Of a stretch of 64,000 nt of DNA, positions 1-64,000 are shown piece by piece. The notes below the pieces were generated by a model. The model was given only the letters and a program-made list of their open reading frames with translations. It searched no databases and had not been told where the DNA came from. Each line of letters begins with the position of its first letter. Positions within the stretch are counted from its first letter, which is position 1. Source of the stretch: Candidatus Poribacteria bacterium (GTDB taxonomy: Bacteria; Abyssobacteria; SURF-5); NCBI GenBank assembly GCA_016215705.1, contig JACRIR010000051.1:8851-72850 (forward strand). The letters are read 5' to 3'. Position numbers and translations under genes: made by a program.

Positions 1-1
1 G

Positions 2-2284
2 GTTACTCTTCCCGACATTGACATCGACTTCTGTTACGAGCGCCGGGGCGAAATAATCAATTACGTCATCGAGAAATATCATAAGGACAATGTCGCCCAG
101 ATAATAACATTCGGCACAATGGCGGCCAAGGCGGCGATTCGTGACGTGGGGCGCGCTCTCGGGCTCCCCTATGGGAGAGTCGACCAGATAGCCAAGCTCG
201 TGCCGAACGAATTGAACATAACACTTAAAGACGCCATTGCTCGAGTTCCTGAGATGCAAACGATCATGAAGGAAGACCCTGAAGTGGCTCAATTGCTCGA
301 GATAGCGCAGTCGCTCGAAGGAATTTCGCGGCACACGTCAACGCACGCTGCCGGCGTTGTCATCTCGCCGAGGCCCATATACGAATTCGCCCCTCTCTAC
401 CAAAGCAGCAACGGCGATGTTACCACCCAGTACTCAATGACGAATCTGGAAGCAATCGGCCTCCTGAAGATGGATTTCCTGGGGCTCAAGACATTAACGG
501 TCATCGATCAAACGTTGCAGATGGTGAAACACCTGCACGGAAAACAGATCGACATCGACAACCTTCCGCTCGACGATCCGGCCACGTTCAGGCTTCTCAA
601 CAATGCCCAGACACTCGGAGTGTTCCAACTTGAAAGTGCGGGCATGCGAGACCTCGCGCGGAAAGTCGGCATTGACCGCTTCGATGAGCTTGTCGCCGTC
701 GTGGCCTTGTTCCGACCCGGTCCGATGAATATGTTGCCCGATTACATCAAGCGCAAACATGGAGAGATACCTATCGAGTATGAGACGCCCGAATTGGAGC
801 CGATCCTGAAAGAGACCTATGGTGTGATGCTGTACCAGGAACAGGTCATGAAGATAGCCAGTGATCTGGCCGGTTTCTCGCTGAGTGAAGCCGATATCCT
901 GCGCAAGGCCATGGGAAAGAAAGAGCCGGCTATCATGGAGCGCAACCGTGAAGCGTTTGTGAACGGCGCCCTCCGCAACGGGATCGCGAAAGGTGTGGCG
1001 GAAGAGATTTTCAAGAAAATGGCTCAATTCGCAGGCTACGGATTCAATAAGTCCCATAGCGCGGCCTACGCGCTTATCGCGTATCAAACGGCGTATCTGA
1101 AAGCGAATTATCCTATCGAGTACATGGCGGCCTTGCTCAGCAGCGAAATGGGGAACACGCCAAAGCTGGCGTCGTACATCGAAGAGTGCCGCAAAATGAA
1201 CATATCGGTGCTGCCACCCGACGTCAATATCAGCCATCTCAGGTTCACGGTGGCTGAGAACGAAATTCGTTTTGGCCTGGCAGCCGTGAAGAACGTAGGC
1301 GAAAACGCAATCAAAGCCATAATCGAGGAAAGGCGCAAGGGCGGACCTTTTAAATCACTGTTCGATTTCTGTGCGCGCATAGATAGCCACCTTGTGAACA
1401 AGCGTGTTATCGAAAGCCTCGTGAAATGCGGGGCCTTTGACACACCTGTCGCAAAACGGAGCCGGATTTTCGGAGCGATAGACTCAGCCTTGGAACAGGG
1501 TCAATCCGTTCAGCACGACAAGGAGATTGGCCAGACACAACTGTTCGATCTCGCAGCCGCAGAGAGTTCGCCGGCGACCGTCCGCTATCCGGCGGTGGAG
1601 GAATGGCCGGACTTCAAGCAACTGAAACATGAAAAGGAAGTGCTCGGCCTCTTCATTTCCGGGCACCCGCTGGCAAAGTTCGCCGATAGATTGCACTCAC
1701 TCGCAACGACGGATTCCGTGCGGCTTCCCCAAACCAAAGACGGTGAGGCCGTCATTCTGGGCGGAATGGTTTCCAAGATCAAAACGCACGTGCCCAAGCA
1801 GAAACAAGAACGCATGGGGTTCGTTACTCTTGAGGATATGGACGGTTTTGTTGAAGTGGTTGTGTTCTCTGATCTGTTCAGCCGCGCCTCGAGTTTGCTC
1901 GAGGAGGATGCCATCATCATGGTTTCGGGCAGGGCGAGCTACCGGGACGGAGAAGCAAAGGTCGTAGCTGAAGACATCGTGCCGCTCGAGAAGGCGGAAG
2001 AACAGTTCGCGCGCGCTGCCCACGTCAAGCTGATGACTGCGGGAATGGAGGAAAGCACGCTCGAGCAACTCGCAAATATAGTGAACGGCGCATCAGGTGG
2101 CTGCAAACTTTTCATTCACTGCGTCACGCCCGAGAACCAGGAGGTGATAGTTCAATGCTCTGTTGTCAAGGGTCTCAAGCCGGGCCCTCAGACCAGAGAA
2201 CAGATCGAGAACCTCATGGGGCCCGGTTCAGTATGGTTCAGCATCAGCGCCGACCCCGTTCCCTCGTGCGCCCCCACGGAATGA
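2..2284 (+). CDS. dnaE: DNA polymerase III alpha subunit, 5'-truncated by the window edge
   Basis: This is the replicative polymerase catalytic subunit. The frame is open from base 2 and begins inside the palm domain with PDIDIDF, the family motif that carries two of the three catalytic aspartates. The third is in MDFLGLKTLT near base 470. The fingers and the helix-hairpin-helix region (FAGYGFNKSHSAAYA, then the LPPDVN region) follow. An OB-fold nucleic-acid-binding domain lies near the C-terminus (GGMVSKIKTH through LEDMDGFVEVVVF). The PHP domain and the first part of the palm lie upstream of the window, so roughly the last two thirds of the usual protein is present. The first ATG at 119 is internal and not the start. 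The family assignment is secure. Confidence 0.97.
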   Translation, partial: VTLPDIDIDFCYERRGEIINYVIEKYHKDNVAQIITFGTMAAKAAIRDVGRALGLPYGRVDQIAKLVPNELNITLKDAIARVPEMQTIMKEDPEVAQLLEIAQSLEGISRHTSTHAAGVVISPRPIYEFAPLYQSSNGDVTTQYSMTNLEAIGLLKMDFLGLKTLTVIDQTLQMVKHLHGKQIDIDNLPLDDPATFRLLNNAQTLGVFQLESAGMRDLARKVGIDRFDELVAVVALFRPGPMNMLPDYIKRKHGEIPIEYETPELEPILKETYGVMLYQEQVMKIASDLAGFSLSEADILRKAMGKKEPAIMERNREAFVNGALRNGIAKGVAEEIFKKMAQFAGYGFNKSHSAAYALIAYQTAYLKANYPIEYMAALLSSEMGNTPKLASYIEECRKMNISVLPPDVNISHLRFTVAENEIRFGLAAVKNVGENAIKAIIEERRKGGPFKSLFDFCARIDSHLVNKRVIESLVKCGAFDTPVAKRSRIFGAIDSALEQGQSVQHDKEIGQTQLFDLAAAESSPATVRYPAVEEWPDFKQLKHEKEVLGLFISGHPLAKFADRLHSLATTDSVRLPQTKDGEAVILGGMVSKIKTHVPKQKQERMGFVTLEDMDGFVEVVVFSDLFSRASSLLEEDAIIMVSGRASYRDGEAKVVAEDIVPLEKAEEQFARAAHVKLMTAGMEESTLEQLANIVNGASGGCKLFIHCVTPENQEVIVQCSVVKGLKPGPQTREQIENLMGPGSVWFSISADPVPSCAPTE

Positions 2285-2599
2285 TACAATTGTTGCGGAC
2301 TTGAAACCAGCAAATAAACAGAGATGACGAGCGCGTTGGGAAAGGCCTAGTCAAATTCTATTTTGACGCCGCAGAAAATGGGGACACAATGCTGCATCGT
2401 GTCCCCTATTTTCTTCCTCCAGTCCCCGACTTGTTTTGTAAGTCACAGGAAGACATGCTATAGTAGTGTCTCGTTGCATGGACTCGTGTCACAATACTTC
2501 CGCTGCAAAATCCCCCACCCACCCTTTAGCGTAGGGGGGTTGCAAAACGATCTCTCGGGGTACGATCCGAGAGGGATTGCCTAACGAAAGGATGCGAGG
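2285..2599. other. intergenic region between dnaE and the barrel-like gene
   Basis: This 315-bp gap has no convincing gene. It holds one GGGGACA-type palindrome (2374-2413), listed separately, and a C-rich/G-rich pair (CCCACCC... and GGGGGGTT, about 2516-2542) that could form a hairpin. A ribosome-binding site (GAAAGGATG region) precedes the gene at 2600. Confidence 0.6.
2374..2413. repeat. GGGGACA/TGTCCCC palindrome, copy 1
   Basis: Arms GAAAATGGGGACAC and GTGTCCCCTATTTTC flank a short AATGCTGCAT centre. It is one of at least six related palindromes in intergenic positions of this window. It follows dnaE and could act as a transcript-end hairpin. Confidence 0.7.
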
Positions 2600-4282
2600 A
2601 TGCGCACACTGTTCTACGGGTCTTGCCTGTCTCTCCTGCTGGTGCTTTTACCCTTACGCAATTCCACGGCGCAGGAATATCATATGCTCGACACCGAAGA
2701 AGCCTTCACGGTGGGCCAAGGGAATATTAGAACAGAAGTCGAGTTCGGTATCACCAAACAGCCCGATGCATCGGAATTATACAATATACCGCGTCTTCGG
2801 CTGACCTACGGATTGAGCGAGTGGGCCGACTTGGAATTGGAATATGAAGTTCTCGCCGTCAACGACACCGACTTCACTGAGTTTAGTGAAGGGACCACCA
2901 ATGTGGACCATGACGACGCGGGTACAGGAGACCTGAGGATCAAACTCAAGGTCATTCCCTACGAATTTGGTCGGCATGACATGGGCTTTCAATTCATAAC
3001 AAAACTTCCAAATGCTGATCAGCACGAAGGGCTTGGCACAAACGAGACCGATCTCACAGGGCAGGTTCTATTCTCCAGTGATTGGGGCCGACTCAAGACT
3101 CATGTTAACGCCGGCTTGGCTGTTCTCGGAGACCCGGCGAGGAATGGAAACCAAAACGACTTCTTGATATGGGGAGCGGGAGGGGAATACACTCTCACCG
3201 ATTCTCTGACGCTGATGGGCGAAGTCGAAGGATCAACAGCGGCCGAACACGGCACGGAAGGCTTCACCGAGAATATCACCGAGGGCTCCGAAGGGAACGC
3301 GCGCGCAAGGGTGCGCTTTGCTCTCACCGGGCCGATTGGGCGATGGAGATGGGGAATCAGCGGATTCAAGGGCATCAATAGTCACACGGAAGACTGGGGA
3401 GCTCAGTTCGGCCTCAGCCGAACGTGGGGCATCGGCAGCTCAAGAGAGACCGCAAAGCCGCCGCTGGCGCGAGGAACCATCCCTGAATCCTACTTCAACC
3501 CTCTGAAGACAGAAGAAGCTTACACTATCGGCGAACATGACTTCCGCACTGAAATAGGCACCGCCTATGTCAGGCAACCAGACGAATCTGACCTCTATGT
3601 AATCCCGGATTTGACCGTGGGATGGGGGATTGGACCCTGGGCTGACCTGCAATTCGAGTTCCAGTATTTGAAAGTGAAAGATACCGTCCGGCTCGACGTG
3701 AACGAAGGTGTTCTCGAAGATAACATCGATGCGAATGGGAGGGGCGACGTCAGAATGAAGTTCAAGGCGTCTCCTTTTGAATGTAAATACGGCAGACTGG
3801 GAATCCAATTCATCACGAAGGCGCCAAGCGCAAGTGACGACGACGCCCTCGGCACGGATGAAGTCGATTTTATAGCCAAGGGTCTTTTTTCTACCGATTG
3901 GTCGCAGTTCTTCGCAGACGGTCCATTCAGTCGTCTGAGAACACATCTCAATGCGGGTTTATCAGTACAGGGGGACCGAAACAGGTTGGGAATACAACGT
4001 GACTACCTGCTGTGGGGAGTCGCAGCCGATTACGACATCATGCCTTCGCTTACTCTCTGGGCGGAAGCAGAAGGTTCCGAATCCGGAAAAGACAGCGCCA
4101 ACATATCCGAAGGTGACTTCGGTAAAGCATATGCGGAAGCGCGTGTCGGGCTCACAGGCCCTCTCCCCAAAATGGCTTTTCTCGAAGATTGGAAATGGGG
4201 CGTCACCGCTTCGGCAGGCCTCAGCAATCGCTCACGAGATTGGACTGCAAGCGTGGGTCTCAGCCACACGTGGGGATTATGA
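2600..4282 (+). CDS. secreted/outer-membrane barrel-like protein with a tandem internal duplication
   Basis: The product is 560 aa and not recognised as a named family. Residues 1-24 are a signal peptide ending at STAQ. The mature chain consists of two homologous halves, about 29-279 and 301-560. Each opens with TEEA(F/Y)T(V/I)G, then QPD.S(E/D)LY.IP and WADL, carries a (G/I)QFITK segment, and closes with (R/H)TWG. Alternating polar/hydrophobic strands rich in aromatic residues, with no long hydrophobic helix after the signal, suggest beta-barrel or transporter-like outer-membrane strands. The two halves may form one large barrel or two small ones. Function is unknown. It has its own ribosome-binding site and no clear operon partner. 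Confidence 0.8.
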   Translation: MRTLFYGSCLSLLLVLLPLRNSTAQEYHMLDTEEAFTVGQGNIRTEVEFGITKQPDASELYNIPRLRLTYGLSEWADLELEYEVLAVNDTDFTEFSEGTTNVDHDDAGTGDLRIKLKVIPYEFGRHDMGFQFITKLPNADQHEGLGTNETDLTGQVLFSSDWGRLKTHVNAGLAVLGDPARNGNQNDFLIWGAGGEYTLTDSLTLMGEVEGSTAAEHGTEGFTENITEGSEGNARARVRFALTGPIGRWRWGISGFKGINSHTEDWGAQFGLSRTWGIGSSRETAKPPLARGTIPESYFNPLKTEEAYTIGEHDFRTEIGTAYVRQPDESDLYVIPDLTVGWGIGPWADLQFEFQYLKVKDTVRLDVNEGVLEDNIDANGRGDVRMKFKASPFECKYGRLGIQFITKAPSASDDDALGTDEVDFIAKGLFSTDWSQFFADGPFSRLRTHLNAGLSVQGDRNRLGIQRDYLLWGVAADYDIMPSLTLWAEAEGSESGKDSANISEGDFGKAYAEARVGLTGPLPKMAFLEDWKWGVTASAGLSNRSRDWTASVGLSHTWGL

Positions 4283-4600
4283 TGCCGCGGGTGTAGCGGC
4301 CATGGTTCTTGAGACTGTCCCGTAATCACTCCTGTCCGAGACAATTAAGAACCATATCATGAATCTTGTGACCCGTGGGGTTTTTCGGTATATCTTGTAA
4401 GAGCAGACCTCTTTACTAATTGGCGACCCTTTCGCCTTGGTTCGCCTTCCGCTTGGCTCCTCCCGCCTTTACTGCGCTTGCCGCGCGTCCAGTGGCTGTA
4501 ACTCGCTTGAGTTTTAGACCTCATATCCCCTATAATAAAAGCCAAACTAGTAGTCCTTTACATACAACGAGTTATAACTGGGAGGTATTGCCGGCGAGAG
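4283..4600. other. intergenic region upstream of the envelope operon
   Basis: This 318-bp gap has no gene. It contains a CCTTTCGCCTT stretch (about 4430-4450) that recurs near 42100, 59036 and 63896, a promoter (4507-4536, listed separately) and a GGGAGG ribosome-binding site at about 4580. Confidence 0.6.
4507..4536 (+). promoter_or_regulatory. sigma70-type promoter for the acyltransferase/heptose operon
   Basis: TTGAGT (4507-4512) is separated by 18 bp from a perfect TATAAT (4531-4536). It lies 65 bp upstream of the acyltransferase start, correctly oriented for the operon. Confidence 0.55.
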
Positions 4601-5497
4601 ATGAAAGGGGTAGTTTTGAGGTGGGTTGCAGGCGTCCTGAGATGGATATTCGCCCGATTGTCACCCGAGGTTGCGGGTTCTGTCGGGATAATCCTCGGAG
4701 ATGTCGTGCGTGTTCTTGACGCCAGGCATCGGCGAATAGCGCGCTTCAACCTCCGAATGGCCTTCGGCGCCTCAAAGTCAGAAAAAGAAGTAAAACAAAT
4801 AGTACGGGACGTTTTCCGCAATATTGGGCAGACAGCCGTAGAATTCATGCAAATCCCGTCTCTCACCTATGAAAAAGCCCTCAGCATGATTACTCCGGAA
4901 CACCGTGAGAGACTGGACGAATGCTTGCGGGCGGGAAGAGGCGTCGTACTGCTTGGCTCGCATTTCGGCAACTGGGAGCTCATGGCTGCCGCAGGCGCTA
5001 TTGCCGGATATAGACTGTCGGCTGTGGCCAGGCCGCTTGACGATCCGGACCTGGAGAGAATAGTCCGCGGAATCAGGGAATCGTCCGGACTTTGCATAAT
5101 CCCGCGGCGCACGTCGGCGCTCGCAATAGTGAGGAAATTCAAGCGAAACGAGATCGTAGGCGTTCTCGCCGACCAGAATACAAGAAAACAGAACGTCTTT
5201 GTGGATTTCTTCGGGGTGAAGGCCGCAACGACACCCGGACCGGCGCTGCTCGCCATGAAAACCGGCGCCATTCTTGTGCCCGCATTCATGCTGCGTGAAG
5301 CGCGCGGCAAACACAAGCTCATAATCGAGAAACCGATTGAAGTGATACGGACGGGTGATGAGGAGGCGGATGTGGTCGCCATGACTCAGAAATGCGCTGC
5401 CATTCTGGAAGAGTATGTCAGAAGATATCCGGAGCAATGGTTTTGGGTCCACAGGCGCTGGAGGACCCGGCCTCCCGGAGAACCGCCCCTTTATTAG
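4601..5497 (+). CDS. lpxL: lipid A biosynthesis (Kdo2-lipid A-type) acyltransferase
   Basis: The 298-aa protein belongs to the LpxL/LpxM (HtrB) family, which transfers acyl chains onto the lipid A precursor at the inner membrane. A short hydrophobic N-terminal segment precedes the catalytic motif GSHFGNWE (HxxxxE). Family blocks follow: VARPLDDP, IPRR, VGVLADQN, VDFFGV and TPGPALLAMKTGA. Length is typical. GGGAGG about 15 bp upstream supports the ATG at 4601. It heads a run of heptose/core genes, which fits an envelope role. Which acyl position it modifies cannot be told, and the gene symbol stands for the family. A long antisense open frame over this gene is a shadow. Confidence 0.88.
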   Translation: MKGVVLRWVAGVLRWIFARLSPEVAGSVGIILGDVVRVLDARHRRIARFNLRMAFGASKSEKEVKQIVRDVFRNIGQTAVEFMQIPSLTYEKALSMITPEHRERLDECLRAGRGVVLLGSHFGNWELMAAAGAIAGYRLSAVARPLDDPDLERIVRGIRESSGLCIIPRRTSALAIVRKFKRNEIVGVLADQNTRKQNVFVDFFGVKAATTPGPALLAMKTGAILVPAFMLREARGKHKLIIEKPIEVIRTGDEEADVVAMTQKCAAILEEYVRRYPEQWFWVHRRWRTRPPGEPPLY

Positions 5498-5579
5498 TGA
5501 TGAGCTTCTTGAGTACAGGAAGAGCGGCAGTGAAGGGCTCAGGTAGCAAGGCGCCGCGTGGCAGGCGCGTGAGGGAAAA

Positions 5580-6536
5580 ATGGCAAGAACAAGGCGATAC
5601 AAACCCGCGAATCTCACGAAAGTGAGAACACATAGCATCAAGAGCCGGAAAACCAAAGTGTCGCTGCGGCAGTTTGCATCGCTGCCGGAGCCCGACGCAA
5701 GTTTCACCGAGTTTCTGGCTTCACTCCCGGATGTCCTCGCCGTCACTCGCCTCAGGAACTTAATCAACGATATTCTTTCCGCCCGAAAAGCCGACAGGCC
5801 CGTCGTGGCCGCGTTCGGTGGACATGTCGTAAAGTGCGGGCTTGGACCCATTATCATAGATTTGATGCGAAGAGGATTCATAACCGCCATCGCGATGCAT
5901 GGGGCGACGGCTATTCATGACTATGAGATCTCGCTCATAGGTCAGACCTCCGAGGACGTGGAGGCAGTCTTGAAGGATGGCTCGTTCGGCATGGCGCGTG
6001 AGACTCCTCATGCGTTCGGGCGCGCCGCGAAGCTGGCATCTAGAAAGCGAGTGGGCCTCGGGCGCGCACTCGGCGATCTGATATTATCGGAGAAGAATCC
6101 GTATTCGCCGTTCAGTATTCTCGGCGCTGCCGCTGATCTCGATACTCCCGCCGCCGTAATGCTTGCGCTTGGGACCGACACCGTTTGCATGCATCCGGAC
6201 TTCAATGCTGAAAAGCTGGCTGCCGCCAGCTACGTTGATTTCCGCACTCTTGTGTCGATTGCCGCCGATCTCGAAGGGGGAGTCTGGATGAATATCGGTT
6301 CCGCTGTAATTCTGCCCGAAGTATTCCTGAAGGTATTGAGCGTTGCTCGAAACATGGGCAACCGGGTCGAAAAGTTCACCACCGCCAACCTCGACATGAA
6401 TCAGCACTATCGTCCGAATACCAATGTTGTGGGCAGGCCCACGAAGCGCGGGTATTCAATAACAGGCCACCACGAGATCATGACGCCGCTGCTGCGCATG
6501 GGAATTATTTCCGCGGCCAAAGGAAAGATTCTGTGA
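5580..6536 (+). CDS. conserved protein resembling deoxyhypusine synthase-like proteins, in the heptose operon
   Basis: The 318-aa protein has unknown function. A basic N-terminus (KTKVS, RRYK) is followed by a glycine-rich segment AFGGHVVKCGLGPIIIDLM, then IHDYEISLIG, TSEDV and GMARETPHAF. From memory these recur in bacterial proteins loosely annotated as deoxyhypusine synthase-like, a Rossmann-type NAD-binding fold. I do not see a secure deoxyhypusine synthase active site, and bacteria lack eIF5A. The stop overlaps the hldE start (GTGA at 6533-6536), so the two are translationally coupled. That argues for a role in heptose or core metabolism. CDS status is firm; the family call is tentative. 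Confidence 0.75.
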   Translation: MARTRRYKPANLTKVRTHSIKSRKTKVSLRQFASLPEPDASFTEFLASLPDVLAVTRLRNLINDILSARKADRPVVAAFGGHVVKCGLGPIIIDLMRRGFITAIAMHGATAIHDYEISLIGQTSEDVEAVLKDGSFGMARETPHAFGRAAKLASRKRVGLGRALGDLILSEKNPYSPFSILGAAADLDTPAAVMLALGTDTVCMHPDFNAEKLAAASYVDFRTLVSIAADLEGGVWMNIGSAVILPEVFLKVLSVARNMGNRVEKFTTANLDMNQHYRPNTNVVGRPTKRGYSITGHHEIMTPLLRMGIISAAKGKIL

Positions 6537-8014
6537 GGGAAGGGCTAATCTCTCGTCTGGAAACGACACAGAACCCGGCCATTCTTGTGACCGGCGACAT
6601 CATGCTCGATATGTACGTGTGGGGGAACGTTGAACGGATTTCTCCGGAGGCGCCGGTCCAGGTGCTAAAGATAGAGTCCGAGGAGCCGCGTCCGGGCGGA
6701 GCCGGCAACGTGGCGGCGAACCTCTCCGCACTCGGCGCAAGGGTCTCCTGCTGCGGCATTGTCGGTGACGATGCTAATGGCCGCCTGCTTTGCCGGCTGC
6801 TCGGAAAGCTCCGAGTCGACACATCCGGAATGCTGCGGGATAAGGAGCGCCCCACTACGGTAAAGACGCGAATGATCGCCCACGGTCAACAGTTGCTGCG
6901 GGTGGACAAAGAAGAGACACGACCTCCCACGGAAACAATTGAGAAGAAGTTGCTTGAGCGCATAAACGCTTTGCTGCCCTCGTGCGACGCCGTGCTGCTA
7001 TCAGACTATGGGAAGGGCACTCTGTCTGACGACGCAATCAGGAAGATTGTGGCGGCCTCCAATAAGAACCATAAGCCTGTCCTTGTCGATCCCGCCAGGC
7101 ATCGCTCTGTCGAGTCTTACAGACAGTGCACCGTATTGAAACCGAATCGCACCGAAGCCGCTCTGGCCGCCGGCATGCAGATAACGGACGAGGTTTCGCT
7201 GGAAGCTGCGGCAACGAGATTGCTCGACGTCTCCAAAGCCATGTGCGTTCTTGTAACCGAGGGAAGCAATGGGATGACGGTTTTCAGGAAGTCATCCGAA
7301 CCGCTGCACGTCGGCGGTCTGAGTCGCCCCGTTTATGACATTACCGGCGCGGGTGACACCGTTCTGAGCCTCCTGGGATACGTTCTCGCCGGCGGGGGAA
7401 CTATTGAGGAAGCCGCCGAGATCGCAAATGTCGCGGGGAGCATCGTCGTAGGCAAGCTCGGCGCCGCGCCGGTCACGAAGCAGGAAATCATCCGAGAATT
7501 GATGAGTTTTCAGCACGTTGCGTCCCACAAAATCAAGACAAGCGACGAAATTGCGGCGGTCTGTAGGGAACACAGGCGGCGAAAAGAAAAAATCGTATTT
7601 ACGAATGGCTGCTTTGACTTGCTCCACGTCGGCCACATAAAGCTTTTTCAGTTCGCCAAAAACAATGGGGAGGTTCTTGTCGTCGGACTGAACTCGGATG
7701 CCTCGGTGAGAAAGCTCAAGGGGCCCTCAAGGCCGCTGCTGAAACAGACCGAGCGGGCATACATCCTGTCGGCGCTCGAACAGATTGATTACATTGTCGT
7801 GTTCGAGGAGACTACTCCGCTGAAACTCATCAAGGTGGTCAAGCCCGATGTTCTTGTGAAAGGCGCTGATTATACCAGGGACACGGTCGTCGGCAGGGAT
7901 TTTGTGGAGTCTTACGGCGGACGTGTTGAACTTGCTCCACTCGTGGAAGGCGCATCTAGTTCCGGCATCATGTCGCGGATTGTCAATAACAAAAACATCC
8001 CTCAGAAATCGTGA
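6533..8014 (+). CDS. hldE: bifunctional D-glycero-beta-D-manno-heptose-7-phosphate kinase / heptose-1-phosphate adenylyltransferase
   Basis: This 493-aa enzyme carries out two steps of ADP-heptose synthesis for the LPS inner core. Residues about 15-325 are a PfkB-type kinase with GGAGNVAANL and the catalytic ITGAGDT. Residues about 355-485 are a nucleotidyltransferase with TNGCFDLLHVGH. The two-domain fusion matches the normal length of HldE/RfaE. The GTG start at 6533 overlaps the preceding stop. gmhB follows after 9 bp, so kinase, phosphatase and adenylyltransferase activities are adjacent. Confidence 0.96.
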   Translation: MREGLISRLETTQNPAILVTGDIMLDMYVWGNVERISPEAPVQVLKIESEEPRPGGAGNVAANLSALGARVSCCGIVGDDANGRLLCRLLGKLRVDTSGMLRDKERPTTVKTRMIAHGQQLLRVDKEETRPPTETIEKKLLERINALLPSCDAVLLSDYGKGTLSDDAIRKIVAASNKNHKPVLVDPARHRSVESYRQCTVLKPNRTEAALAAGMQITDEVSLEAAATRLLDVSKAMCVLVTEGSNGMTVFRKSSEPLHVGGLSRPVYDITGAGDTVLSLLGYVLAGGGTIEEAAEIANVAGSIVVGKLGAAPVTKQEIIRELMSFQHVASHKIKTSDEIAAVCREHRRRKEKIVFTNGCFDLLHVGHIKLFQFAKNNGEVLVVGLNSDASVRKLKGPSRPLLKQTERAYILSALEQIDYIVVFEETTPLKLIKVVKPDVLVKGADYTRDTVVGRDFVESYGGRVELAPLVEGASSSGIMSRIVNNKNIPQKS

Positions 8015-8023
8015 AAGGTCTCC

Positions 8024-8626
8024 ATGACTTTGGCAAATCGAGCAGTGTTCCTCGACCGCGACGGAACCATCAACGAAGAATGCGGCTACCTGAACCATCC
8101 GGACCGGCTGAGGCTGATCGAAGGAGCCCCCGAGGCTGTCGCGCTGCTTAATCGTCACGGATTCAAGACGATCGTGGTGTCGAATCAGTCCGGGGTCGCC
8201 CGGGGGTATTTCCCCGAAAAACTCCTGGGAGCCCTTCACGACAAGATTCAGGCCCTTCTCAAGGCGCATGGCGCAGCCCTGGACGCGATATATTACTGCC
8301 CTCATCACTCCAGCGTCGGCGAGCCGCCTTACAGGCAGGATTGCGAATGCCGGAAACCGAAACTCGGAATGATTCACAGGGCTGAAATAGAATTTGCGGT
8401 CGATGCGCGACGCTCCTATATGGTCGGCGATAAACTGAGCGACGTCGAGTTCGGAAAGCGCGCGGGCTGCAAGACTATTCTGGTTCTGACGGGCTATGGC
8501 AAGGGCGAATGGGAATACAATCGGGAGAAATGCCCCGTGAAACCGGACTACGTTGCGGCGGATGTCCTCGGCGCCGCAAGGTGGATTGTCAATGACCTGA
8601 AAAACCGGGAACAGAGTCCACGATGA
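8024..8626 (+). CDS. gmhB: D-glycero-D-manno-heptose 1,7-bisphosphate 7-phosphatase
   Basis: The 200-aa HAD-superfamily phosphatase removes the 7-phosphate from heptose bisphosphate between the two HldE steps. Its motifs are FLDRDGTINEE (motif I with the nucleophilic Asp), VVSNQSG (motif II) and MVGDKLSDVEFG (motif IV). The zinc-binding loop CPHH...CECRKPK is characteristic of GmhB. Its stop overlaps the next ATG (ATGA at 8623-8626), indicating coupling to the radical SAM gene. Confidence 0.95.
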   Translation: MTLANRAVFLDRDGTINEECGYLNHPDRLRLIEGAPEAVALLNRHGFKTIVVSNQSGVARGYFPEKLLGALHDKIQALLKAHGAALDAIYYCPHHSSVGEPPYRQDCECRKPKLGMIHRAEIEFAVDARRSYMVGDKLSDVEFGKRAGCKTILVLTGYGKGEWEYNREKCPVKPDYVAADVLGAARWIVNDLKNREQSPR

Positions 8627-10122
8627 AGGTTCTTTTTATATACCCGAACTTGAATGCTCAGGTTGGCTTCAATTACGGAGTCGCCTTCCTGTCTGCTTGC
8701 CTGAAGGAAAGCGGCCATTCTACGGCCCTCCTTAACATCAACGAACAACTCGGATTCGATTTTGACGTTGCAAGGATCAGACGCGAGGTAACCGCGTTCG
8801 CGCCGGACCTGATCGGTTTCTCGGTCGTGAGCAATCAATATCGCTTCGCCCGCGAGATCGCGCGCGACATAAAAACGTATTGCAAAGCGCCCATTGTCTG
8901 CGGCGGCATTCATCCGACAATGGACCCCGAAAGCGTGCTGCGGGATGGATGCTTCGATTACGTGTGTGTTGGAGAAGGCGAGCGCGCAATAGTCGAGCTT
9001 GCGGACGCATTGGAAAACGGTAGCCCCACAACCGGTATCGAGAATATTTGGCTCAAAGTTGAGGGGGATATTATCCGGAACCACGTGCGGCCGTTTGTGC
9101 CACTCGAATCTCTCCCCCGAAAGGACTACGAGATTTTCGAGTTTCAGAAGATGATCGACGCGAAGGACGGCTGGGTCGGAATCATGAGTTCGAGGGGTTG
9201 CCCTTTCAGTTGCTCATATTGCTTCAATCATCGTTTGCGCGAGCTCTATGAGCGTGACCTTGGCTGCTCCGCAGCCGCGCTGCGCTACATCAGGTATCAT
9301 CCCGTGACCGCCGTGATTGACGAAATAGAGACGCTGCTGTCATCGTACAAGAATATAAAAACCATCATCTTCGACGATGATCTGTTCACACTGAACAAGA
9401 ACTACTTGAGAGAGTTTTGCAGGGAATACGGCCGGCGCGTCGGCCTGCCTTTTGTGTGCAATGCGCATGTGAAAGTGTTTGACGAGGAGGCGGCAGGATG
9501 TCTGAAGGAAGCAGGCTGCCGGATTGTGAAATTCGGGCTCGAAAGCGGGAGCGACCGGGTCAGGCGCGAAATACTGAACCGGCGTATGTCCAATGACGAC
9601 ATCATTCGCGCGTTTGCGACCGCCGAACGCTTCGGATTCCACACGTCTGCATTTGTGATTATCGGCTTCCCTCGCGAAACCATAGCCGAAATCCACGAAA
9701 CAATAGAACTGCTCGCGCGCATAAGGCCCGGCCGATTTCGCTGGTCGGTCTTTTTCCCGTTCGTTAACACGCGCGCATATGACATTGCGCGCGAAGGGGG
9801 GTTCATCGACTTCGAGAAGCTCGAGAGCCTTACCAATTTCACGGATGAATCCGCTCTCGACTTCGGGCCCACGCACAACCTGCTCCTCCGAAAACTGAGG
9901 ACAACGTTTCCCTGGTACGTCAATGCCCGCGCAAATTTCAAGTGCTCCCCCCTCTATTCCGAACTCATCGAGCGCGTCGAGAAGATCACGCCGGAGGAAT
10001 GGCCCAAAGTGGAGGAGTCCGTCACCCGGATTGATACCGACATCTCGCGAATGCTGGACCTCTCGGAAGAGCCGCATTACGGCTATAAGTACAATATGTT
10101 CACGGCGGTGAGAAGCTATTAA
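8623..10122 (+). CDS. B12-binding-domain radical SAM protein
   Basis: The 499-aa protein has an N-terminal cobalamin-binding-like Rossmann domain (residues about 1-140: VLFIYPN, IGFSVVSNQ, VCGGIHPT, VGEGE). A radical SAM core follows with the cluster motif CPFSCSYC (Cys193, Cys197, Cys200). FDDDLF, GLESGS and IIGFPRET are typical of the B12-radical SAM group that includes BchE-like and methyltransferase members. It overlaps gmhB by 4 bp and is joined to the heptosyltransferase at its 3' end, so it is an integral part of the envelope operon. A reaction on LPS sugars or lipids, such as methylation, is plausible, but the substrate is unknown. Confidence 0.88.
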   Translation: MKVLFIYPNLNAQVGFNYGVAFLSACLKESGHSTALLNINEQLGFDFDVARIRREVTAFAPDLIGFSVVSNQYRFAREIARDIKTYCKAPIVCGGIHPTMDPESVLRDGCFDYVCVGEGERAIVELADALENGSPTTGIENIWLKVEGDIIRNHVRPFVPLESLPRKDYEIFEFQKMIDAKDGWVGIMSSRGCPFSCSYCFNHRLRELYERDLGCSAAALRYIRYHPVTAVIDEIETLLSSYKNIKTIIFDDDLFTLNKNYLREFCREYGRRVGLPFVCNAHVKVFDEEAAGCLKEAGCRIVKFGLESGSDRVRREILNRRMSNDDIIRAFATAERFGFHTSAFVIIGFPRETIAEIHETIELLARIRPGRFRWSVFFPFVNTRAYDIAREGGFIDFEKLESLTNFTDESALDFGPTHNLLLRKLRTTFPWYVNARANFKCSPLYSELIERVEKITPEEWPKVEESVTRIDTDISRMLDLSEEPHYGYKYNMFTAVRSY

Positions 10123-11191
10123 GACCTCCACTGATTACAATCGAATCCTTGTTCGCCTGCCCAATTGGGTGGGAGACGTGGTCATGGCTACGCCGGCGCT
10201 GAGATGTCTCCGCCTCAATTTCCCCAAAGCTCAGATTGATCTGACGTTGATTCCATACGTGCGCAAAATTCTCGAAGGCGCGCCGTGGTTCGACGCAATC
10301 ATCGAATACTCGCCCAAAGGCGAACACAAAGGGATCGTGGGCCACCGGCGATATCTTCGCGGCCTGCGGAAGAACGAGTACGACCTGATTCTCGTTTTTC
10401 CGAACTCCTTCATTTCGGCGCTCCTCGCATATCTTTCCGGCGCGAAACTGCGTGTCGGGTACAATCGCGAAGGTCGCAGGATTCTGTTGACCAATGCCCT
10501 CCCGCGTCCGGCTGAAAGCGGCAGGTTTGCGCCACAGCCAATGGTGGATTATTACCTGAAGCTTTGCGAAGAGGTCGGAGCGACGGCGGGCTCAAAGAAA
10601 ACCGAACTCTTTGTGGACCATGCCTCCGAGAAACGGGCGGAAGAGTTGTTCGCGAAATACGAGATAGGGCGGAGGAGGCCCGTCATCGCCATCAATCCGG
10701 GCGCTGCCTATGGCTCTTCCAAGCTGTGGGCTCCCGAGAATTTCTCCGAAGTCTGCGACACTCTTCTCGAACACGCAGATTGCGACGTGGTGCTCCTGGG
10801 TGGACCAAATGAGCAGAATACCGTGTGTGAAATAGTGCACGCCGCGCGTGTGAAACCAACGAATCTTGCAGAAGAGAATGTGCCTCTTGATCTGCTTAAA
10901 TCGGTCATCAAACGGTGCGACCTGCTTATTACAGTCGATTCCGGTCCTCGACACATTGCGGTCGCGTTCGATAAGCCGGTGGTCGTGCTGATGGGTCCAA
11001 CCGATCCTCGCTATACGAACTGCAATCTCGAAAAGTCGGCGATCCTGAGAGTCAGCGACCTCGACTGCGCTCCGTGTCACATCAAGAAATGTCCGACCGA
11101 CCACGAATGCATGACAAGGATTACGCCCGATATGGTCATCCGGGCTGCCTCCGAGCTTCTCAGGAAATACGTGCGGGCGAGTCAGCTTTGA
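10118..11191 (+). CDS. waaF: ADP-heptose:LPS heptosyltransferase (GT9), probable ATT start
   Basis: This GT9-family enzyme adds heptose to the LPS inner core. The family N-terminal motif RLPNWVGDVVMATPAL starts upstream of the first GTG (10169), so that codon is internal. The frame opens only at 10112, after a TGA at 10109-10111. The sole plausible initiator is ATT at 10118, overlapping the preceding TAA as ATTAA, with GGTGAG about 7 bp upstream. This gives 357 aa. The C-terminal domain has NPGAAYGSSK, VDSGPRHIA and MGPTDPRYTN. The Cys-containing tail C.PCHIKKCP is common in WaaF-like proteins. The family is secure; the ATT start is inference. Confidence 0.88.
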   Translation: MKTSTDYNRILVRLPNWVGDVVMATPALRCLRLNFPKAQIDLTLIPYVRKILEGAPWFDAIIEYSPKGEHKGIVGHRRYLRGLRKNEYDLILVFPNSFISALLAYLSGAKLRVGYNREGRRILLTNALPRPAESGRFAPQPMVDYYLKLCEEVGATAGSKKTELFVDHASEKRAEELFAKYEIGRRRPVIAINPGAAYGSSKLWAPENFSEVCDTLLEHADCDVVLLGGPNEQNTVCEIVHAARVKPTNLAEENVPLDLLKSVIKRCDLLITVDSGPRHIAVAFDKPVVVLMGPTDPRYTNCNLEKSAILRVSDLDCAPCHIKKCPTDHECMTRITPDMVIRAASELLRKYVRASQL

Positions 11192-11308
11192 GCGGCGCAG
11201 AACGAATCTGTCGGGAGTTTGCAGAGTCTAAGTACGCGCCCTTCCGGGAACCGGTCGAGCCCTTCAGCAAACAGGCGAACACGTTCAAAATGGGTCTCAA
11301 GGTGAGGA

Positions 11309-13030
11309 ATGGAATCTCCTTTGAATAGGTCCGCAGATTCATCACGTGTGACGGCCCTGGATGTGACCTTCATATTCTGCTTGTGTCTGATTGTATATGC
11401 GAACTCATTCGGTGTTGGTTGGATTTCGGATGATGTTCGCTTTATCAAATCCAATCCGGGCATAAGGAGTCTATCAAATACGGGCGAATTCTTTACAAAC
11501 CCTGCCGATACAGCGGCGTCAACCGGCCGCGAAGGGATTTATCGGCCCTTGCGAACATTGTCATTCGCGATTGACTATGCCATTTGGGGAGCCAACCCCT
11601 TCGGCTTCCATGTCACCAGCTTTGTCTTGCATTTTGTATCCTCGGTGCTTGTGTTTCTCTTGTGCATGTCCCTGGATGCGGGAAGGCGGTCAGCGCTTGT
11701 TGCGTCGGCGTTGTTTGCAGCGCATCCGGCGCAAGTGGAGGCCATTACCTGGATTTCCAGCCGTGCAGATTGTATGGCGACAGTCTTTCTGCTCATCTCA
11801 TTCTTGCTTTTTGTCAGGGCGAGGAAGGAGAAAGGATCTGTTCCTGTCTTGCTTGGCGGTTCATGGCTTTGTTTTCTGCTCGCTCTTTTGAGCAAGGAGA
11901 CGGCCATTGTTCTTCCTGCCCTTCTCATAACATACGATATTTTTGCCGGTAAGATGCGCGTAAAGGCTCTCCGCTCGCGGCTCGTTGAGTATTGCCTGTT
12001 CATTGGACTCGCAGTAACCTATTTCGCCGCGCGCGCCCGCCTCCTTCAAATGGTATCGCAAGGCGGGTATTGGGGTGGAAGCCTGGTGGCCACAATGCTG
12101 ACTATGGCGAAATGCTTCCTCATTTATCTGCGGATCGTTTTTCTTCCGCGCGCAAGCAGTTGCCTCGAATACATGGTTCCGCTTGCAGGATTTCCGCTGA
12201 CCTTTGCGATTGTGTGGCCTTTGATACTCGTCGCGATTTTTGTGACGGCGACGATCGCCGTGTGGCGGCTTTCACCGCGCGCCGGATTCGGCCTGTCATG
12301 GTATCTCATAGCGCTGGCGCCGGTTTCGAATGTCCTGCCGATGTCAATGCTGATGGCGGAACGCTTCTTGTACTTTCCTATGGTCGGCATATGTATTGCC
12401 GCGCTTCCTATCATGGAAACCGCCACGCGCAAGAGGAGTCGGCGGGTCCATCTCATGGCAAACGCATCCTTTTGCGCGCTCTTGTTCCTGCTCGGAGTTA
12501 CCAGCGTTGTGAAAAACTCGGCATGGCGAGACCCTGTCGTTCTCTGGAATCAGTCGCTGCACGATTATCCCGATAGCTACCGGGCCCGAATGGGTCTGGC
12601 CGGCGAGTACTACGACCGCGGCGAAAACCTCGAAGCAATCAAGCAGTACGGTATTGCGCTCCGACTTTTCCCGAATGTGCAGGTAATGCATGACATCGGG
12701 AATGCTTATCGGCAGGTGGGCGATATCGCTTCAGCAATCGCGGCATACAGGGCTGCGCTCGCAATGGACCCCAATTCGTCTTGGACACTGACGAGTCTGG
12801 GAATCGCTTACATGAAGCAGGGCAAGATGGATCAGGCAATCGAGGTTTTACAGCGCGCGACAGAAATCGACAAGAGCTATGCCGCAGCTCATTTCTTTCT
12901 TGGGAATGCCCTGGCGGAAGAAGGCGACCTTGAAACGGCGCTGAAGGAATACAGAACCGCCCTCGTCTATGCTCCGGACGCCGAAGAGGTGCGCCGCCGG
13001 ATTGCTGATATCGAACGCAGACAGAAGTGA
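11309..13030 (+). CDS. polytopic membrane protein with C-terminal TPR repeats (TMTC-like)
   Basis: The 573-aa protein has a multi-pass membrane half, residues about 18-410 with ten or so hydrophobic segments. It includes the lumenal loop WISDDVRFI, YRPLRTLSFAIDYAIWG and the SRAD.M segment. Three to four tetratricopeptide repeats follow (about 425-570, e.g. AIAAYRAALAMDPNS and AIEVLQRATEIDKS). This layout matches bacterial homologues of TMTC/GT-C glycosyltransferase-like proteins. The acidic DD in the first loop fits the GT-C catalytic position. It follows the heptosyltransferase by about 120 bp and may modify surface glycans or proteins; the substrate is unknown. Confidence 0.8.
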   Translation: MESPLNRSADSSRVTALDVTFIFCLCLIVYANSFGVGWISDDVRFIKSNPGIRSLSNTGEFFTNPADTAASTGREGIYRPLRTLSFAIDYAIWGANPFGFHVTSFVLHFVSSVLVFLLCMSLDAGRRSALVASALFAAHPAQVEAITWISSRADCMATVFLLISFLLFVRARKEKGSVPVLLGGSWLCFLLALLSKETAIVLPALLITYDIFAGKMRVKALRSRLVEYCLFIGLAVTYFAARARLLQMVSQGGYWGGSLVATMLTMAKCFLIYLRIVFLPRASSCLEYMVPLAGFPLTFAIVWPLILVAIFVTATIAVWRLSPRAGFGLSWYLIALAPVSNVLPMSMLMAERFLYFPMVGICIAALPIMETATRKRSRRVHLMANASFCALLFLLGVTSVVKNSAWRDPVVLWNQSLHDYPDSYRARMGLAGEYYDRGENLEAIKQYGIALRLFPNVQVMHDIGNAYRQVGDIASAIAAYRAALAMDPNSSWTLTSLGIAYMKQGKMDQAIEVLQRATEIDKSYAAAHFFLGNALAEEGDLETALKEYRTALVYAPDAEEVRRRIADIERRQK

Positions 13031-13064
13031 TTCAACTCATCATCGCTCAAAGCTGTCGATGCGA

Positions 13065-13748
13065 TCAGCCGCCGTCTTCCCTCTTGCTCGGCGCGCCACG
13101 AGATGATTTACCAATCAATATCCACGAGATATGATGATGGGTTTCTCCTGTCGCGCGCGGCTCATCATACTCACGCTCGCGAAGCTCTTCGATATCAAGA
13201 AATGCAAAATCCTCCGCTAATTCTTCTTTCGTGCATAAATGCAAGTAGACCCTGTCTTGGAACGAATTGGGTTCTCCGGGAATTGCGACCCCCTTGCCGC
13301 GATGTTCCGGATCGCTCACGGAGAGAGTACTGAGGAAAAACAGCCCGCCCGGTTTCAGGGCTTCGCGCGCCGCCTGGCGCAAATCGTTTCGCCCTTCCTT
13401 GTTGAGCAACTGGTAAAGGTTTGAGACGAAGACGATATCATAGACGTTTTGAGTCAGCTCCCTGAAATCACGAAGCTCGAATTCAACGCCTTGCTTACGG
13501 TTATCCACGACGGTTTTCGAGGCTATTTCTATTGCCTTCTTGGAGATGTCTATGCCGCGGACTGAGCATTTACAGTTGTCGAGGAGGTAGAACGCATCCC
13601 GGCCATAACCACAGCCTATGTCCAATATGCTAAACGACTCGCCTGGCGGCCGATGTGACCGTAAATACTCAAGCGCGGCGACTGCCAGGATGCTCGGTCC
13701 CTCGCCCCAGATACGCTCCTGGCTCTTATATTGGTCATCCCAAAACAT
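13065..13748 (-). CDS. class I SAM-dependent methyltransferase (TehB-like)
   Basis: The 227-aa protein has the Rossmann SAM-binding motif I LDIGCGYGRDAFYL, an acidic motif II (RGIDISKKAIEIA) and the core strand FVSNLYQLL. The N-terminal FWDDQY.....WGEGPS is typical of the TehB/thiopurine-type small methyltransferase clade. GGGAGG sits upstream of the ATG at 13748. Substrate is unknown. It lies head-on to the TMTC-like gene and is followed upstream by two other minus-strand genes. Confidence 0.85.
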   Translation of the reverse strand: MFWDDQYKSQERIWGEGPSILAVAALEYLRSHRPPGESFSILDIGCGYGRDAFYLLDNCKCSVRGIDISKKAIEIASKTVVDNRKQGVEFELRDFRELTQNVYDIVFVSNLYQLLNKEGRNDLRQAAREALKPGGLFFLSTLSVSDPEHRGKGVAIPGEPNSFQDRVYLHLCTKEELAEDFAFLDIEELREREYDEPRATGETHHHISWILIGKSSRGAPSKREDGG

Positions 13749-13828
13749 ATCTCGATGTCCCTCCCGTTATTTCATAACTGAATTTCGGTGGCACGAGGTC
13801 TGTAATCAAGTGAGCGCCTTGATTTGGA

Positions 13829-14068
13829 TCATGGCTTGAAAGTCTTTCTTATCCGCTCTGCTGCATAGCCGACTCTCGGGAAACGCCGCTTGATCCATGC
13901 CCACATTCTTTGAAGGAACGGCAAATCCCGATAGAGCAATAATGTCCCTAACGCGATGAACAGCCACCCCTGCAGAATCGGGAGCAGAAAGCCGATGAGA
14001 CCAACAAAAATGAGGATACAGCCCAGGACGATTCGTATATATCGTCCATATTCTCTCGGCCACGCCAT
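13829..14068 (-). CDS. small membrane protein, PGPGW-like
   Basis: The 79-aa protein has two adjacent hydrophobic helices (residues about 10-28 and 32-46) with a short turn LPILQGW, then a basic amphipathic tail (WIKRRFPRVGY). This resembles the small PGPGW transmembrane family, although the PGPGW core is reduced to LQGW here. Function is unknown. The overlapping longer frame at 13806-14072 is a shadow. Confidence 0.65.
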   Translation of the reverse strand: MAWPREYGRYIRIVLGCILIFVGLIGFLLPILQGWLFIALGTLLLYRDLPFLQRMWAWIKRRFPRVGYAAERIRKTFKP

Positions 14069-14193
14069 GCAATAGTATCCAATCGTTTCAGTGAATTAGG
14101 ACGCTTGAAACAGGATATCTTCGTTTCACTTCTGCGAAACGGTTTCCGGTTTCGAGTGTTGGGTTTCTGAGGACTTGCACTCCGTAGATGCGA

Positions 14194-15279
14194 CTATCGC
14201 GATCTCAACGGCCTTTCCTGTTTGAATAGTTCACTTGCAGCTTCGAGAACATCCTCCGGTTTGACCGCTTCCATGCACTTCGCGTAGACGCAATCCTCAT
14301 CGCATGGGTGGCACGGGACTTCGCTCCTTACGATTCTGTTCGGCTTCCAGTAGGGCGCGTTTATTCGCTCATCCGTCGGCCCGAAAATCGCCACCACCGG
14401 CGTTCCCATCGCGGAGCCTATGTGCATGGGGCCCGAGTCCACAGTGACCATCATCTCGCACAATTCCAACAAAGCGGCCAGCTCGAGCAGACTATCGGTC
14501 TGCATTCCGATCAGAGGGCGTGTTCTTGTCAAGGAGCGTATTTGCTCGACCTCTTCACGCTCACCCGGTCCCCACGTGAGAATTACCCTTGCCCCGAGCT
14601 TCTGTGTCAAGAGATCGCAGAGAGCGGCAAACGACTGCAAAGGCCACTTTTTCAGGGGGCGGCTGGTCCCCGGATGAACGGCTACCAGTGGATGGCAATC
14701 TCCAAGCTTGTCATGGATGAATTTGTGTGCTTTCGCGCGATGTTTATCCGTCACACCCAACGCCGGCCTTTGCGTCAGATTTCCAGGCAGTACGAACTGT
14801 TTTATCAATTCGAGATTCCTGACTACACGGGGCAAGCCTGCGTCAGAAGGCCTTATTCGGAGATTCGTGAAGAAATAGCTGAATTCCTTGACATAGCCTT
14901 CCTTGAAGCCGATCCTCTTCGGAGAATGGGACAAGTATGCGATGAGGCCGCTCTTGAGTATTCCGTGGAAGTCGAACGCAAGGTCATATTTGACACTTCG
15001 CAAGCGGGATAAGAATCGAATGAGCAACGCAACGGCTTCGGGAAAACGCAAAGGGTTCTTCAATGACCGCACAATTCTTTTTCTCTCAAACACCAATACC
15101 TCATCGAGATACGGATGCCCCTCTAATATGCCGCTCGATTTGTCTTCGACGACCCAAGTGATGTGAGCTTTGGGATAGTTCTGCCTGAGAGAAGTGAGCG
15201 CCGGCAGCGTTCGGACCACGTCGCCGATTGAGCTGAGCCTTATGATCAGGATACTACTGGGCGTGACAGTGCCAACCAT
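14194..15279 (-). CDS. waaC: ADP-heptose:LPS heptosyltransferase (GT9, WaaC-type), predicted leaderless
   Basis: This GT9 enzyme should add the first inner-core heptose. It has the N-terminal ILIIRLSSIGDVVRTLPAL, then FDFHGILKSGL, VHPGTS.PLKKWP, VDSGPMHIGSA and FGPTDE. A PC.PCDEDCVYAKCM tail is also present. A 15-codon longer frame exists (from 15324), but a perfect promoter lies inside it, with its -10 box ending 6 bp before the ATG at 15279. That ATG, close to the conserved start of the family, is therefore chosen, giving 361 aa and an mRNA with almost no leader. Whether it is WaaC or another heptosyltransferase rests on similarity alone. Confidence 0.88.
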   Translation of the reverse strand: MVGTVTPSSILIIRLSSIGDVVRTLPALTSLRQNYPKAHITWVVEDKSSGILEGHPYLDEVLVFERKRIVRSLKNPLRFPEAVALLIRFLSRLRSVKYDLAFDFHGILKSGLIAYLSHSPKRIGFKEGYVKEFSYFFTNLRIRPSDAGLPRVVRNLELIKQFVLPGNLTQRPALGVTDKHRAKAHKFIHDKLGDCHPLVAVHPGTSRPLKKWPLQSFAALCDLLTQKLGARVILTWGPGEREEVEQIRSLTRTRPLIGMQTDSLLELAALLELCEMMVTVDSGPMHIGSAMGTPVVAIFGPTDERINAPYWKPNRIVRSEVPCHPCDEDCVYAKCMEAVKPEDVLEAASELFKQERPLRSR

Positions 15280-15285
15280 GCGTGG

Positions 15286-15314
15286 ATTATAACTTAGCCG
15301 GTCTGCTGTGTCAA
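15286..15314 (-). promoter_or_regulatory. perfect sigma70-type promoter abutting waaC
   Basis: On the minus strand TTGACA (15314-15309), a 17-bp spacer and TATAAT (15291-15286) are all exact consensus. Transcription would begin at about 15279, the first base of the waaC ATG. Confidence 0.75.
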
Positions 15315-15435
15315 AAGTAGACACGGAAGCGCCAGAGGCGCCTGAGACGGCCGAAGATTCACTCGGAGAAGCTTCCGGAATACCTAAAGTGAGTCAAAGT
15401 GACCAGAGCTTCAATCAAGTGTGTTTGTCCGCCAC

Positions 15436-15786
15436 CTAATTCTTCTTTTTCAGGAGTTGGTTAAACAAGAACCGTCTGAACGGGGCGTTTCGGCATTCGT
15501 TGAAGCATGCTTCCAGGTCATCTATAGACGTACAATGGCCCGGACAATCCTTCGTGCCCGCCAGCAGGAAAAAAGGAAGTGGCTCTTGAATGAGGTCGAC
15601 GAACTCACTCACAGATGTGGCGAGCGTAGTCCCGCACGCGGCATGGTTGAAGAAATAGTATGTGTCAAGAAAACTTTCGGGTGTCAGAAACGTTAACCCG
15701 ATGGGGCGAACATCGGGGTCGACAAGAAAAGAGTCGCGATCTGCCCACGAAACCCCACAACTGCAATGTTTGAAATCACTCGCCAT
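15436..15786 (-). CDS. conserved Cys-rich hypothetical protein, probable metal binder
   Basis: The 116-aa protein starts MASDFKHCSCG. The longer frame to 15882 adds a low-complexity N-terminus and is not favoured. Cysteines and histidines are arranged C8-x-C10, NH48-x2-C51, CPGHC at 81-85, then C94-x3-C98. This could hold one or two metal ions or a cluster. I have seen similar spacing in uncharacterised deltaproteobacterial proteins but know no function. It stands alone on the minus strand upstream of waaC. Confidence 0.65.
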   Translation of the reverse strand: MASDFKHCSCGVSWADRDSFLVDPDVRPIGLTFLTPESFLDTYYFFNHAACGTTLATSVSEFVDLIQEPLPFFLLAGTKDCPGHCTSIDDLEACFNECRNAPFRRFLFNQLLKKKN

Positions 15787-15964
15787 ATGTTTCACCCTCT
15801 CCGCGGCCTTATCCTTCGCTCTCCGACAACGAATTCCTCCGACACCTCGAATGTCAACTGCACTTATATTCTGCCCCGTCAAAAGCGCGTCCGCAATAGC
15901 TGTGCCTGCGCACGTACCGGCGTGTTGCCCGAATGAAACTGTGCTTCATAGTGCTGTCAGAATT

Positions 15965-16060
15965 GTCATTCTGAGGAGCGAAGCGACGAAGAATCTCTCG
16001 TTTTTCTTGCAGATTTGCGACCCATAGACAGAGATTCTTCGCTTCGCTCAGAATGACAAA
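15965..16060. repeat. inverted-repeat element, AGAATCTC family, copy 1
   Basis: A GTCATTCTGAG..GCGAAG left arm ending GAAGAATCTCT is mirrored by AGAGATTCTTCGC...GCTCAGAATGAC, with about 30 bp between the arms. A partial extra copy of the right arm (CTCGCTCAGAATGACAAA) follows at 16063-16081. The surrounding region 15787-16413 has no gene. Confidence 0.75.
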
Positions 16061-16179
16061 GACCTCGCTCAGAATGACAAAGGGCTATTACCATTTGGGC
16101 AACACGCCGGTACGACAAGACTCTGCGCACGACACCCCGTCTATACTGCAATTCTTATGGCAGCCGCTGGCGCATACGC

Positions 16180-16261
16180 CATTCCGAGCAAAGCGAGGAA
16201 TCTCGTTTCGTGCGCCGGCACGGCTTTCTGCGAGAGATTCTTCGCCTCGCTCAGAATGCCG
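16180..16261. repeat. inverted-repeat element, AGAATCTC family, copy 2
   Basis: CATTCCGAGCAAAGCGAGG with AATCTCG is mirrored by CGAGAGATTCTTCGCCTCG with CTCAGAATG. It is a diverged copy of the element 120 bp upstream. Confidence 0.7.
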
Positions 16262-16340
16262 GGGAAGAGAGCAGAACAGAGCGGAAAGTCTCAGGATGGC
16301 GCGTTTTCACCCACTATATCGCAGGCCCCCTCATTCAGCC

Positions 16341-16369
16341 TTGATATTTTCCCGCCATTGGTATATTTT
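16341..16369 (+). promoter_or_regulatory. candidate promoter of the liv operon
   Basis: TTGATA (16341-16346), a 17-bp spacer and TATTTT (16364-16369) lie 45 bp upstream of the livK start. Moderate match only; an overlapping TATATT gives 15-bp spacing. Confidence 0.35.
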
Positions 16370-16413
16370 ATTTCAGCCATTATCCATAAAATGGGCCGAT
16401 TGAGGGAGGAAAT

Positions 16414-17562
16414 ATGCGCAGATACTTCGTGCTCGGGCTCTGCTTTCTGGTGGGCGGGTTCTTTTGCGCCTGCCAGCGCGGCGCTCAAGAGAAGGTCCTT
16501 ACTCTGGGGGCTGTAGTGCCTTTGAGTGGGCCGGCGGCGGCGCCCGGCAACGAGATGAACAACGCAGTGTTGCTTGCCGTTGATGAGTGGAATGCCGCCA
16601 ATAAGATGGGTGGCTATCGAATAGCTCTGGAGTCCAAGGACGACGCATCGGACCCAAAGCAGGCGGTATCAGCGGCGCATGCTCTCATGTCCGACTCGCA
16701 AGTCGTCGCAGTAGTGGCTCATCTGAACAGCGGTTGCTTTCTGCCGGCCTCCAAAATATATCATGATGCGGGCGTGGTTGCGATGAGCGGCGCGACAACG
16801 AATCCACAAATTACGCTCCAGGGATTCCCTGAGATATTCCGGATATGCACCACCGATCTCGTTCAGGGGGAGCTTACCGCGCCTTTCATACAGCAGCTTG
16901 GCCTCAAGCGCATCGCCATCATCCACGACAAGACGCAGTACGGCCAAGGTTTGGCCGAGGTGGTCCGCGATGCAGGGCCCCGAAGCGGTTCAGAGATTCT
17001 GAGCTTCGACGGCATCGACATCGGCGACAAGGATTTCAGAGCGCTTCTTACGAAGATCAAGGACGCGCACCCTGATGTCATCTATTTCGGCGGCATGTAT
17101 GACGAAGCCGGTCTGCTCGTCAAACAGATGCGGGATTTGGGCATGCAGCAGCAATTCATCAGTGATGACGGAGCCTTCGGGCAGGATTTTATTGACGCTG
17201 GCGGCGACGGCACCGAGGGGGCGATCGTCAGCATGGTGGGCGCGCCTCTGACAGATCTCAAGAAGGCCGAGGATTTCATGCGCAAATATGAGCAGCGGTT
17301 CGGCGTCAAGATTCAGAACTACGGTCCCTATGCATATGACGTTGCGAACATCCTTCTCACGGCCATCTCGAGTGTGATTGAGCAGAAGGGTGTGCCTGAC
17401 AAGAAAGCTCTCATCGAGGAAGCGCGCAAGACGGAATACGACGGCGTCATTGGGCATACTTCATTCGACGAGCACGGTGACACGAAGAACAAAGTGATTA
17501 CCTTTTATAGGGTGGAAAAGGGAAAGTTTACGCCGGTGAAGACCGTGAGCATGAACAAATAG
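16414..17562 (+). CDS. livK: ABC transporter substrate-binding lipoprotein, branched-chain amino acid type
   Basis: The 382-aa protein captures ligand in the periplasm for the permease encoded downstream. A lipoprotein-type signal is followed by Cys at FFCAC. The mature part has the type I periplasmic fold: GAVVPLSGPAAAPG, DDASDPKQAVSAAHAL and GATTNPQIT. A ribosome-binding site (GGGAGG) precedes the ATG. It is the first of five genes in standard liv order. The ligand could be branched-chain amino acids, other amino acids, amides or aromatic acids; the sequence does not decide. Confidence 0.92.
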   Translation: MRRYFVLGLCFLVGGFFCACQRGAQEKVLTLGAVVPLSGPAAAPGNEMNNAVLLAVDEWNAANKMGGYRIALESKDDASDPKQAVSAAHALMSDSQVVAVVAHLNSGCFLPASKIYHDAGVVAMSGATTNPQITLQGFPEIFRICTTDLVQGELTAPFIQQLGLKRIAIIHDKTQYGQGLAEVVRDAGPRSGSEILSFDGIDIGDKDFRALLTKIKDAHPDVIYFGGMYDEAGLLVKQMRDLGMQQQFISDDGAFGQDFIDAGGDGTEGAIVSMVGAPLTDLKKAEDFMRKYEQRFGVKIQNYGPYAYDVANILLTAISSVIEQKGVPDKKALIEEARKTEYDGVIGHTSFDEHGDTKNKVITFYRVEKGKFTPVKTVSMNK

Positions 17563-17563
17563 C

Positions 17564-18490
17564 ATGAGCCCGACCGCATTTTTCCAGCAACTGGTGAATG
17601 GACTGACGTTGGGAGGCATGTACGCTCTTGTGGCCTTAGGCTATACGATGGTCTATGGCATTATTCAGCTCATCAATTTCGCACACGGCGAAGTATTCAT
17701 GGTTGGCGCATTCCTCGGCCTGCTTGCGTTGAGTTTCGCGGCGCAGTTGGGTCTGGAGGGAGTTGCTTTCACCCTCTGCCTGGCCTTCCTGGTTTCGATG
17801 GTGTTGACGAGCCTGGTAGGAATGGCCATCGAACACGTCGCCTACAGGCCGTTGCGTCAATCCCCTCGAATAACTCTCCTCCTCTCGGCCGTCGGAATGT
17901 CCATATTCCTTCAAAACCTGGTTATGCTCATCCGCAGCCGCGACCTCCAGCCGTTTCCCCGTATTATCACCGGCGGAGTGAACATCCAGGGCGTGATTCT
18001 GGATTATATCCAGATTCTCATAGCCGTCGCCAGCCTGGTCCTGATGCTCGCACTGGATTTGTTTGTCAACAGGACGCGGCTCGGCCAGGCCATGCGGGCA
18101 ATTGCGCAAGACATGGAAGCCGCCCAAATGATGGGTATTGACATAAGCCACGTTATTCGTTTGACGTTTATGGTCGGCTCAGGTCTCGCCGCCGCCGGCG
18201 GCATAATGAGCGGGTTATATTATGGAGGCATAAAGTTTGACATGGGATTCATCGTGGGCATCAAAGCCTTCAGCGCAGCGGTCCTGGGCGGCATCGGGAG
18301 CATCCGGGGAGCGATGCTGGGCGGGTTTGTCCTCGGATTATGCGAAACATTGCTGGTTGCCTTTCTCTCGGCGGCCGGAGTCACGGAGGCGTTTGCATAC
18401 AAAGATGTCATCGCGTTTGCCATCCTGATTCTGGTTCTCATCCTCAAGCCTTCGGGTCTGATGGGTGAGCGCATCGTCGAAAAGGTGTAG
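17564..18490 (+). CDS. livH: ABC transporter permease LivH-type
   Basis: The 308-aa inner-membrane permease has about eight hydrophobic segments and family motifs QLVNGLTLGGMYALVALG, INFAHGE and AVLGGIGSIRGAM. It starts one base after the livK stop and pairs with the LivM-type permease to form the channel. A GGGGACA-type palindrome separates it from livM. Confidence 0.94.
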   Translation: MSPTAFFQQLVNGLTLGGMYALVALGYTMVYGIIQLINFAHGEVFMVGAFLGLLALSFAAQLGLEGVAFTLCLAFLVSMVLTSLVGMAIEHVAYRPLRQSPRITLLLSAVGMSIFLQNLVMLIRSRDLQPFPRIITGGVNIQGVILDYIQILIAVASLVLMLALDLFVNRTRLGQAMRAIAQDMEAAQMMGIDISHVIRLTFMVGSGLAAAGGIMSGLYYGGIKFDMGFIVGIKAFSAAVLGGIGSIRGAMLGGFVLGLCETLLVAFLSAAGVTEAFAYKDVIAFAILILVLILKPSGLMGERIVEKV

Positions 18491-18495
18491 CATGC

Positions 18496-18536
18496 GTTAT
18501 TCGGGGACACCGTGCCGCATGATGTCCCCAAATAAA
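18496..18536. repeat. GGGGACA/TGTCCCC palindrome, copy 2
   Basis: GTTATTCGGGGACACC is opposed by GATGTCCCCAAATAAAC around a GTGCCGC centre. It lies inside the liv operon between livH and livM, where the hairpin could affect mRNA stability or processing. Confidence 0.75.
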
Positions 18537-18614
18537 CAATGACTGCGTCCGGGAAATCACGACGGGATTCTACAAATTGAGCGTGAGTACCGCAATGTGA
18601 CCTAGTGGAGAAGA

Positions 18615-19778
18615 ATGGACGTTATATACACAATCCTCCTTGTATTCTGCGGCTTCGCAATAATTGTGATCGGCCTGTCGCTTCAGCATGTGGGCCCGTT
18701 TCTGGTTTTTCTCGCATTTGTGACTGCCGGAGCGATCTTCCTTTCGCGTCTCGGCTGGCTCAGGAATTTTCGGCAAATTACGAATCGCAACCCGCGTTCT
18801 CTCTACTTTGCTCTTGCTCTCTGCATTGTCGCTTACCCATTCATATTCACCTTGTTGAAGAGCGCTTATTGGATACATGTCGCCGCCATTGCCGGAATAT
18901 ACGCATGCCTTGCGCTCGGCTTGAATATCACCGTCGGGTTTGCCGGACTTCTCGATCTGGGATATGTCGCATTCTATGCAATCGGAGCATATTCGTCCGC
19001 CATCTTCTTCCGGCATTATCCTGATGCCCGATGGATGTTCTGGGTCATACTGCCCGCAGCGGCTCTACTCGCGGGCATATTCGGACTGCTCCTGGGCAGT
19101 CCCACATTGAGGCTGCGCGGAGATTATCTTGCCATTGTCACTCTCGGATTCGGACAGATAGTCCGCATTATCGCGACCAATTGGGAATCGGTCACCAACG
19201 GCCCAAAAGGTATTGCCGACATCCCGGGCCCCACAATCGGGCGCTATTCCTTCGAGACAGGAATTCCGGTGGGGAGCCTCGTCCTGCCGCGAGTTGCCAA
19301 CTACTATTTTCTCATAGTTCTGCTTGCCCTCGGAATAGGAGTTGCCGCCAACCGGCTGAATCATTCGCGCATCGGGCGCGCATGGATAGCCATACGTGAA
19401 GACGAACTGGCTGCGAGTTGTTCGGGCGTCAACGTAACGGCAATCAAACTGCTGGCCTTCGCAATCGGCGCGAGTTTCGCAGGCATAGCAGGTGTCGTTT
19501 ACTCGAGCCTGATAGGTTTCGTCGACCCGATGAGCTTCACTTTCATGGAATCGGCAATGATCGTTTGCATGGTGGTCCTCGGCGGCATGGGAAGCATCCC
19601 GGGCGTAATCGTCGGCGCCATCGTGCTGGCGATACTGCCGGAAAAATTGCGCGAGTTCGAACAGATTCGGATGCTCCTGTTCGGGGCTGCGTTGATAGCT
19701 ATGATGGCGTTCCGACCTGAAGGCCTGATCCCGAGTAAGCGAAGGGAACAGGAACTGCTCGAGACGACAGATGAATGA
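18615..19778 (+). CDS. livM: ABC transporter permease LivM-type
   Basis: The 387-aa inner-membrane permease has an N-terminal extension with two or three extra hydrophobic segments before the family core. The core has GLNITVGFAGLLDLGYVAFYAIGAY, split by turns, then RLRGDYLAIVTLGFGQI and IREDELAA. VVLGGMGSIPG lies near the end. The last 8 bp overlap livG. A weak GTGGAGAAGAATG context precedes the start. Confidence 0.94.
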   Translation: MDVIYTILLVFCGFAIIVIGLSLQHVGPFLVFLAFVTAGAIFLSRLGWLRNFRQITNRNPRSLYFALALCIVAYPFIFTLLKSAYWIHVAAIAGIYACLALGLNITVGFAGLLDLGYVAFYAIGAYSSAIFFRHYPDARWMFWVILPAAALLAGIFGLLLGSPTLRLRGDYLAIVTLGFGQIVRIIATNWESVTNGPKGIADIPGPTIGRYSFETGIPVGSLVLPRVANYYFLIVLLALGIGVAANRLNHSRIGRAWIAIREDELAASCSGVNVTAIKLLAFAIGASFAGIAGVVYSSLIGFVDPMSFTFMESAMIVCMVVLGGMGSIPGVIVGAIVLAILPEKLREFEQIRMLLFGAALIAMMAFRPEGLIPSKRREQELLETTDE

Positions 19779-20574
19779 GAACACTCCGCTTCTGCAAATC
19801 CGACGATTGAGCAAATCTTTCGGCGGCCTGAAAGCCGTGGACGCCGTCGATCTCGGAGTGCAGCCCGGCGAAATCCTGAGCATCATCGGCCCAAACGGCT
19901 CAGGCAAAACAACGCTCTTCAACGTTATCTCCGGTATCTACCTGCCCGACGAAGGAGAAATCCTGCTTCGATCGCCGGACCAGCCTGAGATAAACCTGGT
20001 AGGTCTCAGGCCGCATCAAGTCACAGCCAAAGGCGTTGGCCGCACTTTTCAGAACATCCGCCTCTTCGCCAACATGACCGTGCTCGAAAACGTAATGGTC
20101 GGCATGCACTGCAGGTCGTCCTCAGGAGCATTGGGCGCTGTCCTGCAAGCCAAATCCGCGCGGAGGGAGGAGCGCAGGGTTGTCCAGGAGTCGCAACGAC
20201 TTCTCGCCCTGTTCCACAGTCAACTGATTCCGGTCATGAACCAACCTGCGAAAGCCCTGCCTTTCGCCGACCGGAAGCGGTTGGAGATTATTCGCGCGAT
20301 CGCATCCGAACCCAGGCTGCTCTTGCTTGATGAGCCCGCCGCAGGCATGAATCCGCACGAGACAAGGGCTTTCATGGATGACCTGAAACGCCTTCGCGAC
20401 AGGGGACACACACTCATGGTTATCGAGCACGACATGATGATGGTCAAAGGGCTGTCTGACCGCGTGATTGCATTTGACTACGGCCGCAAGATTGCCGAAG
20501 GCGTCTTCGAGCAAGTGCGCCGAAATGAGATGGTGATCGAGGCTTACCTGGGAAGAAAGCATGGCATTGCTTGA
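19771..20574 (+). CDS. livG: ABC transporter ATP-binding protein LivG-type
   Basis: The 267-aa cytoplasmic ATPase has Walker A GPNGSGKTT, Q-loop GRTFQNIRLF and Walker B LLLLDEPAAGMNP with the H-loop IEHDM. The ABC signature region is LPFADRKRLEI rather than the common LSYGQQRRLEI, which is a variant signature. It overlaps livM upstream and livF downstream by 14 bp. Confidence 0.94.
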   Translation: MNENTPLLQIRRLSKSFGGLKAVDAVDLGVQPGEILSIIGPNGSGKTTLFNVISGIYLPDEGEILLRSPDQPEINLVGLRPHQVTAKGVGRTFQNIRLFANMTVLENVMVGMHCRSSSGALGAVLQAKSARREERRVVQESQRLLALFHSQLIPVMNQPAKALPFADRKRLEIIRAIASEPRLLLLDEPAAGMNPHETRAFMDDLKRLRDRGHTLMVIEHDMMMVKGLSDRVIAFDYGRKIAEGVFEQVRRNEMVIEAYLGRKHGIA

Positions 20575-21274
20575 GATGACAAATGTGGTCAGTTTTTATG
20601 GCCTCATCCAAGTGCTCAGGGGCGTGAGCCTCAGAGTCGAAAACGGAGAGATTGTCTGCCTCCTCGGAAGCAATGGCGCGGGCAAGAGCACAACTATGAA
20701 GACTATTTTGGGCATTGTGCGCCCGCGCGAGGGCGCCATAAGCTTCAAGGGGGAACTGATTGATCGCTTGCCCACCTCCGCTGTCGTGTCGCGAGGAATA
20801 TCGACCGTACCCGAATCCCGCCGCATATTCCCGCGTCTCTCCGTCGAGGAAAACCTTGAAATAGGAGCATATGTTCGCGGAGTCGGGCTTCACAGGTTGC
20901 GGCCTCAACTGGATCACGTATATTCGCTTTTCCCTCGATTGAAAGAACGCCGCCGTCAGGCCGGTGGAACCCTCAGCGGCGGCGAGCAACAAATGCTCGC
21001 AATCGGACGCGCGCTCATGGTGCAGCCTAAACTGGTGCTCATGGACGAGCCCTCAATGGGGCTTTCACCCGTCCTTGTCGATCAGATATTCGAAATCATC
21101 CAGTCCATAAACCAGGGAGGAACCTCGATCTTGCTCGTCGAACAGAACGCTCGGATGGCCCTGTCCATCGCCGGGCGCGGCTATGTGATGCAAACGGGGC
21201 GAATCGTTGCTGAAGGCACGGGCCAGGAACTCCTACACAGCGAGGAAATCCGAACCGCTTATTTGGGAGAGTAA
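20561..21274 (+). CDS. livF: ABC transporter ATP-binding protein LivF-type
   Basis: The 237-aa second ATPase has Walker A GSNGAGKSTT, signature LSGGEQQML and Walker B LVLMDEPSMGLSP. The H-loop is LLVEQNAR, where Gln replaces His, as is typical of LivF. It ends the five-gene operon. The next gene has its own promoter at 21311. Confidence 0.95.
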   Translation: MALLEMTNVVSFYGLIQVLRGVSLRVENGEIVCLLGSNGAGKSTTMKTILGIVRPREGAISFKGELIDRLPTSAVVSRGISTVPESRRIFPRLSVEENLEIGAYVRGVGLHRLRPQLDHVYSLFPRLKERRRQAGGTLSGGEQQMLAIGRALMVQPKLVLMDEPSMGLSPVLVDQIFEIIQSINQGGTSILLVEQNARMALSIAGRGYVMQTGRIVAEGTGQELLHSEEIRTAYLGE

Positions 21275-21310
21275 GCCGTTTGTGTCGCACGCTCTGTATC
21301 GAATTTTAGC

Positions 21311-21340
21311 TTGACAAACCTTTTTTTTGAGCGGTATAAT
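21311..21340 (+). promoter_or_regulatory. sigma70-type promoter of the subtilase gene with a long leader
   Basis: TTGACA (21311-21316), an 18-bp spacer containing a T8 run, and TATAAT (21335-21340) are exact consensus boxes. The transcript would have a leader of about 310 nt before the ATG at 21657. The leader contains a GC-rich inverted repeat at 21556-21602 (AACCGGAAAGGCGC... mirrored by GCGCC..TTTCCGGTTT). No known riboswitch was recognised. Confidence 0.7.
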
Positions 21341-21555
21341 CAACCAGTCCCTCAGCTTGTGAAGTGGCTGCGTTATACATAATTGAGTCAGTCACACGAG
21401 GGACTATTTGAATCAGATCGCTACGGGTGCGAATTCATTTGCACAATCAGACGCATTTTGGCAAGACCCCGGGAAGCTTGAGTTCATTCATACAATATTT
21501 TCCTGCTTGCAGAGCCAGAGAAGAGGTTTGCAGTCGCCCTATGTGATTATTCTCG

Positions 21556-21602
21556 AACCGGAAAGGCGCGGCGCAAGAGCATTGCGCCGGTTTCCGGTTT
21601 AA
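21556..21602 (+). promoter_or_regulatory. leader hairpin upstream of the subtilase
   Basis: Arms ACCGGAAA and TTTCCGGT enclose GGCGCGGCGCAA/TTGCGCC with a GAGCA loop, giving a strong stem about 55 bp before the start codon. It could regulate expression, but its role is unknown. Confidence 0.5.
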
Positions 21603-21656
21603 TGAGTTTGACAAGGTTATAACTGAAGTTTGGGATGGAAGCTTTGGGAGGAACAC

Positions 21657-24149
21657 ATGAAGAAGCGCTTGGGTTGGATTGCGGTCTTGTCGGCTCTGCC
21701 GGTCCTTTTCTTTCTCGCGCTGTCGCTCAGAAAAGAAGGAACGTCTGAAGCCGCGTCGGGAATGAGAAGGGTTGGAGTGCCCCTGGAGAGTCCCCTCTAC
21801 AAAGAGGGCGAAATACTCGTGCAAATGAAGCCGGGGATATCAAAAAGCGCCTCCCTCAGTGTTCATTCGGCTTTTGGCGCAGCAAAGATCGAGGATCTAG
21901 GTGGCGGGGCTGAGCTTGTGAAGTTACCGGCCGGTATGTCGGTGAATGAAGCAGTTGCGCTCTATTCCGCCAATGCCAATGTCTCGGAAGCATCTCCCAA
22001 CTACTATCAGCGTGTCAGGCAAACATTCCCCAATGATCCGTCGTTCGGATTCCTCTGGGGAATGAATAACACCGGGCAAACCGGGGGAACTCCGGACGCT
22101 GACATCGATGCCCCCGAGGCATGGGAGCTCACAACCGGTGACCCGGGTGTGGTGATCGCTGTCGTGGATACGGGCGTGGACTATAATCACCCCGACCTTG
22201 TCGCTAACATGTGGATTAATCCGGGCGAGGTTGCTGGAAACGGAATCGACGACGATCTTAACGGTTACATCGATGACGTTCATGGGATAAATGCAATCGA
22301 CGGAGTTACAAGCCCGGGAGATCCGCTTGATGACAATGGGCATGGCACGCACGTAGCCGGCACTATCGGAGCCGTAGGCAACAACAGCGCCGGTGTCACC
22401 GGCATCAATTGGAACGTGAAAATAATGGCGCTGAAGTTTCTGACATCCGAAGGTTTTGGCGCAGTTAGCGACGAAGTCGAGTGCCTCAATTACATAGCCG
22501 ACCAGGCTGATCGTGGCCAGAAGATCGTCGCCGTAAACGCCTCATTCGGCAGCTACTCGCCATTGTTCAGTTTCGAGCAGAATGCCATAGACAATCTGCG
22601 GCAGCGCGGTATCCTTTTCGTGGCCGCAGCCGGCAATGGGGATGTGAATGGCAATGGAGTGGAGAATGATGAATTGTTGCATATTCCCTCGAGCTACGAC
22701 CTGCCAAATCTGATTTCTGTCGCCGCCACCAATGACACGGACAATCTGTCGGGCTTCTCGAATTTCGGCCGAAGGACAGTCCACGTTGGAGCGCCCGGAG
22801 AGAGTATTTTCAGCACTCTCTTAGGTGGAACATATGGACCTTTCGATACGGGATTTTCCGGCACGTCAATGGGAACTCCGCACGTGGTCGGCACAATCGG
22901 TTTGCTCTATGCCCGATTCCCGGTTCTGAATCCGGTGACGGATTGGCCTCTCGTAAGAAATCGGATTCTTACCGGTGGCGACATCGATCAATTCCTCGCC
23001 GGCAGAACAGTCACCGGCAGACGATTGAACGCGTTTGGCGCTTTGACATGTTCCGGGACTACCGTCCTCGCCAGAATCAGACCCCTCACAAGCTTGACAA
23101 AATCCTGGCTATCCGGTGGTATCACATTTTACATACCAGATCCTCTACCTGAGCGGAATGAGGCCACTGTTTTCTTCGGGCAAGACATCTTCGGCAATGC
23201 GTTCAGCATTCCTCTTAAGCTCTCAGCGCTTCACATCAACTGCGAGCAGCCCAACGGCAATGTCGTTGTTAATGTCGGCGGGCAGGCTGTCACCCTGCTC
23301 GATGGCGGCGTTTCGCCCGACCGTGTTGCCGGCGACGGCGTCTATACTTCCGCGTGGAATCCCCCTCTTGCTGAAACAGACCTTGTTGCCACTTTTCCCA
23401 ACACCGGCACTTCTATCGCTCCTTTTACCGACAGCTTTGTAGTTCACGTGCGCAGAACCGACGACCGGAACGGATTCGTTGTGGCGGACGCCGGAGTTTC
23501 TCAGACAGTCGAAGGAGGAAGTGTCGTGGATCTGGACGGCAGAATAAGCACGAGACGTCCCGAGATGTCGCCGGTGCTCACTTATACATGGACGCAAACG
23601 AGGGGGACGAATGTAACTCTTAATTTTGACGATACTCCATTCCCATTCTTCACGGCTCCGAGCGCAACAGGTGGCCCGGATGATACCTTGGTATTCGAAT
23701 TGGAGGTGTCGGATCTTGATGGAAACACGGCCACTGATACGACTGCGGTTACTGTAGCAGCCCCGGCGGCGGCGGGTGGCGGCGGCGGGGGTGGCGGAAG
23801 CTCGTGCTTCATCGCGACTGCGGCCTACGGTTCGGAAAATGCGCGAGACGTTGTGGTTCTCCGGCAGTTCCGGGACCGATACCTGATTACGAACGCGCCA
23901 GGCGCTGCATTTACGAACCTATACTACAAGCTGTCACCTCCCGTAGCTTCGCTGATCGCAAACCGTCCCGCCCTTAAGAAAACTGTAAGGATTGGTCTGA
24001 CTCCTGCGGTAGGGTTTGCACAAGTCATGCTTGAAACAACAGGGGCCGAAAAACTTGTCATGAGCCTCCTGCTCGTTTCACTTGCCATCTCGCTTGTTAT
24101 TTTCAGACAGCGGCACAAGAGGCTTGTTCACAGCGGAGATTCGATATAG
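21657..24149 (+). CDS. secreted S8 subtilisin-like serine protease with a CFI-box C-terminal anchor
   Basis: The 830-aa protein begins at the ATG following GGGAGG; a 9-codon longer frame is not favoured. An N-terminal signal segment is followed by a fervidolysin-like propeptide region (KEGEILVQMKPG). The peptidase S8 domain has Asp171 (VVDTGVDYNHPD), His229 (NGHGTHVAG) and Ser404 (GTSMGTPH). A PKD/REJ-like domain follows (ADAG.SQTVEGG...TYTWTQ). The tail is an eight-glycine linker, SSCFIATAAYGSE, REFRDRYL-like residues and a final transmembrane helix with basic end RQRHKR. This is the CFI-box C-terminal domain arrangement, presumed to be a sorting/anchoring signal. A terminator follows. Confidence 0.92.
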   Translation: MKKRLGWIAVLSALPVLFFLALSLRKEGTSEAASGMRRVGVPLESPLYKEGEILVQMKPGISKSASLSVHSAFGAAKIEDLGGGAELVKLPAGMSVNEAVALYSANANVSEASPNYYQRVRQTFPNDPSFGFLWGMNNTGQTGGTPDADIDAPEAWELTTGDPGVVIAVVDTGVDYNHPDLVANMWINPGEVAGNGIDDDLNGYIDDVHGINAIDGVTSPGDPLDDNGHGTHVAGTIGAVGNNSAGVTGINWNVKIMALKFLTSEGFGAVSDEVECLNYIADQADRGQKIVAVNASFGSYSPLFSFEQNAIDNLRQRGILFVAAAGNGDVNGNGVENDELLHIPSSYDLPNLISVAATNDTDNLSGFSNFGRRTVHVGAPGESIFSTLLGGTYGPFDTGFSGTSMGTPHVVGTIGLLYARFPVLNPVTDWPLVRNRILTGGDIDQFLAGRTVTGRRLNAFGALTCSGTTVLARIRPLTSLTKSWLSGGITFYIPDPLPERNEATVFFGQDIFGNAFSIPLKLSALHINCEQPNGNVVVNVGGQAVTLLDGGVSPDRVAGDGVYTSAWNPPLAETDLVATFPNTGTSIAPFTDSFVVHVRRTDDRNGFVVADAGVSQTVEGGSVVDLDGRISTRRPEMSPVLTYTWTQTRGTNVTLNFDDTPFPFFTAPSATGGPDDTLVFELEVSDLDGNTATDTTAVTVAAPAAAGGGGGGGGSSCFIATAAYGSENARDVVVLRQFRDRYLITNAPGAAFTNLYYKLSPPVASLIANRPALKKTVRIGLTPAVGFAQVMLETTGAEKLVMSLLLVSLAISLVIFRQRHKRLVHSGDSI

Positions 24150-24195
24150 TCATGCAGAGTGAATAGAAATTTCTGCCTTGTTGTCACTAACAATC

Positions 24196-24230
24196 AGACC
24201 CCGGGGCTTTCCAGCCTCGGGGTCTTTCTT
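24196..24230 (+). terminator. rho-independent terminator after the subtilase
   Basis: GACCCCGGGGC and GCCTCGGGGTC form the stem with a TTTCCA loop, followed by TTTCTTCT. It lies 46 bp after the subtilase stop. Confidence 0.8.
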
Positions 24231-24293
24231 CTCGGACCTGCCCCAAATCGCCCTGAGCTCCTCTGCGTCCTCCACGGTGAATCATTTACTTGA

Positions 24294-25415
24294 TTAGGCT
24301 CGCCCGCGCATCGTGCGCCGCCCGAGGTAGACGCCGGCCAGGAATATCACGAGCAGAACGGCCCCCGCTCCGATTGCGGCTGTCTTCAGGTTGTCAGGGT
24401 TGATGAACATGTCGAGTCTTTCGAGGAGCTTGTTCCTCTCAGCTTCGAGAGTGTTGAGTTGCGCTGTCAAATCCTCATTCTTCTTTTCCGCTGCCTGCAA
24501 GCTGTTTTGGAGCCCCTTGACTTTTTCAAAGCCGGCGGTCAGATCGCTCTCGTATTTCGTTTGTTTCTCCGTCGAGACCTTGAGGTTGCCCTCGAGGTCC
24601 TTCACTTGTGAACGAAGGCCAAAGAGGCTTCGATCACGCTCCAGTTCAGTTTCGCCTGCGGCTGCCAAGCGCTCAAACACGGTCTTCACCCATTTCGCAT
24701 TCTGATAAGCGTCGATGCATGCGTTGCTCAGCATGGTCCGGTCGCTCTTCACAAAGAGTACACCCCGCCCGACATAAGCTACGGCGGCTACGGGAGGAAA
24801 TGACCCGATGCTATATAAGCCATTGTCGGAATAACAATCCTCGTCCCCCGTCGCAACCTCGACGGCATCCCGCGACAGAACAAGCGGTGCGCCGCCGTAG
24901 AAGCCTATGTTTTTGATTTCGGCGAGTTCAAAGCCTGAACGGGGTGGAAAACGCGTCAGTACGAATTTGCGGCCGGCGGGTGACTCTTTCATCGCAGAAG
25001 TAATATCCACGAGATCGCTCGCATCCATCGATACGCCGAAAATCTCGATGAACGGATTGACGATCTTGGCGGTTCCGCCATGAACGAAAACCGCGCCCCC
25101 CTTCTGCACTACAAACCAAACAAGCGCAGACACCTCATCTTCTCTGAGAGGCCTCTCCGGGCTGGGATGCAGAACCACGATGTCATAAGGCGCCAGCTTC
25201 TGTTGAGTGATATCTCCCGACGTCATCGAGGCGACCAGCGTACCGGCGGCGCGCAGCATCGCCGTCAGCTTTGAGTACCCGGCCGGCTCGGCGCTGAATG
25301 TTGTGTCGGCAGGAGCGAGAGCGGCCTCAAAGAACAATACTTTCTTCGGTTGGGCAGACGCTTCGGAACAGAGCAACAGCAGAAATGAGACGGCAACAAG
25401 TCCGATTCTCTTCAA
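24294..25415 (-). CDS. membrane-anchored periplasmic protein with GATase-like domain and coiled coil
   Basis: Function is not recognised. The TTG at 25415 is chosen because GGAGGA lies 7 bp upstream and the next residues (KRIGLVAVSFLLLLCSEASA) form a signal peptide. The longer ATG frame would bury it. Residues about 25-235 resemble a DUF4350/GATase-I-like fold: KVLFFEAAL, YDIVVLHPSPERPL and GGAVFVHGG. A coiled coil follows (about 255-330: LRSQVKDLEGNLK, LEAERNKLLERL). A C-terminal transmembrane helix (AAIGAGAVLLVIFLAGVYLG) ends in basic residues. The topology suggests the N-terminal domain acts outside the membrane. It is convergent with the subtilase. Confidence 0.75.
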   Translation of the reverse strand: MKRIGLVAVSFLLLLCSEASAQPKKVLFFEAALAPADTTFSAEPAGYSKLTAMLRAAGTLVASMTSGDITQQKLAPYDIVVLHPSPERPLREDEVSALVWFVVQKGGAVFVHGGTAKIVNPFIEIFGVSMDASDLVDITSAMKESPAGRKFVLTRFPPRSGFELAEIKNIGFYGGAPLVLSRDAVEVATGDEDCYSDNGLYSIGSFPPVAAVAYVGRGVLFVKSDRTMLSNACIDAYQNAKWVKTVFERLAAAGETELERDRSLFGLRSQVKDLEGNLKVSTEKQTKYESDLTAGFEKVKGLQNSLQAAEKKNEDLTAQLNTLEAERNKLLERLDMFINPDNLKTAAIGAGAVLLVIFLAGVYLGRRTMRGRA

Positions 25416-25440
25416 GATATTGTCCTCCTCCCAATGAGCG

Positions 25441-25474
25441 GGTCCACGGTTCAAAGTTCACGGTTCACGTTGAA
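25441..25474. repeat. degenerate GGTTCAC heptamer repeats, copy 1
   Basis: A run of related CGGTTCA, AAGTTCA, CGGTTCA and CGTTGAA units. Similar tracts occur at 29770, 33409 and 46346. Confidence 0.55.
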
Positions 25475-25834
25475 TCACGAAGAATCTGAGCGCCTAACGT
25501 CATTCTCACTTCAGGAAATGATTACAGCACGTACCACGCAATACGCACGACGCGCCACGTTTTTCGGGAATGACCAATGGTATTCTATTTTGTGTAGTTA
25601 CGTTTGTCAAACAATCTTGAGAAGGCAGTCGAGACAAATGGAGTCTGCCACGACTAAGCACGTTCAACGTCTTCTGAACAAAGCGAAGAATCCCGTGCCT
25701 TCTGAGACCATTCTAACCCTGCACCCGCTCAACTCCACAAGGAGCGCCTGAGGCGTCGAACCCTTTCGCAATGATGTGCACGCTGGCGCGTACACCTTTA
25801 GCAAACGTCAATATGAATTAATCTCCCCGCTACC

Positions 25835-25863
25835 TTGACAAACCATCTTCACTTTGATACATT
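25835..25863 (+). promoter_or_regulatory. candidate promoter of the TetR gene
   Basis: TTGACA (25835-25840), a 17-bp spacer and TACATT (25858-25863), about 100 bp upstream of the regulator. The -10 box is only a partial match. Confidence 0.4.
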
Positions 25864-25955
25864 GAGAATGTATTCGATGAATGTGCATTGCCCCTCTCAT
25901 AGATCCCGATCCGTTGTGGTTCCGCCAGGGAAACCAATCGTGAGCAGAGGAATGT

Positions 25956-26579
25956 TTGCGAATGACGAGTGACCCCACCTTTGAACCTCTTGTCTCCGAA
26001 ACGCGCGAGCGCATACTGCGAGCCGCGATGGAGCTCTTCCGCAAACACGGATTCAATAACACCTCCATAGCTCAGATTCTGCAGCACGCAAAGATCACCA
26101 AGGGCGGATTCTACTTCCACTTCAAGAGCAAGGAAGAACTCGGATTCATAGTCCTCGAGCGCACCCGGGATTTCTGGATGGAGAATGTCATCGACGTAAT
26201 CGCCCAGGAAGCCGGCGTCAGGCGCCGCATAAGCCGCATGGTTGAGATTATGACCGAGATGTATCGCGGCGACATCTTTCACGGTTGCGCGCTGCTTGCC
26301 GTGCTGACCGCCGAGATGATGGAACATCCGACGGAATTCGCCGACCGCATAAGAAGCATAATAGCCGAATGGCAAAAGAGCATCATTGACATCCTTGAAC
26401 AGGGCAAGACCGAAGGCATCTTCCGCAAGGATATGGATTCAAGCGCCTTGGCTCTGATTCTGATCGGATGCTGCCAGGGCACGACCATGATGGGACACCT
26501 TGACCCCGAAAACGTCAACTACGACCTGCTTCTTCATGACCTCGAGAAATGGATTCTCGAGGGCTGCGCCCGACGCTGA
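25956..26579 (+). CDS. TetR/AcrR-family transcriptional regulator
   Basis: The product is about 205 aa. Residues 15-60 form the DNA-binding HTH (RILRAAMELFRKHGFNNTSIAQI, split over two helices, then ITKGGFYFHFKSKEEL). The rest is a helical ligand-binding domain with a Cys-containing segment FHGCALLAVLTAEM, as in TetR_C-type regulators. A TTG (25956) or ATG (25962) start is possible, with AGAGG just upstream. It is 180 bp upstream of the MarR gene and same-stranded, and may respond to an acyl-CoA or related ligand of the downstream cluster. That link is inference. Confidence 0.9.
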   Translation: MRMTSDPTFEPLVSETRERILRAAMELFRKHGFNNTSIAQILQHAKITKGGFYFHFKSKEELGFIVLERTRDFWMENVIDVIAQEAGVRRRISRMVEIMTEMYRGDIFHGCALLAVLTAEMMEHPTEFADRIRSIIAEWQKSIIDILEQGKTEGIFRKDMDSSALALILIGCCQGTTMMGHLDPENVNYDLLLHDLEKWILEGCARR

Positions 26580-26663
26580 AATGGCCATCTGACTGCGTCC
26601 TTGTCTGTCGTTCCGACACGGTCGGCATTCGTGCGCGCATGCTGGTGCCTGGTGGCCGCCTAC

Positions 26664-26693
26664 TTGACAACGAATGTTCATGTCCTGTATAAT
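26664..26693 (+). promoter_or_regulatory. sigma70-type promoter of the marR/mutase operon
   Basis: TTGACA (26664-26669), an 18-bp spacer and TATAAT (26688-26693) are exact boxes. Just downstream lies TTCATCTTGTGAATAATTC with ...CCATGAA, an imperfect inverted repeat that could be a regulator operator. Confidence 0.72.
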
Positions 26694-26754
26694 TCATCTT
26701 GTGAATAATTCGGGCCATGAAATACATAATCTCTCTCACTACCTTTGAGCAACT

Positions 26755-27204
26755 ATGATAACGCAAGACGCAGCCACAAGTTTTTGGAAAGCGTTCGACA
26801 AACTCATTCGTTCCTTCTCCTCGATGAACAACGTTTCCGGAATCATTGTCCTCGGCAAGCCGGATATCATTGCGCTTGAGGCTGTCTCCAGGAATGAGGG
26901 GCTCATTATGAGCGAGATGGCGCGGCTTCTGGAGATCAGGTTCAATACCGCAACGGGAATTGCTGACCGACTTGTTGAAAAGAAACTGTTAAAGCGCGAA
27001 GGAAAACATGGGGACAGGCGAGTAATTCGACTGTGTTTGACTGAAAAGGGCAGGAAAACCGTTACGGCTTATCAAAGGCATAGGGGAAAGTTTTTCAGGG
27101 AAATGATGGTCGCTCTTACGAAAAGTGAACAGGAAGCTTTTGTTTCTGTCCTCGTGAAAATCGCCGGCGTAATGGACAAGAAAAAAGGGGAAATGGCGAG
27201 GTGA
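26755..27204 (+). CDS. MarR-family transcriptional regulator
   Basis: The 149-aa winged-helix protein has EGLIMSEMARLLEIRFNTATG as the recognition region, LVEKKLLKREG and the wing HGDRRVIRLCLTEKGR. It overlaps the downstream mutase (stop at 27202-27204, GTGATG). It is therefore almost certainly the local regulator of the acyl-CoA cluster, probably autoregulated at the promoter 60 bp upstream. Confidence 0.92.
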   Translation: MITQDAATSFWKAFDKLIRSFSSMNNVSGIIVLGKPDIIALEAVSRNEGLIMSEMARLLEIRFNTATGIADRLVEKKLLKREGKHGDRRVIRLCLTEKGRKTVTAYQRHRGKFFREMMVALTKSEQEAFVSVLVKIAGVMDKKKGEMAR

Positions 27205-27209
27205 TGTCG

Positions 27210-28877
27210 ATGTTCAGCGAAAAGTTTCTGGAAAGCCTCAAAGCGGAATACGGACGATGGGAGCAGAGTACTCTCAAGAAGATCCTTGATAAATATGGCA
27301 TGACTTCGGATTCTATTCCCCGGCAGACATATACGCCGCTCGACATTGAGACGACCGACTTCTCGAATTGTGTCGGATTTCCGGGCGAGTTCCCGTTCAC
27401 ACGCGGAATCTACCCCACCATGATAGTCGGAACAGGCATCGGAGGGCGGGCGTATTCCGGTTTCGGGAACCCGGAGGATACCCGCGACAGGCTCAGATTC
27501 TTGCTGTCGCAGGGACAGTTCGGCTTCAGCCTGGCCTTCGATCTGCCGACGCAGATAGGTCTCGATTCGGACCATCCGCTGGCGACCGGCGAGGTCGGCA
27601 GGGTAGGGGTGGCCCTCAGCTCACTGCAGGACATGGAGACTATTCTGTCGGCGTTCGACGGCGGCGCGCCTCTTGACAGAATTCGCTCCTCCTTTACGAC
27701 CAACGCCCAGGCGGTTGTCGTCCTGTCGATGTACATCGCGATGGCGGAGAAACTGGGCATTCCCCTGAACCAGCTTACCGGCACGATTCAAAACGATATC
27801 TTGAAGGAATACATCGCGCGGGGCACATATATCTTCCCGCCAACACCCTCGATGCGTCTTACAGGGGACATCTTCGAGTTTTGCTCCAGGAATATGCCGC
27901 GGTTCAACATGATAAGCATTTGCGGGTATCACATACGCGAGGCGGGCGCTACCGCCTCGCAGGAATTGGCATTCATGTTGTGCAACGCCATCGCTTATTC
28001 GGAAGTGGCGCTCAAACGCGGACTCGGCCCGGACGACTTCCTCCCGAGATTCAGCTTCCTGTTCAGCAGCCACAGCAATTTCTTCGAGGAGGTTGCCAAA
28101 TTCCGCGCTGCCCGCAGAATGTGGGCAAAGATAGCGCGTGACCGGCTGGGCGCAAAGAAGACTGATTCGATGCGTTTCCGCGTTGCCTCCGGTTACGCGG
28201 GTTCCACGTTCACGGCGCAGAAACCTCTTAATAATATCGCGCGCGGCACGCTCGAATGTTTTGCGTCAATCATAGGCGGGAACATGGGGAGCGCCTCGGC
28301 GCCGTATGATGAAGCATTGGGATTGCCGACCGAAGAGGCCACCATAGTGGCGCTTGATACGCCTCGCATAATCCACTTCGAGGCGCGCGGCGCCGACGTG
28401 ATAGACCCGCTCGGCGGCTCATACTATGTCGAACATCTGACCGACGCCCTGGAAGCGCGCGCCACCGATCTCATCAACAAGGTCGACGCCCTGGGCGGAG
28501 CAGTCGCTGCAATTGAAAAGGGATTCATTCAGGCGGAGGTTGAAAGCAGTTCGTACAAGATGCAAAAGGAAATTGAGGAAGGGATGCGCCGGATTGTCGG
28601 AGTGAACGAGTTTGTAGGTGAGACGCCGCCATTGCATCCGATGGAATTGGCGTCAGACATCGAGGATCGCAGAATCCGTGCGCTCAGGCAGTTGCGTGCT
28701 GAACGCAACAACGCAGCGGTCGAGAAATGTTTGAACCGGGTTCGCGTCGCAGCCGAAGGAACAGAAAATCTTATTCCGTCTGTCATGGATGCGGTCAAGG
28801 CTATGGCCACCAACGGCGAGATATGCGGCGTCCTAAGAGAAGTTTTCGGCGAAGCGCAACCGTTTACTTCGTACTAG
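27210..28877 (+). CDS. divergent B12-dependent acyl-CoA mutase, large subunit
   Basis: The 555-aa substrate-binding TIM-barrel subunit belongs to the methylmalonyl-CoA mutase family and lacks the B12 domain. The start at 27210 follows GAGGTGA by 5 bp; GTG 27201 and ATG 27204 are alternatives. Family blocks are [51 protein letters not shown] and GYHIREAG. The Tyr and Arg that bind the methylmalonyl carboxylate are kept (GRAYSGF with Tyr82, and PSMR). However, the usual WTMRQY segment reads GIGGRAY, and the near-invariant QSLHTNS.DEA block reads MGSASAPYDEA. The true substrate is therefore probably another (perhaps dicarboxylic or branched) acyl-CoA. A small subunit is encoded at 32692. Confidence 0.9.
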   Translation: MFSEKFLESLKAEYGRWEQSTLKKILDKYGMTSDSIPRQTYTPLDIETTDFSNCVGFPGEFPFTRGIYPTMIVGTGIGGRAYSGFGNPEDTRDRLRFLLSQGQFGFSLAFDLPTQIGLDSDHPLATGEVGRVGVALSSLQDMETILSAFDGGAPLDRIRSSFTTNAQAVVVLSMYIAMAEKLGIPLNQLTGTIQNDILKEYIARGTYIFPPTPSMRLTGDIFEFCSRNMPRFNMISICGYHIREAGATASQELAFMLCNAIAYSEVALKRGLGPDDFLPRFSFLFSSHSNFFEEVAKFRAARRMWAKIARDRLGAKKTDSMRFRVASGYAGSTFTAQKPLNNIARGTLECFASIIGGNMGSASAPYDEALGLPTEEATIVALDTPRIIHFEARGADVIDPLGGSYYVEHLTDALEARATDLINKVDALGGAVAAIEKGFIQAEVESSSYKMQKEIEEGMRRIVGVNEFVGETPPLHPMELASDIEDRRIRALRQLRAERNNAAVEKCLNRVRVAAEGTENLIPSVMDAVKAMATNGEICGVLREVFGEAQPFTSY

Positions 28878-28966
28878 TAGAGTGCTTCCTAAATAAGATG
28901 CATTGATTCGGCTACGGTCTCCCCCTTCGCCTTCTCAATGTACACCCTGTATCCCGGGAGAATATT

Positions 28967-29770
28967 ATGAACGACAACCACATGCTGCTTGAAAAAGACG
29001 GCTACGTCGCCACCATAACCATCAATCGACCCGATCAGCGCAACGCCATGCTGTCAATCATGTGGAAATGGCTCGGCGAAACGATGGATAAGCTAAGCGA
29101 AGACAACGACGTCAGGTGTGTTATCATCCGTGGCGCGGGCGACAAGGCGTTTGCGTCGGGAGCTGACATCTCAGAATTTGAGGTGTGGACCAGCCAGGAG
29201 AAAGCGCGGGAATATGGCGGCCGCATCGAATACGCCCTCCAGAGCATCGAGAAGCACAGAAACCCGGTGATTGCGATGATTCAGGGCTATGCCCTTGGCG
29301 CGGGCTGCGAGCTCGCGGTCGCCTGCGACCTCCGGATTCTCGCCGACGGCTCAAAAATCGGCATCCCGTCGGCAAAACTCGGCGTAATGCTGAATTACGA
29401 GAATTATCATAGAGTTGTCGACCTGGTAGGCATCTCGATTGCGCGAGAAATATTCTTCCTGGGCCATCCCCTTGATGCGCAGCGCGCGAAAGAAGTCGGA
29501 TTGGCCAATTTCGTTGTGCCCAAACCGGAACTGCAAACGTTCACTTGCGAGATCGCACGCGAGATTTCGGAAAATGCTCCGCTATCGGTGAGGGGAAGCA
29601 AGCGTGTTCTGCACGCATGCGCCGTGCACGGAATGCTTGATCGCGACCGCGACGCCGATGCGCTCGCGCAGCTCGATGACTTGAGCGCAGCTTGCTTCTT
29701 GAGCGAGGACGTGAAGGAGGGCGTAAGCGCCTTCTTCGGCCGCCGCAAGGCCGATTTCAAAGGGGAATGA
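28967..29770 (+). CDS. crotonase-family enzyme lacking the second catalytic Glu
   Basis: The 267-aa enoyl-CoA hydratase/isomerase-superfamily protein has the CoA/oxyanion motif FASGADISEF and GYALGAGCELAVACD, where Glu115 matches the first catalytic Glu. At the position of the second Glu of classical hydratase it reads IPSAKLGVMLNYENY (Ser135), and the usual GAGGTQR is absent. LGV.....  followed by VDLVG resembles crotonases that act as decarboxylases or other non-hydratase members, including methylmalonyl-CoA decarboxylase-like proteins. GGGAGA precedes the ATG. It lies 89 bp after the mutase and probably acts on its product or substrate. Simple hydratase activity is doubtful. Confidence 0.85.
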   Translation: MNDNHMLLEKDGYVATITINRPDQRNAMLSIMWKWLGETMDKLSEDNDVRCVIIRGAGDKAFASGADISEFEVWTSQEKAREYGGRIEYALQSIEKHRNPVIAMIQGYALGAGCELAVACDLRILADGSKIGIPSAKLGVMLNYENYHRVVDLVGISIAREIFFLGHPLDAQRAKEVGLANFVVPKPELQTFTCEIAREISENAPLSVRGSKRVLHACAVHGMLDRDRDADALAQLDDLSAACFLSEDVKEGVSAFFGRRKADFKGE

Positions 29771-29812
29771 ACCAGGTTCACGGTTTACAGCCTACAGTTT
29801 ACGGTTGAATCG
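29770..29812. repeat. degenerate GGTTCAC/GGTTTAC heptamer repeats, copy 2
   Basis: AGGTTCACGGTTTACAG, then CAGTTTACGGTTGAATC, in the gap after the crotonase gene. Confidence 0.55.
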
Positions 29813-29843
29813 AGGAGAAGCTGACAACTTTACCTTATTCCCT

Positions 29844-29902
29844 CGAAAGCGGGAATCCACGTTCGTGATGTCTCAGCGCACAAATCTGGATTCCTGCTTT
29901 CG
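29844..29902. repeat. inverted repeat CGAAAGCGGGAATCCA
   Basis: CGAAAGCGGGAATCCA (29844-29859) is mirrored at 29887-29902 with one mismatch. It forms a short mobile-looking palindromic element. Translated in the downstream frame it yields a spurious N-terminus (PRKREST...CFRGNDG). Confidence 0.75.
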
Positions 29903-29939
29903 CGGGAATGACGGTGAGGGTGTGGTAGGGAGATTACCG

Positions 29940-31268
29940 ATGAACATGACACGTGAACTCTGTGACGCAATTGAAAGGACTACTTTCGAGCAGATTCCGA
30001 CTGACGCCATTGCGGAAGCGAAGCTCTGCCTGCTCGACTGGCTGGGCGTAACGCTAGGCGGCGCCCATGAGCCGCTCACGAAGATTCTTATGGAGATTGG
30101 CGACCTCGTCGGGGGCGAGAAGCAGTCCAGCATTGTCGGCCATGCGCGCAAGACCTCGATTCTGAACGCGGCCTTGATTAACGGCTCCGCGTCGCATGCG
30201 CTCGATTTCGATGACGTACACTTCCAGATGATGGGTCATCCGACCGTGCCGGTCATGCCCGCGCTACTCTCATTGGCCGAAGTTCGAAAGAGCAGCGGGC
30301 GTGATGTTCTCACTGCATTTTTGCTCGGATTCGAGGCGGAGTGCAGAATCGGATCCTCAGTCTTCCCGTTTCATTACCAGCAAGGCTGGCATGCGACCTC
30401 GACAATCGGACGCTTCGGAGCAGCGGCCGCATGTTCAAAGTTGCTCGGCCTCGACGCGGCGCGCATGAGTTTCGGCCTTGGCGTGGCCGGCACACAAGCG
30501 GCCGGCCTCAAGCAGGTCTTCGGTACAATGTCCAAGCCGTTCCACGCCGGAAAAGCCGCGATGGATGGGCTTCTTGCGGCTTTGCTCGCCGAAAAAGGCT
30601 TCACTTGCTCCGAGGATATCATTGCAGGCGAGGGCGGTTTCTGCAAAGTGCTCTCGCCGGACGCGAATCCTGAATTGATCATGCAGGACTTTGGCAAGAC
30701 ATACGCCATCGGGAACGTTATGTTCAAGCGGCATGCCTCTTGTTTTGAGACGCATCCGACCATCGACGCGGCCCTCGATATTCGCAGTAAGGTGCGCGCG
30801 GACGATATCGCGGAAGTGCGAGTCTCCGCGGTTCCGGTCGCTCTCGAGATCGCCGGAAAAACTGAACCTAGCACCGGTCTCGAAGGCAAGTTCAGCCTTG
30901 CCTATTGCGCTGCGCTTGCACTCGTCGACGGCGAGACGGGTGAAGACCGTTTCTCGGATGAAAATGTTCTGAGCGATCAACTGGTCGCAATGCGCAAGAA
31001 GATAACAGTGACCCCTGACGAACAACTCGGCTTGACACAAGCGGAAATCACCGTGCGGATGCGCGACGGTCGCCAATTGAAGAGCAGCGCCGACACGCTC
31101 GAGTCCGGCTCAAACAAAGAAAAGCGAAAAGCCGACCTTGTTCGGAAGTTCCGCTCTTTCGCCGAACGGCTCCTTCCGCCAGGCAGGGCGGATGCCATAA
31201 TTAGATTTGTCGAGAACATGGAAGCGCAGAAGAACGTGGCAAAACTCTTAGCCCTCTGCCGTCCATGA
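29940..31268 (+). CDS. MmgE/PrpD family protein
   Basis: The 442-aa protein is in the 2-methylcitrate/cis-aconitate dehydratase, decarboxylase and epimerase superfamily. The ATG at 29940 follows GGGAGA; the frame extends to 29805 only through a repeat, so that extension is rejected. Family features are LLDWLGVTLGG, NGSASHALDFDDVH, HATSTIGRFGAAAA, GTMSKPFHAGKAAMDG and KRHASCFETHPTIDAA. Members act on tricarboxylates, itaconate precursors and iminodisuccinate. Here it sits between a crotonase and a CoA-transferase, which suggests a di- or tricarboxylic intermediate. The exact reaction cannot be told. Confidence 0.88.
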   Translation: MNMTRELCDAIERTTFEQIPTDAIAEAKLCLLDWLGVTLGGAHEPLTKILMEIGDLVGGEKQSSIVGHARKTSILNAALINGSASHALDFDDVHFQMMGHPTVPVMPALLSLAEVRKSSGRDVLTAFLLGFEAECRIGSSVFPFHYQQGWHATSTIGRFGAAAACSKLLGLDAARMSFGLGVAGTQAAGLKQVFGTMSKPFHAGKAAMDGLLAALLAEKGFTCSEDIIAGEGGFCKVLSPDANPELIMQDFGKTYAIGNVMFKRHASCFETHPTIDAALDIRSKVRADDIAEVRVSAVPVALEIAGKTEPSTGLEGKFSLAYCAALALVDGETGEDRFSDENVLSDQLVAMRKKITVTPDEQLGLTQAEITVRMRDGRQLKSSADTLESGSNKEKRKADLVRKFRSFAERLLPPGRADAIIRFVENMEAQKNVAKLLALCRP

Positions 31269-31292
31269 TATTGGACGGCGTGCTGTGGAGGC

Positions 31293-31335
31293 GCTTATTC
31301 GGGGACATCATGCCGCATGGTGTTGCCGAATGAGC
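31293..31335. repeat. GGGGACA/TGTCCCC palindrome, copy 3
   Basis: GCTTATTCGGGGACATCATG, CCG, then CATGGTGTTGCCGAATGAGC. The second arm carries a TT in place of CC. Confidence 0.72.
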
Positions 31336-31380
31336 GGCTGCGGCGCGGTCCCCGCTTAGCAACCAAACAAAGGAGCCAAA

Positions 31381-32574
31381 ATGCAGAAAATTCTCGAAGG
31401 CGTCAGGATACTCGACCTCTCACGCATGCTCGCGGGCCCATATGGCTCCATGCTTCTCGGAGACCTCGGCGCAGAAGTCATTAAAATCGAAGAACCCGGC
31501 AGCGGTGACCTCACCCGGACAACTTCCGCTCAGGCCGCTCTTCGGGGCATCAGCGCATACTTTCTGAGCATCAATCGAAGCAAGAAGAGCGTTACGCTGA
31601 ATATGAAGACCGAAAAAGGGCGCGCCATCTTCTACGAACTCGTCAAGAAGGCTGATGTTGTCTACGACAACTTCCGGCCGGATGCTCTCGAGAGGCTCGG
31701 ATGCACATATGAGATTCTTTCAAAACACAACCCCGGAATTATTTGCTGTTCGGTATCGGCATTCGGACACGACGGTCCCTATCGCGACCTGCCCGCATAC
31801 GATGTCATTCTTCAGGCAATCGGCGGCACAATGGGCCTTACAGGACCCGAAGGCGGCGACCCGGTTCTGATGGGAGTGCCGATGGGCGACCTTGGCGGCG
31901 GCATTTTCGGGGCGCTCGCGATATCAGCGGCGCTTTACAATCGTGAGAAAACCGGCTGCGGCCAGAAGCTGGATATCAGTCTGCTCGACAGCCAGATATC
32001 GTTGCTGGTCTACATGGCGCAAACTTACATAGCCAACGGACAGGTTCCTAAGCCCCGCGGCACAATGCACCCGCTGATCGCCCCTTTCCGTGCGTTCAAA
32101 ACAAGGGACGGCCACATTGCGGTGGTCGCTTTCCAGGATAAATTCTTTGAGAGCTTTTGCCGGATAATCGAACGCGAAGACCTCCTGACCGATGAACGGT
32201 TTGACAACTTGATTAATCGCGCTTTGAACAAGACTGAGTTGTATGCTATATTGGATACGATTTTCCCGAGAAAAACGACCGCTGAGTGGCTTGCGCCGTT
32301 GCGTGAAGCTCAAATTCCCTCGGGTCCCGTGAACGACATCAAGGATGCCTTGAATGATATCCAGGTGCGACACAGAAAGATGGTTGTCGAGATTGACCAC
32401 CCCGAAATCGGGCGCTACGAGGCTCTGGGGAATCCTATAAAATCGTCGGCGATGCACGATGGCGAATTCATGCCGCCGCCTGCGCTTGGCCAACATACGG
32501 ACGAAGTGCTCGGCGCGCTGGCCGGTCTTTCGGCCGATGAGATCAAGTCTTTGCGCAATGAAGGCGTGATCTGA
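31381..32574 (+). CDS. CaiB/BaiF family (type III) CoA-transferase
   Basis: The 397-aa enzyme moves CoA between carboxylic acids. Motifs are GVRILDLSRMLAGPYGSMLLGDLGAEVIKIE, split at turns, then NRSKKSVTLNMK. The catalytic Asp170 is in PMGDLGGGIFG, matching Asp169 of formyl-CoA transferase, and DISLLDSQ follows. AAAGGAGCCAAA provides a strong ribosome-binding site. In this family substrates include oxalate, carnitine, itaconate, mesaconate, citramalate and benzylsuccinate. Its position points to activation of the acid that the mutase rearranges. Confidence 0.93.
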   Translation: MQKILEGVRILDLSRMLAGPYGSMLLGDLGAEVIKIEEPGSGDLTRTTSAQAALRGISAYFLSINRSKKSVTLNMKTEKGRAIFYELVKKADVVYDNFRPDALERLGCTYEILSKHNPGIICCSVSAFGHDGPYRDLPAYDVILQAIGGTMGLTGPEGGDPVLMGVPMGDLGGGIFGALAISAALYNREKTGCGQKLDISLLDSQISLLVYMAQTYIANGQVPKPRGTMHPLIAPFRAFKTRDGHIAVVAFQDKFFESFCRIIEREDLLTDERFDNLINRALNKTELYAILDTIFPRKTTAEWLAPLREAQIPSGPVNDIKDALNDIQVRHRKMVVEIDHPEIGRYEALGNPIKSSAMHDGEFMPPPALGQHTDEVLGALAGLSADEIKSLRNEGVI

Positions 32575-32608
32575 TATCCCCTAGGTCGGGGACATCACGC
32601 CGATCTCT

Positions 32609-32639
32609 TAGCACACTTTTTCATAAATACGGTGACGAA
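32609..32639 (+). repeat. TTTCATAAATACGGTGACG element, copy 1
   Basis: A 31-bp unit with core TTTCATAAATACGGTGACG (32619-32637). The core recurs exactly, in opposite orientation, at 37152-37170, and with two changes at 59060-59078. A half GGGGACA palindrome lies just upstream at 32585-32604. Confidence 0.7.
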
Positions 32640-32691
32640 TAAACTCTAAGCTCTGAACCCCAAACCAGATATCTTGGGAGGACATGAGGGT

Positions 32692-33090
32692 ATGCCTGAA
32701 AAGAAAATACGAGTGTTGGTTGCCAAGCCCGGTCTTGACGGCCACGACCGCGGCGCAAAAGTCATTGCGCGCGCGCTCCGCGACGCCGGAATGGAAGTCA
32801 TTTACACTGGTCTTCGTCAAACCCCTGAGCAGATCGTTTCTGCGGCTTTGCAGGAGGACGTGGACGTGATAGGTCTGAGCGTCCTTTCGGGCGCTCATAT
32901 GGGACTGACTCAGAAAATCATAGCCAGGCTCAAAGAGCAAAATGCCGGCGACAAAATGGTGCTGGTGGGGGGAACCATCCTCGCAAAAGATATCCCTAAG
33001 TTGAAAGATATGGGTGTTGCCGAAGTCTTTCCGACGGGCAGTCGCCTCGAAGAACCGATCAAATTTATCAAAGAACGACTCGGAAACTGA
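32692..33090 (+). CDS. B12-binding small subunit of acyl-CoA mutase
   Basis: The 132-aa cobalamin-binding domain starts [14 protein letters not shown], after GGGAGGA at 32675-32681; a six-codon longer frame is rejected. The B12 motif is D16-x-H18-x2-G21 in GLDGHDRG, with His18 as the lower cobalt ligand. SVLSGAH and VLVGGTI complete it. It is a stand-alone small subunit, as in 2-hydroxyisobutyryl-CoA and some methylmalonyl-CoA mutases. Its partner is probably the divergent large subunit at 27210, and it may also serve the canonical large subunit at 42143, which has no small subunit beside it. Confidence 0.93.
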
Positions 33091-33150
33091 TGGGCAGTGG
33101 CGCAGGTCTTTCCATGTGACGGCACTCAGTCGCGTATACCATGCAGCGTG

Positions 33151-33199
33151 GCGTTTATTCGGGTACACCATGTCGCATGGGGTGTCCCCGAATAGACGC
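33151..33199. repeat. GGGGACA/TGTCCCC palindrome, copy 4
   Basis: GCGTTTATTCGGGTACACCATG and CATGGGGTGTCCCCGAATAGACGC around TCG. This is the longest-armed copy, in the gene-free 33091-33487 gap. Confidence 0.78.
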
Positions 33200-33300
33200 T
33201 CATCGTGTCCCAGAGTAAATGTGGTTTCTCAGGAGCGCCTGACCGCACATAACGTGGTTAATTGTAGAGGAAAGGTGGAGCGAGGGGAATTAACGTGATT

Positions 33301-33330
33301 TCATGCTGAGCGAAGCGAAGAATCTCTTTT
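33301..33330 (+). repeat. AGAATCTC-family half element
   Basis: TTCATGCTGAGCGAAGCG and AAGAATCTCTTTT form a single arm of the inverted repeat seen twice at 15965-16261. Confidence 0.65.
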
Positions 33331-33408
33331 CTTGGCTTCCTTCCCTTTCGCCATTCGTCTCTTTCTTAAGGAGGCATAACCCGTGCCTGAACACAGTCGA
33401 AGTCACCT

Positions 33409-33472
33409 GAATCCTAAACCATGAACCGTGAACTATGAACCATGAACCCTAAACCCTAAACCCTGAACCAAC
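33409..33472. repeat. telomere-like CCCTAAA/ATGAACC tract
   Basis: Units ATGAACC, GTGAACT and CATGAACC are followed by CCTAAAC, CCTAAAC and CCTGAAC. This is the clearest of four heptamer tracts in intergenic DNA, ending 16 bp before a start codon. Confidence 0.7.
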
Positions 33473-33487
33473 CAAAGGTGCGAACAC

Positions 33488-34564
33488 ATGCCTGAAATAA
33501 GAAAACTTGATATCGACACCCCCGCTCTTCTCATTGACCTCGACAGAATGGAACATAACATCAAGAAGATGGCAAGTTTCTTCGATATGCAGTTCTCCAA
33601 CTTGAGGCCGCACACAAAGACCCATAAATGTCCCGTCCTGGCGCACAAACAGCTTCAGGCAGGCGCTCAAGGGATAACGTGCGCAAAATTGGGCGAAGCA
33701 GAGGTAATGGCCGCCGCAGGCATACGGGATATCCTTATCGCCAACCAGATAGTGGGCCCCGACAAAATCGCGCGTCTGGCAAATCTCGCCCGACATTGCG
33801 ACATCATGGTGGCCGTCGAATCTCGCCACAATGTCGCAGACCTCTCCATGGCGGCGAGGCATGCGGGCTCCACTATTCGCATTCTCATCGAGGTCGATGT
33901 CGGAATGCACCGGTGCGGCGTGAAGAGCCCGGAAGAAGCGGTCTCGCTTGCTCAAAAGATTCTGGAAAGCCCGGGGCTGCAATTCGAGGGCATCATGGGT
34001 TACGAGGGCCACGCGGTAATGATTCCGGAACTCGACGACCGGCGACAGGCCTGTCTCAAGTCGATGCAAGTCCTGATAGGCGCCAGAGATGCCCTGCTGA
34101 AGAGCGGAATCGAAGTGAAGATTGTAAGCGCAGGCGGAACCGGAACGTACAACATCGCAGGTTCGTACCCGGGAGTAACGGAAATCCAGGCGGGCTCCTA
34201 CATACTCATGGATGCAAAATATCGAAGCGTGCTGCAGGATTTTGAATCGGCCCTCACAATCCTTTCTACGGTCACGAGTCGGCCCGACAAGGAAACAGCG
34301 ATCCTCGACGCGGGCATGAAGGCGATGACGTTTGAATTCGGGATGCCGGAGCTTGTCGGAGTCGCCGGCGCCGCCGTCTCTTTCCTCTCCGAGGAACACG
34401 GCCACCTGTATCTTGAGGATGCGGACCCCCAGGTGGGTGAAAAAGTCGAGCTCATTCCCAGTCATTGCTGCACAACCATCAATCTCCATGACCGCTTTTA
34501 CGCCGTTCGCGGAGATCGTCTGGAGGCCGTCTGGTCTGTTGCCGGCCGCGGCAAATTCGCGTAG
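33488..34564 (+). CDS. DSD1-family PLP-dependent enzyme (D-threonine/3-hydroxyaspartate aldolase-like)
   Basis: The 358-aa protein has the alanine-racemase-like fold III. The PLP Lys is in LRPHTKTHKCP near residue 42. GITCAKLGEAEVMAAAG, EVDVGMHRCG and SAGGTGTY follow. The C-terminal beta domain has metal-site residues SHCCTTINLHD. Family members cleave or dehydrate D-3-hydroxy amino acids (D-threonine, D-serine, 3-hydroxyaspartate, giving glycine, pyruvate, glyoxylate and similar). AGGTG precedes the ATG. It lies 400 bp beyond the mutase small subunit across a repeat-filled gap, so membership in the same pathway is possible but not certain. Confidence 0.9.
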   Translation: MPEIRKLDIDTPALLIDLDRMEHNIKKMASFFDMQFSNLRPHTKTHKCPVLAHKQLQAGAQGITCAKLGEAEVMAAAGIRDILIANQIVGPDKIARLANLARHCDIMVAVESRHNVADLSMAARHAGSTIRILIEVDVGMHRCGVKSPEEAVSLAQKILESPGLQFEGIMGYEGHAVMIPELDDRRQACLKSMQVLIGARDALLKSGIEVKIVSAGGTGTYNIAGSYPGVTEIQAGSYILMDAKYRSVLQDFESALTILSTVTSRPDKETAILDAGMKAMTFEFGMPELVGVAGAAVSFLSEEHGHLYLEDADPQVGEKVELIPSHCCTTINLHDRFYAVRGDRLEAVWSVAGRGKFA

Positions 34565-34649
34565 GCCAGTTCCACACGTGTAGGAGATGCCAACTTGTGT
34601 CCTGGAGGCGGAAAAGGCAAGGTTATCTTGGTCTCAGCGTTTATGTCTG

Positions 34650-34678
34650 TTGACAAACATAGATATGTGTGGTATAAT
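34650..34678 (+). promoter_or_regulatory. perfect sigma70-type promoter with no gene behind it
   Basis: TTGACA (34650-34655), exactly 17 bp, then TATAAT (34673-34678). No protein gene follows on this strand; a strong hairpin follows at 34712-34744 and then the 3' end of selB on the opposite strand. Confidence 0.7.
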
Positions 34679-34711
34679 TCCATTGTTCCAATTTCCCAAC
34701 CCCCATGCACG

Positions 34712-34744
34712 AAGAGGGGGAAGTGCGAAAGCCTTCCCCCTCTT
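34712..34744 (+). terminator. 12-bp perfect hairpin between convergent genes
   Basis: AAGAGGGGGAAG and CTTCCCCCTCTT pair perfectly around a 9-nt loop, followed by ATGCTTTAAT. The U-tract is weak. It lies between the DSD1 gene and selB and about 30 bp after the orphan promoter start, so it could end a short RNA or act as a terminator for either side. Confidence 0.55.
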
Positions 34745-34862
34745 ATGCTTTAATGTCCTCAGCACAAAAACGCCGTTGAAAACCCCACGGTGCTTCCAGA
34801 GAAGAACGAACTCCTTTTCACCGCAAAGCCGCAAGTGGTGCAAGGGAAAAGCAAGAGTGTTG

Positions 34863-36773
34863 CTATGAGTTCTTGCTCTTCAACACACGGTAGTCCCCGA
34901 CTCTCGCCGTCAACCCAATCTTGTCAAAGTACTCAAGCAGCGGGACCGCATGCTTGCGGCTTACGCCAAGGACGGTCTTCAGGTCGCCAACGCCAAGCTT
35001 GTCGGCCTTTTGGAAATGCTCTTTGATTCTGCGTATCGCGGGCTCGAGGAAATCCTTGTGGTAGGCCATCGTGGGACTGATCTTTATGATCATCCCCTCC
35101 TCCAGCAGCAACGAAATCATCTGCTTTGCGCTTTTGGAATCACCAATCTGTTCTTCAACCTGGCTGAATGTCGGCGGCGAGTAACCGGCATCTCGAAAGA
35201 TTGATTCCATTCTGTGTCTTGCCGCTTTCTGGGCTTCGGTTATCTGAGCTTTTCTGCCTTTGAATCTAATCCCTTCGGCGGCAGCCTCGATCACATCAGA
35301 TTGGATGAGTTCAATCATGATTCTGTCAAAAATGTGCGCATCGATCTCGCCCAACCGGCTCCGCAATTCCTCCCTTGGCATGAACAGGCGGTGCGGCTGA
35401 GACGCAAAGAATCCTTTCATCTCCTCAGTGGCGCGTTTTCTTATCTGCTCGAAGCGATCCCGAAAGACGATAAGCATGTCATCGCCGCCGGCGAACGATA
35501 GGATGGTTCCCTTCTTGATGTGCGCGTCCACCACCGCGCGCACCTTTTCTATTGGCTCCCCCACGCGTGAAGCAAGGGCGCGTAGCCTTTCGCCCGTATC
35601 CTTTTGGGCAAGGAACGCGAGAGCAACTTCTCCCGAGGTGGCTTTCTCAAGCTTCTTGAGACAATCTGACCTATCCGTCTCTTTTCGTCTCAATTTGGCC
35701 GGCCCCACGTCGATAACAACCCCTCCGCCAATCGTGAATTCAGGCGATTCTCCCCTGAGCACAAAACGGTCGCCCCGAAACGCGCACAGCGCATGCGCTG
35801 GATGAATCTGCACGTAAGCCTCTTCGCCCGGGTTGAGCTTAAGCGTATCGATGAGATTCATGCGCGCAAGCCGCTGGCTTGTAGCGAGATAGAGCTTGAC
35901 ACTCGAGGTCCTTGGAATCGCTCGAGGCGCAGAAGCCAACAACTGAATCCTCGCGTCGAGAATGCTCGTTGCTTCTGCCGTACCCTGTCTCACAAGGGTA
36001 TCGCCGCGCTCGATTTGCTGAACGGAAATATTGGCCAGGTTCATCGCAGCCCGCATCCCGGCGGAAATCCTCTCCTGCTTGACGCCATGGCTCTGCAATT
36101 GACGCGCTCGTGTCGATAATCCGGAAGGGAGAACAACCACAGGCTCATCCTCGGAAAGATGGCCCGAGAACACGGTTCCCGTGACCACCGTTCCAAAACC
36201 CTTCATGGTGAAAACGCGATCTATGGGGAATCGGAACAGCCCCTCTTCGTCCTTTTGCCGCTGTTCCTCCACGGCCTGCCTGATCAATTCCCTGATTCGA
36301 TCAAGTCCTTCACCTGTCTTCGCCGACACTCTTTCAATGGGCGCCCCCTCGAGGAATGTGCCTTTCACAATCTCCTCGATTTCCGCCTCGACGATCGCCA
36401 CCATTTCGCTGTCGGCCGCGTCGATCTTATTAATCGCTACGATTCCCCGAGGAATAGCAAGGAGTTTCATGATCTCGAGGTGCTCGCGCGTTTGTGGCAT
36501 CACACTCTCCGTGGCGTCCACCACGAGGATGACAATATCCATGCCTGCCGCCCCTGCAAGCATGTTCTTTACGAATTTTTCGTGTCCGGGAACGTCCACG
36601 AACGCAACGCGAGTGCCGTCAGGAAGATCGAAATGCGCAAAACCGAGATCTATTGTCATCCCGCGCTCTTGTTCCTCCTTGAGGCGGTCCGGATCAATGC
36701 CCGTGAGAGCTTTTACCAGCGCGGATTTTCCGTGATCTATGTGGCCGGCAGTGCCGACAATGAGGTGTTTCAT
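34863..36773 (-). CDS. selB: selenocysteine-specific translation elongation factor
   Basis: The 636-aa GTPase delivers Sec-tRNA to UGA codons. The start [17 protein letters not shown] is chosen over an 8-codon extension, with AAGGGGA upstream. G motifs are [20 protein letters not shown] and NKID. Domains II and III follow ([17 protein letters not shown]). The C-terminal winged-helix array (about 370-636) binds the SECIS hairpin. Length is typical. selA lies upstream on the same strand, separated by about 400 bp of repeats. No selenoprotein gene or tRNA-Sec was recognised in the window. Confidence 0.95.
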
Positions 36774-36841
36774 TGGGAACCGTATCCCCTTCACCAAAAG
36801 GAATGCTGATGCTCCCCCTGTTGAATTTGTCCAACAATCGT

Positions 36842-36871
36842 TGTAGGGGCACGGCGCGCCGTGCCCCTACA
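36842..36871. repeat. perfect 30-bp palindrome TGTAGGGGCACGGCG
   Basis: TGTAGGGGCACGGCG is followed immediately by its exact reverse complement, giving a 15-bp stem with no spacer. Related TGTAGGGGC hairpins occur at 37106-37135 and 44418-44457, with degenerate ones near 51073 and 59096. Confidence 0.9.
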
Positions 36872-36939
36872 GGCGATACTGCCTCGAAATAGCAATTGCA
36901 GAGCAGTCTCTCCTAACTTTTTGTCAAAAGGCGGTTCTT

Positions 36940-37014
36940 CTTCCCCCCTTTGAAAAAGGACCATCTTTCTTCACCCCCCTTTGATAAAGGGGGAAGGGGG
37001 GATTTTACAGTCCG
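36940..37014. repeat. CCCCCTTTGA/AAAAGGGGG inverted tracts, copy 1
   Basis: CCCCCCTTTGAAAAAGG is followed by CCCCCCTTTGATAAAGGGGG and AGGGGGGATTTT. A similar set occurs at 45276-45394. The rest of the 36774-37177 gap holds no gene, only repeats. Confidence 0.65.
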
Positions 37015-37105
37015 GGTGTGTGTGCCGCGTTTACCGGTGGAGCACTACCACACGTTCACATACGAAGCACTAAGTAGGTCGCTTCATAAATCCTGTATCG
37101 TATTT

Positions 37106-37135
37106 TGTAGGGGCGACTCGGTGAGCCGCCCTCGC
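37106..37135 (+). repeat. TGTAGGGGC-family hairpin, imperfect
   Basis: TGTAGGGGCGACTCG then GTGAGCCGCCCTCGC; partial relative of the perfect palindrome at 36842. Confidence 0.5.
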
Positions 37136-37150
37136 TAAATCCAGGCGCCT

Positions 37151-37181
37151 ACGTCACCGTATTTATGAAAACATGCGCTAA
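37151..37181 (-). repeat. TTTCATAAATACGGTGACG element, copy 2
   Basis: The exact reverse complement of the 19-bp core at 32619 lies at 37152-37170. The element runs into the last codon of selA. Confidence 0.75.
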
Positions 37182-38587
37182 GCCCCGGCGGCAATCTCCC
37201 GAAACGCTGCCACTATCTCAGACAATTCATCCGCCTGCACCGTTCTGAAATCGAGGCAAAAAGAATCGTTTCGGATTATCCCTATGATGGGAGGCGAATT
37301 TCGCCTCAAGCGGCTCGCAATCTGCTCGGGTGAGAGCTTCTCCGGCTTGATGATTAGCAACTTTGTGGGGAGCGTCTGCCCCGGACACGAACCGCCGCCA
37401 ATCTGCGATTCTCCGTCAGCGATATCGGCGCGCAGGATCCTTCGCAACTGACTACCCATCTCATCAAGAACTCTTCCTGCCATCTTGCCGATATCATCCG
37501 GCGTGCGAGAGATTATTCCAAGCGTCGGTATCTCTTTTTCCGGCGCGCGCGATGATTGCAGAATCTGGAAAAGCACGCCGAGCGCAGAAAGCGTCATCTT
37601 GTCGACACGCAGGGCCCGCATCAGAGGGTTCTTGCGAATTGCCCGCACGTATTCAGCCTTTCCCACGACTATGCCCGCCTGCGGGCCACCCAACAGCTTG
37701 TCGCCACTGAATGTTACGATATCGGCGCCGGTCTTGACGCTGGCCTGGGGCGTTGGCTCACCGCTGATTCCGAACTTCGTCATATCCACGATTGCGCCGC
37801 TGCCGAGGTCTTCCATCACGGGAACGCCGTGTTTTCGGCCGAGTTCAACCAACTCTGACAGTGGCGTCTGATTCGTGAATCCGACGATGCGGTAATTGCT
37901 CGGGTGAACTTTGAGCAGTAGAGCAGTTTCAGGCGAGAGCGCTCGCTCATAGTCATATATATATGTTCGGTTTGTGGCGCCTACCTCCACGAGTTTCGCG
38001 CCGCTCTTGGCCATTACCTCCGGTATCCGGAACGAGCCGCCTATTTCCACAAGCTCACCACGTGACACGATAACCTCGCGCCCCTTGGCAAATGTGTCCA
38101 GCGCAAGCATGACCGCTGCCGCATTGTTGTTTACGACGGTCGCAGCCTCGGCCCCCGTAACCGAGCAGATGACCGGCTCGATGACAGAATCGCGGTGGCC
38201 TCGCTCGCCTGTCGAAAGGTCAATCTCGAGGTTGCAGTAGCGAGCTGCCACGTCCGCCATTGCTGCGATAACCTTGGGCCCGACGAGAGAACGGCCCAAA
38301 TTTGTATGAATCACCACCCCCGTGCCGTTTATCACTCGGCGCAGAGCAGGGGAGAGGCGAGCCGATGCTCTGCCCACCACTTCATCCTCGATGGCGCCCA
38401 ACTCAAGGGGCGGTGAGTTCTTACGAGCTTTCTTTTGGCCGGACCGGATTTCCTCGAGCACCTCGCGAACGACCTCCGTCACAAACGCATCTGTCAGCCC
38501 CTGAAGGAGACCCATCACTTTGGGAGTCTGCTTCACCTTCTCCACGCTGGGAATGCGGCTCAGATTTGTCCGGGATTCTTGTGCCAT
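37178..38587 (-). CDS. selA: L-seryl-tRNA(Sec) selenium transferase
   Basis: The 469-aa PLP enzyme converts Ser-tRNA(Sec) to Sec-tRNA(Sec). The start MAQESRTNLSRIPSVEKV matches the family N-terminus; a 31-codon extension rich in Cys is rejected. The PLP Lys297 is in FSGDKLLGGPQAG. Other blocks are INGTGVVIHTNLGRSL, NNNAAAVML and SRGELVEIGGSFRIP. It is the first of the selA-selB pair. Two copies of CCAATTGTCAA lie 40 bp apart upstream (38600-38610 and 38640-38650). The outer one supplies a TTGACA box for a weak promoter. Confidence 0.95.
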   Translation of the reverse strand: MAQESRTNLSRIPSVEKVKQTPKVMGLLQGLTDAFVTEVVREVLEEIRSGQKKARKNSPPLELGAIEDEVVGRASARLSPALRRVINGTGVVIHTNLGRSLVGPKVIAAMADVAARYCNLEIDLSTGERGHRDSVIEPVICSVTGAEAATVVNNNAAAVMLALDTFAKGREVIVSRGELVEIGGSFRIPEVMAKSGAKLVEVGATNRTYIYDYERALSPETALLLKVHPSNYRIVGFTNQTPLSELVELGRKHGVPVMEDLGSGAIVDMTKFGISGEPTPQASVKTGADIVTFSGDKLLGGPQAGIVVGKAEYVRAIRKNPLMRALRVDKMTLSALGVLFQILQSSRAPEKEIPTLGIISRTPDDIGKMAGRVLDEMGSQLRRILRADIADGESQIGGGSCPGQTLPTKLLIIKPEKLSPEQIASRLRRNSPPIIGIIRNDSFCLDFRTVQADELSEIVAAFREIAAGA

Positions 38588-38826
38588 AAGTAGTTGTATC
38601 CAATTGTCAAAATCCCTGCAATTCTTACACAATACGCAACCAATTGTCAACCGCCCCTTGAGGTTCGGTGCTTGCCGCATTCAGCGATGCCTGCCGGGCG
38701 CATATACGGGCGCATATAGGCGCAAATACTTGAACAGTTGCTCATTCTTGCTAACATCGGCGAAGCATGACATATTAGTTAAAGTAAGAAGCAACCAGAC
38801 CAAAACTATGGAAAGGAGAGACTACA

Positions 38827-39495
38827 ATGATGAAAGCCTTTTCTAGTCTTTTGGCTTTGTTAACGATTCTGTGTATTCCATCTCTCGGATACGGACAGGT
38901 GCTTGGTTTTCAGGCGAACCTTACGGGGGCGCAAGAAGTGCCTCCAGTGGCGACTATCTCAACTGGCAGCGCAGATGTGACCTTCGACGCGGGCCTTACT
39001 ACGGCGATGGTCAATCTCACGGTATTTGACGGCATCGGCGTAACCCAGGCGCACATGCATTGCGCAGCGGCCGGAGCAAATGGCCCTGTTGTGGCATTCC
39101 TTTTCGGGTTTGTTCCCGCTGGCGTTGACGTCGACGGTCTCCTCGCACAACTCGTTCTGACAGACGCCGACATTATCCCGCAGAATCCGCCCGCGCCGAC
39201 CTGCGGCATGGTCATAACTGATGTCGCATCTCTTCAGGCGGCAATGATGGCCGGCAAAATCTACGCGAATGTCCATACTCTTTTCTTTCCCGGCGGAGAA
39301 ATCAGAGGGCAACTGTTACCCAGGCTGTCGTCATCTGAAGAGCTAGACGAAGCAGAAATCGAGGAACCGGAAGAGCCGGAAGTTGAAGAGCCGGAGGTCG
39401 AAGAACCGGATGTTGATGAACCTGAAATCGAGGAACCGGATGTCAGCGATTCTGATTTCGGTCAGATCGTGATCGGCAATCCAACCATCAATTGA
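38827..39495 (+). CDS. secreted CHRD-domain protein with an acidic Glu-Pro repeat tail
   Basis: The 222-aa protein has a signal peptide (to about residue 23, LGYGQ) and a CHRD domain (residues about 27-167: LTGAQEVPPV, STGSADVTFD, AHMHCAAAGANGP, VHTLFFPGGEIRGQL). The tail (about 170-205) repeats EEPEV/EEPDV/DEPEI units and is strongly acidic. CHRD domains are of unknown biochemical role in bacteria. The tail could span the cell wall or bind calcium or polycations. It stands alone with GGAGAG upstream, and a strong terminator-like element follows. Confidence 0.85.
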   Translation: MMKAFSSLLALLTILCIPSLGYGQVLGFQANLTGAQEVPPVATISTGSADVTFDAGLTTAMVNLTVFDGIGVTQAHMHCAAAGANGPVVAFLFGFVPAGVDVDGLLAQLVLTDADIIPQNPPAPTCGMVITDVASLQAAMMAGKIYANVHTLFFPGGEIRGQLLPRLSSSEELDEAEIEEPEEPEVEEPEVEEPDVDEPEIEEPDVSDSDFGQIVIGNPTIN

Positions 39496-39574
39496 GTCCG
39501 ATGGGGATACGGATGAACCCACACATAGAGAGTGAAGGAGGTTTCGCCCAAAGCGGTTTCGCGACATATCGTAC

Positions 39575-39667
39575 TGATTCAAGCGCCTGAATCAAATTCT
39601 GCTCGGCATCGGCGAGGAGGGGATTGAATCCCGACAAGAGCCGACGCGAGCAGAAAGGCGCTTTTTT
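39575..39667 (+). terminator. complex hairpin with U-run, attenuator-like, after the CHRD gene
   Basis: GCGCCT (39583-39588) pairs with AGGCGC (39656-39661). TTCTGCTCG (39597-39605) pairs with CGAGCAGAA (39647-39655), and an inner GGGA...TCCC hairpin sits inside. TTTTTT follows at 39662-39667. Upstream TGATTC (39575-39580) can pair with GAATCA (39589-39594), which would trap the first GCGCCT arm. The mutually exclusive pairing resembles an attenuator. Confidence 0.65.
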
Positions 39668-39682
39668 CGTCTTTCAACCGCC

Positions 39683-39709
39683 TTGACATCATTTGGGGTA
39701 TATGATAGA
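39683..39709 (+). promoter_or_regulatory. weak candidate promoter of the carboxyltransferase operon
   Basis: TTGACA (39683-39688) is exact, but the best -10 (GATAGA at 39704) is 15 bp away, so this is a weak call. It lies just after the U-run terminator and about 195 bp before the start codon. Confidence 0.35.
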
Positions 39710-39900
39710 CTACGCCCGCTTTTGACAGAGCCAATAAGAACTCACCTGATCTGGCTGTTATTTCTTCAATTATCTCCCGGTGCGAACAAGCGAATATTGA
39801 AGAAAGGTGTACGCATCTTTGGCCCTGACATCGTAAATTTATAGCATTCAAGGACTTAAGATAAGCAATCTTTTGTGAGAACCCATTTCGGGATAATAGC

Positions 39901-41451
39901 ATGTCGACTTTCGAGCAGATCGATAAACTTAAGAAACTCCAGGAGCAGGCGCTCATGGGGGGTGGTGAGGAACGCATCAAGGAGCAACATGAAAAGGGTA
40001 AACTCACTGCCCGCGAAAGAATTGATATGCTCTTAGATAAGGGTTCTTTCACAGAGTTGGGCGCATTTGTTACACATAAATGCGCACACTTCGGAATGGA
40101 GAAAAGAAAATATCTCGGCGACGGAATCGTTACCGGCTATGGCGCTATTGCCGGACGGCAGGTGTATGTCTTTGCGCATGATTTCACCGTCGTCGGAGGC
40201 ACTCTCGGCCACGCATTTGCAGAAAAAACGTGCAGACTAATGGAATTGGCGATGCGCAACGGCGCACCCGTCATCGGCCTGAACGACTCCGGTGGAGCGC
40301 GCATCCAGGAAGGCGTCGAAAGCCTTGCCGGATATGCAGACATATTCTTGCGCAATACGCTGGCCTCGGGCGTCATCCCGCAAATATCGGTCATTCTGGG
40401 TCCGTGCGCGGGCGGCTCGGTGTATTCTCCCGCGCTGACGGATTTCATCTTCATGGTCGACAACACGAGTTACATGTTCATAACCGGTCCCGAAGTGATC
40501 AAAGCGACCACCTACGAGGAAGTCACCAAGGAAGACCTTGGGGGGTCGCATACCCATTCGACCCGGAGCGGTGTTTGCCATTTCGCGATGCCCGATGAGA
40601 CCAGTTGCTTTGACGCCATACGCGAGCTCTTGTCATACGTTCCTCAGAACAACATCGAGGAACCTCCGTTCGTGCCGACTGCCGATCCGCCTGACCGCGC
40701 GGACGAATCGTTGAACTCAATCATTCCTGACAATCCAAAGGAATCATATGACATGTACAAAGTCATTCGCTCGGTTGCGGATGACGGCCGTTTCTTGGAA
40801 GTCCATGCCGGGTTCGCGCGCAACATAATCGTGGGTTTCGCTCGACTTGGAGGACGGTCCGTCGGCATTGTGGCAAATCAGCCGATGGCGCTGGCCGGCT
40901 GCCTCGACATAAATGCGTCCGTTAAAGCAGCCCGGTTCGTACGGTTCTGCGATGCGTTCAACATCCCGATAGTTACCTTCGAGGATGTGCCGGGGTTCCT
41001 GCCGGGCACAGCCCAGGAATTCGGCGGGATAATCGTTCATGGCGCGAAACTCTTGTACGCTTACTGCGAAGCTACCGTGCCCCGTGTTACCGTTATCACC
41101 CGCAAGGCCTATGGCGGCGCATACTGCGTGATGTCGTCTAAACATGTGCGGTGCGACATCAATTATGCATGGCCCTCAGCCGAGATCGCCGTAATGGGTC
41201 CTGACGGAGCCATCAATATCGTCTTTCGGAAAGAACTCGCCGAGGCAAAAGACCGCGAAGAGGCCCGCAAAAAGCTGCTCGAGGACTATAAGGAGAAGTT
41301 TGCGAGTCCGTACATCGCCGCCGAACTCGGATATGTGGACGAAGTAATCGAACCCGGGATGACGCGGGTGAAGCTAATAAGAGCGCTTGAGTCGCTCCGG
41401 AATAAACGCGATACAAATCCACCCAAGAAACACGGGAATATTCCCCTGTGA
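39901..41451 (+). CDS. acyl-CoA carboxyltransferase (propionyl-CoA carboxylase beta / methylmalonyl-CoA decarboxylase alpha type)
   Basis: The 516-aa protein has both crotonase-like halves of the biotin-dependent carboxyltransferase. N-terminal: [35 protein letters not shown] and [19 protein letters not shown]-terminal: [35 protein letters not shown] and [14 protein letters not shown]. It transfers CO2 between biotin and propionyl-CoA or a similar acyl-CoA. A biotin carrier and a canonical mutase follow. No biotin carboxylase lies nearby, so it may run as a decarboxylase or transcarboxylase, or use a carboxylase encoded elsewhere. Confidence 0.93.
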
Positions 41452-41528
41452 CTTTCGACCTTCGACCGTGCGATGACATGGGTTTTGGCTGCGGCTACAC
41501 CGCGTCGTGAGATGTGAGGCCTTTCGTT

Positions 41529-42002
41529 GTGAAGAAACTGGAGTTGCTGGTCAACGGGAAATCGTATAATGTGGAAGTAATCCGGACCGGCGGCGAAGTC
41601 GCTCGTGTGATCGTAAATGGCTCGCCATACGACGTCGTCATCAAGGACCTGCCGGAAGGGCATTTCCCGCAGGTGAGGACCACGGCCGAGAAGGCTGCGC
41701 AAGCCGCTGCTGTCGGTTTTCCACCCGCGCAGATGAAACATGAGTTCGCGGCCGCCGAAGGCGTTACCGTCGTAAAGTCGCCTCTCCCCGGCCTCATCCT
41801 CGACGTCAAGACGGGCGTAGGAGACTCAGTAAATGCCGGTGACACACTTGTCGTCATCGAAACCATGAAAATGGAGAATAATGTCGTATCGCCTGTTTCG
41901 GGTGTGGTCAAAGAAATCAAAGTCTCGAAAGACCAAACCGTGAACGAAGGGGTTCCTCTCATAGTCATCGGTCCCCTTTCCCCCTTTATTGTGAACGACT
42001 GA
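41529..42002 (+). CDS. biotin carboxyl carrier protein/subunit
   Basis: The product is 157 aa. The GTG at 41529 is chosen because GAGG lies 9 bp upstream; GTG 41514 is possible. An N-terminal beta segment (KKLELLVNGKSYNVEV) is followed by a linker and the biotinyl domain with biotin Lys114 in ETMKMEN. This arrangement matches gamma-type carrier subunits of methylmalonyl-CoA or oxaloacetate decarboxylases and of propionyl-CoA carboxylase. It sits between its carboxyltransferase and the mutase. Confidence 0.92.
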   Translation: MKKLELLVNGKSYNVEVIRTGGEVARVIVNGSPYDVVIKDLPEGHFPQVRTTAEKAAQAAAVGFPPAQMKHEFAAAEGVTVVKSPLPGLILDVKTGVGDSVNAGDTLVVIETMKMENNVVSPVSGVVKEIKVSKDQTVNEGVPLIVIGPLSPFIVND

Positions 42003-42142
42003 CCACGCCTTTGGTGTGATTAACTGTGAAAGGAAGGCTCGTTGCGCTATGGTCATGCGGGTGGAGAGTAGCAATCTCTTCATCTTTGCTTTTCCCCTTT
42101 CGCCTTTGACCTTTCGCCTTTCGCCTTCCTTGGGAGACGACT

Positions 42143-43807
42143 ATGAACATGGAAGAGCTTGGAAAACTACACAAGCAGTGGGAAGAAAAAACTCTGGGCA
42201 AGGTTTTGAGCAAGTTCCCCGAGCGATCAAACAAGTTCCAAACCGACTCCGGCATCGAACTTCGCCGCGTGTACTCACCCCTCGATCTTGACGACGTCGA
42301 CTACCAGAGGGAACTGGCCTTTCCGGGCGAGTATCCCTATACGCGCGGAATTCAGCCGACCATGTATCGCGGCCGCCTTTGGACAATGCGCCAATATGCC
42401 GGCTTTGCCAACGCGCGGGAATCGAATCGTCGTTACCGCTTCCTGCTTGAGCACGGACAAACGGGCCTGAGCATCGCGTTCGATCTGCCCACTCAGATAG
42501 GCTACGATTCCGATCATCCCCTGGCCGATGGGGAAGTCGGCAAGGTCGGCGTCGTCATCGATTCTTTGAGAGACGTCGAAATCCTTTTCGACCAGATTCC
42601 TCTCGATAAGGTGACGACCTCGATGACAATCAATTCGACTGCCGCGATCTTGCTTGCCATGTATGTGGCGCTTGCGAAGAAACGGGGGACCCCGCTCGAC
42701 AAACTCGGTGGCACGATACAGAACGATATCCTCAAGGAATACGTTGCTCGCGGGACACACAGGTTTCCGATAAATCCCTCGATGCGCCTAGTAACCGACA
42801 CTTTTAAATACTGCACGAAGAATCTGCCCCGTTGGAACATGATCAGCATCAGCGGGTATCACATACGCGAGGCGGGCTCCACGGCAGTCCAGGAAGTAGC
42901 CTTCACCCTTGCGAATGCGATTGCCTACGTGCAAGCCGCAGTTGACGCCGGCCTCGATGTCGACGACTTTGCCGGACGCCTTTCGTTCTTCTTCAATTCG
43001 CATAACAACTTTTTTGAAGAAATTGCGAAATTCCGGGCCGCGAGGCGACTGTGGGCTCGCATTGTGAGAGACCGTTTCCATGCGAAGAAACCCGGCTCGG
43101 AAATGCTTCGCTTTCATACGCAGACCGCCGGATGCACGCTCACCGTTCAGCAATATGAGAACAACGTCGTGCGCGTGGCTTTCCAGGCGTTGGCAGCCGT
43201 GCTGGGCGGAACGCAATCGCTTCATACCAACTCGAGGGATGAGGCTCTGTGCCTGCCGACCGAGGAATCCGTCCGGTTGGCGCTGCGCACCCAGCAGCTG
43301 ATTGGTTACGAGAGCGGTGTCGCCGATGTCGTCGACCCGCTGGGCGGCTCCTACTTCATTGAGCGTCTTACATCCGAGATCGAAAAGGCCGCAGCCGACT
43401 ACATTCAAAAGATCGACTCGATGGGCGGTTCGATCTCTGCGATCAAAAACGCCTATCTGCAAAAGGAAATCCAGGATAGTTCATACAGGTATCAGCAAGC
43501 AATCGAGAGCGGCGAAAAAGTAATTGTGGGAGTCAATAAGTTCCAGACCGAAGAGCCGCCTCCGGAGAAACTGCTCGAGGTCGATCCGAAAACACAGGCC
43601 GAGCAAATCGAAGGGCTGAAAAAAGTGCGCGCCGAGCGAGACAACGCTTCCGCGCAAGCATCGCTCGAGCGCCTGCGGGAAGCCGCATCGGGCGACGTTA
43701 ACCTCATGGAGCCCATAATCGAGTGCGTCGAGAGATATGTAACCCTTGGTGAGATATGCTCAACGCTGGCGCAGGTTTTTGGAGAAGCGGCCGAAACCAA
43801 TCCGTAG
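42143..43807 (+). CDS. mcmA: methylmalonyl-CoA mutase large subunit, canonical
   Basis: The 554-aa substrate-binding subunit lacks a B12 domain. All family landmarks are present: [14 protein letters not shown] (Arg78, Thr81, Arg83 and Tyr85, equivalent to P. shermanii Arg82, Thr85, Arg87 and Tyr89), [28 protein letters not shown] and [12 protein letters not shown]. It interconverts methylmalonyl-CoA and succinyl-CoA. GGGAGA precedes the ATG. It follows the carboxyltransferase and carrier and precedes a gamma-carbonic anhydrase, forming a propionate module. The matching B12 subunit is not adjacent; the one at 32692 is the nearest. Confidence 0.95.
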
Positions 43808-43862
43808 AAGGGCTTATTTCAGGAGAGCCTACTTTCCCCTTTTATCCATCAAAGGATACGCA

Positions 43863-44375
43863 ATGATACATAACTACGGCGACCGCAAACCCTCCATCTC
43901 TCCGACCGCCTTTCTCGCCGACGGCGTCCAAATCATCGGCGCCGTCGAAATCCGCGACAACGCGAGCATCTGGTTCAACACGGTGCTTCGCGGCGACATC
44001 AACGACGTGCGTGTGGGCGCTTGCAGCAACATTCAGGATAATTCCACCCTTCACGTCGCGGACGAATGGCCGTGCATAGTTGGGGATTACGTGACCGTCG
44101 GGCATGGCGCCAATCTGCATGGATGCGTCATCGAAAATGAGGTCGTTGTAGGAATGGGCGCCGTCATATTGAACGGCGCAGTGGTTGGATATCAGTCGGT
44201 CATCGGCGCAGGATCTGTCATCCCGCCGAATACCAAAATTCCTCCTCGCAGCATGGTAATAGGTGTGCCTGCGAAAGTAACGAAACAACTTTCGGAAACT
44301 GAGGCGGCTGGCAACAAATACTGGGCCGAGAAGTACGTGCGCGTGAGCCGCGCGTATCTCGGCGCTGCGGTCTAG
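43863..44375 (+). CDS. gamma-class carbonic anhydrase-like protein
   Basis: The 170-aa left-handed beta-helix (hexapeptide repeat) protein has the start MIHNYGDRKP; a 39-codon extension is rejected. Features are WFNTVLRGDINDVRVG, NIQDNSTLHV, GHGANLHGC (His ligands for zinc) and GVPAKVTKQL. Such proteins include true carbonic anhydrases and PaaY/CaiE-type thioesterase-associated proteins. Its place beside a carboxyltransferase suggests CO2/bicarbonate supply, by inference. Confidence 0.9.
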   Translation: MIHNYGDRKPSISPTAFLADGVQIIGAVEIRDNASIWFNTVLRGDINDVRVGACSNIQDNSTLHVADEWPCIVGDYVTVGHGANLHGCVIENEVVVGMGAVILNGAVVGYQSVIGAGSVIPPNTKIPPRSMVIGVPAKVTKQLSETEAAGNKYWAEKYVRVSRAYLGAAV

Positions 44376-44417
44376 CACGCGTCCACAATCTTATTTGTGG
44401 GTATAGGTGTATAGCTT

Positions 44418-44457
44418 CGTAGGGGCGTCACGCCTCGGCGTGACTGTGCCCCTACAG
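44418..44457. repeat. TGTAGGGGC-family hairpin, copy 2
   Basis: CGTAGGGGCGTCACGCC and GGCGTGACTGTGCCCCTACAG around TC. Near-palindromic relative of the element at 36842. Confidence 0.7.
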
Positions 44458-44497
44458 AAACTGGCAAAAACAAAATTTACCAAGCATTAGGCTACAC

Positions 44498-45247
44498 ATG
44501 GAGAAACAAACAAAATCTCGAAGAGTGCATCCGCTGGTTCGAGCCATCCTTTGGATGCTCCCGCCTGTCTACAAGGCCTACATGGGCCTTGTTTTCCTCA
44601 CCAGTAAGCGGACGTTCTATAATTTCGGTGCTATGAAGAAACTGCGCGATGAGGGGGCAAGCATACTGGGCGCAATTTGGCACCAGAATGTCGTACTTGT
44701 GCCATTTACGTTCCGTAGCTACAACGTCGTCACAATGGTGAGCCACAGCGACCAGGGGGCGGTCATGGCGCCCATCGCCAAAAGGCTTGGCTTCATTCCC
44801 ATCCGCGGAGGCAGCTCGATGGGAGGCAGCGAAGCGCTCGCCACCGTCATCGACTATGTCCGCACACACGATAGAATCTTCTGCGGACTTACAGTTGACG
44901 GCTCGCGCGGGCCGAATCGAAAAGTGAAGAAAGGCATAATTGTCATTGCGAAGGAATCCGGAGCACCCATCTACCCCGTGATGGCTTGGGCCAAACGCAA
45001 AATACTGCTTCCCACTTGGGACCACACTTTGGTTCCCCTTCCGTTCAACGAATTCGTGTACTTTTGCGGAACACCGGTTACTGTGTCTCGCGAAGCTGCC
45101 CTCGAGGGAATTGAGGCCAAAAGGAAAGAACTCGAAGACAACCTTCTAAAATTGGCGGAAAGAGCCGAGAACCATTTCACCTCCGACCGGCCAAAGGAAT
45201 ATCCGAACGACTCGAAAGCCGTTCACTACGGCACCCGCACTGTCTAG
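44498..45247 (+). CDS. DUF374-family lysophospholipid acyltransferase-like protein
   Basis: The 249-aa protein has a hydrophobic N-terminal segment, the acyltransferase-like IWHQN motif (a His near the site of the HxxxxD motif), TVDGSRGPNRKVKKG and WDHTLVPLPFNEF. These match the DUF374/LpxL-related family that acylates lipids, including a lipid A-type acceptor in some species. The acceptor here is unknown. It sits alone after the gamma-carbonic anhydrase gene and before a repeat array. Confidence 0.85.
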   Translation: MEKQTKSRRVHPLVRAILWMLPPVYKAYMGLVFLTSKRTFYNFGAMKKLRDEGASILGAIWHQNVVLVPFTFRSYNVVTMVSHSDQGAVMAPIAKRLGFIPIRGGSSMGGSEALATVIDYVRTHDRIFCGLTVDGSRGPNRKVKKGIIVIAKESGAPIYPVMAWAKRKILLPTWDHTLVPLPFNEFVYFCGTPVTVSREAALEGIEAKRKELEDNLLKLAERAENHFTSDRPKEYPNDSKAVHYGTRTV

Positions 45248-45275
45248 TGGAGTGCTTCCTAAATTTTGTTGCAAC

Positions 45276-45394
45276 ACTCCCCCTTTGAAAAAGGGGGACA
45301 AAAAGGAATTTAAGAAGTCGCAGAAGTCTTTGGGAACGAAAGTATTAAATCCCTCCCTACCCCCCTTTGCAAAGGGGGGTAGGGGGACTTAGAC
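45276..45394. repeat. CCCCCTTTGA/AAAAGGGGG inverted tracts, copy 2
   Basis: CTCCCCCTTTGAAAAAGGGGG and, 80 bp on, ACCCCCCTTTGCAAAGGGGGG with AGGGGG. These match the tracts at 36940-37014. The gap 45248-45452 has no gene. GTGGAGTGCTTCCTAAAT at 45247-45264 nearly repeats the sequence at about 28881. Confidence 0.7.
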
Positions 45395-45452
45395 TCTTGT
45401 GTCGCAAGGCCCCCCGTGCTCCCCATGGCATGAAAAGTTAGAATTTGTTTCC

Positions 45453-46154
45453 CTATTCTGAGAAGTAGCTCTCATTGCGATCATTTGAAGATACTGGGGA
45501 CTTGCCAAACAGGTAGCTTACGTATCGTTTTGCCTTTGTTAACCCTGGAAGATCGTTGTCATTTACGGTGGCAAGAAACCTGGCCTCTTCCTCTTTAGCT
45601 AATGAGGCCGAGACAAAGATTTCGGGATGTCCGGTAACTAATTGTTCATATCCCGTTCCGTTCAAATGCGTTCCGTCTCCCATCCTTTGTGCGAGTTCAT
45701 GGACTTCGAAAGGCGAAATCACATAAACCTTTTCAGGGCGCAATGACTTCCTAATCGTCTCAGTGAATTCGCGAAGGTTCCTGTCCACTATCTCCCGTGG
45801 GTCTCCACGAATGATGTCAAACGTACCGGCAATCACGATCAGTCTCTTGCCGGTCCATCCCGACGGGCGCTTGAATTTCGTCTTCTTCATTTCATCTAAA
45901 CCGGTCGCCACCTGGAAAAGACGATGGGCGCAGTATACCTCCTGTTTCCACGTTCCGACGTTGCAGTCCCCAATAATCAACGTGTCATGATCCATCGGCA
46001 AGCTGGATAACTCCTGTCGGCTGATAATGATAGGCTTCCGAAATATCCTCTGTTCCGGAAGCATCCAGACAACTGCGACATACAATAGAATTATGTATAT
46101 GTAACATGTTACAAGTATCACTAGTTTTCTATCTTTGCCTGTCAGAAAACTCAT
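45453..46154 (-). CDS. membrane-anchored SGNH-hydrolase-like protein with Cys in the nucleophile position
   Basis: The 233-aa protein has one N-terminal transmembrane segment (residues about 10-31) with the rest outside. Block I reads IIGDCNVG, with Cys64 where SGNH enzymes have the nucleophilic Ser (GDS). Block III is VIAGTFD in place of GxND. Block V is DGTHLNGTG with Asp160 and His163. The domain resembles an acyl-ester hydrolase acting on surface glycans. It may use Cys as nucleophile or be catalytically altered. It has no obvious operon partner. Confidence 0.7.
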   Translation of the reverse strand: MSFLTGKDRKLVILVTCYIYIILLYVAVVWMLPEQRIFRKPIIISRQELSSLPMDHDTLIIGDCNVGTWKQEVYCAHRLFQVATGLDEMKKTKFKRPSGWTGKRLIVIAGTFDIIRGDPREIVDRNLREFTETIRKSLRPEKVYVISPFEVHELAQRMGDGTHLNGTGYEQLVTGHPEIFVSASLAKEEEARFLATVNDNDLPGLTKAKRYVSYLFGKSPVSSNDRNESYFSE

Positions 46155-46489
46155 TGTCCGCTCGCAGTACTACAACATTATCCCTATGTAGCGTTGGCGT
46201 TCCTATTCTATCATATCACAAAGATACATTGGTTTTGCCGCGAACGACCTCACCGGAACAGAGACAAAGAAATCGGCTGTCACAGTCTATCTTCTCATCT
46301 CCGTTTCGGGAGCGGTTACCGATGTGGACACGGCCTTGAGAATCGAGAACCCGCTGACCTTGAATCTTGAACCCTAAACCATAAACCGAGTTTATTGGCC
46401 GGTTGCATGATATCTCGTTTCCTGATAGAATCCATTCACGCAAAATGACGGGTGATGAACGATGAATGCGGAATGAAGAGGAGTGGGTA
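46155..46489. other. intergenic region upstream of the penicillin-acylase gene
   Basis: This 335-bp gap has no gene. It ends with a GAACCCTAAACC-type heptamer tract (46346-46389) and GAGGAGTGGGTA, the ribosome-binding site of the next gene. Confidence 0.6.
46346..46389. repeat. telomere-like heptamer tract, copy 4
   Basis: Units AGAACCC, TGAACCC and CCTAAACC, then ATAAACC; related to the tract at 33409. Confidence 0.5.
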
Positions 46490-48610
46490 ATGAGAAGAGG
46501 AATTGCGATAGTATCTGCCATATGCGTTGCAATTGGCGCCGTCATAATAATTCATCTATTTGGCGAAAAGGGAAATGCGGAGGCGGTTCCCACCGGCAAG
46601 ACTTATGACGTTCGCATCTTGCGAGACACATGGGGTGTGCCCCACATTTTCGGCCGCACCGATGCAGATGTTGCATATGGGCTTGCTTATGCCCATGCCG
46701 AGGATGACTTCAAAACCATTCAAGATTCATTGCTTGCCGCACGCGGACAACTGGCTTCTGTTTACGGCCGGAAGTCAGCGCCCATGGACTATTTGGTTCA
46801 CCTGCTGCGCATCTGGGACGTAGTTGACTCAAAATACGAGGCCGACCTCAGCCCCGAAACAAAGGCGATCTGCGAAGCCTATGCCGCAGGTCTGACACGC
46901 TATGCCGAACAGCATCCGCGCGAGGTTGCGCCCGGTCTCCTTCCATTTAGGGGCAAAGACATCGTTGCCGGATTTGTCCAGAAAGTGCCTCTGTTTTTCG
47001 GACTCGATTCGACTCTTTCCAAGTTGTATGCCTCAAAACCGGCGCAATCGGCCCCGGCGCGATCATCGACTCACGCGCTTCTGTGGACTCCGACACCGGA
47101 CGCGATGACGGGCTCCAACACGTTCGCGGTTAGCCCCGCGCGTTCAGCCGACGGCAAGACGCGGCTTGCCATCAATTCGCACCAGCCATGGACCGGGCCG
47201 GTCGCATGGTACGAAACTCACCTCCACAGCGAAGAAGGATGGGACATGGTCGGCGGCGTTTTTCCAGGCTCGCCGACAATTCTTCACGGACACAACCGGA
47301 ATCTCGGATGGGCGCATACAGTGAACAGGCCCGATCTTATCGATGTCTACGTTCTCGAGATCAATCCCGAAAATCCAACCCGGTACAAGTTTGACGGCAG
47401 TTGGCGTGACCTCGAGGTCAGGTCCGCGCCAATCAAGGTGAAATTGCTAGGTCCGATCTCGTGGACATTCAAGAAAGAGGTTCTCTGGTCGGTGTACGGT
47501 CCGGTCATTCGGTTACCCCACGGGACCTATGCCCTCCGCTACGCGGGCATGGGAGACGTACGTCAGGTCGAGCAATGGTACCGCATGAACAAGGCGCGCA
47601 ATCTCGATGAATGGCTGGACGCCATGCGCATTCAGGGCATTCCTTCATTCAATTGTGGCTACGCTGACCGCGAAGGAAACATATACTATATCTATAATGC
47701 TCGATTGCCCTTACGCGCAGAAGGCTACGATTGGTCGGGCTATTTGCCCGGAAACACTTCGGAAACCCTTTGGACAGAGTATCTGCCGTTCGATAAGTTG
47801 CCCCAAGTCAAGAACCCGGCTTCCGGCTTCTTCCAGAACTGCAATAGCTGCCCCTTTCAAACGACCATTGGTTCAGATAATCCAAAGCCCGAGAGTTTCT
47901 CGCCGACGTTTGGAATCGAGACCCGCATGACGAACCGGGCCCTTAGGGCGCTCGAGCTGTTCGGCTCGGATGAATCCATTACGGAAGAGGAGTTTTATAC
48001 GTACAAGTACGATGTAACTTACTCGAAGAAGTCACAGGTCGCTCAGCTTGTTGGAACAGTCCTCTCAGCGCCTCGTTCCGACGACCCCGTTGTCCGGGAG
48101 GCGGTCGAGGTTCTGCGGGCGTGGGACCTTCGGACAAACCCCGAGAACACCAATGCCGCCATCGCAGCATTGACAGTGGACCCTATTCTCAGGGCACAAT
48201 ACCGCGACAAACAGCCACCGGATGTCATGACGACCTTCGTTGATGCCGCTCACGGGTTGAAACGGTTCTATGGCCGAATAGATGTTCCTTGGAATCAGGT
48301 CAACCGCCTGCGGCGTGGCAAGCTCGACCTCGGCCTCGGTGGTGGTCCGGACGTTCTTCACGCCATTCATGGCAAGTTCAAGGACGGCCACATGATCGGC
48401 GATTCCGGCGAGTGTTACGTACTCATGGTCACATTTGACAAAAAGGGAGTTGCCTCACGCAGTATCCATCAGTACGGTAGCGCGACGCTCGACTCGAAAT
48501 CGCCACACTATGCCGATCAGTCGCTGTTGTTCGTGAAGTGTGAGATGAAGCCGGTGTGGCTCGACGAATCCGAGATACGCGCCCATCTCGAACGAGAATA
48601 CAGACCGTAA
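46490..48610 (+). CDS. penicillin acylase/acyl-homoserine lactone acylase family protein (Ntn hydrolase)
   Basis: The 706-aa protein starts MRRGIAIVS after GAGGAGTGGGTA; an 8-codon longer frame is less likely. A signal/anchor helix (about 5-23) is followed by the alpha chain. A linker (SAPARSSTHAL) precedes TPDAMTGSNTFAV, where autoproteolysis would expose Ser209 as N-terminal nucleophile. The beta chain has INSHQPW, GGVFPGSPTILHGHN and LGWAHTVN. Substrates of this family range from beta-lactam side chains to homoserine lactones. It would act in the periplasm. Confidence 0.9.
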   Translation: MRRGIAIVSAICVAIGAVIIIHLFGEKGNAEAVPTGKTYDVRILRDTWGVPHIFGRTDADVAYGLAYAHAEDDFKTIQDSLLAARGQLASVYGRKSAPMDYLVHLLRIWDVVDSKYEADLSPETKAICEAYAAGLTRYAEQHPREVAPGLLPFRGKDIVAGFVQKVPLFFGLDSTLSKLYASKPAQSAPARSSTHALLWTPTPDAMTGSNTFAVSPARSADGKTRLAINSHQPWTGPVAWYETHLHSEEGWDMVGGVFPGSPTILHGHNRNLGWAHTVNRPDLIDVYVLEINPENPTRYKFDGSWRDLEVRSAPIKVKLLGPISWTFKKEVLWSVYGPVIRLPHGTYALRYAGMGDVRQVEQWYRMNKARNLDEWLDAMRIQGIPSFNCGYADREGNIYYIYNARLPLRAEGYDWSGYLPGNTSETLWTEYLPFDKLPQVKNPASGFFQNCNSCPFQTTIGSDNPKPESFSPTFGIETRMTNRALRALELFGSDESITEEEFYTYKYDVTYSKKSQVAQLVGTVLSAPRSDDPVVREAVEVLRAWDLRTNPENTNAAIAALTVDPILRAQYRDKQPPDVMTTFVDAAHGLKRFYGRIDVPWNQVNRLRRGKLDLGLGGGPDVLHAIHGKFKDGHMIGDSGECYVLMVTFDKKGVASRSIHQYGSATLDSKSPHYADQSLLFVKCEMKPVWLDESEIRAHLEREYRP

Positions 48611-48683
48611 GAATTGGTTCCTGGTTTGGATGGCGAGTGGGCGTGCGTGTTCAACCTTCGACTTTCTTGGGAGGGAATGATTC

Positions 48684-50924
48684 ATGACTGACTGGAAGAA
48701 GACGACATGCGTTCTGTGCGCGGTTAATTGCGGCCTTGAGGTGCAGACCCAGGGCAACCGCATAACGAATGTTCGGGGTGACAAAGATTCGCCTCGAAGT
48801 CAGGGTTATGCCTGTCGCAAAGGTCTTTCGATAGCGTATTTTCAGGACAATGCGCAACGACTCAAGCATCCGCTCAAGAGAGTCGGCAAAACATTCGAGA
48901 AAATATCGTGGGAGCAGGCGACAAGCGAGATCGCTGCAAAGCTTAAAGAGTTGGTGGGAACGTATGGACCTAAGTGTCTCGCATATATGGGAGGCGGCGG
49001 ACAGGGCTGTCATTTCGAGGCTGCGTTCGGCGTTCGCCTGTTGAGGGCCCTTGGCTCGAGGTACCACTACTCCGCGCTCGCGCAGGAGTTGACCGGCTTC
49101 TTTTACGTGCAGGGAGAGGCGTATGGCCGTCAATACCTGCATGCGGTTCCCGACACTGACCGCACGGAGGTTCTCGTATTTTGGGGCAGCAACGCATGGC
49201 GGAGTCATGGGATGCTTCGGGCTCGACCCGAGATCACGAGGCTGTGGAAGGACAGAAAGAAATACGTGGTTGTGATCGACCCTTGCCAGACCGACACCGC
49301 CTTACGCGCAGACATCCATCTCTCGCCAAGACCGGGGACGGACACCCTGCTCCTGAAAGCGATGATATGTATTCTGCTCGACGAAATGCTTTACGACGAG
49401 GAATACGTGAGGCAACATACAACAGGCTTCGGGGATGTATTGAAACTCTTCGAGGGCTTCGACATCAGCGCCGCATTGAAAGTCTGTGAGCTTGAAGAGA
49501 AGGAGGTCGTCAACCTCGTCCACTTGCTCGCGGCCGGCAGATGTAGTTTTCGCTCCGACCTGGGATTACTCATGGGGCGGAACAGCACGCTGAATTCGTA
49601 CCTCGAGATGATATTCATAAACCTGCTCGGCCGCGTCGGCGCCGAGGGGGGAAACGTCTTCCTGGGTCATCTAGTTCCCCTGGGCAGCCACACTCCTGTT
49701 GACGATCCTGCAAACTGGCGAACCGTCGAGACTGGCTTTCCGGCAATAATGGGGGTGTATCCGCCGAACGTGATGCCCGAGGAAATCCTGAGCGAGAAGC
49801 CGGATCGCCTCCGCGCGGTGATTGCCAGCGGCTCGAATCCGCTTCGCTCGTACGCTGACACATCGGCTTATGAGCGCGCGTTCAAGGAACTCGATCTGCT
49901 GGTGACCGTCGAGGTCGCAATGACCGAGACCGCTGCGCTTTCTCATTATGTCCTTCCCGCGAAATCCGCATACGAAAAATGGGACGGCTCATTCTTTTCC
50001 TGGAAATATCCCGAGTATTACTTCCATATGCGCAGGCCTTTATGCGAAGCGCTCGGCGAGCCAAAGGAAGAAGCTGAAATATTCACTGATATCGCCGATG
50101 CTCTCGGCCTTATTCCGCGATATCCGGCGGAGCTCGAGGAACTTGCCTCGGGCGATCGGCTCCGGTACGGAATGGCTCTGATGAGCTACGTGAGCGAGAA
50201 CCCGGCATGCGCCGACATGCTGCCGTTCATCGTTGCCCGAACTCTTGGTAAGGCGCTTGGCTCGCACGCTCTGTCGCTCCTGTGGGCGATACTGGCGCGA
50301 TACTGCCAATCCGCCGGAAGTCGCCTGGAGCGGGCAGGGTATACACTCTCGCCGGCGCTCGGTGACCAGCTTTTTGAGAAGGTAAAGAATACCCCTGGAG
50401 ACGTCTTGATCTCCGTCGAAAACAAGGAAGAAAACCTTCGCGAGAATATCAAGACCCCCGACGGCAAGGTTCACCTTAATATCCCGGCGCTCGACAAATG
50501 GGTGGCAGAGATTAAGCCGGCCGACGAACTCAAGAAACTGGAAAGCACGGGTTATCCGATGGTCTTGGTCGCGGGAGAGCGCACTGACTTCAATGCGAAT
50601 ACGCTCATGCGCAATCCAGAGTGGACGGGCGGAGTGCGCGCCGGCACGATGAAAATTCACCCCGACGATGCAAAAGGCCTCGGCCTTGTGACGGGTGGAA
50701 AAGCGCTCATCGAAACCGAGGCCGGTTCACTCGAGGTCGACGTCGAAGTGAGCAACAGACCACGACGCGGAATGGTGATTATTCCTCACGGGTTTGGCCT
50801 CAACTACGGCGGACAGATCGACGGCGTAAACGTCAACTACCTTGCGCCCGCTCGCAATCGTGATCACTTCGCGGCGACTCCATTGCATCGGTTCGTGCCT
50901 TGCCGCGTCTCAGCGATTCGCTGA
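48684..50924 (+). CDS. molybdopterin oxidoreductase, formate-dehydrogenase-like
   Basis: The 746-aa catalytic subunit has an N-terminal [4Fe-4S] site C9-x2-C12-x3-C16...C44 (CVLCAVNCG, YACRKG). A bis-MGD domain follows with FWGSNAWRSHGM and DPCQTDTA. The C-terminal molybdopterin-dinucleotide-binding domain has RNPEWTGG and ANTLM. At the usual metal-ligand position the sequence reads HYSALAQELTG, with no Cys or Sec; Ser130 is a candidate ligand. No partner subunits (iron-sulfur or cytochrome) are adjacent and there is no Tat signal, so it is probably cytoplasmic. GGGAGGG precedes the ATG. Confidence 0.88.
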   Translation: MTDWKKTTCVLCAVNCGLEVQTQGNRITNVRGDKDSPRSQGYACRKGLSIAYFQDNAQRLKHPLKRVGKTFEKISWEQATSEIAAKLKELVGTYGPKCLAYMGGGGQGCHFEAAFGVRLLRALGSRYHYSALAQELTGFFYVQGEAYGRQYLHAVPDTDRTEVLVFWGSNAWRSHGMLRARPEITRLWKDRKKYVVVIDPCQTDTALRADIHLSPRPGTDTLLLKAMICILLDEMLYDEEYVRQHTTGFGDVLKLFEGFDISAALKVCELEEKEVVNLVHLLAAGRCSFRSDLGLLMGRNSTLNSYLEMIFINLLGRVGAEGGNVFLGHLVPLGSHTPVDDPANWRTVETGFPAIMGVYPPNVMPEEILSEKPDRLRAVIASGSNPLRSYADTSAYERAFKELDLLVTVEVAMTETAALSHYVLPAKSAYEKWDGSFFSWKYPEYYFHMRRPLCEALGEPKEEAEIFTDIADALGLIPRYPAELEELASGDRLRYGMALMSYVSENPACADMLPFIVARTLGKALGSHALSLLWAILARYCQSAGSRLERAGYTLSPALGDQLFEKVKNTPGDVLISVENKEENLRENIKTPDGKVHLNIPALDKWVAEIKPADELKKLESTGYPMVLVAGERTDFNANTLMRNPEWTGGVRAGTMKIHPDDAKGLGLVTGGKALIETEAGSLEVDVEVSNRPRRGMVIIPHGFGLNYGGQIDGVNVNYLAPARNRDHFAATPLHRFVPCRVSAIR

Positions 50925-50960
50925 CATGCGAGAAACGACTCTATGCGGTAATCGTTCACA

Positions 50961-51002
50961 AGAAACCGGGGATACGATGCGACATCGTGTCCCCGGTTTC
51001 TT
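50961..51002. repeat. GGGGACA/TGTCCCC palindrome, copy 5
   Basis: AGAAACCGGGGATACGATG and CATCGTGTCCCCGGTTTCTT around CGA. A further half copy (AGCATCGTGCCCCCGGTTTTC) follows at 51008-51029. The palindrome lies just after the oxidoreductase stop. Confidence 0.75.
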
Positions 51003-51125
51003 GATGAAGCATCGTGCCCCCGGTTTTCTTGCGGAACTCTCTCGCAATTCTGATTCAAACGGCAATTCCTTCGTAGGAGCCCGCGGCCGTGCGCCTCTAC
51101 GGGCAATTACAGGACTCAGTTGGCT

Positions 51126-52274
51126 CTACTGACTCTTCGCCATCTCTGAAATGGCGTCCCACGCATTGTCTATCTCTTCATTCGTTCTCAGAATCTTGAA
51201 CAAGAAATCGCGGGTCATGGCGCCCGCTTTCTGCTCCTCCTGCAAGAGGCTCCACGCACTCGTGTTCTTCATGGCTTCTACGCACCGTCGCATCGCTGCG
51301 TCGCCTACAACAGCTTTGTTATCCGATGCATACGCGCCAAGGAATTGCCCGGCGGCATACCCCATACTCATTCCTGTGAGGATGCCCGAGGCGCCTTTTG
51401 CGCCAACATGGCCGCCGGCGTCTCCGACGAGCACAAGCCCGGGCCGCGCAAAGTCATCGGGCAATCCTCCAAAGACGAGCTTGTCGACGCTGGTCAGCGT
51501 GTAGGAGGCGTTTCTCAGCCTCTGATTCAGTATCGGGTGCTCGCTCCTGTGCTTTTCCCAAACGTCTGCTATGTCAACTCCCTGCGCCTCGCGGGTTTGT
51601 TCCCATATGGTCATACCGCATTCCGCGCTCTTATCCGCACGCGGGAAAATCCACAGCGCTCCGGCCGGATTGTTGAGCAGAAAAAATTCCAGCATGTCAG
51701 AGTCCGGAATATCTGCGCTCTCCACAATCACCTTGTAGGCCGCGCAAATGTTTGGCGCGGGCAATCCCGCTTGTTCCCTCAGAAACGAACTATGGCCATC
51801 GGCCCCGACTACAGCTTTGCATCTCAGGTTGAAAGACCTGTTTGACGACAATCCTTCAATGCCGCAGACTTCGCCGGAGTCGTTCTGCATCAGTTCTGTA
51901 ATCGCCGTATTCAGAAGCAGTGTGGCGCCGGACTCTACACAGGCTTTTGCAATTTCATGTGTTAATAGACGATAGTCGATCACCAGCGATGCGACTCGAG
52001 GCGCCAGTATCATATGCTTCTTGCATGACGGGCTGAATATCCTTCGCCGCTTGCTCGTTCCCTTGATGACGCAATCCGGCAGCGGTTTACGTAAAATCTC
52101 CGCGACGATTGTGTTGTCGCGCTTGATCACCTCGCCCTTCACCTTCAAGGCGATCTCGGGAGATCGGTCAAGCACGAGTGTTTTTGCCCCGGCTCTTGCA
52201 GAGCCGGTTGCGGCGGCCAATCCCGCAACGCCGGCTCCGACAACAATCACGTCATATTCGGATTGAAGGTCCAT
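51126..52274 (-). CDS. FAD-dependent oxidoreductase, geranylgeranyl-reductase-like
   Basis: The 382-aa protein starts MDLQSEYDVIVVGAGVAG; a 69-codon extension through repeat-like sequence is rejected. The FAD motif is GAGVAGLAAATGSARAG, then VVGADGHSS and the second FAD contact LVLVGDAGGHVGAKGASG. It matches the family of isoprenoid/geranylgeranyl and digeranylglycerophospholipid reductases, and FixC-like flavoproteins. Substrate is unknown. It is divergent from the phosphorylase gene. Confidence 0.88.
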   Translation of the reverse strand: MDLQSEYDVIVVGAGVAGLAAATGSARAGAKTLVLDRSPEIALKVKGEVIKRDNTIVAEILRKPLPDCVIKGTSKRRRIFSPSCKKHMILAPRVASLVIDYRLLTHEIAKACVESGATLLLNTAITELMQNDSGEVCGIEGLSSNRSFNLRCKAVVGADGHSSFLREQAGLPAPNICAAYKVIVESADIPDSDMLEFFLLNNPAGALWIFPRADKSAECGMTIWEQTREAQGVDIADVWEKHRSEHPILNQRLRNASYTLTSVDKLVFGGLPDDFARPGLVLVGDAGGHVGAKGASGILTGMSMGYAAGQFLGAYASDNKAVVGDAAMRRCVEAMKNTSAWSLLQEEQKAGAMTRDFLFKILRTNEEIDNAWDAISEMAKSQ

Positions 52275-52613
52275 ATGATTCGCCGCCTTTATTGCTGAAC
52301 ATAACTTCAATGGATTTGTCAGATTATAAGTTGTCGCAGCATGCGAAGTCAAAAAGGCTGATGTCAAGTGGAGTATAGGGACTGCCCCGCAATTGGACAT
52401 CGGGAGTAGTCCCTGTAAATGCGAATTTATTTGCATGGTTTTTCCGCGTTGTTTTTGCCTCGTGAGTGTGAATATATTCACACCTACAGAATTGGAAAAC
52501 AGTCTCTATAGGGCGCTCGCGTCACGATTTTGATTATCAAGGCGTGAGATGATAGTATTATGCGGTTAAAGTTCGCAGGAAAACTCGAGGGACCCAAATG
52601 AGGAGAGCCACTT
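52275..52613. other. divergent intergenic region upstream of the phosphorylase
   Basis: This 339-bp gap has no gene. A hairpin at 52376-52416 (TAGGGACTGCCCCG and CGGGAGTAGTCCCT around AATTGGACAT) resembles a member of the intergenic palindrome families. Confidence 0.6.
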
Positions 52614-54752
52614 ATGACGAATCCGGGCAATCGTCTTCACGAACGACTACATGCGTTGGCCCAAAATCTCTGGTGGACATGGCATCCCGAAGTAATCAGC
52701 ATTTTCACTGATCTTGACCCACAGTTGTGGCGTCGGGCTGATCACAATCCGATTGCCTTCCTGAACCAGATTGGTCCGGAGGAGGTTGAGGAGCGCGCCG
52801 CTGAACTTGTGCTGCACAGCCGCATCAATTATGCATTCCGCCGCCTTAGCGAGTATCTTGGCAAAAGCGAGACATGGGGATCGGTTCATTGTGGCAATCT
52901 TAAGGGCAGGCCGGTCGTCTATTTTTCTGCGGAATTCGGGTTGCACGAATCCATGCCGATTTACTCCGGCGGTCTCGGCATCCTGGCCGGTGACCATCTG
53001 AAGAGCGCATCCGACCTCGGAATCCCGCTGATAGGGATCGGACTTCTCTATCATCAAGGCTACTTCAGCCAGCGCATCAACAAGGATGGTTGGCAAGAGG
53101 AAGAGTACGTAAATCTGGACATACGGCAGCTTCCGCTGCAGCAAGTCGCAGACTTGAACAACAATCCTCTCATTGTCAAAGTTGAAACTCGGAGCGGGAT
53201 GCTTCAGGCCCGTGTGTGGCGATTGCAAGTGGGGCGAATCAACTTGTTGCTGCTTGATTCTAATGTAGAGGGGAATTCAGCCGAGGACCGTGAGCTCACG
53301 TCGCGCCTGTATGGCGGCAATAACCGTGTTCGAATCCGACAGGAGCTCCTGTTGGGTGTTGGTGGCGCGCGCATTCTTCAAGCCCTGAACATATACCCCG
53401 GGGTCTTGCACCTGAACGAAGGACATAGCGCCTTTGCCATCCTGGAGGAAATCCGCCGCGTGATGGTGGATGACGCGCTTCCGTTCTCAAGGTCGCGGCG
53501 CCGTGTCTCGCTCTATACCGTCTTCACCACGCATACTCCCGTGGAAGCCGGACATGATCGTTTCTCGCCCGATCTCGTCGAGGAACATCTCGGAGTGCTG
53601 CGCGAAAGAATGGGATTGTCTCACGAAGACTTCATGGCCCAGGGCCGTGTCAATCCGGGCGACAGGTCTGAACCTTTCTGTATGACCGTTCTGGCGCTGA
53701 AGAATTCGCGCCAGGCAAACGCGGTGTCGGCGATTCATGCTGATATCAGCCGTCGTATGTGGCATCGTCTCTGGCCTGAGCGCCCGGAGGTGGAAGTTCC
53801 CATAGGGCACATAACGAATGGCGTGCACGTGCCTTCGTGGCTGGCGCCGCAAATGCACCAACTGTTCGAGACCCGCCTTGCGCAGGATTGGCCTACCCGC
53901 ATGGTTCACCCCGACGTATGGGAGAAAGTGGCTGAGATCGATGACGGAGAATTGTGGGAGACGCACCAAAGCTTGAAGATGCGGCTCATTCGCTTCGTGA
54001 GACGCCGCCTTCAGGTGCAGGCGAAGCGAGTCGGGAACCAGGAAATCATTCAGCAAATCGACCACATCCTGGATCCGGAAATTCTTACAATCGGCTCCGC
54101 ACGCCGGTTTGCAACTTACAAACGCGGAGATATCATTCTCTCGCAACCCGATCGGCTCGCCAAATTGATTGGCGATACGCAGCGGCCGGTCCAGATTATA
54201 TTCGCCGGCAAAGCCCATCCGCACGACGAGGACGGCAAACGGATGTTACAGCGAATCTTTCGCGAATCCGGTCACCCGGCCTACAGGTTCCGGATTGTGT
54301 TTGTGGAGGACTACGACTATAATGTTGCGCGCCATCTTGTCCAGGGTGTAGACGTGTGGCTGAACACTCCACGACGGCCTCTGGAGGCATGTGGCACAAG
54401 CGGCCAGAAAGTGGTCTTGAACGGAGTCCTCAACCTGTCTGTGCTCGACGGCTGGTGGAATGAAGCATACAATGGCGATAATGGTTTTGCAGTCGGACAT
54501 GGCGGCATGCACAATGACCCGAACGTACAGTACCAACGCGATGCCGAATTCCTTTATCAAACCCTGGAACGAGAAGTTATACCGCTCTACTATGAGCGTA
54601 ACACGAGCGGAATTCCGCACAAGTGGTTGCAGCGGATGAAGGCCGGATTCCAGACCCTCGGCTGGCGGTTCAACGCCGACCGAATGGTCAAGGACTACGT
54701 TGAACGACTCTATCTTCCGGCGGCGAGCGCTACCTCTGCCGAGATGCTGTAG
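52614..54752 (+). CDS. glgP: alpha-glucan phosphorylase (GT35, short type)
   Basis: The 712-aa enzyme releases glucose-1-phosphate from alpha-glucans. Features are QNLWWTWHPEV and FSAEFGLHESMPIYSGGLG. FTTHTPVEAGHDRF and HITNGVHVPSWL follow. The PLP Lys is in EACGTSGQKVVLNGVLNLSVLDGWW, written here as EACGTSGQK followed by VLNGVLNLS. This is the short bacterial/archaeal phosphorylase type. GAGAG precedes the ATG. It is followed by an SDR gene after a short gap. Confidence 0.95.
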   Translation: MTNPGNRLHERLHALAQNLWWTWHPEVISIFTDLDPQLWRRADHNPIAFLNQIGPEEVEERAAELVLHSRINYAFRRLSEYLGKSETWGSVHCGNLKGRPVVYFSAEFGLHESMPIYSGGLGILAGDHLKSASDLGIPLIGIGLLYHQGYFSQRINKDGWQEEEYVNLDIRQLPLQQVADLNNNPLIVKVETRSGMLQARVWRLQVGRINLLLLDSNVEGNSAEDRELTSRLYGGNNRVRIRQELLLGVGGARILQALNIYPGVLHLNEGHSAFAILEEIRRVMVDDALPFSRSRRRVSLYTVFTTHTPVEAGHDRFSPDLVEEHLGVLRERMGLSHEDFMAQGRVNPGDRSEPFCMTVLALKNSRQANAVSAIHADISRRMWHRLWPERPEVEVPIGHITNGVHVPSWLAPQMHQLFETRLAQDWPTRMVHPDVWEKVAEIDDGELWETHQSLKMRLIRFVRRRLQVQAKRVGNQEIIQQIDHILDPEILTIGSARRFATYKRGDIILSQPDRLAKLIGDTQRPVQIIFAGKAHPHDEDGKRMLQRIFRESGHPAYRFRIVFVEDYDYNVARHLVQGVDVWLNTPRRPLEACGTSGQKVVLNGVLNLSVLDGWWNEAYNGDNGFAVGHGGMHNDPNVQYQRDAEFLYQTLEREVIPLYYERNTSGIPHKWLQRMKAGFQTLGWRFNADRMVKDYVERLYLPAASATSAEML

Positions 54753-54808
54753 GTCATGGAACTTCAATGCCGGATTCTGTCTGAATAGCACGGGAGGCGA
54801 AGAGAATT

Positions 54809-55537
54809 ATGAAACTGAAGGGCAAGGTGGCAATTGTTACGGGGAGTGGCCGGGGAATCGGGCGCGAGATAGCTGAGCTTTTTGCAAGTGAAGGCGCTCG
54901 CGTTGTTGTCTCAGCTCGAAGCTCGGAGCAGATCGCCGGAGTTGTCGAAAAAATTGTCGGCGATGGCGGCGAAGCCATAGGCGTGAGCATCGACGTGTCG
55001 CGCGAGCAAGACGCCAATCGATTGGTGGAAGAGACGATGGCCAGGTTCGGGCGCGTAGACATTCTCGTGAACAACGCCGGCATCCTTCGAAGCAGCCCGC
55101 TTGTCGCGTTCGACCCGGCTGAATGGCGACAGGTGATCGAGATCAATCTCATGGGCACGTTCTATTGCACGAGAGCCGTGGCGCCGATTATGGTCGAGCG
55201 CCAATGGGGTCGTATTATCAATATGGCTTCGCGAAGCGGCAAGATAGGCCATCCCTATTTGACTCCCTATTGCGCCTCGAAACACGGCGTTGTCGGATTC
55301 ACAAAGTCGCTCGCGGAGGAGTTGGCGCCGTTCAACATAACGGTAAACGCGATCTGTCCCGGCCTCGTCGAAACCGACATGGTCCCGGACACGATCAGAC
55401 AGCAGGCGGGTGGCGGAATCATAAAGCCGCGCCAGATCGCCGACCTTGCTCTCTATCTTGCAAGCGATTCGGCGAGTGCGGTCAATGGAGAATCGATCAA
55501 CATCTTCGGCAGTACGAAGCTGAACCTGAGTTTTTAG
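54809..55537 (+). CDS. short-chain dehydrogenase/reductase (FabG-like)
   Basis: The 242-aa NAD(P)-dependent oxidoreductase has GSGRGIGREIAELFA (cofactor GxxxGxG), NNAGIL, MASRSGK and the catalytic YCASKHGVVGF with Tyr-x3-Lys. Ser is in the preceding strand. It probably interconverts a 3-hydroxyacyl and 3-oxoacyl group. It lies upstream of a 2-hydroxyacyl-CoA dehydratase-like pair and may act on the same acyl-CoA. Substrate is inferred only. Confidence 0.93.
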   Translation: MKLKGKVAIVTGSGRGIGREIAELFASEGARVVVSARSSEQIAGVVEKIVGDGGEAIGVSIDVSREQDANRLVEETMARFGRVDILVNNAGILRSSPLVAFDPAEWRQVIEINLMGTFYCTRAVAPIMVERQWGRIINMASRSGKIGHPYLTPYCASKHGVVGFTKSLAEELAPFNITVNAICPGLVETDMVPDTIRQQAGGGIIKPRQIADLALYLASDSASAVNGESINIFGSTKLNLSF

Positions 55538-55631
55538 CTCATGCCCGCGCCGCAATCATGGATAAGTGCGCGGACTAACAAGCTGCCCGTGGCGCATCAT
55601 GTCTCTCTGACGATAAAGGAGAACGGACCCG

Positions 55632-56924
55632 GTGGGAGAATCTTTCAAGAGAACGATGGACGTCGTTGACGGTATCCTCAGGCCGATGGCCCAGGTTTGG
55701 AAGCAGAGCCCCATGCCGCCTTACGAGGATTACGGACACCTTTTCACCGAGTTGATTGACACTAACGCCGAGCATTTCGGGGACATTGCCGGCGCGATGG
55801 CGAACAAAGACCGCAGAGTCGCTCTGTTTGAATTCGGACTTGTCCCTCAACTCTTCTTTGCCTTCGACTGCGCGCCGCTTTGTCTCGAGTTCTACCCATC
55901 GTTTTTTACCCGGACCAATATGAGTGTGGTTTACGAATTCCTCGATGCCGCTGAAGAAGCGGGAGTCCCGACGGATGTTTGCTCGACCGACCGGTTTATC
56001 CTGGGCGCGGCGTTGAGCGGAGAGCTGCCCCATAATTCGTTCTTCGTCACCTCGTCCGCGCCGTGTGACGGAACGCGAATAGCGTATCCGATCCTGCACA
56101 GAATATTGGATTGTCCCATACTCTTCCTCGATGCCCCTTTCAGATACGATAGGGAGGCTGTGCAATATTACGCAAAGCAGTTGAGGGACGACCTTATCCC
56201 GTTCCTGGAGAAGAACACGGGAAAGAAGTTTGATCTCGACAGGTTTCGACAAGTTGTCACCGAGTCGAACACTGCCTATGAGTATCTGGTCGACACGCAC
56301 GACGCATACACGGTGATGCCGGCCCCGCATCCCGGCATTCTGCGAATGTTCCCCTTTTCGAGCTTCATCATGGACGCGGGACACGCGCGACTCACAAAGA
56401 CTTTGAGAATCCTGAGTGAGGACGCCGGCCGGAGAGTAAAGGAGGGCCGCACACAAGGGCCGTTCAAGGAGAAGCACCGTGTGCTCTGGGTGCATGTGCC
56501 TCCGACATACGATATGGATCTCTTTGCCTGGATGGAGGAGCAGTTTGGAGCGATGGTCGTGTCGAACTCGCTCTCAAGCACAACGATTCTTGAGCCCGTC
56601 GACACCACGAGCTTGGACTCTATGCTTGAGGGCGTGGCATGGCAGGGGCTCGATATGACAATGTCGCTTATGCGATTCGAAACGGAGAAACTCATTAACT
56701 TTTCGCTCGACGCATATGCCCGATATAATTGTGACTGCATGTTCGTCACTCAACACGTCGGGTGCAAGAGCATCTGCGGAGCCAGCGGCATGCTTGCCAA
56801 AATATGCCGCAAGAAAGATATCCCCGTGCTTTTCATCGAGTTCGACTACAACGACGACAGGGTGCTGCCGCCGCAGTTGATGCGAAATCAGATCGAAGAG
56901 TTCTTCACAACCGTCATGGATTGA
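55632..56924 (+). CDS. 2-hydroxyacyl-CoA dehydratase / benzoyl-CoA reductase family subunit, larger
   Basis: The 430-aa protein has a GTG start. It belongs to the HgdB/BcrB-BcrC superfamily, which binds [4Fe-4S] clusters and reduces acyl-CoA esters using electrons from an ATPase activator. Blocks include FDCAPLCLEF, SAPCDGTRIAY, DAPFRY and HVGCKSICGASGML, then IEFDYNDDR. The second subunit follows after 11 bp. The ATP-dependent activase usually needed is not in the window. Confidence 0.85.
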   Translation: MGESFKRTMDVVDGILRPMAQVWKQSPMPPYEDYGHLFTELIDTNAEHFGDIAGAMANKDRRVALFEFGLVPQLFFAFDCAPLCLEFYPSFFTRTNMSVVYEFLDAAEEAGVPTDVCSTDRFILGAALSGELPHNSFFVTSSAPCDGTRIAYPILHRILDCPILFLDAPFRYDREAVQYYAKQLRDDLIPFLEKNTGKKFDLDRFRQVVTESNTAYEYLVDTHDAYTVMPAPHPGILRMFPFSSFIMDAGHARLTKTLRILSEDAGRRVKEGRTQGPFKEKHRVLWVHVPPTYDMDLFAWMEEQFGAMVVSNSLSSTTILEPVDTTSLDSMLEGVAWQGLDMTMSLMRFETEKLINFSLDAYARYNCDCMFVTQHVGCKSICGASGMLAKICRKKDIPVLFIEFDYNDDRVLPPQLMRNQIEEFFTTVMD

Positions 56925-56935
56925 GGAGTGCCGAC

Positions 56936-58057
56936 TTGGAATGGCTGCGCTACTTTACTGAGACAGCTTCCCCTCTGAAAAACCCGGAAATCATCGCGTG
57001 GAAAGAAGCGGGGAAGCGCATCATCGGAACCGTGTGCTCGAACATACCGGAGGAAGTGCTGCACGCAGCCGGCCTCCTGCCGGTTCGCCTTCGCGCGCCG
57101 GGTTTGCACGACACATCGAATGCTGATTCTCAACTTCACAGGATTAACTGCTCCTATACGCGGTCGATTCTCGAAGAACTGCTGCGTGGCGACTTGGAGT
57201 TCCTCGATGGAATTATCACTACCAACACGTGTGACCACATGCTGAGACTTGCCGGCGAGATTCAGGATCAGGCAGGCGTGTTTGTTCATTACTTCTCTAT
57301 GTATCACACGCTCGGGAATGCAGCGGCCGAATGGTTTGTTCGCGAAATGGAAAGACTGATTGCCAGGGTCGAAGAATCATTCGGCGTCGAGGTCGCTGAG
57401 CGGAATCTCAGACAATCAATAGCGGTCTATAATCGCACCCGCGAGCTCATGGCCGGGATAAACGAATTGAGAAAGAAAGACCCGCCCGCCGTGAGCGGCG
57501 CTGAATATCTCCGGATTGTCCTCAGCGGGATGTCAGGCCCCAAAGAGCGGTTCAACGACAGAATCGAGGCGCTGCTGCCGGAGCTTCGGAACAGGCGCGC
57601 AGGTGAGGCCGGCTTGCCGCGTCTTATGATTGTCGGAGGCGCTTGCGACTGTCCTGAGTTCATAGACTTTATCGAGCGCAAAGGCGCATCCATAGTAGCC
57701 GACGCCCTATGCTTTGGAGCGCGGCACTATCTCGGGACAATCAAAGAGGATTCCGCTTCTCCTTTGCGCGCAATCGCAGATCGCTACATCAGCCGGCCCG
57801 CTTGCCCCTCGATCATCGACGGCTTTGAGCATAGCTACCGAATCCTCAGGCAATTCATCCAGGATTGGCGTGTTCAGGGTATCATCTGCGCCAGGCTCAA
57901 GTTCTGCGACCACTGGGGCGGCGCTCGAAAGATGCTGGCCGACGAATTGCGCAAGGAGGGAATTCCCCTTCTCGACCTCGAGCGCGAGTATGCCGCAACC
58001 GGCTCGGGCCAGATCAATACGAGGGTACAGGCGTTCCTGGAAATGCTCAGGGGATAG
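56936..58057 (+). CDS. 2-hydroxyacyl-CoA dehydratase / benzoyl-CoA reductase family subunit, smaller
   Basis: The 373-aa protein starts at TTG 56936 with GAGGAG about 8 bp upstream. The in-frame extension to 56762 overlaps the previous gene and is rejected. It has CSNIPEEVLHAAGLLPVRL, NTCDHMLRLAGEI and GGACDCPEFIDF. The closing motifs are ARLKFCDHWGGARKML, LEREYAATGSGQI and TRVQAFLEML, the canonical family C-terminus. It forms the heterodimer partner of the preceding subunit. Whether it dehydrates a 2-hydroxyacyl-CoA or reduces an aromatic ring is not decided. Confidence 0.87.
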   Translation: MEWLRYFTETASPLKNPEIIAWKEAGKRIIGTVCSNIPEEVLHAAGLLPVRLRAPGLHDTSNADSQLHRINCSYTRSILEELLRGDLEFLDGIITTNTCDHMLRLAGEIQDQAGVFVHYFSMYHTLGNAAAEWFVREMERLIARVEESFGVEVAERNLRQSIAVYNRTRELMAGINELRKKDPPAVSGAEYLRIVLSGMSGPKERFNDRIEALLPELRNRRAGEAGLPRLMIVGGACDCPEFIDFIERKGASIVADALCFGARHYLGTIKEDSASPLRAIADRYISRPACPSIIDGFEHSYRILRQFIQDWRVQGIICARLKFCDHWGGARKMLADELRKEGIPLLDLEREYAATGSGQINTRVQAFLEMLRG

Positions 58058-58111
58058 AATTCGAAGCCTGTTCCCTTGAGGCGAATAAAAAGCGAAAGTC
58101 ATACCCACAAA

Positions 58112-58267
58112 TTAATCGCTGTTGTAAATTCGCGAATAATCGCCGGAAAGAACGTCTTGGTCCGCCTCGAAAGCTGACGCGGAGCAGCATGGGCTCCATC
58201 CGCAATTGATGCAAAGTTCGCAACCCTCAAGTATCGCCACGATTCCCCCACAATCCGGACAACTCAT
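58112..58267 (-). CDS. 51-aa double zinc-ribbon-like small protein
   Basis: ATG at 58267 follows GGGAGA by 7 bp, and the TAA is at 58114-58112. The sequence begins MSCPDCGGIVAILEGCELCI, then NCGWSPCC. Its CPDCG...GC..C..CGWS.C pattern is the zinc-ribbon type seen at the C-termini of ribonucleotide reductases and in stand-alone small proteins. Function is unknown. It lies 138 bp downstream of lexA on the same strand. Confidence 0.65.
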   Translation of the reverse strand: MSCPDCGGIVAILEGCELCINCGWSPCCSASAFEADQDVLSGDYSRIYNSD

Positions 58268-58323
58268 GTTTACGTCTCCCTTCTTGAACAACGTTTACCG
58301 CAATCTCTTCGCAACATATGCCC

Positions 58324-58360
58324 ATTCGGAAACACCGTGCCGACTGATATTCCCGGATAG
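58324..58360. repeat. GGGGACA/TGTCCCC palindrome, copy 6, degenerate
   Basis: ATTCGGAAACACCGTGCCGACTG with ATATTCCCGGATAG. Arms are partly decayed. It lies between the zinc-ribbon gene and lexA. Confidence 0.5.
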
Positions 58361-58405
58361 GCTTCCATTCTCACGGTGACGATCTAAGTGCTTTCAAGAT
58401 AGAAT

Positions 58406-59023
58406 TCAGTATCTGCGCATCAAGCCTACGACTATTCCCTGGATGCGAATGTCGCGGTCCTTGACGATTATCGGCTGCAGAGATTCGTTGGCAGGCTGCA
58501 ATCGAACCGAATCCTTTTCGCGATAGTACCTCTTGAGCGTCGCGTTCTCATTGTCGAGCAGAGCGACGACCGTTTGTCCGTTGTCCGCAGAGCGTCCTTC
58601 GACTACGATCACATAGTCGCCGTCCAAAATGTGATCGTCGACCATCGAATCTCCCTTCACCTTGAGAACAAACATCCTCCTCCCGCGCCTCGGCGCGAGT
58701 TCAGCCGGTACGGCTATCGAGTCTTTGTTCTCGACGGCCTGGATGGGCTCACCGGCGGCTATCGTCCCGAGCAGGGGAAGGTCAACCATTGGCGACATTT
58801 CCGGCAAATGTGACTCCACTACTTCCACGGAACGTTTCCGATTGGGTTCGTGCCGGATGAATCCCTTTTGCCTCAAATGAGTAAGATGTTTATGGACCGT
58901 CGCAACCGAGGACATTCCAAATCCCGCGCCGATTTCCTCGAGACTTGGAGAATAGCCTTTTTCCGCAACAAAATCTCTGACGAAATCGAGCACTTCCTTC
59001 TGCCTCCTGGTAAGTGTCGCCAT
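58406..59023 (-). CDS. lexA: SOS-response repressor LexA
   Basis: The 205-aa repressor has a winged-helix N-terminus (TRRQKEVLDFVRDF, LEEIGAGFGMSSVATVHKHL). Autocleavage follows Ala90-Gly91 in TIAAGEPI. The catalytic dyad is Ser126 (KGDSMVDD) and Lys164 (ATLKRYY). The RecA-independent fold length is typical. recN, a common SOS gene, lies 1.7 kb upstream on the same strand. No clear LexA box was found. Confidence 0.96.
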   Translation of the reverse strand: MATLTRRQKEVLDFVRDFVAEKGYSPSLEEIGAGFGMSSVATVHKHLTHLRQKGFIRHEPNRKRSVEVVESHLPEMSPMVDLPLLGTIAAGEPIQAVENKDSIAVPAELAPRRGRRMFVLKVKGDSMVDDHILDGDYVIVVEGRSADNGQTVVALLDNENATLKRYYREKDSVRLQPANESLQPIIVKDRDIRIQGIVVGLMRRY

Positions 59024-59049
59024 CTACAGGGATCTCCTTTCGCCTTCCT

Positions 59050-59080
59050 TAGTGCTCATTTTCAGAAATACGATGACGTA
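59050..59080 (+). repeat. TTTCATAAATACGGTGACG element, copy 3, diverged
   Basis: Core TTTCAGAAATACGATGACG at 59060-59078, two changes from the copy at 32619. A TGTAGGGG-like hairpin (GACCCG/CGGGTC) follows at 59096-59122. The 59024-59286 gap upstream of lexA has no gene. Confidence 0.6.
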
Positions 59081-59286
59081 TCCGTGCAACCTCCATAGGG
59101 ATGACCCGCCGGGTCGCTCCTACAAAATACGTCGTAGGATTTAGGAAACTGACTACTTGGGAGCGCCTGATCGCGCCCGCAGCCCATTCATTCTTCAAGC
59201 TTTAATTATAGGCGAAAGTTAGGCGAAAGTCAAGTCCAAAGTCAATCCCGCGAATACGACATAGGCGGAACTCACAACAAACGTAT

Positions 59287-60756
59287 TCACTTCGACAGCA
59301 ACAGCGTGGTGAGGTTCTGTTTGGCCTTATCCGGATAGGTGATCACAATATCGGTGCGACCGTCGGAATTGAGGTCCATGGTCGTCATATCGCCATATGC
59401 CGGAACCCTAAGTTGAGAATCAGGCTCATTAGGGAGGATTTCCACATGATTGGCGAAATAGAAGGAAAGCTGATCCTCCGATGTGCCGACTGCAAGGTCT
59501 TCCAGACCGTCACCGTTGAAGTCACCCGTGCCCCGCGCCGGTTCGCTTCCCGAATCGCTCACACTGATATAAATTGTGCGGCTGACCGAGGGTGAGTCCT
59601 CGTATCGCCCGTCCGACCCTAGTTTCCTGAGTTCGGCTTCGACGGCGATCCGGTTGGCAATAAAGTAATTGATGAAGAAACTGAATCCGACGCTGATATC
59701 CTGCAGAAGCATTTCCATCTTGCCGTCACCGGTGGCGTCGAGGAAGACAGGGAGAACTAGACGCGCTTTGCCGCCGTATGTATGGGCGGGCCGGCTGCCA
59801 TATGAGAAATCACGATTCCCTAAGTAAATTCTGACTTCGCTCTCCAGGTCCTTTTTCTGCGACATCAGAGCAATGACGGCATCCGGAACCCCGTCGGCAT
59901 TGAGGTCACGAAAATCAGTAGCCGCAATAAAGTCTTTCGTGAACTCCCTGATCAGTGGCGCACTGACGTGTCGCGTCGGCGAATCCGAGCCGCCGGTCAG
60001 GATAAAATCCATCCGTTCGATGTCGAACATCCCGACGTCTGTCTTTTTATCCTTGTCGAAATCATTAAACTCGATCATGGGAAGTCGATAGCTCAAATGA
60101 TCCTGTCCGCCCTCTTCCGCAACCGACGCAATCAGAGGGAATTCAAATTCTCGTGATTCAAGAAAGCCGGACTTTCCGTTACTGAGGAACAGTCTGAATC
60201 CGTCGACTACGGGCAGTATTACATCCACTTTGTTGTCCGAGTTGAGATCTGCGGTCCAATTCACTTCAACAAGACGCCGGCTGGAGCGGGGGAGGAGCGT
60301 TTGATGCTGAACTCGTCTGCTGATCTTGGCGGCAGAGTCGGTTGTTGGCTTAAACACGACCATTCCCTCCGAATCAAATCCGCATAGCTCGTCCATGCCG
60401 TTGGAATCGACATCATCAATGTCCACTGCGCTTATGTTCTTGCCCAGCCGGATTTCGGCTTGCGGCTCAGACGCGAATATGCCGCCCTGCTGGAAATAGA
60501 TGGAACACGTTTTCTCGAAGGATTCCCTCGAAGGCTTATGGAACAGCAGCAGGTCGGTTGTGCCGTCACCGTTCAGGTCGCCGCTGGATGCCAGGAGCAC
60601 CACTGTCGGCCGCTTCAAAGATATAATATTGAAGTGAGAACCCCTTGCCGCATGGGCATGTCCGCCATCATCGGATTCGGCATCGGAAGTCATCGCCCCA
60701 AGAAGCAAAAGGGAAGAGAGAAGTAGTCGGTAAGCAGGCAAACGTGGGATGCTCAT
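59287..60756 (-). CDS. secreted FG-GAP/VCBS repeat protein
   Basis: The 489-aa protein has a signal peptide (RLLLSSLLLLGAMTSDA) and about eight repeats built on D-x-(D/N)-x-D/N-G-x-x-D motifs (SGDLNGDGTTD, DLNADGVPDAV, TGDFNGDGLEDLA, TMDLNSDGRTDIV). These form a beta-propeller that binds calcium. Function is unknown; adhesion or surface binding is common for such folds. Its ATG overlaps the recN stop (ATGA), so it is cotranscribed. Confidence 0.85.
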   Translation of the reverse strand: MSIPRLPAYRLLLSSLLLLGAMTSDAESDDGGHAHAARGSHFNIISLKRPTVVLLASSGDLNGDGTTDLLLFHKPSRESFEKTCSIYFQQGGIFASEPQAEIRLGKNISAVDIDDVDSNGMDELCGFDSEGMVVFKPTTDSAAKISRRVQHQTLLPRSSRRLVEVNWTADLNSDNKVDVILPVVDGFRLFLSNGKSGFLESREFEFPLIASVAEEGGQDHLSYRLPMIEFNDFDKDKKTDVGMFDIERMDFILTGGSDSPTRHVSAPLIREFTKDFIAATDFRDLNADGVPDAVIALMSQKKDLESEVRIYLGNRDFSYGSRPAHTYGGKARLVLPVFLDATGDGKMEMLLQDISVGFSFFINYFIANRIAVEAELRKLGSDGRYEDSPSVSRTIYISVSDSGSEPARGTGDFNGDGLEDLAVGTSEDQLSFYFANHVEILPNEPDSQLRVPAYGDMTTMDLNSDGRTDIVITYPDKAKQNLTTLLLSK

Positions 60757-62477
60757 CTGTTTCTTCGCGAGAGCGCCAGAAGCTCCTGGGCATGCTTGAG
60801 CGAGATTTGGCCGGTTGCCCCGCCGCCGAGCATTCTCGCAATTTCTTGCACACGTTCGCGGCCCGCGGGAAACGTGATCTCGGTGCGAGTGCGTCCGCCG
60901 CTCACAATCTTGTCAACGACGATGTGGTTATCGGCCATGGCGGCTATTTGTGGCAGATGTGTTACGCAGATGACTTGATGCGAACCCGCCACGGAGAGCA
61001 GCTTTTCCCCGATGGGCATTCCCATGCTTGCGCCGACGCCGGCGTCTATCTCGTCGAATATGATCACCGGGACCTTGTCGGTTTCAGCCAGTATTGTTCG
61101 GATTGCAAGCATGATGCGCGATATTTCGCCTCCGGACGCGATTGCCCGCAGCGGTCGGGGAGGCTCGCCCACGTTGGCCGACAGAAAGAATTCGACTCTG
61201 TCCACCCCCGTGCTCCAGAGTCTCCAGCGTTTTTCTTTATACTGCACGAGTCCTTCCGCGTCATGCTCCTGCCGGACGGAAACCAGGAATCTCGCTTTTC
61301 CCATGCCGAGGTCTCGCAGGTGCATTTCTATCTTTTTCTCAAGCAGCGCCGCGGCCTCGCTCCGCTTCTGAGATAACACAAATGCCACCTTGCCGGTTTC
61401 CTCTCGAAGATGCTCCATCTCCTGTTCAAGCCTGGTTCTTTCTCCGGATGAGTCGGCGAGCTGATTATACTCCTCATGCATGGTTCGTTTCAGTTCAATC
61501 AGTTCCCGGAGAGAATTGCAGCCGTGGCGTCGTTTCAATCTTGATATTGTCTCGAGGCGCCGCTCGAGAGTTTCCAATTCGGCCGGGTCATACTCGAGTT
61601 TCGATGAATAGACCCGAAGCATTTCCGCCAGTTCGGAGAACCTGAACTTCAGTTCCTCATACTGCGCGAGAGATTGCCGAAATGGGAGGTCGATATCGGC
61701 TATCTCCTTGAGCGCTTGCATTATGTTTTCCCACATATTGACCAGAGGTTGAGAGTGAGTCTCGCCCCCATAGAGCGTGTCATATGCGTCGGTAGCCAGA
61801 CGGAAAAGTTTCTCCGAGTTTGCGATGACATCGCGCCGCGACTTGATCTCCTCGTCCTCGCCTTCCTTGAGTTCCGCACGGTCGAGCAATTCGAGTTCTT
61901 GCTGTAGTTCTGCAACACGTTGGCCGAGTGATGCTTCTCTTGCGAGGAAGCGCTCCAAAGACGATACGAGATGTTTCAGTTCCTGGTAACGTTGGCGGAC
62001 AACGGCGGCGTCCGCCCCTAATCCCGCAAAATCATCGAGAAGAGAGAGATGCCTTTCCGGGCTCATGAGTGATTGGTGTTCGTGCTGGCCGTGCATATCA
62101 ACAAGCAGGCTTCCGACTTTGGATAGCAGGCTCAACGTCGCGACGGTCCCATTTAGGAAACATCTGCTCTTGCCTTCTATGCTGATAATTCGTCGGAGGA
62201 CCAACTCATCGTGTGTCCCGTCGAGTTCCATCGAGTCCAGCAAATCCTTTACATGTATGCAATTGCTGATATCGAAGAGCGCCTGAATGTCCGCCATCTC
62301 GGCGCCCTTTCGGATGAAGACACCGGCTGCCCTTTCGCCGAGCAGAAGGCTCATCGCGTCCACTATTATGGATTTCCCGGCGCCGGTCTCACCAGTCAAT
62401 ACGTTGAGACCTGTTTTCCAGGGAATGACAAGATCGTCGATCAACGCGAAGTTTCGGATGTGTAGGGTCTCGAGCAT
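60753..62477 (-). CDS. recN: DNA repair protein RecN
   Basis: The 574-aa SMC-like ATPase works in double-strand-break repair. The N-terminus is LETLHIRNFALIDDL with Walker A GETGAGKSI, then coiled-coil arms. The C-terminus has the signature LRAIASGGEISRIMLAI and Walker B VPVIIFDEIDAGVG. The family-typical VTHLPQIAA follows. It is 3 bp from the NAD kinase gene and overlaps the FG-GAP gene. Confidence 0.96.
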   Translation of the reverse strand: MLETLHIRNFALIDDLVIPWKTGLNVLTGETGAGKSIIVDAMSLLLGERAAGVFIRKGAEMADIQALFDISNCIHVKDLLDSMELDGTHDELVLRRIISIEGKSRCFLNGTVATLSLLSKVGSLLVDMHGQHEHQSLMSPERHLSLLDDFAGLGADAAVVRQRYQELKHLVSSLERFLAREASLGQRVAELQQELELLDRAELKEGEDEEIKSRRDVIANSEKLFRLATDAYDTLYGGETHSQPLVNMWENIMQALKEIADIDLPFRQSLAQYEELKFRFSELAEMLRVYSSKLEYDPAELETLERRLETISRLKRRHGCNSLRELIELKRTMHEEYNQLADSSGERTRLEQEMEHLREETGKVAFVLSQKRSEAAALLEKKIEMHLRDLGMGKARFLVSVRQEHDAEGLVQYKEKRWRLWSTGVDRVEFFLSANVGEPPRPLRAIASGGEISRIMLAIRTILAETDKVPVIIFDEIDAGVGASMGMPIGEKLLSVAGSHQVICVTHLPQIAAMADNHIVVDKIVSGGRTRTEITFPAGRERVQEIARMLGGGATGQISLKHAQELLALSRRNR

Positions 62478-62480
62478 ATG

Positions 62481-63341
62481 TTATCTGCGTCCCCAATTGA
62501 GTTTTGTGCGCAGGACCTCGAAGTAACTCTTGTTCGGAGAGGCGGCAAGATTAAGAGAGGAAGGAGACTTCCTCACAATGATATTGTCCCATTGATGAAC
62601 CCGGATGGCGATCTGTCCGTCGATCATCAACCCTGTAGACACTCCCTCCGACACAACGATAACACGCAGCGTCTGCTCGGATGAAAGCACCAGCGGTCTG
62701 TTAGTGAGCATGTGGGGGCATATTGGCGTAAGAACTATTACCTGCGCCTCCGGATAGACTATCGGTCCTCCTGCGGAGAGAGAGTGGGCCGTCGATCCGG
62801 TGGGGGTAGACACGATCAAACCGTCGCAAGCGTAGGACGCAAGGAACTCATTGTCTACGTACGTTTCAAGAGTGAGCATCCGCTCCAGCGAGTCTCGCTG
62901 CACAACGACGTCATTCAGCGCCACATGCTCACGATGTTTCGAGCCATCGTGATGAAAAACAGAACACCCGAGCATCATCCTCTTTTCGATTCTGTGACGG
63001 CCCGCGACCACTTCTTCGAGTGTGGCAAAAACCTCGTCTTCCGTAACCGCCGTAAGAAACCCCAATCCGCCCACCTTGATCCCGATAATGGGGGTCGGGG
63101 CGCCATCCATTTGCTGGGCAATGTTGAGCATCGTGCCGTCGCCGCCAAAGATGATTATCAGGTCGGAACAATTTGTCATCTCTTGCGTGCGGCAAGACTC
63201 TGCGGGGCCGCCGATAGATTTATGCGCCTCGGAATCCAGCGATACTTGTATCCCCCTTTCCAGAAGCCATGCTACGACCCGCTTGATGAGAGGAAACGCG
63301 CTGGTCTTTGTAAGGTTAGCAACTATTCCGATGCGCTTCAT
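62481..63341 (-). CDS. nadK: NAD kinase
   Basis: The 286-aa enzyme phosphorylates NAD to NADP. The start MKRIGIVANLTK is the family N-terminus; the ATG at 63365 overlaps the upstream stop and is a possible alternative. Motifs are IIFGGDGTMLNIA (GGDGT), GFLTAV and ACDGLIVSTPTGSTAHSLSAGGPI. recN follows by 3 bp, a common nadK-recN pairing. Confidence 0.96.
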   Translation of the reverse strand: MKRIGIVANLTKTSAFPLIKRVVAWLLERGIQVSLDSEAHKSIGGPAESCRTQEMTNCSDLIIIFGGDGTMLNIAQQMDGAPTPIIGIKVGGLGFLTAVTEDEVFATLEEVVAGRHRIEKRMMLGCSVFHHDGSKHREHVALNDVVVQRDSLERMLTLETYVDNEFLASYACDGLIVSTPTGSTAHSLSAGGPIVYPEAQVIVLTPICPHMLTNRPLVLSSEQTLRVIVVSEGVSTGLMIDGQIAIRVHQWDNIIVRKSPSSLNLAASPNKSYFEVLRTKLNWGRR

Positions 63342-63361
63342 AGGGCTGCTCTCTCTTGTCG

Positions 63362-63886
63362 TCACCTCAAAAGTCCAATCAGGAATCGTGCAACCAGATT
63401 CCCAAGTGCGTATGTCTGCCAGTTGTCGGATGCGAGGGGCAAGGTTGTTTCCTTTGCTCGAACAGCACGCTGAATTTTTTCACGGCGTTGCTGAGCTTCA
63501 GCCTCGCGTTTCTTGAATTTCTCCCGTTTCTCTTCAAGGTAGCTCTTGTAGATCATGAGCTCCCCCTTGTCGAACCAGAACCCCTGACACGTTGGACAAT
63601 AGTCGATTCGGAGCCCCTGTGGAATGGTTCCCCCCGTTTCTTCGGTGAGATTGAGCGCACAGCGTGGGCACAACCGTGGCTCGTCGCGCGGCTGCCTGGA
63701 GATGTCGTCGAAGTTCACATCCGCCTCCACCCCGACCGCTGAATCACGGCTAATCGCGAAAATGACGTCAGAATCCACCCAGATGCCGGAACATTCCGGA
63801 CACTGGAAAAGGACAAACTTTGCGCCATAATGCCCCTTGACCTCTTGTTGCTCCATTGCAGTTCGACACTTTGCGCAGAGTATCAC
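63362..63886 (-). CDS. zinc-ribbon protein, TFIIB-type zinc-finger-like
   Basis: The product is 174 aa. GTG at 63886 follows AAAGGAACC, and the family-like ILCAKC begins just after. The longer ATG frame to 63988 runs through a repeat hairpin and is less likely. Two zinc ribbons are present: CAKC...CPEC..IWVD and CPRC...CPTCQGFWFDKGEL. The C-terminus is basic and coiled (EEKREKFKKREAEAQQRREK). Function is unknown. Its stop overlaps the ATG at 63365 (ATGA) upstream of the NAD kinase core. Confidence 0.75.
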   Translation of the reverse strand: MILCAKCRTAMEQQEVKGHYGAKFVLFQCPECSGIWVDSDVIFAISRDSAVGVEADVNFDDISRQPRDEPRLCPRCALNLTEETGGTIPQGLRIDYCPTCQGFWFDKGELMIYKSYLEEKREKFKKREAEAQQRREKIQRAVRAKETTLPLASDNWQTYALGNLVARFLIGLLR

Positions 63887-63921
63887 TTCTGGTTCCTTTC
63901 GCCTTGTGCCCTGAGTCTGCC

Positions 63922-63945
63922 GGAATCCCGTGCTTCGCGGGATTC
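63922..63945. repeat. GGAATCCCG hairpin
   Basis: GGAATCCCG (63922-63930) and CGGGATTCC (63937-63945) with a TGCTTC loop, related to the GGGAATCCA element at 29844. It produces a false N-terminus on the zinc-ribbon gene. Confidence 0.7.
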
Positions 63946-64000
63946 CATCAAGCTTCTGCTTCTTTGTCCAATCCTCTTCTTTGTCCAATCCGCAATCCCC

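Follow-up and report, generated by a model that had tools for sequence, protein, structure and literature searches.

The cluster lies in the genome of a deep-subsurface bacterium, a relative of Ca. Abyssubacteria SURF_17, within a window of 64,000 nucleotides, by which we mean the whole stretch of DNA that was analyzed. A preliminary description had placed six genes on one strand, encoding a MarR regulator, a divergent mutase large subunit, a crotonase, an MmgE/PrpD protein, a CaiB/BaiF CoA-transferase, and a B12-binding small subunit. All six were found on the plus strand at 26755-33090, in a cluster that extends further, with a conserved TetR gene upstream and a D-threonine-aldolase-like gene downstream:

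25956-26579, plus strand: TetR-family regulator (PF00440), conserved at the head of the cluster in three of three Abyssubacteria genomes
26755-27204, plus strand: MarR-family regulator (PF01047), with a 67% identical orthologue in SURF_17
27201-28877, plus strand: MutL-A, divergent AdoCbl-dependent acyl-CoA mutase large subunit (558 aa; PF01642, 591 bits)
28967-29770, plus strand: crotonase (PF00378), probable substituted-malonyl-CoA decarboxylase
29940-31268, plus strand: MmgE/PrpD-family protein (PF03972/PF19305), probable 2-substituted-succinate epimerase
31381-32574, plus strand: family III CoA-transferase (CaiB/BaiF, Frc-type; PF02515, 428 bits)
32692-33090, plus strand: MutS, stand-alone B12-binding small subunit (TIGR00640, 161 bits; DxHxxG and an unusual GGTI motif)
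33488-34564, plus strand: PLP-dependent D-threonine-aldolase/3-hydroxy-D-aspartate-aldolase-like protein (PF01168 and PF14031)

The TetR protein is 79% and 67% identical to its same-place orthologues in genomes G002 and G001, respectively, the latter representing a third Abyssubacteria genus. The aldolase-like gene is the conserved last gene, found at the same place in both genomes, and its product has D-threonine aldolase as top solved-structure match (260 bits). The 3' end of the MarR gene and the start of MutL-A overlap by 4 bases. Transcription of the cluster as one unit is uncertain, since a gap of ~170 bases with repeat-like sequence splits the crotonase gene from the MmgE/PrpD gene. The MmgE/PrpD gene probably starts at ATG 29940 rather than at TTG 29805, and MutS probably starts at ATG 32692. 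No cobalamin riboswitch or other RNA was detected within the window at Rfam gathering scores, and the window's own MAG yielded no MeaB chaperone.

MutL-A and MutS belong to the AdoCbl-dependent acyl-CoA mutases of the methylmalonyl-CoA mutase (MCM) superfamily, as indicated by matches to PF01642 (591 bits) and PF02310 (91 bits) and by GLDGHDRG in MutS. To our knowledge, very few activities of B12 acyl-CoA mutases have been described, and methylmalonyl-CoA mutase is the default annotation of most PF01642 genes. The AF2 model of MutL-A (pLDDT 84) lies 1.7 A from 1req. The top PDB match is the large subunit of HcmAB (40% identity), which likewise consists of stand-alone large and small subunits. 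MutL-A keeps the carboxylate-binding residues Tyr89, Arg207, and His244, and a carboxylate-bearing CoA ester is therefore its expected substrate. It has neither the isobutyryl-CoA mutase signature (Phe89, Gln207) nor that of 2-hydroxyisobutyryl-CoA mutase (HCM; Ile89, non-Arg207), HCM having Ile for Tyr89 and Gln for Arg207. 2-Hydroxyisobutyryl-CoA, one of the substrates originally considered, is disfavored because these HCM-defining residues are absent. Elsewhere, the active site has been extensively altered. Fifteen of 104 near-invariant columns are replaced, the changes extend to residues that even HCM and ICM retain, and the substitutions W84->I, T85->G, Q88->A, H328->A, Q330->G, and S362->G are mostly from large to small. 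MutL-A has MIVGTGIGGRAYSGF and A-x-G-Y in place of the MCM motifs MYxxRxWTxRQYAGF and HxQT, and MIVG[TA]GIGGRAYSG stands in place of an MCM-type segment.

Phylogenetic analysis agreed with the early suggestion that this mutase falls outside the characterized methylmalonyl-CoA mutases. The AU test excluded a grouping of MutL-A with the human, Propionibacterium, E. coli, and Paracoccus MCMs (p = 0.033) and its placement as sister of the standard MCM encoded 13 kb away in the window (p = 0.017). Of 134 Tyr/Arg mutases examined, 9 carried the altered 328/330 pair ([AG][GV]). A CaiB or crotonase gene lay within 1.5 kb of all nine, versus 6 of the 125 others, in a comparison whose rows are not independent. 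In genome G033, the two full-length mutases with the altered pair are those that adjoin crotonase and CaiB genes, and in Proteobacteria such a mutase is carried by a crotonase-MutL-MutS-CaiB-MeaB cassette. In a first tree, the 328/330 change seemed to have arisen twice independently, a result that we discarded when held-clade searches gave better trees. The AU p value of 0.449 for a single origin leaves one origin open, and we claim neither count.

MutS is 87-90% identical across three genera and, together with its G001 and G002 counterparts, makes up a separate clade (support 100/98). We rejected MutS as small subunit for the genome's MCMs in general, because all three genera also keep another small subunit of the canonical type and because MutS, with its GGTI motif, stands in a clade of its own.

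The crotonase was confirmed to lack the second catalytic Glu: the first is kept in GAGCEL, and Ala occupies the second position in PSAKLG. It falls in a clade (97/96, seven rows) that includes the E. coli methylmalonyl-CoA decarboxylase ScpB/YgfG, a long branch in this tree, and CaiB-linked PAAKLG crotonases, apart from the GxPE hydratases. In the PDB its top match, at 163 bits, is a hydratase, with the decarboxylase at 114 bits; it scores 164 bits against the NCBIfam PRK11423 equivalog cut-off of 257, and it has Ala and Leu at the positions aligned to His66 and Tyr140 of ScpB-type methylmalonyl-CoA decarboxylase. Clade membership and the replaced second Glu suggest that it is probably a substituted-malonyl-CoA decarboxylase.

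The closest solved structures to the MmgE/PrpD protein are IDS epimerase and B. subtilis 'IRG1'. The IDS-epimerase residues H85, D88, H99, Y145, H150, and K198 are conserved, and K266 aligns at K-R, where a neighboring Lys is conserved. The protein thus carries the second-base Tyr (in HYQQGWH) of the two-base epimerase residue set, whereas cis-aconitate decarboxylase has a one-base site without Tyr at the aligned position. It scores far below the NCBIfam cut-offs for the 2-methylcitrate dehydratase PrpD (48 versus 575 and 36 versus 458 bits). Relatives occur in methylsuccinate/itaconate-type clusters, at only 35-39% identity. A succinate backbone is common to the substrates of the MmgE/PrpD family, which includes an (S)-(R)-methylsuccinate isomerase (PMC12290011). 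The window's protein is probably an epimerase of a 2-substituted succinate. The CaiB/BaiF protein is a family III CoA-transferase by PF02515 and by its catalytic Asp, kept in GVPMGDL aligned to the SUGCT Asp. Its closest characterized relatives are SUGCT and the formyl/oxalate and succinyl-CoA:mesaconate transferases.

From gene content, conservation, catalytic residues, and family placement, we infer the reactions, their order, and the substrate of a B12-dependent, non-oxidative route that would start from a 2-substituted succinate, either methylsuccinate or an alkyl-/arylsuccinate of greater bulk, a reading that we regard as plausible, if slightly short of probable. MmgE/PrpD would first interconvert the stereoisomers of the free acid. 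The CaiB transferase would then load CoA onto the correct isomer, taking it from succinyl-CoA or from the product acyl-CoA, and MutL-A/MutS with adenosylcobalamin would shift the CoA-carboxyl group to give a substituted malonyl-CoA. Removal of CO2 by the crotonase would yield an acyl-CoA that could enter ordinary beta-oxidation; in the case of methylsuccinate, methylsuccinyl-CoA would pass through ethylmalonyl-CoA to butyryl-CoA. The preliminary description had an acid converted to its CoA ester and its skeleton then rearranged. The family chemistry fits that outline, to which the putative epimerase and decarboxylase roles, neither proposed earlier, are added. It had also set the route apart from the standard propionate pathway, and indeed a normal propionyl-CoA carboxylase/MCM set for conversion of propionyl-CoA to succinyl-CoA, with a biotin carboxyltransferase gene adjoining the MCM gene, lies at 39901-43807, separate from the cluster.

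The gene cluster is real and conserved. Its arrangement is not due to chance, since the order recurs in SURF_17, where it is identical with the addition of SIR2 and a second mutase, and since MutL-A has a dN/dS of 0.066 (about 0.07), indicating strong purifying selection. The expectation that the six-gene order would recur widely was not borne out: it was found complete in only one other genome, SURF_17, which also holds the only MutL-A orthologue above 56% identity in the contig collection searched or in a set of 386 genomes. The G001 locus keeps TetR, crotonase, MmgE/PrpD, CaiB, SIR2, the small subunit, and the aldolase, and lacks both MutL-A and MarR. Overall, the interpretation in the preliminary description is supported in part. 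Our main doubt is that MutL-A may be accessory, its link to the core consisting of two genomes plus partial neighborhoods elsewhere. A core operon of crotonase, MmgE/PrpD, CaiB, SIR2, small subunit, and aldolase might handle a C4-C6 dicarboxylate alone, in which case MarR-MutL-A would be an insertion, a mutase with separate regulation and a different function. The G001 locus and the pair-like overlap of MarR and MutL-A favor this division, as do Octadecabacter and a comamonad, where CaiB and a PAAKLG crotonase occur without a mutase, MmgE/PrpD being present or absent. We consider it unlikely, however, as all three genera keep the small subunit within the core and it does not resemble the other MCM-type small subunit of the genome, and as CaiB or crotonase genes also adjoin mutases that are unrelated but share this active-site change.

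Still less likely is that MutL-A is a methylmalonyl-CoA mutase isoform in a cycle like that of the E. coli Sbm (sleeping beauty mutase) operon, scpA-argK-scpB-scpC, from succinate to propionyl-CoA, with CaiB recycling CoA and MmgE/PrpD serving propionate metabolism. The Sbm operon shares with the cluster a mutase, an adjoining decarboxylase-type crotonase of the same clade, and a CoA-transferase, and MutL-A retains the three carboxylate-binding residues. The Sbm mutase is a fused single-chain MCM, MmgE/PrpD is absent, a MeaB-type GTPase lies inside the operon, and its CoA-transferase presumably belongs to a family other than CaiB. The tree tests, the loss of residues shared even by HCM and ICM, the standard MCM set nearby, and the low PrpD score argue against such a cycle.

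Itaconate-type metabolism is very unlikely. Here, MmgE/PrpD would make or process itaconate, CaiB would form itaconyl-CoA, the crotonase would hydrate it, and MutL-A would be an MCM variant resisting inactivation by itaconyl-CoA. The relatives of MmgE/PrpD do count cis-aconitate decarboxylases among them and are found in itaconate clusters, and positions 328 and 330, changed in MutL-A, are presumably near the adenosine pocket. Against this stand the epimerase Tyr, the crotonase without the hydratase's second Glu, and a cluster with no CoA-ester lyase or MaoC hydratase. The ich-mcd-mmgE-ict-ccl itaconate/methylsuccinate cluster of Pseudomonas and Cupriavidus resembles ours in having an MmgE/PrpD epimerase and a CoA-transferase acting on methylsuccinate (PMC12290011); its dehydrogenase, hydratase, and lyase are replaced in the window by the B12 mutase and putative decarboxylase. 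We rejected as highly improbable a supply of alkyl-/arylsuccinates by fumarate addition to hydrocarbons in the same cell: CoA transfer, rearrangement, and decarboxylation match the proposed alkylsuccinate route and the genome encodes eight PFL-like glycyl radical enzymes, but two of the eight are confident sulfopropanediol dehydratases and the three compared to solved structures matched dehydratase-/PFL2-type enzymes better than benzyl-/alkylsuccinate synthases, although absence of an X-succinate synthase is not proof because the MAG is 92% complete.

For the 2-substituted succinate route, a precedent for pairing transferase and mutase is IaaL-IaaGH-IaaF of anaerobic indoleacetate degradation in Aromatoleum aromaticum, in which a family III CoA-transferase acts on a substituted succinate and a B12 mutase forms a substituted malonyl-CoA that loses CO2 (PMC8360864). 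The comparison of IaaGH with the window's mutase is one of reactions; IaaF is an oxidizing acyl-CoA dehydrogenase where the window has a crotonase, a putative MmgE/PrpD epimerase is added, and the indole-specific genes are absent. The proteobacterial cassette (Diaphorobacter, Paraburkholderia, Marinobacter, and Sulfitobacter) has four of the six window components and the same kind of 328/330 change. It differs in having no MmgE/PrpD inside, a crotonase of another clade, a dedicated MeaB, TRAP/TTT/ABC transporters, and a mutase only ~41% identical to MutL-A. Literature searches for the whole gene set returned only such separate precedents. Each step resembles a known one, and the combination, together with the remodeled active site of MutL-A, appears to be undescribed.

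More broadly, we tentatively propose, as a possibility rather than a probability, that a distinct group of B12 mutases, with Tyr89/Arg207 kept and 328/330/331 and the channel rebuilt, serves bulky 2-substituted succinyl-CoA/malonyl-CoA pairs. Together with family III transferases, decarboxylase-type crotonases, and in some cases MmgE/PrpD epimerases, these mutases would form a modular, undescribed substituted-dicarboxylate route that occurs in Abyssubacteria, in the lineage of G033, and in three proteobacterial classes. If so, a residue signature and a gene neighborhood would mark another substrate class, and many misannotated PF01642 genes could be reread. Branched dicarboxylic acids in the deep subsurface can derive from hydrocarbons, lipids, and aromatics, and the route would give anaerobes living there a redox-free entry of methylsuccinate and alkyl-/arylsuccinates into beta-oxidation.

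All genes named in the preliminary description of the acyl-CoA cluster were present in the window on one strand, within a conserved block that also includes TetR and D-threonine-aldolase-like genes:

25956-26579, plus strand: TetR
26755-27204, plus strand: MarR, overlapping the start of MutL-A
27201-28877, plus strand: MutL-A, the divergent mutase large subunit
28967-29770, plus strand: crotonase, downstream of MutL-A
from ATG 29940 (start moved), plus strand: MmgE/PrpD, between crotonase and CaiB
31381-32574, plus strand: CaiB
from ATG 32692 (start moved), plus strand: MutS, the B12-binding small subunit, after CaiB
33488-34564, plus strand: D-threonine-aldolase-like gene

The MmgE/PrpD and MutS starts given are the probable ones, moved because the sequence around the upstream codons looks non-coding. 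A repeat-like insert, GGATTCCTGCTTTCGCGGGAATGAC (29805-29939; single copy in the window), separates crotonase from MmgE/PrpD, genes that lie nearer each other or overlap in relatives. SelB- and SelA-like genes, assigned by reading the sequence, would place selenocysteine machinery beside the cluster (34863-38680, minus strand). An ordinary propionyl-CoA carboxylase carboxyltransferase, a biotin carrier, and a canonical methylmalonyl-CoA mutase (MCM) large subunit are encoded ~13 kb from MutL-A (39901-43807).

The window is part of a 5.47-Mb MAG (G000:C228:8851-72850), and the closest named locus to its cluster is in Ca. Abyssobacteria SURF_17, from the anoxic deep subsurface (PMC6121073). The order there is TetR-MarR-MutL-A-crotonase-MmgE/PrpD-CaiB-SIR2-MutL-B-MutS-aldolase, where MutL-B is a second large subunit (L104 6037-7746) with 45% identity to MutL-A. 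In a third genus (G001), whose locus lacks a large subunit, it is TetR-crotonase-MmgE/PrpD-CaiB-SIR2-MutS-aldolase. Recurrence of the six genes as neighbors held for SURF_17, which carries all six plus SIR2 and MutL-B, but not for G001, which lacks the large subunit and MarR. Since G001 retains the core without a large subunit, the mutase gene is less constant than the core; the link between them stands on two genomes plus partial neighborhoods in other lineages. The sirtuin gene SIR2 lies inside the cluster in two genera (L104 7743-8585; L143 6706-7515) and is absent from the window cluster. MutL-B has Cys at MCM position 243, and the SURF_17 cluster has one small subunit for both large subunits. 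MutL-A of the window and SURF_17 share 82% identity with a dN/dS of 0.066, similar to other cluster genes (0.05-0.08) and standard MCM (0.046).

No relative of MutL-A beyond this pair of genomes exceeded 56% identity (genome_contigs and 386 genomes). Topology tests (trait columns taken out, LG+F+G4, AU test) bore out the placement of MutL-A outside characterized MCMs: grouping with these was rejected (p 0.033), as was a group of MutL-A and the window's own MCM (p 0.017). The first careful tree joined MutL-A with mutases of G001 (C47) and the unrelated MAG G033 (support 95/99) and grouped MutL-B (98/97) with mutases from Proteobacteria and G033; constrained searches yielded better trees. One clade of all these mutases is compatible with the data (AU p 0.449), so the deep placement is provisional. 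The C47 contig of G001, an Abyssubacteria genome without MutL-A, encodes a possible MutL-A relative (L109 4940-9892) accompanied by a GntR regulator, a radical-SAM/PDZ protein, and a B12 small subunit of its own.

Active-site residues were compared across 119 aligned mutases and reference sequences. The MCM 78-92 motif begins M-Y-R-G-R in nearly all of them; in MutL-A of both genomes it reads M-I-V-G-[TA]-G-I-G-G-R-A-Y-S-G-[FY]. Among columns ≥95% conserved, MutL-A departs at 15 of 104 (median across all sequences, 1), with the same changes in both genomes. Many are large-to-small (W84I, T85G, Q88A, H328A, Q330G, and S362G), which we read as a putatively wider channel; the changed positions presumably line the CoA or adenosine channel. 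Tyr89, Arg207, and His244, the MCM residues responsible for binding the thioester and the second carboxylate, are retained and would indicate a carboxylated CoA ester as substrate type. Retained Tyr89 and Arg207 rule out the patterns of 2-hydroxyisobutyryl-CoA mutase (HCM; Ile/Gln) and isobutyryl-CoA mutase (ICM; Phe/Gln). Residues 76-78 score lower than the rest of the AF2 model (pLDDT 84), which fits 1req to within 1.7 Å, so the modeled fold is intact.

The partner enzymes fit a single scheme, every function being predicted. The closest solved structures to MmgE/PrpD are IDS epimerase and a B. subtilis protein named IRG1, argued to be no cis-aconitate decarboxylase (PMC12290011). All known substrates of this family share a succinate backbone, and one member is a demonstrated (S)-(R)-methylsuccinate isomerase (PMC12290011); the window protein carries the two-base Tyr/His set named there, Tyr included. 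It scored below the cut-offs for 2-methylcitrate dehydratase. The crotonase lacks the second hydratase Glu, as the initial reading had it, with Ala at that position, and keeps the first. The enzyme falls in a clade (97/96) with E. coli ScpB (methylmalonyl-CoA decarboxylase, a long branch) and CaiB-linked crotonases, with GxPE hydratases outside; its top PDB match by raw score is a hydratase. CaiB belongs to family III, has the catalytic Asp, and is nearest to succinyl-CoA-using transferases. MutS retains DxHxxG, with GGTI where GGGIIP is usual, and all three genera encode a separate canonical small subunit.

In the proposed route, MmgE/PrpD would epimerize a 2-substituted succinate, CaiB would attach CoA, MutL-A/MutS would rearrange the ester to a substituted malonyl-CoA, and crotonase would decarboxylate this to an acyl-CoA. 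Precedents are methylsuccinate isomerase for the first step (PMC12290011), IaaL and IaaGH for CoA transfer and rearrangement (PMC8360864), and ScpB for the last. The scheme would require no redox cofactor and, like the E. coli Sbm cycle, could recycle CoA; speculatively, the presence of SIR2 in two of three clusters would be in keeping with a route through reactive acyl-CoAs. None of the compared glycyl radical enzymes was recognized as fumarate-adding, which makes an external supply or other metabolism the probable source of the acid. Two glycyl radical enzymes in the window's genome (L247 1608-4139; L248 4232-6721) exceed the cut-off that NCBIfam sets for (2S)-3-sulfopropanediol dehydratase, which suggests organosulfonate use. 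A full MeaB/ArgK chaperone was not found in this genome, despite three mutase large subunits, whereas both relatives carry one; MAG incompleteness is a possible reason.

Similar neighborhoods occur in other lineages. A signature of [AG] at 328 and [GV] at 330 was present in 9 of 134 Tyr/Arg-type mutases, and a CaiB or crotonase homolog lay ≤1.5 kb from all nine versus 6 of the 125 others; the Fisher p of 1.7e-10 overstates this association because rows are non-independent (four belong to a single orthologue group from Proteobacteria, and MutL-A itself accounts for two more). G033 (2.5 Mb; 19 mutase and 20 CaiB matches) was chosen by mutase and MmgE/PrpD matches, independently of signature neighbors, and its two full-length signature mutases are those adjoining crotonase (L176) and CaiB (L177). 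A truncated third mutase with Pro at 243 (L190) also adjoins CaiB. Many G033 mutases (L144, L145, L176-L190) have unusual residues at 89/207/243/244 and may use other substrates. The proteobacterial group (Diaphorobacter, Paraburkholderia, Marinobacter, Sulfitobacter) has a fixed cassette, crotonase-MutL-MutS-CaiB-MeaB, accompanied by transporters and located on alpha-, beta-, and gammaproteobacterial plasmids (L166 5141-10014; L170 7141-12128; L171 7213-11999; L172 7095-12110). Its mutase has Ala at 243 and G-V-C at 328/330/331. No description of this cassette was found in the literature searched.

The putative specificity-determining region of MutL-A differs from those of the MCM, HCM, and ICM proteins compared, and any novelty of MutL-A is relative to these three groups, not to IaaG or ethylmalonyl-CoA mutase. 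The cluster is real, conserved, and coherent, and what is new is a variant on the known mutase-plus-CoA-transferase theme.
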